Of a stretch of 64,000 nt of DNA, positions 1 through 64,000 are shown piece after piece. The notes under the pieces are model-generated. The model saw only the letters and a program-made list of their open reading frames with translations. It was not told where the DNA came from and searched no databases. Source of the DNA: Lutjanus erythropterus (Eukaryota; Chordata; Actinopteri; Lutjaniformes; Lutjanidae); NCBI GenBank assembly GCA_020091685.1, contig CM034595.1:23855564-23919563 (forward strand), in the 5' to 3' direction. The position numbers were made by a program, and so were the translations under genes. Numbering within the stretch: position 1 is the first letter of the stretch; each line of letters opens with the position of its first letter.

Positions 1-873
1 GTTTACCTTTAACAGTGATGCTAAGTACATTATATACTATATATCCCTATATGCACAGGACTAGTAGTATCTCTAGTAATTTCTAATAATTGCAGAGGTT
101 GTCTGTGATATTAATCCTATGCGAATCTGCCATGTCTGTATATATCTATATTTTGCCAAACCCAGAGGTCATGTGACAGTAGTAATCCTCTGAGCATTGG
201 CGTCACAGTGATATGAGTTTGTAATGTGTTTTGTGTTGTCAGGCATCTGAATAAGAATGAAATTTGATCTCAGCTCATATGTTGAACAGCACACAGCAGC
301 TCTGTGAGATCGGCTAAATTAAGTTGAAGTTGCATGATGATGACAGAGGAAGTTAACTGCAAATGTGTATTTATGCTTGTAACACATGCAGAAAATGGAC
401 AAAACAGCCCTAATCTGTATTATTAATTTGGGTGGTGAAGAACAGAAGCACCACTTCTGAAACGCTGATGTGAAACAGAGCCTTGACATCATATCTGGGG
501 GACAATGTCTGTAAAATAAAATACAGCCTTTGCTTATGCTGAGAAAATGTGTTCCAAAAACCACAGACCTCCAAGTCACATGAGGTTATGTAACTGAGAA
601 ATGTAAATTAAATTTAGCAAATTTTCCATGTTTTATTGTTGTTAGAGAGACATGTATGTAAAGGTTTAACTCATTTGTAATAAAGCTTTAATTTCACTTT
701 TGATATTTTGTCTGAAAATGGTATTGGTAGTTTTCAAAATACGATAACAGTTATAGGTGTGTGTTGATAACAAGTTACAGGTTATAATTCAGTACTGTAA
801 GAAAGAAGCACAAACTCATACTGTTCATTCAGATAGCTTATTTATACTTTGTAACACTGCATGTTGTGTTTAG
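1..873 (+). other. Intron of the JIP-like gene, 5' part off the window
   Basis: No coding exon can be supported before the acceptor that ends at 873. The sequence is AT-rich with scattered stop codons in all frames. The short open frames here show no family similarity that I recognise. It is most simply the 3' part of an intron whose upstream exon lies beyond the left edge. Confidence 0.6.
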
Positions 874-1321
874 GAATCATGTGCGTCCCAAGAATGCTGA
901 ATTTCCATCCAACCAAGTTTTGCCAGAATCCACTGAAAAGGTAAAAATGTTCTCACTTCACACGTCTATAATTTCAGTAATGTTGACATTACACAAGATG
1001 TTTGTCAGGGGAGTAGCTGTCGTTTCCTGCTCTTTTTTAGCAGATGATTCAAAGACCACACTCAAATTCCGGTCCCGCCTGTTTAGAAGATCTCCTAGCC
1101 AAGGAAGAAAAGTCGATTGAGATTGCAGTAAAGCCCACCGCAGATCATTTTGTCAATGACATCATAAGCTCCACTCCTGAGCTGAGGCAGTTTCGTGGCT
1201 TGGTGGAAGCAAGGTAATGATCTGAGACTATATGTTAATTTTTGTTGGAGATTCCAGTGAAAAGTTTGTGTTAACTTTATCACACTGAAATCAAAGCTTC
1301 ACTTTTGTCCTCACATTTCTT

Positions 1322-1355
<34 letters not shown>

Positions 1356-4300
1356 TCATCTTCATCAGCACTCCAGTCGCCAGGCACACCACCACAGAGC
1401 CACCCAGAGATGAGGTGGAGACCAGCCTGGAGGATCAGATGGGGGAGGTGGAAGAGACGGAACACAAAGTAGAAGAGGAGCAGGGAGGAGAGAAGCAGGG
1501 AAAAGAGGAGGAGGAGGAGGAGGTGGAGGAAGATGACAGTATGGAGTGGGAGCTGCGCAACACCGACTCTGTGTTTTCTGAACTGTCAGAGCTGAGTCGG
1601 GACTATGTGGAGAGTGTAGACCAAGGGGCCAGTGTCAGAGGTAAACTCATCAGGAAAACATGTTTAAAGGACAGGTCTGTTATTTTGAGGTTTTTATATG
1701 ATTCTGTAGCTTCTCAGTAGTATTTCTTATGTATTTGTCTTGGAGCTGCAACAGTGAATCGATTAATTATAAAATTGAGGGTTTTTTTTAAGAGAAAAAG
1801 ACAAAATTCTCTGATTCTAACCTTCCGAATGTGAATATATTCTGGTTTCTTTGCTCCTCTGTGACAGTAACTGCATATTCTTGGGTTGTAGACAGAACAA
1901 GACATTTGAGGCTGTCAGTGCGGGCTTTGGGAAACACTGATCAACACATTTAATCATTTTCTGTCATATTATAGGCAAACAACTATAATCAATTAATAGA
2001 GTAAGTAATAGACAGATTGATTGACTATGAAAATAATCGTTACTTGCAGCCCAACTCTGAACAATTATGTACATATTTTAGCTTGAAAATGCTATTTTCC
2101 CAAGCCCCTCTAAAAACGTTTTCCTACATGACCTGATGTAGAATCCTGCATCATCATGTCGCTACATATAAACCCCCTAGGCTGAGGAAGGGGAGGGGAG
2201 GACATCAACGCTGTAACCTACTTCACTGTTTCTTGCAGAGTGGAAGTTCCCAGTTGAAAAACCCAGAAAAGAACAAAGATGGAATCACCCTTTAAAGACC
2301 TGTGTCACAAACCTAGTTAATGTACTTTCCTTTCATCTTAATCAGGTTTAAAGGGACAGTGCGCCCCCAAAATTAAAACAAAACATATTTTTCAAACGTC
2401 TCTTCCCAGAAATAATGACCTGGTTGCTCAAAATCTTCCACAGACCTTGCTGTGAGCCGTTTCATGTAGAAAGTGCTTTCTACAGTAGATTCTACAGAAC
2501 TACTCTCCTTCTGCTAGAAACAAAGTAGTTCCTCCATGAAACTAACTGCCCAGAGATGAGCAAGTTATCGTTTTGTAACCCTCAGTTAGGTAGTTGTTTA
2601 TTCACTGGAGAGCAAGAACCAAAAAATGCCTCAATAACAAAACAAATATCTTAATAACAATGTGTTGTATCAGATGCAGCTTTGAAACACAAAGTAAGTG
2701 AGCACAGACATCGGGAGCTGAGAGAAAGTTGGTTTCTCAAAATAATGTGAAATGGTGAGAAACTGTTTATACCCAGCTAACATGAGGTGCGAGTACATCA
2801 GTGAAAAAAGTAACTTACTGTAGGTTTCAGAAAGCTTTACTTCCTTTTTTTTACAGTTGTGGATGTGAATGAAAAGTTATTAGTAATTCCAGCTAGACTT
2901 ATATTTCCCTAAGTGTTCTCTGTGTGTTCAAAAATGTTTTAATATTTTTTTTCCTGTGTAGGCAGTACAGACCAGTTTGAGGAGATTCTTTCTCAGTATG
3001 AGGAACTGAAAGTCATCCAGTGAGTCCTATATTTAATTTCTCTAACCTTTTATGACTAGTTCTATGTGCTTTTGATGTGCAGGGGATTTTCCAGACACTT
3101 GAGTACAGTACAGTTTCTTTCTTCTGCGCAAACAAATCACTCCGAGGAGGAGGAGAAAATATTCTAATCACCGATTTGTTGGAACTGTTTCCTCTCTTTA
3201 TCAAGCAACTCAGTTTCTTTATAATCTTAAAGTATTCATCTTTTGCTCTATTTCTTTTTTTCAGCGAAATGACTGAAGCTGCCCGTAAGAATTTGATATC
3301 CCGGGTGGTGGAGCTGACTGATGACCGCTCAGCTCTTAAACTGGAAGTATCGACTCTTCAGGAAACAGTCTCACGACTAGAGGGGCGGATGAAGGAGAAG
3401 GAGGAGGAAACTAAGAGGTGTAGAAGATTGTTTTCCAATTTCACTACTGTTTGAAAATTCTTCACCTTTTTGGAAAAATAATTGCATTTACCCCATTAAA
3501 GTTATTACTGTATATTCTGCTGTTATAATAATGTTGTGCTTTATATCCGCTGTTTTTCATAGACTTCGGAAAGAACTGGAAATATTCCAATCTGAGGATC
3601 CTGATGTAAGGAGACAGTATCATTTTCAGACTTTTATCTACCGTATTACAAAGATGTAGTACTACAGTAACATAAAAAAATAATATTCACAGGAAATTCA
3701 TATCACAATCTCACTGTCACTAATCACAATTTGATTTTTAAATTATTTTTGCATATTGTTCAGCCCATGTGAAACCGATGCATAAACATCATTAAATAGC
3801 AAACATCTGTCCATTCAGGCCTCTCTACCCACATCCATGCGCCACTTCTCCCGTTCTGAAATGGCTCGTGTGGTCATGGAGAAGAACCAATACAAGCAGC
3901 GTCTGTTTGAGCTGCAGGAGGCAATGAGACGTAGTCAGACACTGAGGTAATAGTTGTGTTTATATATTTTTAAATATAAGTTTATTTCTGTCCCAACAAA
4001 GAGCTTACAATTTGGCCAGAATATGGATGATCATGTTTCAGGTTTTTGTCTCGTACGTCAGTTAATGTTTTTTCTTTTTTTTGGTAGAGCATCAAAGGAG
4101 GAGAGATTAACAATGGACAAAAGAGCAAGTGTTTGGAGAAAGTAAGTGTTTGTCTTATCTGGAATCTCATCCTCTATTGTCATCTTCCTGTCAATTAAAA
4201 TCGCAATGAAATTAATGTCGTAAAACAAAAAGTTGGCTGGTGCAGCTTTGCTCCTCAAAAAAACAGGCTAAAAGAGGTAGCCTGGTCCTTGTGCCTGTGC

Positions 4301-7300
4301 TACAAAACCAGGGGAGGGAAGAATTTTTCATCTTTTTGTTAGTAAATCACCTTGGTATGAGAACAATTTAAATAAAGAACTGTGTTATGTAATTGCAAAT
4401 TTGGTAATATGCTGTAGTTGTAGTGTAGACATTTTATGGTCTGTATGAAATAATAATTTTTTATTTTTTATTAAAGGTTCAACCGCTTCTTTGGCCTGTC
4501 CAGGGAGCCCTTAATCCCACCACCTGCCTCTGCATTTGTCCTGCCGACTTCTCCATCAGTCACTCGCCCTCCTCTGGGGTCTCCACAGCCACCAGCTGTC
4601 AGTCAAACTCATACTGGGTAAGCGGGGACATGTCGCTCTTGTATATGCTCCACAAAATTGACTAATCATTAAGGACTCAGTTGAGCTGATTTTAACACCA
4701 GAAGCACTCTCTCTAGATCTGCTTCTCCTGCTGTTCTCTCCCCTCGTGTCAGGAGGAGAGAACTCTACAGAGAAATTCGCTCGCACATTTGGGCATCGCT
4801 TGGAAAACGGCAGATACACGGCTGGAGCACACCGCTGGCAAACACACAGGTAGTGGAAACGCACACATGGGCGCAATGTAAGGCTGAATTAAGGCTGGTT
4901 GATGACTACCGAACTGGCGTATGATGATGTCCACAGTGAAACATCGCCAAGGGACGATGACATCATTGTTTGTCGGCTTTTCTGATGTCCCATAGAAGAG
5001 CCTGCTTGCTCACCAGCTGTGGTCACTGCGTCCCTCCACTGCTGCTCTGACATTAACCTACAACTGTCTCACTCACACAGACACAATCAGACATCGCAGC
5101 TGTTGGTTGAGAGTGTGTTGTGGAGCAGCGGCTGTTACTCTGCAGGCCATTACATTAGCAAAATAAAATGACAAATATTGTCCCCAGAAAACAACCAGTT
5201 CCACAACCCTAATGATATTCTTGACTGCCATTATCGTAGGAATCCCAGGAACCTGTCCCAGAGCCTAAAGATGTGCCTGTTCTAATGCAGCTCAGACTGT
5301 TGGATCAAAGAGACTCCACAGCTAAGGTAGATCTTTTCACTGTGAAACATCTTCAACACAAGAACCTAACAGCCTCTGCGTCATACCTCTGCTGCATTTA
5401 ATAAACATGGTATTTTTCTCTTCAGCTGAACTGTGCAGTTGCAGTCGCACCTGAGATCTCAGGAGAGGCCACAGTAAGTCTGTTATTATCCTGATTCAAT
5501 AGCGACTCCTACTCTAATCACCGTTTACAATGCCACCCAACCATAACTAACACTTCCCAGGGACGCATTGTTTCATGCCACTCATCTTTTCAAACCCCAT
5601 ATCCGTCCCTCTCTGCCAGTGTTCTGTGTGGGTAGTTTCTGGGCCTGCCTTCAGCAGTGATATTACAGTGATTGATCCAGCACGTTCCAACACAGTACTG
5701 GATCAGTTCAACCTCCCTCCCACAGCTCCTGCTCTATGCATCTGTGCTGTGCCTCCCATAGGTCAGTGCCAGTACTGCAGCAGCTGCCTACAGACAACTT
5801 GTCTAATGCACTCGTGTTATCTCATCATACCACACTGATCATTTACTGGAAACATTTGGAAAACAACACTGCTTCCTTAGCCCTTCCTTTTGACACAGTC
5901 TTTCCTGTCTTGTTATGTCAGGTGACACTGGAGGGACTGTGTGGATTGGAACTCAGGAAGGAAGGTAGTCTTGCTGAATAAGCAGCTCGCTTCAATAAAT
6001 AACACTCTCTCTGAGTGAGATTCTTGTTGGCAAAGCACTGTGACTGTCTGACTCTCTTTCTCCTCACTGTCTCTCTCACAGTATACTGGTACACTCAGCC
6101 TCTGCTGGCAGGGGGCGCTGTCTGAAGTCCGTTTCTCTCTCAGAGGGTGTTCATTCACTCACGTGAGTTCTATCTGCTCTGTGTTTGAAGCATACTTGTG
6201 TTTAGGTATTAGCATGTAATTGTCTGTCTTAAAATGACATTAAGCTATTTTCATGTCTTCATCCAGAAATCTTTGAGAATAAGCAACTTTTTGTTGACTC
6301 AATCTGACAGGTATTCCCAGGGTCAAGTTATAGCTGGTTTAGCTGATGGGACTTTAGCATTTTTCTCACACAGCTCAGGTAATGGTTTCTCTTATTGTTA
6401 TATCTGACTAGTTAAAGCTGGGGTCAGCCATTGTGGAGAAAGATTGTTGATATTTGAACAGCCAAACAAAAACACACCTCCCCTCTGTGCTCCTTCAGAA
6501 ACTGCCCTGGAGATTCATGGACAGGTACTGCCAGGGCAGCGACACTAACAACCAGCCTTATATGGCATAAATTAACTAGTAAATTAACATTTCCTGACAT
6601 ATAAATCGCAGACATCACAAACATTAGCAAACAGGACTAAACAATACTGACTTACTGGTTCTGTTAAACATAGCAACACTAACCACCATTGGAAGGCCTT
6701 ACTGATGGTACCACAGCTCTTTGCTCTTGTCTGATCATAAAAGATCTTTAAAAAAACAAAAATCTGACCTTTTCCTTCTTGGCTGTTTCTTGGCCATCTC
6801 TCATTGACAGTACAGTTACACATTAGCATGTGCCTGATTTACTGTCCATCTTGCTCCCACTGCCTCTTTTCTCCCCCTTTCCTTCCCTTTGTTCTGCATA
6901 CAAACATGAACGCCACCTATTGCTGATTGGCTGGAATAGTGTGAGGCTACAGATGAGGACAAAATGATTAGCCCCCTATGAAATTTAAAGTTTTTTTCTT
7001 TAGAAAGCATAACTTATTTCTATTTGCACACAATAACAGAAGTATTTCAGAAAAAACAAAAATTACCAGGGTCAGTATGCTCAAAGCTTGTAAAATCAAG
7101 TTAAAACTGAGGGTTATCTTCCAATTTACACACAGTATAAAAACTTAAGTAATGCCAAAAACAAAAAAAAATCTGTTCAGATTTGAGAAGAAGAATTGTT
7201 GATGCTCACAACAGCAGGAGAAGGATATACAAAGTTATCACAGGATTTCCAAGTGTCAAGAAGTGGAGTGAGAAGAATCATCAAGAAATTCAAAGAGAGA

Positions 7301-10300
7301 CACACATTACAGAACAAGGCTGGCAGAGGTAGGAAGTGAAAGATTTTAAAGACTCTGGAAAGAAAACTAGTGAGAGATGTGTCTTAAGACCCCAGAACAA
7401 CTGCCAAGACACTAGTGAATGACTTAGCCAAGTTGGGAATTGTAGTCTGAAAGAAGACAATCACTATAGCTCTGCACAGGAATGGACTGTGAGGTTGCAG
7501 ACCAAGAAAAACTCCACTTCTGCAGAAGAGATACCATCAAGCCAGACTGAAGTACAACCTGGAGAAAGATAATGCATACTGGAAGAGTGTCCTTTGGTCA
7601 GATGAGACGAAACTAGAGCTCTTTGGCCATAGAGACCTTGCTTATGTTTGGAGAAAGAATTGTGAATCTCGTCAAGATAGAAGGAATCATGAAGAAAGAA
7701 GGATATGTGAAGATTTTGAAAGAAACCCTCAAATAATCAGCAGCAAAACTGGGTCTGGGTTGTCGCTTTGTCTTCCAACACCCAAAATACACATCACTCT
7801 TGGTGAGGAACTACCTCCAGAAGACCAAAGTGAACATTGCTGACTGGCCTGCACAAAGCCCTGACTTGAATCCCGGTGAAAATCTGTGGGGTGAACTGAA
7901 GACCAAGGTCCATGACAGAAGACCATCAGATCTGGAGGAGCTTGACAGATTTGCCAAAGAAGAATGGGCTGGGATTCCTCAGGAGACGTGTCTGAGACGT
8001 GTTGAAAGCTATAACAAACGACTGCAGGCTGTTATCCAGCAAAAATGATACAGAACCGACTATTAGCATCAGGGGGGCTAATAATTTTGACCCTGGTAGT
8101 TTTTGTTTTTTGTGAAAATAATTTTGTTTCTGTGTACAAAGTAAAATAATGTAAGCATCCAAAATAAAACTAGGATGTTTTGAAAAGCTGTTCTAAAAAT
8201 TCCTTGCTCTGTTTAACAGCACTTGGGAGATACTTTTAAAAAAATGAAATTTTCATAATAATTTCATCCTCAACTGTAGACAGCTGGCAGACTGTAAGGA
8301 GATAATCACTGAATTTGGAAAAGGTGTATTGGATTAGAATCCCTGACCCCAGCTTTAATTAATCTTCATTTTGCGTGCTTCACAGACCGTAATGTTAAAT
8401 GACATAAATAATGACTTAATGGGTTCTGTGATTAACAGGTGGCTGGAATCTACAGTCACACTATGTGATGCCTCTTGGCTCAAACCCTGTGCAGCCGATT
8501 CGTTGCTGCCTTGCAAAAGCTGGCCGGCTGTGGGTGGGATATTGGAACAAAGTCCACGTGGTTGACCTTGACAGCAAGAAGGTTGAGGTAAGAAACAGAG
8601 GAGGCGCCTATATTGTGTCTCATGTCCACGCCTGTGTTTGAACTCACCATCATTATTCCTTATCTGACCTCACAGCAAACCTTCTCAGTGTCTGAACGCA
8701 GTGAGCAGCAGGTTCGTTTCCTGTGTGCTGGTGGAAGCGGTGTTTGGACATCCTGCCGACTCGACCCAATCCTGAGACTGTTTGACTGGACCACAGGGCG
8801 GCCGCTACAGGAAGTTGATTTTACTGCTTTGGTCACTAAAACATTAGGTGCTAAAACTTTTCTTTCATTACTAATACATTTATTTAAATGTAAAATTATA
8901 CATTCACAGTAGGACATGCACAGTGTACTACAATATTACAGTATGTTTCAGCATAGTGTAATAATTTCCTATAATGTTTAGATAGAAATCTTTTTGTTTT
9001 ATAGTACCTTTTGTCTTGCTGCTCTCAATTTTATGATAAAGGAAATAAGTTTCTTCACATGTTAAACAGTTATATATTTTAGCAGCCCATGTGTTTTTTA
9101 TAGTATGTGCAAGTTCCTCTGTGGGTGTGTGGCAGCAGTTTATAATCAAACTGATAAAATGTGCCCCAGCTATAAAGTTTTAAAAGACCAGTTATTGTTA
9201 GAGCCAAGAGAATAAAATATCAATCAATGGACTACAAAATGCTGGATTTATTATTGACTGCTTTTATGCCACAACGAAATTCAAACTTTTAACTCTGTCC
9301 TACAGCTCAGCTAACACATTTCTCTCTCCCTCTGTAGGCCAAGCTTTCCTGACTCTCTCACCTCTCCAGATCTCATCTCTGGCAGTCATCTCTGGCCGTC
9401 TGTGGGTGGGCACTGGAGGTGGTGCCCTTTTCTCCATCCCATTATCCATAAGTGAGTTTTATTTACTCTGACAATACAAGAACTTGAATTTTATACTGTC
9501 AGAAATGTGTTCTGTCAAGTACTAACTATATCAATGACTGTCTACAGCATCAGAGGCTGTTTCCATCCCGTATTGCTCCATTGCATCAGCTCAGCTGTGT
9601 TACCATGGACACAGACAAGCTGTCAGGTTCATCATTGCTGCACCTGGTAAGAATGTGAACCTAATGTGCTCGCTGTGTTCAATAACCTGTTAAAAGGATA
9701 GTTCAGATTATTTGAAGTGGGGAAGTATAACAGTACTTGTGAATAGTCAGTGTATTACCTACAGCAGATGCCGGTTGACGTGTCCCCACTTTAGAGAAGC
9801 AGAGAGGAGCACCAGCATGGAAGCTAAGTACTGAACTTCTGGAGGCAGGGTCAGCAACAAAAGGTATTTTAGCAACATACAAAAAGTCCACCTTCAAAAA
9901 AATCTATATAATTTTAAGTGTATGCTATATTTTTAATATATTCACCACTTTAGTTTGCTGTCAGGCAGCCTTTTCTTACAGGTAACTGCAATTATGCAAG
10001 CCAAATACTGCTCTCACTAGAGTTGCTGGTCCACCATTTCATTGATCTGGTAGTTTGTTTGTTTCATAGTGTGACTTTGGTGAATCCAAACCAACCTTTT
10101 AAAATGCCCTTTGGTGAAAGCAATATTCGGTTTATATGATGGCATTTTTTCTGTCAGAAAAGGCTGTCTGACAGCAAAGTAAAGAGATGGAAATATTTTA
10201 AATATAGTATACACTTTTTTTGTTGGAATATTTTATGGCTAAAATACCTTTTGTTGCTGACCCTGTTCACAGCAGTACATTGCTCAGTTATCATACTGGT

Positions 10301-10780
10301 ACCCCTCTCTGCTCATCCTAACTGAGCTGGCGTGCTGACTAGGATCTACTGTAGTAATACACTGACTATCTATAAGTACCTCATATAACTCCACATAAAA
10401 TACTCCAAACTATCTTTTTAATTTACATAATTATATTGGGGTCCACAGGTTGTTTGATCACCTCCCCTGGCAGCAGCACAGTCACTACCTCTCAGCTTAT
10501 CCTCAGCGGAGGAGAGGGCTACATCAATTTCAGAATTGGTGAGTTAAAGAAAATCCCTCAGTGATGTCAAATTCATTAAAAATGTCTGATTGGCTCAGTG
10601 CATTTATTTACCATTTAGTCAGTGCTTAGTTTATTAAACCTGTTCTGTACCACTTTTTCAGGAGATGATGCAAATGATGAATCGGTTGAGTTATCCCAAG
10701 CTACACCTCAGCGGTCTGAACGTAGTCACATGATCATCTGGCAGAGTCCCACCCCCTCAGTGCCCAGTCCGTCCCTCTGA
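874..10780 (+). CDS. JIP3/JIP4-like kinase scaffold and motor adaptor, 3' 22 exons (5' partial)
   Basis: Exons: 874-940, 1041-1213, 1369-1640, 2962-3019, 3265-3417, 3563-3605, 3819-3946, 4088-4141, 4477-4617, 4717-4849, 5240-5326, 5426-5473, 5620-5761, 5922-5964, 6082-6162, 6311-6378, 8439-8587, 8676-8847, 9338-9451, 9548-9646, 10449-10538, 10662-10780. All junctions are GT-AG, and the join gives 810 residues in one frame ending TGA. Visible order: acidic linker with a Glu run (about 126-137); leucine-zipper coiled coil (about 172-255); RH2-type segment with [16 protein letters not shown] (about 269-284) and VWRKFNRFF; then a WD40-like beta-propeller (about 453-790) with [34 protein letters not shown] and [12 protein letters not shown]. 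This order is that of JIP3 (MAPK8IP3) and JIP4 (SPAG9), which link JNK modules, kinesin-1 and dynein to vesicles. The N-terminal RH1 part is off the window. The linker differs strongly from both JIP3 and JIP4, so a separate paralogue is likely. JNK binding cannot be read from this part. Confidence 0.93.
1324..1352 (+). repeat. Poly-T tract just upstream of a JIP-like exon
   Basis: About 29 consecutive T end 16 bases before the exon that starts at 1369. The tract lies where the polypyrimidine tract of that acceptor is expected. It may be a lengthened tract or a reversed poly-A tail of a retroelement; no retroelement body is visible beside it. Confidence 0.8.
1744..2053. repeat. MITE-like repeat with GCTGCAACTA-type ends, copy 1
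   Basis: It starts with GAGCTGCAACAGTGAATCGA and ends with ATAATCGTTACTTGCAGC, an imperfect terminal inverted repeat rich in ATCGATTAAT-type words. Internal text such as the GGGAAACACTGATC stretch matches, in reverse, parts of the copies at 32897-33217 and 33603-33912. It lies inside a JIP-like intron. I recognise it as a common fish interspersed repeat; the family name is not assigned. Confidence 0.75.
2091..2294 (+). repeat. Dispersed repeat, copy A (pair with 53903-54019)
   Basis: From GCTATTTTCC to GGAATCACCC this stretch aligns in order with 53903-54019. Shared blocks include CTAAAAAC, a TGACCTGATGTA block, GAAAAACCC and a final ATGG(A/G)(A/G)TCACC. This copy carries about 85 bases in the middle (about 2150-2240) that the other lacks. 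It has no open frame. Family unknown to me. Confidence 0.65.
2300..2940. other. JIP-like intron, no exon seen; possible MITE end at about 2345
   Basis: No conserved exon or clear coding frame is present. Around 2345 the text TTTAAAGGGACAGTGCGCCC resembles the start of fish MITEs of the GGGACAGTTCACCCC type. I could not find a matching inverted end, so it is noted only as a possible relic. Confidence 0.35.
6950..8276 (+). mobile_element. Tc1/mariner-like transposon nested in the TTAA element
   Basis: The left end reads TA-CAGATGAGGAC at 6948 and the right end, reversed, reads TA-CAGTTGAGGAT from 8278. TA dinucleotides at 6948-6949 and 8277-8278 match the Tc1 target duplication. A second inverted pair, ACCAGGGTCA near 7067 and TGACCCTGGT near 8088, and GATTAGCCCCCT near 6967 against AGGGGGGCTAAT near 8071, belong to the same family's subterminal repeats. 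Total length is about 1.33 kb. The transposase inside is broken. Confidence 0.85.
7560..8047 (+). pseudogene. Broken Tc1-like transposase
   Basis: A Tc1 transposase is recognisable in pieces. [11 protein letters not shown] (about 7597-7629) carries the first catalytic Asp of the DDE triad. [18 protein letters not shown] (about 7849-7902) carries the final Glu in the expected motif, although the usual Ile before it is Gly. The block that normally holds the second Asp reads FQHPKYTS (7773-7796), with the Asp-containing residues missing. Upstream parts need frame changes. The protein stops at 8046-8048. A non-functional relic is the simplest reading. Confidence 0.85.
9690..10421. repeat. Long foldback (palindromic) TTAA-ended element in a JIP-like intron
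   Basis: The left end TTAAAAGGATAGTTCAGA at 9690 and the reversed right end TTAAAAAGATAGTTTGGA from 10421 open two arms of roughly 300 bases that pair along their length. Matching blocks include AGTCAGTGTATTA near 9747 and TAATACACTGACT near 10355. Others are GGGTCAGCAACAAAAGGTAT near 9848 and its complement near 10245, and TGCTGTCAGGCAGCCTTTTC near 9957 with its complement near 10155. About 130 bases separate the arms. TTAA at both ends suggests a MITE with a TTAA target. Confidence 0.82.
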
Positions 10781-11870
10781 CATCACTGATCTCCAAGTTC
10801 TGCTCTTTTGGAATGAAATAAAGATGGAGCAGACAGAAACTGCACACCAACAAAGCTCGAGACAACATTGAAAATGGTGCTTTCAAGGAACCGAATGAAT
10901 CGTCTTGATATCACAGCAATAAAATACATATATATATATATCTTAAATATATATACATATATGAGATATATACTGTTTCATCCCTGTTTACCTCATCTGT
11001 CTATTGACTGGATTATCCTAATGGATGATGATGCCTTACTGTGTGCCTTCTTCTGATTATATATCATTATTCTATAGAACTGGTCAGTAAGTCAGCTGCC
11101 TGAGTGTTAAAAGCTCATTTTTACCTTTGCACTAATGTTCAGTTTCCGTGACATACAGCTCTGTGATGCATTTTTCTACCAGAATCCTGTTGATAAAATT
11201 TTGTTGTTGAACATGTAGATTTGTCATTTACATCTTCATTCCACTGAGGGGGCATAAGGTCTTTCTGTCATATATTTTGATCATAAAGTTTAACTTAATA
11301 ATGTGGCTGTTATTGAAGCTGCTGTGTACAAACTTTATTGTTGACTGTGAACTGGAAACAGGTATTGGTCTTCTTTCAGCGTTAAGACAATCAAACTCTT
11401 AATGTCTCCTAATGCCTTGAAATTGGGGGATAGCTTCTGTTGGTTGTGATGTGTGTGTTTTCTTTTTAAATGTATTTTCAAATTCTACGTCTCCACATCA
11501 CATGTGGTATAATTACAAATAACTGCACATTTTAAATGTGTCTGTCTGTATAAAAGTATGATATCCTCTCTTAGAAATGAGCAGTTTCAGTGCTTGTCCT
11601 TAGAAATTATTTATTTTCTCGATCAATTCTTCGTTGCTTAACGTCAGGATGACTTCTTCTGATTTATGTTTTAATTTGAGTTCTGTATCTTTTGTAAAAT
11701 AAGGGAGAGCAATTATTTTCAATTGTCCTATGCAGTATTTAAGTGCAATTGCAAGTTTGTGCATATATGTTGATGTCATGGAAGCGCCTCAACGATGAGT
11801 ATGAGTATTTGTTCTGACTCAACCTTGTGCAAACATGATGATTGTCAATAAAAATGTCTTAAGTGGTAAA
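10781..11870 (+). other. 3' UTR of the JIP-like gene with two polyadenylation signals
   Basis: After the stop at 10778-10780 there is an AATAAA at 10817-10822, very close to the stop, and another at 11847-11852 (in CAATAAAAATG). The second fits a 1.1-kb 3' UTR. A short TA-rich microsatellite lies at about 10927-10970. Which signal is used cannot be decided from sequence. Confidence 0.55.
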
Positions 11871-12583
11871 TATAGTAAACTGCATTTGGGTGGTATCTGG
11901 GTTTTGCATGTCCTTAAAAAGTCTTGAAAACAATTTTGACAAATCTGGAAAATTGATTGAATTATGAAGAACAGTTTCTTTTGTTAAGTTGGATTAACTC
12001 CAGTCCAATTTTTAGATTGTTTTGGGGAAAATTTTTATTGATCACACTAACAACTACAAAATGAAACCAGCATTGACCCTATAACCACTAAAGCAAACTG
12101 TGCTTGCACTTTGTTGGCAGTATGGATGTGAAATAGGTCTTCCATTGCAGTCATAATGCTCTTAAAGTCATAAATTAAACTTGTTGAAACCTGCAGAATC
12201 CCTGGATATTTCTGTAACAGTTAACAGTCAACAGATGAGTGAGTCACTTCAGAGGAAATCAACCAAAAAAAAAAAAAAAGAAATACAGCAGATTAACTTT
12301 TTTAATCCTCATGTAATCTATATGTTAGGTTACGGTGTAGTCCGTATACAATTTATTGATCAGAGAGGATAAAAAAATTATCTGTTTTTCTTATGAAAAC
12401 ATGACAAATGACACTGACAGTTCTTCATGTGAAGAAGGTGTTTGTTAACTTCACAGTTGAGTTGTTTGTGGTGAGAATTACACTCCTTTGCCTCAGGCAG
12501 TTTGGCCTGCCGCCTGGTTAAGGGACAGCCCTTCATCTAACAATGGTCTATCATTACTGGTTGTTATCGTTAGGATCCACCTC
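11871..12583. other. Tail-to-tail intergenic region, JIP-like gene / tmem238
   Basis: No gene is supported. It should contain the tmem238 3' UTR on the minus strand. An A run lies at 12266-12280. The text CATGTCCTTAAAAAGTCTTGAAAAC (about 11908-11932) resembles a fish repeat word also approximated near 44725-44825, but the evidence is weak. Confidence 0.5.
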
Positions 12584-12913
12584 CTATGTCGGGCTGCTGT
12601 GAGCCCTTGGGATCCGTATCCTGCGGCTCAGGGAGCGGGCGAGGCGGTCCACAGCTCCACCCACAGCTCCCCCCAACTCCTTTCTGGAGGTCAAACCCTC
12701 AATGTTTCCGCTGTACCACATGACCCAGCCTGCCAGGGAGAACAGCACCAGCAGGGCTCCTGAGTACACCAGCAGATCCCCAAAGTCTCTACCCTGGATC
12801 TCCAGTGGAGCGAAGACCCCCAGCAGCAAGGAAATCACCCCTAGCAGGTCCATCAGCACAGCGAATACCAGGGCCAGCTTACAGTGGGACAGGCCGTCGT
12901 ATTTGTACGCCAT
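12584..12913 (-). CDS. tmem238: Transmembrane protein 238
   Basis: The single coding exon gives 109 residues. I start at the ATG at 12911-12913 because family members begin just before the first membrane segment, and an acceptor-like CCTTTTTCAG precedes it. The longer open frame therefore runs back into an intron. Two hydrophobic segments are seen, about residues 13-35 and 46-67. Between and after them is the family signature GRDFGDLLVYSGALLV followed by GWVMWYSGNIE, closely matching vertebrate TMEM238. A basic tail with LARSLSRRIRIPR follows. The function of TMEM238 is poorly known; a small two-pass membrane protein is expected. The gene is tail-to-tail with the JIP-like gene and head-to-head with ccdc106. 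Confidence 0.93.
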   Translation of the reverse strand: MAYKYDGLSHCKLALVFAVLMDLLGVISLLLGVFAPLEIQGRDFGDLLVYSGALLVLFSLAGWVMWYSGNIEGLTSRKELGGAVGGAVDRLARSLSRRIRIPRAHSSPT

Positions 12914-12935
12914 GATGGCTGCACTGAAAAAGGAG
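12914..12935 (-). promoter_or_regulatory. Splice acceptor in the tmem238 5' UTR
   Basis: Reading the minus strand, a pyrimidine-rich CCTCCTTTTTCAG ends about nine bases before the start codon. This predicts a non-coding first exon upstream, probably near 13750-13900, where a donor-like CAGGTGAGG occurs on the minus strand. Transcript data are needed to confirm it. Confidence 0.55.
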
Positions 12936-13448
12936 GAGGATGTCATGAAATGTGGACTTTGCAGCTCGTCATCAAATATGTTATGGCTCAATAATAAAAA
13001 TATTATTTATACAGAATTCACAGAATATAGAATATAAACAAACATTTTTTTGTAGTGAAAACCCTTGAATGTGGTTATCAAACACTGACAAAGATGTAGA
13101 TATGGATCTTACAGTTTTAACATTACATTAACATATTTTTCCAAAATAATATCAGTGCACTAAAACAGTAAACTTCAACCGCTGTCTAAACAATATATAT
13201 ATATATTTATATTTTAAATAAAAATATAGAGAAATAGAGATAGATGTATATTTGAGCTTGAATTAAGAAAAGGGATCAAATATACATAAAATACTGCATA
13301 TAAACTTAACAAATAAAAACAGTTGCATTATGTTGTGTTAAAAAAAGTTTCCAAATAAGCACATATTGGACAACATACATGCCAAAACCGATATAGGCTG
13401 ATATAACTGTGATAGGCCAATTATCATTTATGATAATATTGGTCAGGT
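12936..13448. other. Probable tmem238 5'-UTR intron, nothing else seen
   Basis: AT-rich sequence with a TA-rich microsatellite near 13194-13225. The text CCAATTATCATTTATGATAATATTGG (about 13418-13443) is a small near-perfect palindrome that may belong to a degraded repeat. No coding sequence is supported. Confidence 0.4.
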
Positions 13449-13528
<80 letters not shown>

Positions 13529-13563
13529 CTTTTGTATCTATCTATTTATTGATCTATCTATCA
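13449..13563. repeat. CTAT/GATA tetranucleotide microsatellite
   Basis: About twenty perfect TATC units run to roughly 13527, followed by interrupted units to 13563. This is a GATA-type microsatellite, likely to be length-variable between individuals. Confidence 0.97.
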
Positions 13564-14194
13564 TGCTGGCTTTTGTTTTCTTTCTTTCTAAACTGGCCCT
13601 GGCCCTTTGCAGTCAAAACAGGTGCCACACCTGTCATGTCCGTTTCAACAGACTTCCTCTCTATGCAGTCCAAAAACACTATAAAATTTACTTATTACGA
13701 ATATTTTAGTACAAACAAAATCCAAGTCACTTACCCTTACGTCACCAGTTTGCTGAGTATTTTAACTTCAGAGGTGCTTTCATAGAAAATCGTGCGTTTC
13801 GAGTCTTTCGGGCTGCTCTCTGTAAAGCCACCAGTGAAGAGTGAAACCTGACACCTCCTCCTCACCTGTTCTACCTGTCCTGCTCTTCTGCTGTAGCGCC
13901 AACAATTAAGCGTGTCAAAGTTGAAAGGAGAAACATTGGTGCACTTTTTTTTTTTTTTATCATTTTGTCCCCTAATTAGTTCTTCGTGACCAATAACTAT
14001 TTATATAGTATTTAAATGGCTCCTCATTATGTAACTTCACTGCCTTTACACAAGATTGTGTCGATACATGTAATTTTTAAAGATAATCTGCTATTGACGG
14101 TAGGCGTTTTGGTATTGATTGATTGTTTTTATTGCTTTTATTAGTCCTCATTGTTTTATTGTGTTGTATTGTTTTTTTTTATTCTAAATTTATT

Positions 14195-14290
14195 GTATGT
14201 AACCAGGACACTATCGAAAATGAGACCTCGGTCTCAGTGGGTTTCCCTGGATAACTAAAAGTTAATAGTAATAATAATAATAATAATAAT
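14195..14290 (+). mobile_element. LINE 3' tail with AAT repeats
   Basis: The sequence has GAGACCTCGGTCTCAGTGGG followed by TTTCCCTGGATAACTAAAAG and then a (AAT)n tail at about 14266-14290. This is the typical 3' end of fish L2/CR1-like LINE copies, whose tails end in short tandem repeats. No open frame for reverse transcriptase is left, so it is a 5'-truncated copy. Confidence 0.6.
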
Positions 14291-15450
14291 TTTTAGATTT
14301 CACTACTGCCATAAGCTAAAATAAACTTTACAAAGAAAGCCATTGCATTTATTTTTCTGTCAGTGACATGTCTGAATGTATGAATTTTGCACTTTTTTAT
14401 TTTTATATGTTGACATGTGCAATTTGTTCAATAAAGGATTAGTTAAATCATTTTACAAACGAATTTGTGCAAACATGTAAAACAGGAGCTCAAGTAAGAA
14501 AACACACACATATAAAAGAAAATAAAAAATGAAATAAAAACAAATACACACACATATAAAAGAATGAAACTATATATACCCGTACATTTACAGTTATGAA
14601 TATAGAATATCGCCATTAATATTAAGGTAAATCATGTATACAGTGTCCTTCTTTGCACCAGACTCTCAGGAGACTAAACAATACACTCCTTCAAAACAGA
14701 TCAAAACCGTCATCAGTATTTCCAGCCTTGAAAACACAGATTTTGCCAGAAATTCTTCACAACTTAATTGGAAAATGTTTCCGAAGGACGACCCATTAAT
14801 GTCATTACATCCGGAAATGACGCAAGAGAGTGTTGAAAAAATAAAAGAGCGATAATTGTTATTGTTAGCTTGTTAGCTAGCAGACGAACTCGTGAATGGG
14901 GATATGACAGAGTAATAACGTCTTATTACATGTGCACGATTAAGTTATTACAAACGTAAAGTGGTATGTACCAATTTCTACACAATATATTGGTAGAATG
15001 GGGATTGTAGTAACGTATGAATGACGGACATAAACATTGAAGTACACAGAAAAGAGGGAGTTGTAATTTTATATTCGTAGCTAAATTCTTGCTAACGTTA
15101 AGGCAGGCTAACGTAGTGCGGAGCTAACATTAACATTGTGATCACATTACCTGGCCACTACGAACTTACATTTGAGCAACACGCCAAGTTTTTCTGTTTC
15201 AGTTTATACGTGCATGACCAGTGAGGTGCATCATAAATTTAGCTTTGGTTTGCTGACTGTCCGCGCTTGCATAAAATACGACAGACCACATTATGAAAGC
15301 TTGCCGGTGAACTGTACTTTCTGCAAATAAATGGCAGTATAAGCGCTGTATTTATGTAAGTCACATAGTGCACGAGTTTGAAATGCCCCAGCGAGTTTTC
15401 TTTAAAACCTGAAACTAATCAAACATTCTTCATGTTGTCTGGTGTGTGAG
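14291..15450. other. Head-to-head intergenic region and probable ccdc106 promoter / 5' UTR
   Basis: No coding exon is supported. From about 14860 to 15130 the words GTTAGCTAGC, GCTAACGTTA and GCTAACGTAG recur, as also happens before u2af2. Fish promoters commonly contain such GCTAACGTTAGC words. The base composition becomes less AT-rich toward 15200-15450. A transcription start for ccdc106 is expected here but cannot be placed. Confidence 0.4.
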
Positions 15451-17995
<2,545 letters not shown>

Positions 17996-20260
17996 AGGGA
18001 CAGAGAGATGGAGGGATGGGACGTGTCTCTGGACAACAGTGGAGGTGACGGTGCAGCAGGCCAGCTCACCTTCGAGGCAAAGAGAAGTCCAGAGTCATAA
18101 GGAATTATTTTGTTAGCTCAGTGTCGTGGATACAGCCATGTAAACTGTGGCTGAGATACTCAGACAAATTAACTTTTCACATCTCATTTTTAGTTTATGT
18201 CAATTTCTTCAACAAACCTTCACCATGGTTCCACTAATATTGAGGAAGTTGGATGTCTAGCTGCTGCTAGAAAGGGAAAAACACGGTTCCCATTGCTCAA
18301 AGAGCAAAATGACATCTCTGTATCAACAATAATGTGTCTTAACTATTAGAATCATAGAGGGGACTGATTTTCTTCAGCCTTTAAATGAGTGTAACAAACT
18401 TTGCTCATTCATGTTTCAGCCCTGAGGTTTGCAGAGACACAGAGCCTTTCTTTCATGAACATATGAATCATCTTGAGGCAAGTAGCTCAGTAAATGATTG
18501 TCTAGATAATGTCAGTTGCTGATAGATTAAATGATTTAAAGCATTGCAATTTTATCACTTTATTCATGTGCAATTTTGACACAAAAATGTGTTAATTTTC
18601 AATCACAATGTTTGTATGTTAAAATTATGATGTGATCTGTAGAAGTAGTAGAATTATGCCTCACTTTCACAACATAATCGTTTTCTTTTGTTTATATTGC
18701 TCACTGTGTCTTTGACGTATTGTTTTTTGCATTATCTTTATATCCTCAACCATTTTCACTTGCCTTAATGCAATTCTTCTGATTTCCTTGTGTGAGACAT
18801 GCAATAGTTTTGGTCACTTTCGTTCCCTGAAAACCCAACAAATTAGAATCTTTTCCTGGGTGGGAGAACTTGAGAACTGACTACAGTAAAGACTAGTCCA
18901 ACATTATGTGGTGCAAATGGTAACACTTCTGGCAACAAGAGCCACACTTTTGTAGTGAAAAATCTAAGACAGACACTGTTCATGTTAAACTCACAGTAAT
19001 GTCGTAACACATGCTAATCTTGGGCCCACTTTTAAAAACAATAGAGCTGCGTTACTCTGTTGTTCCACTAAGAGTTGTACCAACCTTTTTGTAAATTATG
19101 TGCACTAAAACAAAGTAATTGTCACTTCTTATGCTTCTGCTATTGAGGCTCTTGTAATGCTTTGGTGACAATAATATCTTTTGTAAAGTAAGGTACAGAG
19201 CGTTTACTATACTAGCTATTTATAACATTGTCTCACTTTTAGTTCTGTGTGGAAAAATTGTGGACGTTAATCACACAAACAATTTTACAGTGTGAGTTAC
19301 AGCATCAGCAAAAGTAACTAGCTTGTGCACACGGTGGGATCTGTTATTGCTTCCTAGTGCTCCACTACAAATGCATGTGAGAACAGCTCTTTGATGGTCT
19401 GTAGTTCATAGAGGTCTTGTCAAAATTTGTAATTTTCAAAGCAGCAAACATGTTGATTATATTGTATGACAATGTGTGGTGTGTATACCAGTACAGTGAC
19501 ATGGTAAGATCTCTTATATTTAAACAGATTAGGTTACAATAACTCTTGGCTTAAATTTTCATATCTAAATAACCTTCTTCCTGAAAGTAAACAGACATTG
19601 ATAGTCCAAACTGTGGAAGTTTGCCATTTTCACTGTCTGATTGTTTGTGTGGTTAAAATGCAAGCAATCTAACGTGCAGTGAAACTGTTAAGCAAAATCA
19701 TACCTGGGTGCTGTGTTTTTAAAAACAATAATCGGTTTGTCTCATTTTTATGTGTCATATTTATGTATTTTAAGTAAAACATGTATCTCACTGAAACTGC
19801 ATATCATTCACCTAATGTGTTGTAAAACTCAGATGTCAAAGACATTTGATTTCTTATAAAAATGTAGAATCTGTAAAATCCCATCACCACTCACTTAGAA
19901 AAAAAAATGCTTTGACTGGGGACTTATGTGAAAGTGATTTTTGTTGTATGTTTTACCTTGTCCATGGGGAACTATGCATACATAAAATCATGTGCATTTT
20001 TTTTTTCTCTTCTAAGTATTAGAAACTGGGCAACCACATTGTGCAGCAAATGGTCTTTCAGATAGAGGGAGATGTGGCTTTGCTTTTGAGCACTTTATTT
20101 TGTAATTTCCAGTTTCTCCAGTTGAGTAGTATAACTCTATCCTTTGAGGAAAACAAGGAATATGATTTTTATGCCATCAGAGTTTGTGGATATTTTTTGT
20201 TAACTTGATAAACCCAGTGTTAAAATTTTAGAATTTCAATAAATCTGACAAATGGCAATG
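17996..20260 (+). other. Probable long 3' UTR of ccdc106
   Basis: No exon or repeat with clear ends is seen over 2.2 kb after the stop. The sequence is AT-rich and relatively free of recognisable transposon ends, which suits a 3' UTR. A candidate polyadenylation signal AATAAA is at 20238-20243 (in TTCAATAAATCTG). The extent is an inference. Confidence 0.5.
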
Positions 20261-21540
20261 AATAATGCTAGATGAGTATGTTTGTCAACTAATGCTATGT
20301 TTTGGCCAGTGAAGTAATGTAGGTTATAGGTTAGGGTTGTGATACAGAACAACATGGGCATGAGTGTCAGAAGCTTGAGTGCGGTGCATGCAGGCACTGC
20401 AAGCATGGCTCTATGAGCAGGAGAACTCAGATTTCTTGGTCAATATAACATTCACTGAGGAATATTTTACTTCACTTGACTACATTTACCATCAACATTG
20501 ACTGGACACGTGAAAAGCACTGATTTTTTTTTATTTAACATAAAAACTATTTGTTCACAGCTACAAATCCAAAATTAGGGTTTGAAACTTGCCTGTCTTA
20601 ACTTGCCAAGACATGAAATTGGTAACCTTCAAAATAAAATGCTAATTGTGCATTAGATAACACATCTTTAGCAGGCTAAATGAGAAAGAATAGGAATTAG
20701 GCAAAAGTGGAAACTTGTTTTTCTTTTTTCTTTTTTTTACTGTTACATTTTCCCCCTAAGTAGAAATATAATATATGGCAAGTGATAGAATGACCCCTGA
20801 TGCTGGGGGGACAAAATGCTCTGTGGGATCCTGCTAGGAGGTTGCAGGATCCCATTTCGGGATTAATAAATTATGTGATATCCAGTCGGGGAATATAGAT
20901 GTGTGTACTTGCCGATACTGATACCAGCATTTTAGAAAATATCAGAGGCTGATACTGATACTGGTATTAGTAATGGAACAACCCTAAATGTAAACAGAGT
21001 TTTAACCTAATAAAGGAGAGAAAACATAATTAAAATAGCTTTTCTTCTGCTGATTTCTGTCATATACATCAGGCATGCCCCCCTTCAGAGGCTGAAAAAG
21101 TCCCCTTCCCCAAATAATAATAATAGATAAGAATTCAGTTTGCATTTTAGTGACATGAAGGTCAGCATGATAACATCAGCAAAATGTTTATTTCCCCAAC
21201 ATAGATCATATTCATTTAACTTTGTATCACTTTCTCTTTATCCACGCCCTCTCCTGTGGTAACTTTACAGGGGCCCAACCCCCAGTTTGACCACTTCTGA
21301 CTGAAATCATTTGCACTATAGTGCTAACTCTCTCATATAAAAACCACCAAGGGCTGTGTCTAAATACATTTACATTTATGAATAGAAAATATACCTTAAA
21401 CACATAAGGTATCCTCCGTTATAATTTCAAATGTATCATTTCTGGTATAGAAGGAAAGAAAGGAGGTTTTTGATACAAAGTATTGTTATAAAGACATAAG
21501 AAAATTAAATGATCTGTGCTTTCTCTTTCTTCATCACAAA
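20261..21540. other. Intergenic region ccdc106 / u2af2
   Basis: No gene supported. Two small repeat-like pieces are visible. One, near 20805-20870, has GGATCCTGC and GCAGGATCC facing each other across a short loop. The other, near 20910-20990, repeats GATACTGATAC-type words, as in degraded fish repeats of the CGATACTGATACCGGTAT kind. Confidence 0.4.
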
Positions 21541-22196
21541 AGTATGAACTTCTCTTTCCTTGCGCGTGACCCCGAAGCACAGTGTGAAGCCTCTTTTTTA
21601 CTCACCGGAAATCTGTCATTCATCAACTTCCGGTGTCACGGGGTACCTGGGAGACGGAGCAAAAAAGCGGGCATACCGAAATCTTTATTGTTTTCGCTTG
21701 GCTTAAAACATTTGCAGGCGTATTCATTTGGCTTATAAAGTCAAACAACTGCGCCTTATGGGCCAGTGACCGCCTGGGATTTGCATTTGGCTCTGCAAAT
21801 AGTCTCATTCATTCGGCTTTCGCACTAGCTAGCTAACTGGCTAACGAGCCTCCACAGCAGTGTGTGTCTGAAGCAGCAGGCCCATTCTTCTGGACTTTGC
21901 TACAAGCTAGTTAGCTAACGTTAGCAGGCTAACCCATGCGAACACGTTTTCTTTCTCAATGATTTTGTCTGTTACGTTGTAAATGAACACCACACCGCTA
22001 ACGTGTGTGCTGCTTAACATTTTTTGGTAGTTGTGTTGGTAACGTGGGCTGCTAGTTGAAGCAAACTTACTTGAGCTACACGAGCGAGGCGCTTGTTTTT
22101 TTTAAAAGTGTTGTTCACTTTGTTGCTAGCTTAAGCTAGCCACCGCCAACTGAACAACGCAGTCGCTGAAGGCGTAGCAGCCACCAACTCACAGAG
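21541..22196 (+). promoter_or_regulatory. Probable u2af2 promoter and 5' UTR
   Basis: This stretch is richer in G+C than its surroundings. It contains CTAGCTAGCTAACTGGCTAAC near 21825, GTTAGCTAACGTTAGCAGGC near 21910 and GCTAGCTTAAGCTAGCC near 22125. These palindromic GCTAAC/GTTAGC words often mark fish promoters. The u2af2 start codon follows at 22197. There is no clear TATA box. Confidence 0.5.
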
Positions 22197-30190
<7,994 letters not shown>

Positions 30191-33100
30191 AGGAGGCATG
30201 AAGAGAGGAGGGGATGAGTGGGAGGGAGGATGGGGAGGGAACGTGTGCTGCCCATTTCCAAATGAGCCCCCAGATTGATTTGCAACATTTCAGGTAGATC
30301 TGAGAGTATTAATCATTTGACAAGTGGCTTCATTGTGCCATTTGAGATCTACGTAAAATGTCCCAACAGATATTTGGAATTGGAGAAGGAGAAGAAGGGG
30401 GGAGGGTTTATATTCAGTCGTAACAGAGTGGGCTAGGTTTGGGTGGTGAGGGTGTAGCTGGGTGGGTGGGGGAGTCAAAAGATTTTTGAGAAATGTGTGT
30501 AATAATAGGTCCAGGGCGGGGTCAACAATTTTTATACTTTGTGAGACAGGGATGTCATTTAGGGTGGGAGGGGGGTGCCACACTTTAAGGTTTGTATTTA
30601 AATGGAGGTAGCCTGTTTTAAGTACATTAGGAAGGAGTTACAGTAGGGAACTAACTGGACTACTCTGGTTGAGAAGAGGGGTTGAGAAAGAAAACAGGAG
30701 TGTTTATTTGTGAAAGGGAGATGTGGGGGAGATGGAGAGGAAGATGAGGGCATTTTGTGTTTGACCATCTAATGTAGATACACCGTAGCTGTAACATCCA
30801 CTTCAGTTTGCCCCCATCGTTAGTGAGGCGAGAGGAGAGTCCTCAATTTTGTTTTTTTTTTCTGTCTGGACTCATTTCTTCACCTTCCTTCATTTTCATC
30901 AGACTACTGCCCCCCTCAGGACGAGTGTCAGAGAATCTGTTGTCTAATTGGACTCTGTCTGAATGTTAACTGTAATTGTTCCAATACTGTGTGTAGCTTC
31001 ACTGATATGAGCTGTAATATCACTTTGTAATCAGGCCGCAGAATAACATGACCTGCAGAAAAGAACGTTTGTTTTTCTTTCTTCTTTCTTTTTTCAAAAG
31101 GTTTTCTGTAACTTTTTTTCACGTCCATCTTTTGTGCACAGCTTTTAACAGGTGAGATTGTTTCTGTCTCAGCAGCAGCAGCAGCAGCTCAGATCTGGAA
31201 ATAAACAAAGGAAGATGGGGAGAACAGATTGGGTATTTAACAGTGGATTTATCTCTTCCTTACCAAAAAGCCTTAATGTTATTACATGTCAATTTGCTTA
31301 AAGGAAAGAAATTCGGCTTGCCCCTCTTATCAATGATGTCTGTATGTTCAGAGATGTCGCCATCTTGTATTTCACCTTGCATTTTTTTTTCCTTGTTTCC
31401 CAGCGAAGTTGGGATGTAAAATGTGTTGCACCTACTTGTTTTTTTTTTTTGTGCAGCATCTCACCTCTGACAAGACCAAATAAACACATGGCTAATAACC
31501 CATGCCTCATGTTGTACTGCAGAGTGAAACCAAAACCACAGATTTTCTCTCTGTTCTGTCAACTTCCAACCTCACTTGTTTAAAAGACAAAGACAAATTG
31601 ATAGGTGATGGCTTGCCACACTAATACTGCAGCAGTTTGTTGAATAAATTAAATCCTGCAGACAAAGAATAACTATCATAGACCTAACTGAGTTTCAACA
31701 AATACAATAGTTTCACATTGTATGTTTAGTTCCCATGATTTTATTGTAAAGCTGTTGGGGGATTTTCACTAAATCAAAGAGCTAGTTGTTGGGATGTTAG
31801 AGACTGTCTGCTTTTCTCTCATCTCCCTCATCTTCTGCCCTTGATTCTCTGAGGACCACATGTTCACTTCACACTGTACGGGCTTGCTTTCATTTGATAC
31901 CTTGGGTTGCTTAAGACGGCGCTTACGAAAGATTGTGTCAGTGATAACACTTACGAGATGTGTTACTCCTTTACTTTCTGAAACCTGCTTTCTCAGTGTC
32001 ACTGTGTCATTTAATTTCTTTTTTTCTCTCTCTGGAAAAAAATGTGATTTCTTAAATGATTTAAAAGCTAAAAAACCACATCTAGTTTATAAAAAAAAGC
32101 AAAAACAGTCTTTCATTTGTCCAATTTGTTTTCAAATGTTGATTAAAAACTGAATTTACATGATGTCTTTTCTTCTTGATGCTTCCTCTCTTATGCACAC
32201 CCACATCCACCCACCTCCCACTGCAGCACAGTGAGCGATGACATTCACAGTTAATTATGGAGATGGAGTAGACTGGAGCCATGTCCAGGCTGTTTCATTC
32301 AGTCGATGGCATCATTTATCAAGCCCTGTAGTTAACGGTGATGTCCTAACGATGGAGCTATTTCACAGTCACCAGAGGTGCTCAAGTAGATCTTTTCTTA
32401 TATAATATCACATCTATTCTCATACTATTCTCATACTGCAACTGAATATGGGTATAAGTAAAGGTATAAGAGCACATTTCCCACAAATCTTCATAATTTT
32501 ATTCTACCACAAAAAAGCGTTTTTCACATCACAACCCACTCATTAAAATATATCTTACAAGTTTCCAAGTATGTAGTTAAATATCTTTTGGATCATTTCT
32601 TATTTTTAATATGTTTTTCAACTAATTAGAGATTCCTCTGTCAATTAGACAGTCATTTAATCATCTCACAAGCAGAGTCCTAACATATGGAACTGCTTTT
32701 AAAATATCTTCCTTAAAGTTGTACAAAAAAAAAAAAAAAACTTATTTAAAAGAAATACTTATATCTGATTTATATTTTTTCTAATGCTTCCAACAGTGTG
32801 AATATGTGGCTCACACCAGCTGAAGGGTGTCATGATCTTTTGCAGTCTGTTGTTTATTTGATCTATATTTTTATTTCTTTGTGAGAGTGGATAGTTGAGC
32901 TGCAACTAATAATTATTTCCATCACCAATTAATCTGCTGATTATTTTCACTATTACTCTCTTGATCATTTTGCCTGTAAAATGTCAAAAGGAAAAGTATG
33001 AAAAATGCTCATCCCAATTTCCAGTCTTCAAACTGCTTCTTTTGTCCAACCATGGCTGAAAACCCAACGAGTCTTTGTTCACTGTTATAAATGACAAAGA

Positions 33101-33490
33101 AGAGCAGCAAATTCTTACATTTCAGGGAAATGACAGCCACAATTAATCGATTACCTGAATAGTTGGCAATCAATTTTTTTCAGGTGACTCATCCATTAAT
33201 GGACTAATGATTGCAGCTGTAATGGGACGACATGGCCGAGGTACTTTGGGGTGTTGTGTTCTATGTTTCTCTCACTGGTGTGTCACCATGTGTTCAATAG
33301 TTGTATATTGTCTGTGTTTATAAAAGATTTTATTTTAAAAAAAACATTGTGAATTTGTCTTTTTTATTTTTTAGTTTGAGGAAATCAGTGAGCTCCTTTC
33401 GGGTTTTCCCTCTCCCTGCACATTAATTGTCATTGTTAAATGTATGTCTAATTTGAACCTATGTAAATAAATTCAAGCTCATTTTCACAC
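30191..33490 (+). other. u2af2 3' UTR region with several polyadenylation signals
   Basis: G-rich sequence follows the stop (about 30190-30600). AATAAA hexamers occur at 31200-31205, 31479-31484 and 33466-33471. The first gives a 3' UTR of about 1 kb and the last about 3.3 kb. A (GCA)n run lies at about 31170-31188. A MITE copy at 32897-33217 makes the longest form less likely to be a conserved UTR. Usage cannot be told from sequence. Confidence 0.5.
32897..33217. repeat. MITE-like repeat with GCTGCAACTA ends, copy 2
   Basis: It begins GAGCTGCAACTAATAATTAT and ends ATGGACTAATGATTGCAGCTG. The inside has AATTAATCTGCTGATTATTTT and GTAAAATGTCAAAA, well-known words of this fish repeat. The ends form an imperfect inverted repeat. 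Confidence 0.8.
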
Positions 33491-33602
33491 CTCTTAACAG
33501 GCAAATGTATTTTACTTCTGAACTGTTTAGGAACAGTTTCTTGCTCTTCCTCAAGTTGGAGCAGCATCAATATTTGCTGTGTAAAAAAATCTCCTCAACC
33601 AG

Positions 33603-33912
33603 GACTGCAACAAACATCAATTAGTCTATTGAATATTTTCTAGATTAATTGATTAGTTATTTGAAGAATTGTGAAAAATGTTGTTCAGTGTTTCCTAAAG
33701 CCCAAGATGATGTCCTTTTGCCCACATCCCAAAGATATTCAGTTTGCTGTCATAGAAGAGTGAAAAAAAATATTCACATTTAAGAAGATGGAATCAGAGA
33801 ATTTGGACCTTTTTCTTTATAAAAAAAAATACCCAAATCAATCACCTGAGTATCAAAATAGTTTGCTATTAATTTAATTGATTCATAACTGAGTAATTGT
33901 TGCAGTATCTGT
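33603..33912. repeat. MITE-like repeat with GCTGCAACTA-type ends, copy 3
   Basis: It runs from GACTGCAACAAACATCAATT to GAGTAATTGTTGCAGTAT. The inside has CAGTGTTTCCTAAAGCCCAA and AAAGATATTCAGTTTGCTGT, followed by CATTTAAGAAGATGGAATCA, all characteristic of the same family. It lies only 390 bases from copy 2. Confidence 0.82.
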
Positions 33913-36020
33913 TTGTTTTGCTCGTATGTATATGAGAAAGTTCATCAAATATGTTGACAAAAACAAAACAAAACAAAAAAAAAACCTGTAATCAAAGTGA
34001 ACTCGTTCCATCCGGTCTTTCTCTTTATACTGAAGTCAGTCCACATGAGTACACAGTCTCAGCAGCAATAAATGCCATAAGCTGTTTCCACCTGGGACTT
34101 ATTCAACAGGGAGTTGCTGTAAAACACTTACAGAAGAGCAACAAATCTCTGACATGAAATAATGCCCTCTGTCAGCTCTATACTGCCCATCTCCATCTGC
34201 ATCGCTGCACCCCATTGCACAGACCCAGCAGCAGGGCCACTGATGCAACACGCTCGGCTCTGCCCTGTTGTTCCCCGAGGGCACAGATAACACAGCGGCT
34301 CTACCGGGCTGCCGGAGCCACATCCACCAGAGGAAACATGCAAAACTGACTCTTTCATACATCAGGACCGAGAGGCTGCCCAACATGAGAGCCATTAAAT
34401 GTTATTAGTAGTCCTCCTCAGGCCTGATGCTGCAGTGAAGATTGTAAATACATGATCCCCCTCTAGTGGTGGATGTAAAAGTGTGGTGATGGTCATTGTC
34501 ATTCTGGGCAGTGCCTCCCCATTGATCCTCATTCAGAAAGATAGAACACTGCAGCAGAGGGAGAGTGCAACACTGGAGCAGGATGGATGCAGTACTCTGT
34601 GTACATTATGCCAGTTCAGCATATGGGAGTTCAAAGAGTGTCAACATCCCAGTGGAAAAGGACTTTGACACAGAAATAACTCTCAGAACACGGCTACAGA
34701 GATGTCAGGTTGAATGTGAATAGACTGTTTTCGCAGAAGATATTTTGACATGTCACAGTAGGGAGAAATAATAGAACTAATGAAGGCTGAATTCAATTTA
34801 GCTGCTGCAGTTTCAGGCTCTTGTATTGTGACTGACTGTCATACTTACTGAAACACTTAACGGATGAAGTGTGATTTTTATACTCTGACAGCTCAAAATG
34901 TCTGCTGTGAAAAAAGACCAATCAGTGCCATTTGTCAGCGATTAAAGAGATCGTAATAAAGAGAAATGTATTTGCACGTGTAAGGGGTCGGTCTCAAAAG
35001 TCATGATATTTGTCAAACACAGACAGACTGCAGTTCTAAAGAACAGTGGAACTGCAGAACCAGACTGCGTATAGAGGTGTGACGAATGCTGTTAGTTGAG
35101 AATTTAACCCCACTGTACAGACCTGTATTTTAAATCTGAATATCTTTTTTAAAACGTCATTACCTTGATTTGATCTACTTCAAATGCAACCAACAAGTTG
35201 ACTCATATCTGACGTAACATTTTTATCATCGTTACGGACTGTCGACCCTTCCTCCTCCCATTCACATGCATCCCAAGAAAGTGAATGTGAGAAACAAGAA
35301 AAGAAGCTGTGAGATGAGATTTCAGATGATTCTGCTGTAATAAAATTTGTCTAAACAAACCACTAAGAGTCCATCTACAAAACAATGTCTAAAAGAAAAC
35401 ACATAGGTCCTAGCAGTGTGCAGCGAGCTAGCAAGTTATACTAAATATGTTATTTTGGTAGGCTGATTTGGAGAAACCCTATGAATCAGCTTATCATAAT
35501 AAGATTCATTATCATTAGTTACCATCCAACTAGAGATACAGGGTTATTACATCCTTATTACATCAGTCAACCTTAAAAATAATATGGAGTTTAATTACAG
35601 ATCAAATGTATGTTAAATGGCCTTGGATGTCATCTTCTGTGTTTATATTGTTAAATGTAGTGTATTGATTATCTCTTGTTTTAATTTTTGTGACCGCAAC
35701 ATCATGTTAAATGTATGTATTTTGTTTCTTATGCTCGTGTTTTTTTTTAATCTATGATGTTGCAAATGGAGCTGCTAAAACACAAGACAAATCTCAGACT
35801 TGTTTTGGCAACAGAAGTATCAATCAATCAATCGATCAAACAAGTTATATTTTTGATTGTGATAAAGAATAATGATACAGGCCACAAAAACCCATGCAGC
35901 TAATGAATACAGTTACATTAAAACAATGTTAACTTATGACAGCTCCGACATAAACATCACATGCTGTTGTGCAGCTGCCTCGCTGGGTGAAAGAGCCAGA
36001 GATGTGACGGAGCTTTGTTC
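33913..36020. other. Intergenic region, no gene supported
   Basis: Open frames on both strands (for example around 34100-34395 on minus) have no recognisable domain and no splice context. I see no clear transposon ends in this stretch. A short CAATCAATCAATCGATCAA run is at 35821-35839. Confidence 0.45.
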
Positions 36021-36090
36021 TTGCCTCGGTCTCGACAGACTCTGGTCTTGGTCTTGACTTGGCCTTGGTTTAGATGGTCTTGACTACAAC
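36020..36090. repeat. CTTGGTCTTGAC-type repeat fragment
   Basis: The words TCTGGTCTTGGTCTTGACTT, GGCCTTGGTTTAGATGG and TCTTGACTACAACAC follow one another. Repeats of this wording are widespread in fish genomes. A related piece, GGTCTTGGTCTCGACC, occurs at about 56429-56446. Confidence 0.5.
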
Positions 36091-36544
36091 ACAGGAACCT
36101 ATAAAAACTGGCCCAAGGAAGAACAACCGGAGAGTGAAGGCTAACCCATCTGGTCCCACAGAAGAGCTACGGTAGCACAGATTGTTGAAAGAGCCGGCTG
36201 TGACAGAAAGGTGTCAGAACTGGTCAGACTACCCCTGCTGACCCCTGTCTACTGCCAAGAGTGCCTACAGTGGGCGTGTGAACATCAGAACTGGAAGATG
36301 GTGACGTGCTGTTAACAAAGTGTTGACATGGCCTCTGAATTCACCAAATCTCAATCTAATCAAGCATCTGTCGGATGTGCTTGAACAACAAGTCCAATGC
36401 ATGGCGGCACCACCTCACAACTTAAAGGGCTCAAATGATCTTGTGGAGTCCATGCCTTGACACGTCAGGGCTGTTTTGGTGACACAAGGGGGACCTACAC
36501 AATATTACATTATCAGGCAGGTCGTTTTAAAGTTGTGATCACTG
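36090..36544 (+). mobile_element. Internally deleted Tc1-like transposon relic
   Basis: The right end is recognisable as a Tc1-type terminal repeat: CCTACACAATATTA followed by GGCAGGTCGTTTTAAAGTTGTG and GATCACTG, then TA at 36545-36546. Inside, KVLTWPLNSPNLNLIKHLSDV (in parts, about 36318-36380) is the C-terminal transposase block. The left part, around CCATCTGGTCCCACAGAAGA, is the N-terminal half. The middle, with the first two catalytic Asp residues, is missing. In the usual IEH motif the Glu is Lys. Confidence 0.75.
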
Positions 36545-36950
36545 TATAACTTCGGCACTGTACTTTTTGGCAACCGCTACTCAAACAGGAGTTACTGGCA
36601 GCTGCAGATTTGGTACACTAGCTTGTATTTAGCATAAACTGTATGACACATGACGTCACCCACGGGTTTCTGAAGAGCCATTGTGAAGCTCACAGTGTGG
36701 CGGCTCTGGCCATCACGATCCTGGCAGGGCCTGACTCCATTTAACTCGCAGCTAATCCAAAAAATGGGCAAAGAGTTGCAGTTTGGGTGCAGCTGACACC
36801 CACCAGTCACTCAAAGTGTCCATGTCCCTAATTATGCACTCCTATAAGCCATAATTGATTTTTAATGGGGGAGTTCCATAAAGATTCATGGCCTGTACCA
36901 AAATCAGTTTAGTAAAGCTTTAGATTGTAACCTGCAATGTAATTTTGTTT
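36545..36950. other. Intergenic, nothing recognised
   Basis: No coding exon, repeat end or RNA gene can be supported here. The 72-codon minus-strand open frame shows no family similarity that I recognise. Confidence 0.4.
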
Positions 36951-36955
36951 ATTAG

Positions 36956-37409
36956 CGATGTACCAGCACAGTACCTACCAATACATATATGTAGGTAACA
37001 AGTTGGAATGAGGAAGCAACATTTCGGAATTTTACAAAGGATTTATACTGTAGTTATTTTCTAGCTACCTATTCTACTGTTACAGGATAAGTATGATCTA
37101 CTGAGCAATTATCTGGACATTTGTGATGAATTTAGAGAGACTTTATACTGTAGTTATTTTGTAACTAATGTGTACCTATTCTAATATTACAGAAATGTAT
37201 TCTAAAGCACTGACACTTCTCTCCTTGTTACATATAGTTATACAGTAACTACAGGACATGCAGGCAATAATCTAAAGCGATTACTATTACTACCCTGTAG
37301 TTAAAAAATAACTGCAGTATAAATTCTAAAATCTAAAAATAAAAGTAAAATCCCAAATTGTTATACCCTTATTCCATCATGCAACTCAGTACCTACATAT
37401 ATATGTGTA

Positions 37410-37447
<38 letters not shown>

Positions 37448-37470
37448 CACTGTAATTACGCAGTAAGTTG
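36956..37470. repeat. Palindromic element with internal direct repeats and TA microsatellite
   Basis: The left arm (CAGTACCTACCAATACATAT at 36967, TTTATACTGTAGTTATTTTC near 37048) is matched in reverse by the right arm (ATAACTGCAGTATAAATTCT near 37308, CTCAGTACCTACATATATAT near 37385). In addition, TTTATACTGTAGTTATTTT occurs twice in direct order (about 37048 and 37141), each followed by CCTATTCTA and TTACAG. A TA microsatellite (37395-37449) lies in the right end. A MITE-derived structure is likely. Confidence 0.68.
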
Positions 37471-38690
37471 CGTCTAAAGCATTATCATCAGTTTTAATAT
37501 GGTTGTAATTGACTTGTAATGGTAATTGACTTGCTTGTGGAGTCAGCCTCAAGTGGCCGTTCAAGGGACCGCAGATTTTGGCTCTTCATATCCGGCTAAT
37601 ATTTGTTAATCGGATCAAATTTTTGTATAATTTTGTCTTTTATGGGATTTGCTTGACTGCACGAAAAATACAAGAAGAATACAAGATATCATGAGACTTA
37701 CACATTAATCAAGCAGATAGTCTCAGCATTCATTACTGTTCTTTCCAGCGTCAAAGGAAGACATGGATGCCGCTGTAATGTGCACAAGTGTGGTCAGTGT
37801 GCGCATGGCTGCATACATGAGCGTACATGTGTGCCCTTCAGTGTGTTCAAGCATAAATCAGTGCTGCTGACAGGGCCACTTGAGTGGTGTGGAGACAAGA
37901 TTGTTCACATCAGCATACTGTAGATTATTGATGGCCTCAGACCCACTGTGGACACTTTCTATCAATCTCATATGATGGAGGAGCAGAGACGGGCTGCGTA
38001 ATTAGAAGCAAAGTCATTTTAAAGAACAGACACATATGCGCAGCAAAACAAATAGTAGATGTCCTCTAGAGGAATCAATTCATTCTGGCTGTCATGGGCC
38101 CAAAAGTCTGTCTCCTAACTGCACTGTGGCATCACAACAGTCCCCCCTAAAAAGGAATGGAGCTTGACTGTTTTGCACATTGTAGGTGTTTATTTTCCTG
38201 TCACAGCCTACAGCCTGTTTCGTCCCTTTTCTCCGATTCTCTCCTGTTCTGTCTCTCTGTCCCTGGCTCACTCTCAGTTTGCAACCCCCCCCACCCTCTT
38301 TTCTGTCCCCTTCCCCCTCTCCCTGCCCTCCCTGCCCTCCCTGTGCGTGGCTGGCCATTGGTGTTGGCCTCCCTCTCTCCCTGTGCCACGTATGTAACCT
38401 AAACTGTAGCAGAGCCAAGCGGGGCTGGGCTACGAGAAAAGCTTTCCATAAGACCAGGCTGAGTCTGTGAAGTCTCTCTGGACCTTGTTCAGTGAGGAAT
38501 GAAATGGGGCTGCACACTCTCATTTTCTTCTCTTTCAACCACTTCATTTTCACTCAGTGTGCTCCATGTCCGCATCTGCCTCAGACATTAGTATTCATTC
38601 CCCTTTTCATCCCTATTTCATCTCCTTTTCCATTCTCTCTGTCTTTTCTTCCACCTAATTTTTCCCTCTCCATATGCGCTGCCCCAGGAA
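37471..38690. other. Intergenic region with a pyrimidine-rich tract at about 38220-38400
   Basis: The C/T-rich part contains CCCTGCCCTCCCTGCCCTCC and similar words. The long open frames on both strands here (up to 153 codons on minus) are artefacts of this low-complexity composition. No splice-supported gene is seen. Confidence 0.5.
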
Positions 38691-38880
38691 AAAAAGTGCA
38701 CTGAAGAAGACTTAACCTAGGTAAAAGAAAGTACACTAAAGAAGACTTTAATAAGTACACAAAAGTAGACTTAACCCAGGCACGAAATAAGTACACAGAA
38801 GTGGACTTAATTCAGGTTAAAAAGTACACTAAAGCACACTTAGCCTGGGTGAAAAAAGCACAATGAAGTACACTCTAAGA
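38690..38880 (+). repeat. Imperfect tandem array of AAGTACACTAAAGAAGACTT-type units
   Basis: Four to five units of roughly 35-50 bases follow one another. Each has AAGTACAC(T/A)(A/G)AAG, GACTTAA and often CC(T/C)(A/G)GG. Examples start near 38694, 38729, 38754, 38789 and 38822. Units are diverged and of unequal length. The last grades into ACACTCTAAGAAAATT near 38870. Confidence 0.7.
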
Positions 38881-38989
38881 AAATTTAGTATGCTCAGGAA
38901 TAATGCACTAAAGTGTGCTTCAGCTCAAAGTAGCATTTAATAATATTTTAAGTGCATTTGAAAGTTGTTCCAAAGTCAAATTATATCTA

Positions 38990-39490
38990 CAATGTTACTG
39001 TAGATATATGTTAGACATTATTAGAGGGTAATTAGGGAAACATTACAACAAAACATTACACTAAAGTGTATTTTTACCACTGTTAGACCCTTATTAGATT
39101 TTATTAGAGGATAATTTGTGACATACTACAATGGGACTGTAAACTAAAGTGAAATCACATCTGCTGCTTCCCCATTTAAAAACAATATGTGAACCAGATC
39201 TCCAAAATAACAGCTAAAATTATAGAGGCAGAGGAATATACTGTCTGTGGTTGACTGCACAGACTAATGTACTGTCGACAGATGTGTCTCAAGTAGCAGA
39301 TATGTGATTTCACTTTAATTTAGAGTACAGTTCTGTTGTAACGTGTGCCTAGTTATCCTCTGATATTGTCTAATACGGGTCTAATACTGTCTAATAAAAA
39401 ACAATTTACAGCTTTTTACATCTCATTACAATATAATTAGGTGCATGGTGTCTAATTAGGTTATAGCTCTGTTTGTTTACAGACTAATAA
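38990..39490. repeat. Foldback element with arms around 39075-39170 and 39290-39395
   Basis: AAAGTGAAATCACATCTGCT at about 39145 is the near-complement of AGCAGATATGTGATTTCACTTT at 39296. Further out, GTTAGACCCTTATTAGATTT and AGAGGATAATTTGTGAC pair with GTTATCCTCTGATATTGTC and TAATACGGGTCTAATACTG. The outer flanks (GTTAGACATTATTAGAGGGT on the left) extend the same pattern. No coding capacity. Confidence 0.72.
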
Positions 39491-41300
39491 AGCATGTTAT
39501 TAATAATTCTTGTCTAATTTTATACAAAGTACAGCTTGTCACATCTTCTATTAGTACTGTAAAATAAAGAGCAACCCCCTTTTTTTTTACCTGGGCCTCT
39601 CTGCTGCCTCTCCGTTTCACTTTCACTCTGTCTCTGTGTCAGATTTTCAGTTTCCTCACAGTATATTGTGTTGCTGTAAAATGCCACCCTGGCCCCTCTC
39701 ATATAAACACATGCTCCTCCTTCACCCTTACTTAATGTCATTAACAGGTGGCTGTCTAAAATAGACACACACACACTGTGACAGATACACAGACATGTTT
39801 TTAATCAGGGCTGTCGTCATGCGAGTGGAGTGGACCACCCTGCAGGCAGCACCGTTGCTCATTGATTTAACATTTCAAACGTGTGTGTGCAGCATGAACG
39901 GGGTGCTGTTGAGCTGCAGCATGAGTTGCAGGTGCAATCTCAGCAGTGCAAACACACATTTAATCATCAACAGTGTTAACCAACCAGGCTGCAGCCCCCG
40001 CCTCCCTTGTTACACTCACTTTCCATAACCCTTATGTACCTCCCTCCCACCCCTTTCTCTCTCTCAGTAACTCTCCCAACAGAACTCTTCCCCCTCTATT
40101 AAGTTTCAAGCGTCTCTTACTCCTCAACTGAACAACACACACCAAACAGGTCAGACTTATTCTTCTTTTCACTCAAGTGCTTTAAGCTGCTTGTTGCTTT
40201 CTTACTCCCATATGCCACACAGGTGGCCGTGGCTGGCTTCGGTGAAATGGTGGAGAGAGTTCCTCATTTTCACAACATTAAATGCACCCGTCTGTACAGG
40301 CTTATGATCGCCTCAGCTGCTGTAGAACTTAAGACAGTGCACCAAAGTATTTGTTGCATTGTCAACCTCAAAAATGTGCATGTTTACACTGCTTAGGGTA
40401 GGTTAATCTTGTGGTACAAAGTGGGCATTTGTCTGTGTATTATTATCCCTCCGGAGTAGAGTAACCTGGCATGCTCTGACCCCTCAGATCACCCTGTGGT
40501 TAATATGGATGTAATGTGATCAAGGTTTGTAATTCTATGATCACTAACATGGCTGTCAGCAGCTGCAGGCCTGATATTCTTTATTGTAATTAATGTTAGT
40601 GGACTATCCTAATGCATTGTTGTTATGTCAGACCTTCGGTTCATTAGACACATGCATACATTTGTTTTTTGTTATAGTGCTTACTGTAAGTTAGGATTGG
40701 TAGACAGATTTCTCTCATTCATTAACTTTTGGCGGAGTAATATTGTGATGATATAATCTTATAATGCTATATTTCCACAAATCTCTGCTGTTTAAATTGA
40801 TTAATTCTCCAAACAAGATGTAATTCAAATCTAATTCAATTTCTTTGTCAAAACAGTGTCACCACAAAATCAGTTTTATAGCTGTTCTAGAGATCTCGGT
40901 CATATCGCGTGATCTTCCTCCCATGGAGTTCACTCTTTCACATAGAGTCAACTGACATTATTGTTTTTAACTGTGAAGCACAGTTTATTGCTTTGAACAT
41001 TAGTTTTGTTCATTTATGTTTTGTTTATTTTATGTGATTTTCAGATCGTATGACATTGCACAGTATCGCATTGTGTTGCAAGATGACATCTCAAATATCA
41101 GTCAAAAAATCCAAAGATTTTCAGTTTACAATATAAAACAGTCAAAAATCCTCACAAGCTGGAAAAAGCTGGAGCCAGAGGATGGCTTGAGTTTAAGTAA
41201 AGTCTGTGTAAGGGAAAAATGACTTTTTCCTCTAAACACATAATACATAGTTGTTGAAAACATGTGAAAAGACTGAAAATTATGTAGCACTGAATTCTGG
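39491..41300. other. Intergenic upstream of cacng6, nothing recognised
   Basis: No exon is supported. Open frames lack domains. Sequence near 39530-39780 is moderately pyrimidine-rich. Confidence 0.4.
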
Positions 41301-41660
41301 AGTCACACCGGTAAACTGTAGTTCACGATTTCTGTGTTCAGGATTTTTTGGGGGTACTGGAAACATGGCTTAGTGACGTGCTGGAGTCGTCGTTACCCAA
41401 ACACCTTATAAGCCCCACAAAGCGTCAGATGAATGGCACCACCTCCCCCTCTCCTCACCCTTGCTAACAGTCAGTTAAAAACGTACCTTTAACGAGTCTC
41501 TCAGTCCGAACCAGCCCAGCAGTTCACTTCAGTTCCAACCACCTGACACAGAAGTGTTGCAGGTCGTTTTCAGGTCGTACCAGTGTTTGACACTGAGACA
41601 CAGAGCAGACGTGCCCCCAGCGTTTCACATCAGAGAAAAATGGTCTTTTTGTGATTTTGA
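41300..41660 (+). other. GC-richer island, possible distal regulatory or repeat piece
   Basis: Between AT-rich flanks this stretch has CTGGAGTCGTCGTTACCCAA, CCTTATAAGCCCC and CCCCCTCTCCTCACCC. It could be an upstream promoter of cacng6 or part of a repeat. I cannot decide between them. Confidence 0.25.
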
Positions 41661-42217
41661 GACCTAATTTTATATACTTAGTGTATTTTTTTTTTCAGTC
41701 ATTCAAATTTGTTTGGATGGTTAACACGTTTCTGTGGTGTGACAAACTCAGATCAAATATTTATTGTTGCTTTACAAGATCTTTAAGTTTTAAGGCAACT
41801 GTCTTTTCTATTTTTTAAGTTTATTGAGTTTTAAGACACAAATAAAAGTTGATCTATAATATTTAGCTGAGATAATTTACTTTTCTTCTTTAGATAAACT
41901 CGAGTCTTTGACTTTTTTAAACCCAACAAATCTGGATCTAAAGAACTGTTCACAGTGTGTTGTGAACCCCATTTTCATTATTTGGGGATTTGAAAATGAA
42001 ATAGTTGCAACTGAAAATATTAAATTGCTAACCATTACTCAAAAACTTACTACATTACAACTTTTTTGTTTCTGACACTCAAAGATTTATGTTTTTCTCA
42101 GAAGAAAAGTATATTGCAACAAAACAACAAAAGAGGATCAGGCCTGCAAAACTTTTTTTTAGTTTATTTCAAGAGAGAAACTCAAAAAGTTTGTGAAGAC
42201 AGTTGCCTTGAAATTAT

Positions 42218-42266
42218 TATTATTAGTTTGTTCTTCTTCTTCTTCTTCTTTTTTTTTTTTTTTTTT
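42218..42266. repeat. TTC and poly-T low-complexity tract
   Basis: ATTATTATTAG, then TTCTTCTTCTTCTTCTTC and a run of about 20 T. Simple sequence without further structure. Confidence 0.9.
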
Positions 42267-42785
42267 ACAGTGAACAGACTTAACCAATGAACAAACTAAT
42301 TAGCCTACTAATAAAAAGTTATTTAAATAAAATCAGAATGATTTAGTTTTTTCATATTTCTAAGTGATTAATGGTATGATTGATTTCAGCCCATAGGCCA
42401 ACAGCAAAATATTGTACACAAAAGACTTGCACTTAGTGGGTTCATGTGGTGCGTTGCCTATATAAAACCTCTGATGCTGTCAGCGTAAAGCTCTGAATTA
42501 AGTGATCCACCAACTGCTGGTGCTGCCTTCCTGACTGGCCGGGCCTCTCGCCTCCACTACGTGACCTGTTGGATTGCACAGCAGAGTTAATTACTGCAGC
42601 CCTCTCTCTGTCAGAGGGTTCAGGCATGAATTATCACCTCTCATGCACCCTGTGCAGAGCAGCGACACCGATGTACCCCGTCACTCACGTTGTTTAAAGG
42701 CCCCTCACTCACACTTTGGAGTAACAGAAACAACTCAATAATCCTGGATTCAAATACAGTGTACAGCATATACCACACACTAAAA

Positions 42786-43204
42786 CAGTGGTTCTCAACC
42801 TGGGGGTCAGGACCCCCAAGGGGGTCGTGAGATGATTTCTGGGGTTTGCCATATGGTTGTTAAGAATTAAAGAAAATAACATACTGTGGCCAGCAGCACA
42901 GAATGAGAGCCAGTAAGCAGCTCTGACTGAGCTGACGGACAAAGTTAGACATTTAAAGTCATCACGTTGTACTTTGAGAAACTGGGATGAACATTTTTCA
43001 GTATTTTCTGACATTTAATAGATGTTGCAGCCCAACGTTAAACACCACAATTGTTGCTATTTGAGAACTGCTAATAAATAAAATTATTTGTACAGGCGGA
43101 AGAAAAAATTGACTTAGAGCCTGACAAGCCCCACCCGGGGCAACTATTAACATTGAACCCTGACACCAACTTGATTTGTGACTCAAAAAGGTTAAGTACC
43201 ACTG
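42786..43204. repeat. hAT-like MITE
   Basis: It starts CAGTGGTTCTCAACCTGGGG and ends AAAAAGGTTAAGTACCACTG, an imperfect terminal inverted repeat opening with CAGTGG. CAGTGGTTCTCAACC with a GGGGTC(A/G)GGACCCC block is the mark of a very common vertebrate non-autonomous hAT family. The flanking octamers CACTAAAA and CACAAAAC are similar but not identical, as expected for an old 8-base target duplication. No transposase is present. Confidence 0.82.
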
Positions 43205-43206
43205 CA

Positions 43207-43232
43207 CAAAACACACACACACACACACACGC
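43207..43232. repeat. AC dinucleotide microsatellite
   Basis: About eleven AC units directly beside the right end of the hAT-like element. Confidence 0.95.
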
Positions 43233-44106
43233 ACTCATGCCAATTCAAAAAGACAGTCATGGCTGCAGATTCCAAGCGTTTCCCAGCACATGTAATGCAG
43301 GATGGGAGGTATTTGTAGCAACCCATTATCCCCTCAGATCAAACGGGATCTGTGTCTAAGCCACAGATAGTATACCTGCTCTGTTGTTGACTCCTCTGGG
43401 AAAATAGAGGATGTGTGGTCCCAGTCTGGCGCTGTGGTGTTATCTCTCACCTTGACCCCGCACCAAACGACTCCACCACCAGCTCATCCAGCCCGATTTG
43501 TTTCTTCATCTGAAGCAAAATCTGCCTTTCAGGGAAACGCCATATGGCTTATCTATTGTTGGCTGAGAGCATGTCATATGGCTTTTAGGGAGGGATCACT
43601 GTAGATGCTGATAAAGCTGTTGGAAATTAAATATTACGCTGGTGATGAAAGGATTTTTTTGCTCTTGTGTGAAGCATATGCTGGCTGCGCTTTCATCTCT
43701 CTGTTTCATCTCTCTGTTTCACAGGACTGGACGAACAGAAAACACTGGCTCTCCTGGTCCTCGCCTCCGTCTCCTCCCATTTTATCCTTACTTCATCCGC
43801 CCCCCTGCTTCATTTTAGCTTTATTCATATCGCTTTCTGTCTAATTTCATTGTTCGGCCCACTTATTTTTACTTGATCCTTTGTTCACTTTGGCAGCTTT
43901 TGTTCAATTTACCCATCCATCACAGGAGAGCTGATAGCTTTGTCTCCTCTTTTTTAATATACTGCTTTAAACACGTCCAAACCTGCACCCTCTTCACCCT
44001 AAACTTCTTTCCAGCTTCCATCTTTTCATCTATTATTTCCTCATCTAATCTTTAACCAAAGTGCACTGTTCCTTCCCCTAATCTTGCTTGGGCCTGGCCA
44101 GTTGAG

Positions 44107-47100
44107 ATGTGGTCCAACTTCTTCGTTCAGCAGGATGACGAGGGTCGTATCGGGGTGGCGGGGGCTGGACAAGCTGGAGGTTTGGGTGGAATGAAAGGTG
44201 GAAGGGGACAGAGGAGGATCCCCAAGATGAGTGACAGTCAGGAGGGAAAGATCAAGCTGGCTTTCTTTGTGGCTATCATTGGCGTGACCCTGACGGTACT
44301 GGGCATGGGGACAGAGTTTTGGGTGGAGCTGGCCCAACCGAAGAATTTCAGCGGCAATCAGACCTGCCAGATGGCCCATTATGGCCTGTGGAAGGGCTGC
44401 ATCCGCACCCTATGGGTGGCTGACATAGACCCGGAGAGAACAAGCTGTGGCCCTGCTGAACTACCTGGAGGTGAGACCTGTGGCCGACCTGTGCGTGTCC
44501 GTGTGTCTGTGTGAGTTTGAGTTCTCCTGTCTGTCTGCTCTCTGTGCTGTCTAGGAGGTGAGCAGGTGAGGTTTCTGGAGGCCATGTGTCTGTTTTGTTT
44601 CTTCGACTGTCTGCTCGTGTCTGCGTCTCTGTAAACTGAATTGCCTGGCCATGCAAGTCTACCTGGAGGCTGCCTCCACGCCGCAGCATGTGCCTCAACA
44701 TGAAAACGAATTACAGGGTTCATACAGGTGTTGGGAATCCTTGAAAACACTTGAATTTTAATGGGGTCTTTTCAAGGTTTGAAACGTCCTTGGATTTTGG
44801 ATTAAGTTCTTGAAAGTTTGAAATTGTAATTGTATCACTTTCAAAATAAAGTACAATCTCACTGAAAATTTCACTGAATAGATAAAGAAATAAAATAAGT
44901 CAGAGAGAGCCTGTTCACTTCTCCCTTTCACTCAAAACTTCACTTGAGCCTCACTTGCTAAGTCTGTGCATATGGCTGCGCTAAGCATGATCACGTCACA
45001 AAGTTACTGTAATTCCACTACTTTTCATTAGACATGTAACTAATTACTTTACATAAATTAATAATGCAATTACAATTTATTAAATTTAAATGGGCTCATT
45101 ACTTGCTACTTTGTCTTACCCGAAAATAGTGGAAAACTGCAGAGGAAGGCAGACATAGCAGACTGTTCAGCGATGTATAATCTAATGTGCTCCAAATTTA
45201 CGGTGACACTTCAAGAATTGTGAGTTTGTTTTTCACCATAGTCTAATTTAAACTGTTCATCATGAAATTATTTATTACTGTGGTAACCTTTAGTTAATAT
45301 ACCCAGCTTCCTGTAGGTCTTCTTCTGGAATATTACTGTCTAACTCATCGGCTCACAGGTAGATGCTAGTCATCACTGCCCCCTTGTGGTTGGGAGTATT
45401 AATAACTCCTATTAGTGATAATGGGTACAATGACAGATAAAAGTTGACAGTTGTCACTAAAAGAATATAGCTACACTAAAATTATATATCTACAATAAAA
45501 TAACATAGCTGCAATAAAATAATGTATTTGTCAATGTATTGTGTAATGTATTTTTCTCTCACCAAGGGCACGCTCACAGGGGTATTATAGGACTTTTCTG
45601 TCTCCACTAGCAGACAGTCTCTTGTCGTTTGAGTTAACTACACAAGCTAGCCTGATGAACACCAAGTTTCTATGCTGAATCTTGTTGGCTCATTTATGGC
45701 AGTTTGTCATAAGCTTCAAGGGGACTGTGTTTTTTTTTTTACCAACATACTTTCAATGTTCACCCACCACCAGCCACAGGTAGCCAGCTGGAAGTGTACG
45801 AGTTCTGATTCTGCCCCAAACTTTTTGATCCATATAAGCAATGGATCCGAATTTGAGCAGTTAGCTCCATGGCTAACTGAGCTAACTAGCTAACCACAGC
45901 TACACATAACAGCAGACAGCAGTAAGCTTAGTTTAGCAACAAGTAAACAAGCCAATCCCTGTCTGTCCATCAGGTAACTCTGCAAGTTAAGCCACCATGC
46001 TACTGTACAGTCATGAGACTGGTCTTATGACATCTTTATGACAAGTCAAAATGGCACCACTGTAGTTGAAGTCCAGGAAATTATTTATGACACTGTTAAA
46101 AAGGTATTTGGCAGTGTAATAAAACTTAGTGACATCTTTACGACAAGATCCATTTTACATGAGGTCAAGGAAAATATTCATGACACACTCATAATGGTTT
46201 TATTACAGCCAGTGTCAAAACCAACCACATATGACAGTTTGATCTAATGTTAAAACGTAAAGCTAAACAGTTCCTTTAAGTCTGTTAATGTAACATTGTC
46301 GTGGTAAAGACATCTCAACTTTTCATTAAAGATGACGTAATTGACTCCTCAATGTTCATAACAGGTGTCATAACATGCTAATGACAGTGTAATGACAGTG
46401 TAATGAGTCTTATGCACACCCCTTTAAATAAAGTGTTACCAATATTTCTGAGAGGTTGCAAGTTGTTGACATCGTTCAGGAAAAAATTGTGTACACTTAA
46501 ATGCCATGATTTTTCTTTGCCATTACCACTGATGTGAAAACAGAGGGAGCAGGCATCACTAATATGATGTCTGCCCTCTGGGAATATGCTTACATCTGTA
46601 GGTCTTTCATGTGAGCCCATAAGGGACTGAGGAAAGCTTTGCTGACAATTTATTTTAATAAAAATAATGTTCATCCCACTGACAATCTTCAGATTTATCA
46701 GCAACATGTTCACAATTTTTCATACACATCTCAAGTCATTTCCCTGTGTGTGTATTATGTGCATCCACTGTAACCTTGCAAAGGGATAGAGAAAAGGATA
46801 GTTGTGTATGTGAAGCTGCCTGCATACATATGTATCTAGGTCATCCTACAGATAATGTGCAAATTGAATCATTAAAGAAATACGATGCTTGGAAACAGAG
46901 CACGAGCAGGACCACAGAAAAGCTCTTCTATTGTAACAACACAAAGCAGCATGCAGGCACGTGTGGAGTTATACAGTAAAATCTTTGTGATTCACAGCAT
47001 TGTCAGTGTAATGAAGCATTAATTTCAGTTTTTTTTTCCTTCACTGGGTACGTAATCATCTCCTGTTGTACACACAGTACAGACAGGTGATGAGGGGCAG

Positions 47101-50100
47101 ACCACAGGTTTATTGTGCTGACGAACGTCCATGTTTAGGGTTGTGACAGCGCTTCTCTGAAAGCACTTTATTCAACTTGACCACAGTTAGGTTCTCGAGA
47201 GCGCGTCGATTATCTGCACAATGACCTATTTCTGTCTGAAAAGTGAATCTAGAGACGGAGAGAGGCAGGTATTGGAAGAAGTCAGATAGAGATAGGCGGG
47301 CTCCTGGAATCACTGCCTGTCTCAGGGAATCTGCTGAGACACAAAACCAAAAGAATCTCCTCTCCCAGCAGGAATACACAAGGATATGTACATTAAGGGT
47401 GACATAATATACTGGTATTGACAGAAACCGTGATATTTTAAAAATGAAATATTGATATCATGCTAAAAATACGCATATGATAATGTTGTGTGAGACAGAG
47501 GACTTAAATGTTTTTCAAGCCATGGACCCCTAAGCTGATAGAGATATGGAGCAGGGCCCCCTACAACATATATTGCATTCAGGCCTATTTTACTTCTGGT
47601 GAAAAAAAAAACAAAAATCAAACAATAATTTGGCATCCCCCCTTGTGGTAACTCTTACCTCTTTTCCATACATGTGTTGGCTTTGCTTGACTTGGTCTGA
47701 CAGCTCAGCACAGCAGTGATTTTCATCTCCACAGGGAGGTGAAATGCAACAACACCAGGGCTACCCGCTTGAAGGTGTGTCTTTTAACATAAGATAAGCC
47801 ATCCTGCTGAAAGGCAACACGAGACAGTAAGAGAGACTTTTAAAAACATCTTTCTCTCTGCCCTCCAGAAACACGGGTTCAGTCTTAAAACACTTGCTTG
47901 TTTGAAGGGGAGAAACGGGGTCTTCACAGGTTGGCCGTGGTGATTGAGATGTCACTACAGCCTGCTTGGAGGCGGGTCAGTCACAACTTTGGAACTGTTG
48001 TGGAGAACGTCCATCATGGGCACTACTCTGCACAGCTCGGTGCGTAAAAGTGGTGAGGGAAATGCAAATCAGCGCGGCACTGTTGAAGACCCATGATGTA
48101 ATGTATCCTCTTGAACATATGCTCTTAAATCAATCTTTTTGGCCATGTTAATCGTGTAGTGAAAATTTGATATCGTAACAGCACTAATATACATAAATAC
48201 TACTGACACATCACCTTGAATGATGTGTTACAATATTGTTTTCCATCTAGCCGTCAAGGACTAATTCGTCTTACCTGCCAAACTGTCCTGCATCTCTGGC
48301 TGCTTCTAAGCAGCAGATATATCTCTGTGCTTCCTCCGACATGGTCTGTTGGTGTGTGTGAGAGCAGCCAGTCTGCTTCTGACAATCTTTCTCACACGTC
48401 CTAACACTGTTGGCCCACGCCGCCTGTCGCAGATGGCCGTGGGCTTGTCATGTTTGGACGAAAACAACTGTTTTTGCCATCTCTTTGCTTCTCCGTTTCA
48501 CATCCCTGTTTACATGCCTCTGGCTGCCGTCCCGAGCAGAGCGCGGCCCGCTGATGCCGTGCCTGTCATCTCAAGACCAGCCATCCATCTTGGCTGCCTG
48601 CTGGAGAGGAACATGACAGCTTAATAATTATAGTCTCAGCAGGGGTAGCGAGAGCACAAACCAGTTGACTGTGATAGCATAATGTGTTAAAAAATCAGTA
48701 GGCTGATAAATGGCATGTCGGCTTCAATAAGAAATGTTTGCAAATGTGCTCAGGCACAAACATATTTGTGTGTGAAGGAAATGTGTGAGTGTGAGCATGT
48801 GGTCATCTTGGACCACAAAATATTCAGTGGGTGAAAGTCATCACTATGCGCCTGTGAAGCCAAGTGGAATCTGACTACTTCACAGTTTTTGTCTAAATAT
48901 AGAGAGGGGGAAACGAGGATGAGGGACAGACAGGGACTGAGGGACTGAGTGTACGTCTAATGCAGTATTAACCAACCAGCCCCTCTGTGCTTCCTCCCCC
49001 TCTGACATCTCCTGCTCCCCTCACCTCCTTCTCCATCTGTGGCTCCCGTCACTCCTCCTTTCCCCCCTCTGCTATCTCATCCTCTGAGCCTCTATGAATA
49101 TTTCCTGCATCCTCCTCTCATCATTCACTCATCCTCTTCCCCTCACTCCTTCTTCTTCTTCTGCAGCCACGCCTCTCCGTTTCCATCCTCCATCTGCCCC
49201 TTTCTCCCTGTCTACCTCTCTCCTTTCTCCCCTCAGTGTTTTACTGTCTCTCGCCCTCTCTGGCGGTACCATATGTGCGGTGCTGGGCAGTGTGTGTGTG
49301 TGGACTATGTGGAGCAATGTGTGTAGTGGTGTGTGTCTCTGGGTTTTCCAGCTAATGCTCGACACTTGGATATAAATAGGAATAATGCCTGGAAGGACAG
49401 GGAGCATGGATGCATAGGACGCACATAGCAGAAGTCCACCAGCCATCCATAAGAATGTGTGTGTGTGCATGCATGTGTGTTTTTGTATTACTTCATTGCA
49501 ATGATTAAAAGTTCACTCCAGAGATTTCCATACAATTCACTCTCCTTCTCCTCGTCTTCATCCTCTGCTCACAAACTCTCCGGATTTCACTGCACATCAG
49601 CTTCTAAATGAAACTGTAAACGCTGACTTCAGTACAATGGCATACTTCATGTGAAGTTATTGTTCTTTTGCGTGTGCTGGTCAGTTCAGGACCATGACCA
49701 CTTCACACCGGATCTGATTTGGGCCACATTTTGAAAAGTTAGTTTGAACAGTCAAAAAAAAAAATCTGATCTGAGCAATAAATCAGAAGTGAGCACTACG
49801 GCTTGCAGTGTGAACATAGCATAAATGATGCAGACTCAAATAAGAAAGGCAAAATAATAATAATGATAATAATAATCATTTTAAAAAAGTAAATAAATAA
49901 GTAAGTAAAGGAGAGTGCATAGGGTAAGAAAGGGGGGTATTCTGATCGGGGATAAGCGCAAATCCTGGGCTAAATTAAATCTTACTCCATTTTTGTGTGT
50001 CATCTCTAAAGGTAAAGACTCATTTGTCCATGTTCAAAATCTGTCTTTAATCATAATTAATCAAGATTTGATTTTGTCCGTCTCATCTCTTTGTATGATT

Positions 50101-53100
50101 TTCTTCCCACAGAATCCAACTGCACCTACTTCAAATTCTTCACCTCCGGGGAGAATGCAGTCATATTCAAGAAGACGACTAACAAGAGTGAGACATTACA
50201 CTTTCTTTCCCCTGTCGTTTTTGTTACACATACATACAGATACACACTAACAGTCACAGTGCAGCTACTATCAATAAAGATGTTCACTGGGGTGCTCAGT
50301 GACCATTCTGCTGCTGCTGCTGGTGGTAGTTTTTGCATGTTTCAGCCCATTAACTTCTGCTGCCACCCAGTTTCCAAAGCGAATCATAAGCTCTCAGACT
50401 GATTAATGTGTTTACCTTACTGTCCAGGCAGCAGCCGCAAGTTCAGCTGGCTGAGACTTGGTACTTACATCACAGTGAGCCTAAAGTCAACTTTATCTTT
50501 TGGTGAAAAGTTCTGAAAACTTCCGTGATGCATTCAAGGACATTTAATATATAAGAGCTGTGAGAACAAATTGCAATCAGACGGTGTGTTATGTACGGAT
50601 ATTAAACCAGGAAGATGTACACTAAGCATGGATAATGGGATGCAGTATTCAGCCAAGGCTGCTAATGGTTTAGCTGTATAGCAACGTCAGTCAGTTGGTG
50701 AATCCACCACTTTGGTCCAATACAATAACAAAAAAGTAATAGTTACTTACCCTCCCAAAAACAGAGCCCATACCTAAAGCTTGTTGTGCTTTAATTAATA
50801 AAATAATAATAATAATAATAATAATATCTGTCTCTCTGTGAAGTGTCAAAATACGCAACATTGGCACAGGATGTGAAATGTTGATCAGCTTTTTGGGTTG
50901 CACCTGTTCAGGTGTTCAATGCCAATAAAATCTGTTTTAACCAGAGCCAGTCTGGGAAGTGGCACAATTCACACCATGTTTGTATTTTCCCATTTCAGTA
51001 ATCAACAACTATATGCCCAGTAGAATAAAACTGTGTTCTCTGTGAGTTGGTGCAGTGTCTCATTCTACTAAACAACCAGTTTCCACACAGTGTTTCACAA
51101 TTTTTCTGCCATCTTTATTATAGATTTCGCACTACATAAAGTGACAGATTTCAACTTTATTCATCTGTTTTCAAAAATTCTCACCTATACTTAATATTGT
51201 ATTCCCTTTTTTATTTTAAATTTCCTTCTGCTCTCCTACACAGATCTGAATCTAGCAGCAGCCATTTTGGCACTTTTGAGTCTAACCATGATGATGATGG
51301 GCTCCATCTGTATCGGCATGTCCCTCAGTAAAGGAGTGTCCTTCTTTCTCAAGCCAGCTGCCTTTAGTTTCATCCTGTCAGGTGGGACCTCATGATACTA
51401 TGTTACCTGTTTACATCTGAGTATGGTTATTCATCATACACGCAGTGACCATTGTCATGTTCAGGGTGGGAAGCTCAAATACTTTTGCCAGTTTTAAACG
51501 ATAATTATAATTTCTGTGTTTCAAGGTGTCTAAACAAACCGTCATCATTTCACCACTTCTGGACTGATCAGCAACTGAGAAGACAATGGATAGTAACAAT
51601 CTAGAAAGCCATGGGACAATATTTCAAGACAAAACAACATATGTGAGAGCCCATAACCTAATGTTAGCATTCAACCACTTCTTAGATAACACAGCCATTC
51701 GATAGTGTAACACAATAGAGCAGGAAGGCGCAAATTAAATTCTGAAATCTCAAACCACATCTTGGACACATTTATTTGAAACTGGAAGTAAAATGGACAG
51801 GATGTAATCACACTATTAAACCATAATGTTAGTTAGGAGGTGGCTGAATGCTAAACATTAGCTGTTGTCTGTCAGATATGTTGTTTCACCTTGAAGTATG
51901 ACCCAATCACCCTCCAGGTTTTCACTGTCCATTGCTGATCAACAAAGAAATGATGATGATTTGGCAAACATATTACCAATCCAATTATTTGTCACCACCT
52001 GTCAGCGTCTGATACTGAAGCGGTCAATAACGGTCACGTCGTTTAAAACGTATGTGTTTATTTTTGTGCTTGACGGGAACATAAACGAGCCTTAACATGC
52101 GATGAACGCTGTCAAATGTTCGCAGTTTGTTTAGGTTTAGGCACAAAGCTGCGTGTTGAAGTTTAGGCAGAGTGAGAATAAAAAAAATAATTGTCCCTGT
52201 CATTGTCAAGTAACTGTTACTATAAACAACAATAACTACCTTAGTATTGAAGTTCACTTGATATTGAAAGTGAATACTGATATGAAACTGCAACAAAGTA
52301 AAAAAAAAAATCATGATTAGCCTGTGCCATTAATATGACAATTAAAATTTACTTAGAAAATTGCTCTCTCCATTCCTCCTCTTTTTGTTTTACAGCGGTT
52401 GGCATCTATCATAATGGTGCATTATTACAATGATTTTTTTTAATGAGGCACAAAAACTACTTAGTTAGGTAGGTTTAGGATAAGGCTATGTTTGGGAATA
52501 CAATAACTATGTTATGTATATCACTGAAGCGAACAGGTACTGTCCTTGTCTATATGAGTTGCAGAGGGGCGGTGACAAATCATCGATTTCTGATGAGACC
52601 GGGCTGATTTATTAGTTTCCCTACATGTAAGACACCTGCACTGCACTGTAATCTGTACTGCACTTTAAATTTTATCAAATTTTATTGAAATTTATTGCAT
52701 CTGCTTGTCATGTGTAGGACTACATATGGAAATTAGTGTCTTGCTAAATCTGGTGCAACCATGTTTTCATTTCTTGTAAATGATCAATGTCATTGCACAC
52801 TGAAACTAAACAAAAGTCAACATTTATATGGCTCGCAACCTGGAATACAGCAGATTGACATTTGAACGTGCCACTCAGAGGAAAATGGTTGCTGCGTGAA
52901 CATGGTGAATGAGCCTAAATAAATTATTTGGTCTTTATAATCAGACTTTTATTCTTCCATAGCTTCGAGGTGATGTTTTCATTGATGTGATTTTATTTTC
53001 ACCTCTGTGCAGGTGTACTGGTGCTTCTCTCTGTGCTGATGTTCCACCAGTCCGTGCTAGCTTTGCTGTCCAGTGACCACTCTATACCTTTACACCACGA

Positions 53101-53233
53101 GTTGTCCTGGTCTGTGGCCTGTGTGGGCTCAGCGGGGGCCATTCTTATTTTTGGAGGTTTCCTCTTCATCATCCTCTCCCTTCCTTTCAGCCCCTGGCAG
53201 AAATGCCTGCCACACAAGAATAGCGCCACCTAG
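44107..53233 (+). CDS. cacng6: Voltage-dependent calcium channel gamma-6 subunit
   Basis: Exons: 44107-44470, 50113-50187, 51244-51381, 53013-53233. All junctions are GT-AG, giving 265 residues (human gamma-6: about 260). The start is chosen because MWSNFF matches the human N-terminus. A Gly-rich stretch follows (GVAGAGQAGGLGGMKGGRGQ). TM1 is at about 48-70. The first extracellular loop carries the claudin-family signature GLWKGC with the later Cys of TSCGPAELPG and ESNCTYFKFFTSGENA, plus possible N-glycosylation at NFS and NCT. TM2 (about 151-172), TM3 (about 182-205) and TM4 (about 222-247) follow. The short tail ends KNSAT without the TTPV motif of AMPA-receptor TARPs. This fits gamma-6, which modulates L- and T-type calcium channels in muscle and heart. 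It is tail-to-tail with cacng8. Confidence 0.95.
46010..46442. repeat. TATGACA-rich repeat with TTTAAATAAAGTGTTACC end
   Basis: Words such as CATCTTTATGACAAGTC, ATTTATGACACTG, ATTCATGACACACTC and CATAACATGCTAATGACAG recur with roughly regular spacing. The right end CACACCCCTTTAAATAAAGT GTTACC is that of a common fish repeat whose ends read GGTAACACTTTATTT in reverse. The left end is not clear. Confidence 0.6.
48985..49255. repeat. Polypyrimidine-rich tract
   Basis: About 270 bases are dominated by C and T (for example CTTCCTCCCCCTCTG, CCCCTCACCTCCTTCTCC, CCTTTCCCCCCTCTG). The overlapping open frames on both strands reflect this composition and are not taken as genes. Confidence 0.75.
49640..49830. 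repeat. Probable fish interspersed repeat fragment
   Basis: TTCACACCGGATCTGATTTG, AAATCTGATCTGAGC and TGCAGTGTGAACATAGC form the loose inverted pattern of a repeat common in fish. Ends are not placed precisely. Confidence 0.4.
50801..50827. repeat. AAT trinucleotide microsatellite
   Basis: About eight AAT units inside cacng6 intron 2. Confidence 0.9.
51382..53012 (+). other. cacng6 intron 3, no exon or clear repeat
   Basis: 1.6 kb of AT-rich sequence. Both strands were read, and no coding similarity or repeat ends could be supported. Confidence 0.45.
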
Positions 53234-55000
53234 CATTTGAATGCTGAAATACACACGCGGTATTCTTGATGTCTCGTTTGAGAGCGGATGGAAAAGTCCT
53301 TTTCCCCAGGGCTGTGACTTTACTTGCTCTTGGCATATAATCTGTCAGAGAAGTCATACCAGGTCTTAATCAAATGTCTGAAGAGAAGTCAGCAACACAT
53401 TAGTGAGGCCTCCAGAATTTGATTTTGCAAAATTTAGTTTTTCTTTTAGTAGAAAATAGATGGAAGGAGCAACAGGGCTGCTGCTGACTGTGTAACTTTT
53501 AGCTCTGTGTTGTGTTTACTTCAACAAGTGTCACAAATAGAGTTGTTAGCCTGCCAATAGCTGTAAAGCCACACATAAATCTCTCTCTCCTACAATAAGG
53601 AGAGTAAATCAAAAAAAATTTTAAGGCTCAGACACTTTTCTATTTTAAAACGTTTTGTTTTCTGTTTAATATGAAAGTCCATTTCTTCCCAGAAAAAAAG
53701 GAAAATTTACCAATAAGGGTTCCAAGTTAAAAAACAAAAGTTTGCCCTCTAGATGAAAGTTGGAAAAATTTTCCTGATCTGAGGACCCTATATCAGCAGC
53801 ATGGTTTGTGATCATGGTTTGGATTTTTTTTGAGGTTTTTATCTCATTCTCTCACTTTAGTGTTCCTTATGTATTCAAATACCAGCATTCAAGTTTCACA
53901 ATGCTATTTTCCAAGTCCTTCTAAAAACTAAATATTTTCCCGTGTGACCTGATGTAAAACCTGAGCAGGCGTTTCCAGATGAAAAACCCTGAAAAGAATG
54001 CAGATGGGGTCACCTTTTATTCATCATGGTTAAAACAATAAACAAGGCTAAGTTTAGGGAATGACTGTGATCATGTTTAAAAAAAATTGTTGACCATCAG
54101 CGGGAAACAAACCCATGTCTGATGCTTTGACGTTTTTTTTGACTCATCCATCCACCTTGACTTTTTTGCATCTATCATAATCCTCTCTTGCTCATGGACA
54201 CTTAATTTTAATTTTCAAAGATTACGACCCCCTGAACTTTGCTTCACGATCAGCGTTTGTGACTATTTTCAAGTCAGAGACAGAAGCTGGCCATGCTGTC
54301 ATTTTAGAGTTTAGATTGTGTGCCAGACTTTTGACTTATTAGGTCTAAAGTAAGTCATAAAGTAATTATATCTTTTTTCATTCATTTTTTTCAGGCAGGA
54401 ATGGACTTTCATAGTTTAAAATTCCTAAAGGATCATCAGAATGTATCACCATCAGCAGAGCAACAAATGCGATGTTGTTGATAATGATAGCACTCAGTAA
54501 GGAGGATGTCCTGATTCACATCTGCTACATGTTGCCTTATGAATAGAGTTGATGAGTCTTCTAGTCATTGAAACTTTCTAACACTCAAAACTTGATAAAT
54601 AAGAGGCTTTAGTCGTAACTAGTTATTATTTATGTGCGTTTTACAACTATTGGGTGAATGCTGCTTCAGTACACCAGATGAATGAATGTTGAATGAAATC
54701 AACTGTGAGAAGAGATTAAAAAAAACATTTTGTATATCACAGAATTGTATGGACTCACTTTATAAGCTCAACTTTGTACATAAACTGAGTGAATGTGTTT
54801 ATATTTTGTGAATGGTCACTGTTTGTAGTTTCGTCTCCTGTCACTTTATTAGCAGTAAATATATTTTTGCCACAGGATGCTCATCAGGAAGTGCTATTTT
54901 ACAGAATATACGCTGCGCTCATTTCTACTCATATAAATGTACAGTATGTGGCACCAGTTTTGCTTTTCATTAAAAGGATTTGACATAAAATAACTGCCTC
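53234..55000 (+). other. Probable cacng6 3' UTR and flank
   Basis: No coding exon follows the stop. An ATTAAA at 54969-54974 with downstream CCCTTTTGTTTGCTG is a fair polyadenylation site, which would make a 1.75-kb 3' UTR. That UTR would include the dispersed repeat at 53903-54019. Confidence 0.4.
53903..54019 (+). repeat. Dispersed repeat, copy B (pair with 2091-2294)
   Basis: GCTATTTTCCAAGTCCTTCT, then GTGTGACCTGATGTAAAACC and AAAAACCCTGAAAAGAATGC, ending ATGGGGTCACCTTTTA, follow the same order as 2091-2294. It lacks the middle part of that copy. The two lie 52 kb apart in the same orientation. Confidence 0.65.
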
Positions 55001-55336
55001 CCTTTTGTTTGCTGACATGACACCCTGTCTGCTTTCAAACTTGACATTCACCCATTTTCACCCCTTCACAGTGTGACTCCTAACCCCTCTGCCAAACAAT
55101 CCCCCCCTCCCCCCAAAACACGCTCCGCTATAATTAGGCCACAGCTCATCGTAATGCGTTTCACTGCAGAGGTTGGGAAACCTTATCCTTGAATTTCAAC
55201 TATGTACCCTCCGGCCTATCCTCATACCTCTGTGCCCTCTCCTCTGCTTCTCCACCCCTGACCTCAGTGCGTCACTTTCCCTGCTGTCTCCAGGGGGGCC
55301 CGCCGGACACTACTCCTCCACACCACCTCCAACTGT

Positions 55337-55337
<1 letters not shown>

Positions 55338-55369
<32 letters not shown>
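55338..55369. repeat. CA dinucleotide microsatellite
   Basis: About fifteen CA units. Confidence 0.97.
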
Positions 55370-55372
<3 letters not shown>

Positions 55373-55475
55373 ACTGACTGGTCACATCAGAGATTTCCCA
55401 ATAACTAACTACACACGGCCTGCGAATGGGGTCTGAGTGGCATCCAGACAGTCACATGCACTCATATGCTCACCT

Positions 55476-55498
55476 GCACACACACACACACACACACA
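55476..55498. repeat. CA dinucleotide microsatellite, second block
   Basis: About eleven CA units, 110 bases after the first block. Confidence 0.95.
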
Positions 55499-55499
55499 T

Positions 55500-58440
55500 G
55501 CTTTTAGCTCCGGGTGGGCAGAAACTGGATCCACATGACACACTATCCTGGTTGTATATATAGCTGTTAATAGTCCTACTGAGACAAGTGGTGCCGACCA
55601 CAAGCTGCATGTTTGTAAGTGGAAATGAGGTTCCAAGAATTCTTGATAGAGCACCTGCAGATTGAAGGTGGAAGCTCCCAAAAGCAGAAAATCTCAATTA
55701 TTATTGTTGATATTGTGAAAATATAAATACCCACATATTTTAAGATGTTTTACCCGAAACCAGGCCTATTCAATTGGCTTTAATGACATCAGTCCAGGTT
55801 GGATTAACATAAATTTATGGGTGTTTACATTCTAAATTAGAAGATACACATGGACACTTACTATCTCAAAGTTGTAATTCATTCGTTAAGTCAGAGCAAA
55901 TTTTGATCGAAGGAATGAAAAAAGATGTTAAGGACAGCCTTGTGTCTACATAAACAACTACTTCTAGTACAAGTTCTTAATCTAGGATTACAAAGGCACA
56001 TTGATTTTTCCAGTTCTTTTTCTTTTCCAATTACACCTTCCTAAGTCCCGCCTACTTTTGCTCTTTGTTCAAAAAACAAGTGATACCTGACAAAGCTTGG
56101 TCAGCTTTCTTTTTTCCTGTTTATTGTACTTAGTTGCTGTCATCTATTCATAAGAAAACCAAATTCTGAAGATGGTTGAAAGATGTTGCTCAGGGACCTG
56201 TAAAAGTGACACATGATCACATATTAAGTTAGTTAATCTTGCAAAACATTAGCTAACTAGTTAGCTATCTAGCAAGCTAACAACTGATGTAGATTAGCTA
56301 GCTAGTTGGCTAGCTTTTAGTAGTTTTACTAACATTAACTATCAGGTGAGATGATTGGTGTGGATTAGCTACCTAGTTAGCTAGTGTTTTGCTAACATTA
56401 GCTAACTTTATGTCACTTTTACAGGTCTGGAAGGTCTTGGTCTCGACCGCATTTTAACTCTGTCTTGTTTTGGTCTTTGGCAAAGCGGATTTTTGGATTT
56501 TTGGATTTTTGGATTTTCAGATTTTATTTTAAGACCAGTTCAGACCATAACTGCTGGGATATCACTAAATCACCTATGTCAAGGGTCTGTAGCCTTTACT
56601 ATCAGACTCAGGACTACCCACGGGCAAAACTTAGAGGAACAGGAGCTGAGTCTGGCTGTCCTGCATTGAAAATATTCAGAAATTGAATATGTCTGGCCTA
56701 AACTGTGATAAGGAATGGTGCCTGTGTAGTAGATGACATGAGTTTGCTTTGGCAGCACTCCTTCTTAAATCTCTCATCGCTGTATCACTGTGGCTGTAAC
56801 CAGACTGCAGTAGGTATGATAATAGCGGGGCGAGGCTCTCCAGATAACTAATCCTCAGGGTTCAGGAGCACTGCTAGGAATCTCAGGCCCCTTGTCAAGG
56901 ATCTGACACCACTTCCCTCTGCCCTGAGTATCATGTCTTGTCTCTGAGGGGACTCCTACATCTTAATCCTCCCTGGAAAAATTCCCACTTCTTTCCCCAC
57001 CATCCCTTTGAGGTCGAGCAAAACCTGCCCAGTGGGCCATCAGGGACCAGAGCAGACCATGAGAGCATTTCTTAATTGTTCATGCAAAAACATGCATGAG
57101 GTACCAGATGGACCTATCAGGGGGAAAAAAATGATGAGCTCAGGTAGGGCAGTGGTCACAGAAAAGCATTCTGAATTAACTTTCAGCTGCTTTTCTCATT
57201 ATCCTGTTTGGCAAATACCACCCATCTGGCGCTACACATATATTTGCAAATATTATGAGCCTGAGGGTCTGACAGGGAAGGTCAAAGTCTTTTTAGGTTT
57301 ACAGCATCCAAAAGATTAGCTGAGAGACCTTGAGCTTCAGTAACTACTAGAAGCAATGTTTGTGTGTGTGATATAGCCCAGAGCTGGGAAATAATTACAG
57401 TAAGAGCACTTACACTTCTAAAGGCTTCTTTGTATGCTAGATTTCCCAAGAAAGTATTGTACTTTACTCTTAAACACTGACAGCTACAGTTACTTTTCAG
57501 TTTAAAATTTTACATAAAAAGCACATGATCAATTTATAACACGTAGTGCACTTATGTAGATTAAATTACCACAGCAGTACATAGACAGGATTGTGAGGGT
57601 TACATTAAAAAAATGAATTCGCCTGTTAAAAATTTAGCAAGTAAACCTCTTCCAAGAATCACAATATTACAGCAATGTAACCTGATTACTTTCAGTTACT
57701 TTTGGATTACCTCATTATCACATGGTGGAATGGTTTAGCCGATTCATCAGTAATAATTGACATTAAATGACAATAATGTTAATCATTTAATAAAGAGCAA
57801 AAGGGGCAATTCTTCATGCTGAATACTTATTTTTGATACTTTTAAGTATATTTTGTTGCTAATCCTTCTGTACTTTTACGTTAAGATAAAACAGACATGT
57901 TTTAAGAAAAAAAAAAAATTCTGATTTGAATAATAATTCATGCCTGAAATGTTTTTGTCCACATAAAAAGTTAAATGTTTTAACCTTGTTTTAAATTCTT
58001 AAAAGTAAATCTACCCATTCTCCCTTATCAAGAAAATTCAGAATTTATGAATATACAAATATTGCTAATTTCAAATATTTAACACCTTGACAATAAGATG
58101 CTTCTTGCTAAGTCTTCTCTCAGTGTTTGTGCACTGACAGGTTCAAATCCCACTTGTTTAAGTTGTATATTAGTCCATAAATGGCTCAGATTTAAGATGA
58201 GCACAGAGAAACTTTCCTCCTTCAGCTTATGAATGCGAAAACAGCTCTCTGAACTCTGCATATACATCATTCTGCACAGTGAAGGTCAAACATCCAAGTG
58301 AAGTAACTGTGAGAAAAAACTTTTTTGAGCAGAGGGGGGGCTTTAATTTTCAATACAGGACCTTTACTGAACCTATAATGGAATATTTAAAAATGTTTAA
58401 TGCTACTTTTACTTAAAAGACGTAAATGTAAGAATTTTTG
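55500..58440. other. Intergenic cacng6 / cacng8, mostly unrecognised
   Basis: No gene is supported. At 56240-56410 GTTAGCTA/TAGCTAAC words repeat with a duplicated GATTAGCTA.CTAGTT unit. At about 56486-56515 GGATTTTT repeats four times. An A run lies at 57907-57918. Confidence 0.45.
56240..56412. repeat. GTTAGCTAACTAG palindromic words, imperfect duplication
   Basis: ACATTAGCTAACTAGTTAGC near 56247 is followed by two similar blocks, GATTAGCTAGCTAGTTGGCT near 56291 and GATTAGCTACCTAGTTAGCT near 56363. These blocks are about 72 bases apart, which indicates a local duplication. Confidence 0.65.
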
Positions 58441-58620
58441 TTTAAAACATTCAGAATTTCTTCTAAATGTGTCCGGGGTGCACTCAGAGCTCAGTAGAAT
58501 TGCCTTTTCCTTTTATGCACCCCGGGCATGGAATGAGCTACAGAGGTCCTCTGGGGCCATTACCTTAGAAGCACTCCCTTCCTTGAATGCCTTTAAAGTT
58601 TTTTTTTATAAACTAGCCTG
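58440..58620 (+). pseudogene. 3' end of a LINE-like reverse transcriptase ORF
   Basis: In one open frame, about 58490-58620, the reading ELSRIAFSFYAPRAWNELQR and then SLNAFKVFFYKLA followed by a stop matches the last residues of LINE ORF2 proteins, which typically end with F.APR.WN.LP...SLN.FK. Only this C-terminal piece is left. The reverse transcriptase core is absent, so it is a 5'-truncated copy. Confidence 0.72.
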
Positions 58621-60540
58621 AAGGAAACATATTGCTGTTTTACATAGTCCTTGACTTGAGGTGGAATGTGTTATGGAGAGCACTGGCCAGCCCTGGATGC
58701 CTCTCGTCTTTTACTATTTCCCCTGTATTGATTTCAGTGGGCCATCTACGGGGGGCATTGGGGTTAATGCCCCCCACAAAGTAAAAGGTGTAAAAGACAC
58801 AGTTGTGAAATTACAACTGACTACAAATAAAGGTATAGCATATATGATTTACTTGATGATGCGTAGCGTGTGTTTTGTTGCATCTGTGTGTTACCGGTTG
58901 AGCAGCAGGAAGGTTTGGGTAACCTGTATATGTGATGCTGTCTAGCAGGTTTGTTGTGGGAAGTGTCAGTAAGTCTCTCCCTGCATGTGAGAAATAACAG
59001 CACAAAGCCACAGACAAGTGCTTTATGGTATTAGGGGTAGTTACATTATGTAAAGTGTGTAGTTGGCAGCAATAATAGCAACTGAGAGGCCGTGTGTTGT
59101 GTTCACTGTCACAGAGAGGGAAAAAAAAGTTACTACAATGTCTTCCTGCGTTCTTCAAAGCTGAGTTGGTCTGGACTGTGAAAAAACCTGTTAGCAGTAG
59201 TGTTGTCAAAAATTTCAATAACTATCAGTACTGGAAATTTGCAGTGCTTTCGATACTGTTTTTTTTTTTTTTTTGCAATATTGATACTCTAGTACCAACT
59301 GCATTTTGTTACTCTTTCTTCCCTCTGACAGCGAGTTGACACACACTGCTGCACTGCCATCATGGACCTGCCTCTTCTCACTTACTCACAGGTCTGTCTT
59401 CTTCTCGTCACTCGTTTCATGTTATAGCAAATTTTATGCCATCAGTAGTGGGTCAAATTTTTTCCAAAGGTAGTAAATATGACTATTTTTCAAGGTATTG
59501 CATCGAAATGAGTAATTCTAACACTAGTTAGACAAACAGTTTGACAAACAACAACATGTTGCCCAGCAGCAACAACAAGTGTATAGCCTGTGTAAGTGGA
59601 TGACTGATCACAGACACTGGAAGACTTCCATGTTCCTGCGCGATAAATAACAGTCTCCTCACTGCATGGTGTCATCCAACATTACCTATGCCCCCTGACT
59701 GTTTAACCCAAGTCAGTGCCCATCGTTGTTTTTATGTTCTAACATGTCAAATTGTTTTTTTTCATGTGAAACTACTAGTGCTGCCATTTTGAAAAGAAGT
59801 AATAGAGAAAGACACAATACCAGAGTTAACACTGCTGTTGCTTTCCACCGCTGGAGGCAGCTTCTGTTGAGTAAAGGGATGAAATTTGATATCGGGTAAG
59901 TAAACAGCTGCTAATGCTAACATTAGAATTTTAGCACAGCTTATAAAGATAATGTTATTTAATTTTATAATGTTATGACCAGAGGGACTGGGATGGGCAT
60001 GGACACCCCAACTTTTTTGCGATATGCTGCCCTCAAGTTGCTTATCATCCAGCAGTTATAGAGCAACATTACTGTTCATTTGGACTCATGTTCAGTATTC
60101 ATTCTTTATAAGCTCTGCTTTGGTATCCACCACGTCATGATGGATACATCTGTCTCTTAAATGCTCTACTGGGTTCATCAGCTAGTTGCACCTGTGTCTG
60201 TCTGCTGTGCACGGTAGGTTTATGGATCTTTTTGGATGAAAACAGCTGACTGCTGAGGCTGACAGTGTCACTGCGAGAGCAGTGAGACTGAATTAAAACA
60301 GGTACAGCCGGACAGCTAAACATGTTGCTGCAGAGTGTCACTTGACACTTTATCATGACAAAAATAGTGATTAGAGCCACTTTAAGCAACGTATTTGAAT
60401 ACTTCTTCCACCGCTGTTAGAGCCTGTCTACAGATATTCTTGGGGGAAACTCAAACACAGATATATGCTCACCCTGTACTTCAGAAGAGATCCCACTCTG
60501 CTCTCTTGGCAAAAAAGAAACAAAAGACAGCAGTCTGTGA
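58621..60540. other. Intergenic region with repeat fragments
   Basis: No gene supported. GTGTTGTCAAAAATTTCAAT near 59200 followed by CGATACTG and TTGATACTCTAGTACCAACT looks like a degraded fish MITE. GGGGGGCATTGGGGTTAATG and CCCCCCAC near 58750-58778 form a small hairpin. Confidence 0.4.
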
Positions 60541-62320
60541 ACATGTCTGTTATTGGTTTTTTTTATAAACTTCGTGCAATACAGTGTTTAAGTTTATCAC
60601 ACATTTAGATAAACCATAATCATTTGTCTAGATATATCTATTCTCAACTACATACTATTCATATTGCCCACATAAATGCTATCTGTGTGCAGTTTTTATC
60701 ACATTATTCTTTTTCTGAAATGAAATCAAAGAAATGAAAACGTATAGAATCTGGAAGCGTCTGGTAGTTTTTGTTTTGTTTCTTCATCTTATCATGTAGC
60801 GGCGTGTCCATGGTTTCGACCCGGATCTGCAGTCACTCGGGGCAGTTAGGAAGAGAGGGGGGGGGCAGGGCGAAGGGTGTTTAGATGTGTTTACATTCTC
60901 ATCAACATAAACAGGTCAGAGTTCAGACTCCGGAGTCGGCGGTCACAGGGGAAGCACAGTGAAAAGAATCTTTGGGGAGGTTTGGATGGTGAATCTGTTA
61001 TTGGTGTGATAAAGTAGGGCGACACTGATCCTGTGACCAAAGGAGGGGGGGTGGTGGGGGGCAGGGTGCAGGGTTTGGCAGATGAAACCACCCAACAAGA
61101 GTCCAGGGAACAAAACACTTTAGCCAAACCTGCCCAAAATGCATACCCAGTTTGAACAGTGGTCCCGAAAAAACATATCTATAGACTTTACAAATATATG
61201 TATATGCGTAATTACAATGTACATGTTATCTTTTCAAAAGTTTTCTCTGTAGTGTTTTTTAAACCCTCTCAACCCACATATACATATTGTATTTTTTTTG
61301 CCACTGAAAATGATGAGTTGCATGTCTCACTTTGGGACTCCTCATAGAAAAAAATGATTAGGTTTTTTGTTTTTCTGCTCAGGCTGTCATCTTTACCTGA
61401 ATCTGTACAAATGTATTATTCTATGTCTCTTTTTTCTGCTTTCCTCCGGTCAGAGGTTTCTGTTAATGCCCAAGAACAAACATCTTCAACACGACTATAG
61501 CTACAAGTACTACTGTTAACACTGATTAGAATGGAAACAAGACTAACAGAGGCCCATAGAAAACTCAGACTCATAATAATAACAATGAAGTTGGACATCT
61601 GTTTCAGTCACTCACATTATTGTTTTGCATTTCTTTCAGTATCAATATTGGAAGACAATTTACAGTATTCAAATCTGACTTCATGTTACAAATGAAAATT
61701 ATATAATGTGGGGGTTAAAAAATAAAATACAGGCCCTCATTCTCCCACATATTGTGCACACTCGTGCTTGACACTTTGACACAGTTACACACTGCAGCTC
61801 ACTGTCGGTCCCAGTGGCTCCGCATGGAAGAATTTCACAGTAAAAGTCGTCAAGATCTAAAATTAGCGTGAAAACAACATGAAAATTAAAAATTTCATTC
61901 CAAACTTATAAGTGTTTTGCAAATACGGCTAGCCTGTAATAACGCTAAGAATAATCACAACAACAATTTTTACATTAATGATGATCTGGTTAAATTAGCA
62001 GTAATATTGCACCAAAAAATATGTGAAACATTTTCATAATAGCCCAAGGTTAATTGCGTTTGATCATTAACAAAATAAATCATTTTCTAGCACATTAAAA
62101 TATCAAAATAGTTTTATTGTGAAAGTTCATTGTTGTTGTTATTATCGCTCTGTTATTACTCTTCTTCTTTTTGCTCTCAGTGAGATTGAGACTAAATAAC
62201 AGTGAACATGGAGGGAGCGATATCACATTTCATATCTGATTCCTCTAGCTTCCCTCCTTCATCACTACCCATCATGCTCCTCTCCCTTCCCTCTAACCTC
62301 CCCTCTCTCGAACTCTCCCT
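60541..62320 (-). other. Probable cacng8 3' UTR and downstream flank
   Basis: No coding exon on either strand. On the minus strand an AATAAA (plus-strand TTTATT at about 62113-62119) lies about 200 bases after the stop. A longer UTR toward 60550 is possible. A G-rich run is at about 60857-60868 and again near 61043-61062 on plus. Confidence 0.35.
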
Positions 62321-63120
62321 CTACACAGGCGTTGTCTTCCTATTGAGGGTGTTAGAGTTGCTCTCCCTGTCTCCCTTCAGCCTGTCCAGTGTCCCCATCC
62401 CTCGCTCCCTGTCTACTGTGGACGAGGTGAAGGGTGGAGGGCCCGAGCCCACCGAGTTGGGCATCGGCGCGTTGGAGTTGGAAGAATTTGAAGGGTTGTG
62501 GGACTTAAGCGAGGGAAGTGTACCACTCATCATCACCCCCCCACCTCCGCCTCCATCCTTTGGGAAGCAGTTGTGGAGCTGGTAGAGCGTGGCCCTGTCC
62601 ACCGTTCCATACATGGGCGGCAAACCCCCCAGCTTGGGGTCACGGGACAAGGTGTAGAGGGAGATGTCGCCTCCAGCCAGGGCCGTATGGGAGCGGGAGT
62701 GGGGGTTCGGTAAAGTGGACACTGAGATGGGCCCCTGGGAGAGCAGCGCAGAGGGGGGCAGGCCGAAGTTCTTGCCCCCACCTCCCCCTACGGGCGAGGG
62801 GTCTCGGGAGCGGGAGGGGTCGGTGGAGCGGGACGAGGAGCGGGAGGGACGGCGGAAGCGGTAGCTGGGCAGGCGGAGCATGGCGTGCGTGGTGCTCTTG
62901 AAGATGTCGGTGCGTGAGCGGCAGCGCAGCTCCTTGTTCTTCTCGATGTAGATGTTGACGGCCAGCACCCCCACCATCTCCGCCATGATGAAGGACAGGC
63001 CTCCGAAGTAGAAGGACCAACCGTAGGAGTACTGCCATTTCTTGTCCTCGTCCTTCTTTGGAGAGATGTCCCCCAGTGCTGCCGAGATGTACACGATCAC
63101 ACCAATGATGTTGCTCAGAC
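62321..63120 (-). CDS. cacng8: Calcium channel gamma-8 subunit (TARP gamma-8), last coding exon
   Basis: Only the last coding exon lies in the window. On the minus strand an acceptor (TGTCTTAG) precedes GTCTGAGC, and the frame runs to a TAG at 62321-62323, about 265 residues. It begins in TM3 ([20 protein letters not shown]). TM4 follows with [20 protein letters not shown]. Then comes a long cytoplasmic tail with [32 protein letters not shown], a Gly run, and TLNRKTTPV at the end. TTPV is the PDZ ligand that ties TARPs to PSD-95 at synapses. The Arg/Ser cluster and [10 protein letters not shown] end fit gamma-8, which traffics AMPA receptors in forebrain. Gamma-4 also ends TTPV, but the Gly-rich tail and the cacng6 neighbour favour gamma-8. 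Confidence 0.92.
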
Positions 63121-64000
63121 CTAAGACAGCACAGAAACACAGTATTTACAAAAGAGCTAAATAAAGTCAGACAGACCAACTTGCAGAACTAATAAACACA
63201 TTTGTTTGACTTGATGATTTGTGACACTCTCAATAAAGACAAATGGAATGACGAGACTTGCACGTAAAACCTTCTACTAAACTCACACAACAAGACACTC
63301 CCAAACAAAGCATAAAAACTGTTAGTGCAAGTAATATTCTCCAGAACATCTCACACAAGCAGACAAGTACATACTGTATCAACACTCACATACATCCATT
63401 CTTGAGGACTGGGACAAATCATGTCCTACAAAAAAACAAAAAAACAAAAAAAAAAACCTGGAAAAATATTAATACCAACACTCTAACTCAAGTTTTGGTG
63501 AAAATTTATTCTGTATTTTTATATATATACATATATATATATATATGAAATAGATGTAATTTGTCAAATGTTTTGGTTTGCTTTTTTTTCTAAACTTGCT
63601 CTGTGCCAGAAAACACACTTGTCACAGACAAGAATTCACAAATTTCAACAATTTAAAAATTTAAATCTGAAACTAATAACATCCATTGATAACAAGGGTA
63701 TAAAAATGTAATACTATAATCATGCTTGGTTTAAAATAAATTTTCATGAAAATCCTGGCCCTTTAAAGTTGTGTGAGAGATTTCTCTAAACTTTACCAGA
63801 TTTTGACAATCAGACGGAGCTTTTTTTTAAAACTTCTTGGTTTAAAAAAAAGGCAGGAATACTGCTCAAGCACTGATAAGCTTTTTATTTTTCAACAAAT
63901 TGATTAAATAATATTGCTATCAGATGTGTCTCAACCATAACATGCCAACTCTGTAGCCCTTCTAAATCAAATCTAAATAAGAATTATTCTTTAAAAACTT
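63121..64000 (-). other. cacng8 intron, upstream exons off the right edge
   Basis: The 880 bases to the window end are AT-rich intron. A TA microsatellite is at about 63521-63546. No TM1 or TM2 exon of cacng8 is present. Confidence 0.7.

What the first reader, a model, noticed from the sequence alone, without database searches (positions are those of the whole stretch)
874..10780. A third JIP3/JIP4 ohnologue that mammals may have lost
The coiled coil, RH2 segment and beta-propeller are those of JIP3/JIP4. The linker between them is a short acidic stretch unlike either. The gene sits beside tmem238, ccdc106, u2af2, cacng6 and cacng8, all on human 19q13.4 as I recall. Human MAPK8IP3 and SPAG9 lie on 16p and 17q, which also carry CACNG paralogues. 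So the family may once have had a member on the 19q paralogon, kept here and lost in mammals. The sequence supports the family; the ohnologue history is inference.
Basis: partly seen in the sequence, partly recalled or inferred. Interest (0 to 1): 0.75.

Follow-up and report, generated by a model that had tools for sequence, protein, structure and literature searches.

The report
Third JIP3/JIP4-type gene in fish
A fish chromosome carries a third, fast-changing relative of the two human motor-adaptor genes JIP3 and JIP4, probably left over from the ancient vertebrate genome doublings, which has kept its motor-binding parts but lost several known cargo and signalling motifs.

Summary
The window carries an intact JIP3/JIP4-type gene, but only 22 of its 27 modelled exons; it starts 1.24 kb upstream (994 aa, RH1-LZI-LZII-RH2-propeller). 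Searches of the same genome found three other JIP loci: one JIP3 and two JIP4. The window protein is 35-36% identical to all of them; human JIP3 and JIP4 share 61%. It fits in neither clade: nesting in JIP4 is rejected on the main alignment, and a fish-specific JIP3 duplicate reproduces the data in 1 of 100 simulations. Nineteen of 26 introns match JIP4 exactly, so it is not a retrocopy. Its block (epsin, GSG1-like, TMEM100-like, CACNG) has relatives on the two chromosomes that carry JIP3 and JIP4, and a sister block on C17 lacks the gene. This fits a third ancient paralogue, most likely a 2R ohnologue of the 19q13.4 paralogon. Loss in mammals rests on recall and was not tested. Kept: RH1 core, RH2 core, propeller, a Spindly-like motif. 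Changed or absent: JNK docking site, the phospho-Rab arginine, the TMEM55B motif, the HBS1 glutamine. Most likely it is a motor adaptor rewired away from JNK, phospho-Rab and TMEM55B.

The parts
874..940 (+). JIPX exon 6 of 27 (exons 1-5, with RH1 and LZI, lie upstream of the window at -1237..-233); position of the JIP3/4 JNK docking site; weakest exon of the model
   Evidence: gene model, not recovered by spliced alignment; JBD alignment
1041..1213 (+). exon 7, conserved STPEL motif
1369..1640 (+). exon 8, acidic stretch (44 aa, 23 D/E) and Spindly-like motif VFSEL
2962..3417 (+). exons 9-10 (2962-3019, 3265-3417), leucine zipper II
   Evidence: JIP_LZII; model
3563..4141 (+). exons 11-13 (3563-3605, 3819-3946, 4088-4141), RH2 domain; arginine equivalent to RILPL2 R132 replaced by histidine
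   Evidence: 67% identity to human JIP3 over 33 aa
4477..4617 (+). exon 14, start of the proline/serine-rich linker with a degenerate copy (KFNRF) of the JIP3 FFxxL autoinhibitory helix
4717..5473 (+). exons 15-17 (4717-4849, 5240-5326, 5426-5473), region before the propeller
5620..6378 (+). exons 18-21 (5620-5761, 5922-5964, 6082-6162, 6311-6378), first part of the propeller; the long JIP3/4 loop with the TMEM55B-binding motif is missing between exons 18 and 19
8439..10780 (+). exons 22-27 (8439-8587, 8676-8847, 9338-9451, 9548-9646, 10449-10538, 10662-10780), rest of the propeller and stop codon
   Evidence: WD40_2
12584..13006 (-). tmem238 exon (syntenic anchor)
   Evidence: Pfam TMEM238 3.5e-26
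15451..17995 (+). ccdc106 (syntenic anchor)
   Evidence: Pfam CCDC106 3.2e-53 on 17585-17995 and 8.5e-23 on 15801-16076; start by eye
22197..29782 (+). u2af2 (syntenic anchor; extent approximate)
   Evidence: PDB U2AF 65 kDa 1.4e-32 on 29450-29782; RRM_1; first exon by eye
44056..53233 (+).
   Evidence: Pfam Claudin_2 on 44056-44514 and 52991-53233
62321..63145 (-). cacng8-type last exon
   Evidence: PDB TARP gamma-8 matched over residues 7-273 of 274; family places

Best explanation
The gene (called JIPX here) is an ancient third paralogue of MAPK8IP3/JIP3 and SPAG9/JIP4. It most likely arose with them in the vertebrate 2R genome duplications, sits on the 19q13.4-type paralogon, is kept in this fish in one copy, and evolves much faster than its sisters. 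Its product most likely works as a dimeric adaptor joining dynein-dynactin, and perhaps kinesin-1, to membranes. The RH1 domain would dimerise and hold the dynein light intermediate chain helix; LZII, a Spindly-like motif and RH2 would dock on the dynactin pointed end or bind small GTPases; and the propeller would contact cargo. The JNK docking site, the phospho-Rab-reading arginine and the TMEM55B-binding motif have gone, so it would not be recruited by JNK, LRRK2-phosphorylated Rab10 or TMEM55B. Shown here: the gene structure, intact frame, family membership, best position outside both clades, block paralogy and the motif states. Inferred: the 2R date, mammalian loss, and every biochemical activity.
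For: Intact 27-exon, 994-aa frame; a spliced alignment driven by recalled human JIP4 recovers both borders of 17 of 27 exons and one border of 8 more. Four JIP loci found by two family searches: C5 (this gene), C19 twice, C20. The C19:26.4 Mb gene is JIP3 (75.5% to human JIP3); the C19:28.1 Mb and C20 genes are JIP4 (72.4% and 72.8% to human JIP4); JIPX is 34.6-36.3% to all five comparators. 19 of 26 introns share column and phase with the C20 JIP4 gene. Six-taxon test, 880 gapless columns: JIPX on the branch between the clades is best (AU 0.96), and all four tested placements inside JIP4 are rejected (AU 0.003-0.008). Parametric bootstrap on those columns, two of the six nested placements simulated: a fish JIP3 duplicate reaches the observed difference in 1 of 100 simulations and a duplicate of the fish JIP4 pair in 0 of 100; simulations with JIPX between the clades reach them in 55 and 71 of 100. 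Paralogy: TMEM100 family places found are C19 x2, C20 x2 and one 4.6 kb upstream of JIPX; GSG1 family C19 x3, C20 x1, C3 x1, C17 and this block, plus a weak C6 match; CACNG on C19, C3, C17 and this block; single-exon ENTH domains on C19 x2 and a split one in this block. The C17 block has ENTH, GSG1-like, EF-hand, TMEM238 and CCDC106 genes but no JIPX or TMEM100-like gene in the 30 kb read. Motifs: with PMC6831827, PMC7615804, PMC7139218 and PMC12393467 (passages).
Against: The JIPX branch is very long (1.8-2.3 substitutions per site against 0.05-0.16 for the others), so long-branch error is a real risk. AU does not formally reject JIPX as sister to fish JIP3 (0.065) or to human JIP3 (0.11) on 880 columns; on 605 columns, filtered partly on agreement with JIPX, the values are 0.0225 and 0.217, and one of the four JIP4 placements is allowed (0.083). 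With a recalled fly sequence as outgroup no placement is rejected at 0.05. The NDK gene beside JIP3 on C19 has no counterpart found on C5. CACNG, GSG1 and ENTH relatives also lie on other chromosomes, C3 among them each time. The WD40_2 genome search listed no exon of JIPX itself, so it is blind to such divergent copies; the locus count rests on RH1 and LZII. No second species was available, so purifying selection and loss in mammals were not measured. Human and fly comparators were recalled; human JIP3 1-561 and 72 residues of JIP4 were checked against PDB, the rest were not.
Confidence: 0.72

Rival explanations
1. A teleost-specific duplicate of mapk8ip3 (from 3R or a later local duplication moved to C5) that diverged so fast that it now looks ancient.
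For: JIPX shares 19 JIP3-type against 10 JIP4-type states at 91 sites that separate the clades (38 other, 24 gaps). AU 0.065 on 880 columns is not a rejection. The tree with the recalled outgroup puts JIPX nearest JIP3.
Against: 1 of 100 simulations under this history matches the data. At 174 sites where human and fish JIP3 differ, JIPX matches human 38 times and fish 22 times, the reverse of what a fish duplicate should show. The block has its own C17 sister block and several other paralogue pairs, so the region is not a lone insertion.
Confidence: 0.12
2. A pre-vertebrate (older than 2R) third JIP gene that kept an independent history, rather than a 2R ohnologue.
For: It is less like JIP3 and JIP4 (35-36%) than the recalled fly Syd is (44-46%), and the branch position allows it.
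Against: Block paralogy with the JIP3/JIP4 chromosomes is what 2R predicts. PMC6831827 (passage) reports a single JIP3/4-like homologue in invertebrates. A fast rate explains the distance.
Confidence: 0.1
3. A recent small transfer of a TMEM100-JIP segment from C19 or C20 to C5, which would also explain why both genes are missing on C17.
For: Both the TMEM100-like gene and JIPX are on C5 and not in the 30 kb of the C17 sister block that was read, and the relatives found for both are on C19 and C20.
Against: A recent copy would nest inside JIP4 or JIP3 and be similar; nesting in JIP4 is rejected on 880 columns, identity is 35-36%, and the TMEM100-like copy is below its family cut-off. Loss of two neighbours from one 3R copy is ordinary.
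Confidence: 0.06

Closest known systems
MAPK8IP3 / JIP3 (human; fish orthologue at C19:26.42-26.45 Mb)
   Same: RH1-LZI-LZII-RH2-propeller order, 18 of 26 intron positions exact, STPEL motif, RH1 V60, propeller core (45% identical over 204 aa)
   Different: 342 residues shorter than human JIP3; no JNK docking site, no TMEM55B motif, HBS1 Q93 to R, X-cap R522 to H, FFxxL to KFxxF
SPAG9 / JIP4 (human; fish orthologues at C19:28.1 Mb and C20:6.2 Mb)
   Same: Same architecture; lacks the JIP3-only insert before LZII, as JIP4 does; 19 of 26 intron positions exact
   Different: As for JIP3; placements inside the JIP4 clade are rejected on the 880-column set
RILP / RILPL1 / RILPL2 family
   Same: RH1 and RH2 domains
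   Different: No propeller (recalled); the four other RH1 places in this genome (C9 x2, C18, C4) are presumably these genes (recalled, not checked)

Membership tests
JIP3/JIP4 family | N-terminal RH1 domain | tested here: met
   PF09744 43 bits, cut-off 24; 15 of 18 published dimer-interface positions hydrophobic, 8 of 18 identical to JIP3
JIP3/JIP4 family | Leucine zipper II | tested here: met
   PF16471 30.5 bits, over the cut-off of 30, on the exon, but 28.8, under it, on the spliced protein
JIP3/JIP4 family | RH2 domain | tested here: met
   67% identity to human JIP3 over 33 aa; aligned to JIP3 in PDB 8pr2
JIP3/JIP4 family | C-terminal WD40-type propeller | tested here: met
   PF19056 1.7e-31
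JIP3/JIP4 family | JNK docking site between LZI and STPEL | tested here: not met
   ERPxS(L/M) in 5 of 5 comparators, absent from JIPX; no RPx(S/T)(L/M/I/V) in the three plus-strand frames from the end of exon 4 to the end of exon 8 either, so the weak exon 6 does not decide it. That this motif is the JNK site is recalled. This lowers 'JNK scaffold', not family membership
JIP3/JIP4 family | Phospho-Rab X-cap arginine (RILPL2 R132 equivalent, JIP3 R522) | tested here: not met
   R in 5 of 5 comparators, H in JIPX; K149 equivalent kept in 6 of 6 (PMC7139218 passages). The residue mapping to JIP3 is mine
JIP3/JIP4 family | TMEM55B-binding motif ExG/AxEA | tested here: not met
   EEATEA in 5 of 5 comparators, no match anywhere in JIPX (PMC12393467 passages)
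JIP3/JIP4 family | Spindly motif L-hydrophobic-x-E-hydrophobic | tested here: inconclusive
   LYHEL/LFEEL/LYHEI in 5 of 5 comparators, VFSEL in JIPX
JIP3/JIP4 family | Binds dynein, dynactin and kinesin-1 | not testable with these tools
   needs biochemistry
JIP4 orthologue group | Nests with its fish and human members | tested here: not met
   AU 0.003-0.008 on 880 columns, 0.026-0.083 on 605; 0 of 100 simulations for a duplicate of the fish pair; not rejected once the recalled fly outgroup is added
JIP3 orthologue group | Nests with its fish and human members | tested here: inconclusive
   AU 0.065 (fish) and 0.11 (human) on 880 columns, 0.0225 and 0.217 on 605; 1 of 100 simulations for the fish-duplicate case, the human-sister case not simulated
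2R ohnologue of the 16p/17q/19q paralogon | Several linked gene families with members in each block | tested here: met
   TMEM100, GSG1, CACNG, ENTH and JIP; NDK not linked on C5. Human positions of these genes are recalled, except that PMC3427181 (passage) pairs MAPK8IP3 with SPAG9 and CACNA1G with CACNA1H in paralogons on human 16 and 17
2R ohnologue of the 16p/17q/19q paralogon | Orthologue in non-teleost vertebrates | not tested
   no such genome in reach

The most novel reading that the evidence does not exclude
Vertebrates originally had three JIP3/4-type adaptors. The third was freed from JNK, LRRK2-phospho-Rab and TMEM55B control, survives in fish as a phospho-Rab-insensitive motor adaptor, and was lost with its TMEM100-like neighbour on the line to mammals.
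Probability: 0.4. Interest if true: 0.65.

Novelty: new variant of a known kind. Interest (0 to 1): 0.52.

Why it matters
JIP3 and JIP4 are central to axonal lysosome and autophagosome transport and are usually treated as the whole vertebrate family. A third member offers a natural experiment: which parts of the adaptor are needed for motor binding once JNK, phospho-Rab10 and TMEM55B control are removed. It also means that fish knock-outs of jip3/spag9 may be buffered by, or confused with, a third gene. The loss from mammals, if confirmed, is a datable event of ohnologue loss in a disease-relevant family.

Tried and rejected
Rejected: pseudogene (27 exons, no internal stop, AG/GT junctions). 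Retrocopy (19 of 26 introns shared exactly). Fish-specific JIP4 duplicate. A fifth JIP locus at C4:36.38 Mb from the WD40_2 search reads as another propeller protein (an ARHGEF17 type, recalled) and not as JIP. A relic of JIPX in 30 kb of the C17 sister block: best tblastn E 3.0, while the same query at the same setting gives 11 and 9 matches at two paralogues.

Led nowhere: IMG/VR and GTDB contig scans for other JIPX sequences (2 and 21 pattern hits, none a relative). Paper searches for a third JIP gene in print (listings read: 20 of 20, 5 of 5 and 10 of 22 papers) showed none described; that is only this open-access library and these terms. Paper searches for the CACNG/PRKC paralogon and for TMEM100 ohnologues (8 of 383 listed) gave nothing useful. 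Passages of PMC2777172 and PMC3585007 were read and not used. Outgroup rooting with recalled fly Syd is too weak to use. The first gene model had one exon one base short and was corrected.
Full report
What is there. The window holds 22 exons of a JIP3/JIP4-type gene at 874-10780 on the plus strand. All junctions are AG/GT, and one frame of 810 codons runs to a stop. Pfam gives WD40_2 at 1.7e-31 and JIP_LZII just under cut-off; the best solved relative is human JIP3 at 5e-13. The window is cut inside the gene. In the same contig (C5; window = C5:23855564-23919563) five further exons at window positions -1237 to -233 carry the start codon, an RH1 domain over its cut-off and LZI. The full model is 27 exons and 994 aa; I call it JIPX. 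Exon 6 (874-940) is recovered by neither and rests on reading by eye.

The family in this genome. Two family searches find four JIP loci: C5 (JIPX), C19 at 26.43 Mb, C19 at 28.10 Mb and C20 at 6.25 Mb (LZII, 6 matches at 4 places; RH1, 8 matches, 4 of them at these places). A third search, with WD40_2, listed 28 matches that include the C19 and C20 genes but no exon of JIPX itself, so it could not reveal further divergent copies. Spliced models give C19:26.4 Mb as JIP3 (75.5% to human JIP3) and the other two as JIP4 (72.4% and 72.8% to human JIP4). JIPX is 34.6-36.3% to all five comparators, while human JIP3 and JIP4 are 60.8% to each other. The recalled human sequences were checked where possible: JIP3 1-561 against PDB 8pr2 agrees at 559 of 561 positions, and a JIP4 stretch against 2w83 at 71 of 72; in each, one difference is at the end of the aligned stretch. 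Their propellers could not be checked.

Phylogeny. On 880 gapless columns from six proteins, the best place for JIPX is the branch between the JIP3 and JIP4 clades (AU 0.96). All four tested placements inside JIP4 are rejected (0.003-0.008). Sister to fish JIP3 (0.065) and sister to human JIP3 (0.11) are disfavoured but not rejected. On 605 columns filtered partly for agreement with JIPX, a filter that may bias, the values are 0.92 for the best, 0.026-0.083 for the four JIP4 placements, 0.0225 for fish JIP3 and 0.217 for human JIP3. Because the JIPX branch is very long, I ran a parametric bootstrap for two of the six nested placements. Sequences simulated with JIPX as a fish JIP3 duplicate reach the observed likelihood difference in 1 of 100 cases, and as a duplicate of the fish JIP4 pair in 0 of 100; simulated with JIPX between the clades, 55 and 71 of 100 do. 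At 174 sites where human and fish JIP3 differ, JIPX matches human 38 times and fish 22 times; at 91 sites that separate JIP3 from JIP4 it is JIP3-like 19 times and JIP4-like 10 times. Rooting is unsolved: with a recalled, unchecked fly Syd sequence the best tree joins JIPX to JIP3, but no placement is rejected at 0.05. So JIPX probably left the JIP3/JIP4 line before fish and tetrapods split; whether exactly at 2R is inferred.

Structure of the gene. 19 of 26 JIPX introns fall at the same alignment column and phase as in the C20 JIP4 gene (18 of 26 for the C19 JIP3 gene). Of the other seven, one is a single column off, five lie in linkers or gapped regions, and one inside RH1 has no counterpart. 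This is DNA duplication, not retroposition.

Neighbourhood. The order on C5 is epsin (ENTH exons at 23795055 and 23796378; UIM and DPW motifs by eye, names recalled), forkhead, isochorismatase-type (under its cut-off), GSG1-like, EF-hand, TMEM100-like (31.1 bits, cut-off 34), JIPX, then tmem238, ccdc106, u2af2 and CACNG-type exons. That human CCDC106, U2AF2, EPN1, TMEM238 and CACNG6/7/8 lie together on 19q13.42 is recalled. The other TMEM100 family places found are C19 twice and C20 twice. GSG1 places outside the block are C19 three times, C20 once, C3 once, C17 and a weak match on C6. The 11 CACNG matches lie on C5 (1), C17 (2), C19 (4) and C3 (4). ENTH domains in a single exon lie on C19 twice, and other ENTH exons on C3, C17, C8 and C11. 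C19 and C20 make up about 7% of the assembly (contig lengths) and carry all other JIP genes found. A published paralogon analysis pairs MAPK8IP3 with SPAG9, and CACNA1G with CACNA1H, on human 16 and 17 (PMC3427181, passage). Against the pattern, the NDK gene beside JIP3 on C19 has no C5 counterpart, and C3 carries several relatives but no JIP gene was found there. A sister block on C17 (33.56-33.61 Mb) keeps ENTH and GSG1-like genes, the EF-hand gene (80% identical), TMEM238 and CCDC106, but neither JIPX nor the TMEM100-like gene was found in the 30 kb read. The simplest reading is a 3R pair in which C17 lost both.

Function. Published contact residues were read off the alignment. [quoted passage not shown] The Spindly motif LYHEL (PMC7615804, passages) is VFSEL. 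Weakened or absent: HBS1 Q93 is R, though acidic residues follow as in JIP3; the FFxxL autoinhibitory helix reads KFxxF; the arginine of RH2 that corresponds to the phospho-threonine-reading R132 of RILPL2 (PMC7139218, passages) is H, while the K149 equivalent is kept; the TMEM55B motif (PMC12393467, passages) is gone with its loop; and the JNK docking motif (recalled) is gone, with no copy in the three plus-strand frames from the end of exon 4 to the end of exon 8. All five comparators keep Q93, FFxxL, the RH2 arginine, the TMEM55B motif and the docking motif. The likeliest mechanism is a shortened motor adaptor that keeps the motor-facing parts and the propeller but is uncoupled from JNK, LRRK2-phosphorylated Rab and TMEM55B. 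The sequence states are shown; the activities are inferred.

Verdict. The acidic stretch was misplaced and the gene is longer than the window. Mammalian loss remains unverified. That the organism is a teleost is inferred from gene content and the doubled blocks.

Noticed in passing
L012:3657-4154 (+), window positions -6343 to -5846, upstream of the window: A TMEM100-like single-exon ORF (31.1 bits, cut-off 34) ends 4.6 kb before JIPX starts; the four other TMEM100 family places found in this genome are on C19 and C20. It may be a second fast-evolving ohnologue lost in mammals.
   Followed up: partly
window 6950-8290: A Tc1/mariner-like transposon remnant (recalled by its transposase motifs; ORFs at 7493-7843 and 7737-8048; borders by eye) fills most of the JIPX intron between 6378 and 8439.
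   Followed up: no
L032-L034 (C17:33557001-33587000): Sister block of the window region with an EF-hand gene (80% identity), tmem238 and ccdc106 but no JIPX or TMEM100-like gene found.
   Followed up: yes
G000:C19:26.42 Mb and C19:28.10 Mb: The JIP3 and one JIP4 orthologue lie 1.7 Mb apart on one chromosome, whereas the human genes are on 16p and 17q.
   Followed up: no
window 13450-13530: A (TCTA)n simple repeat between tmem238 and ccdc106.
   Followed up: no
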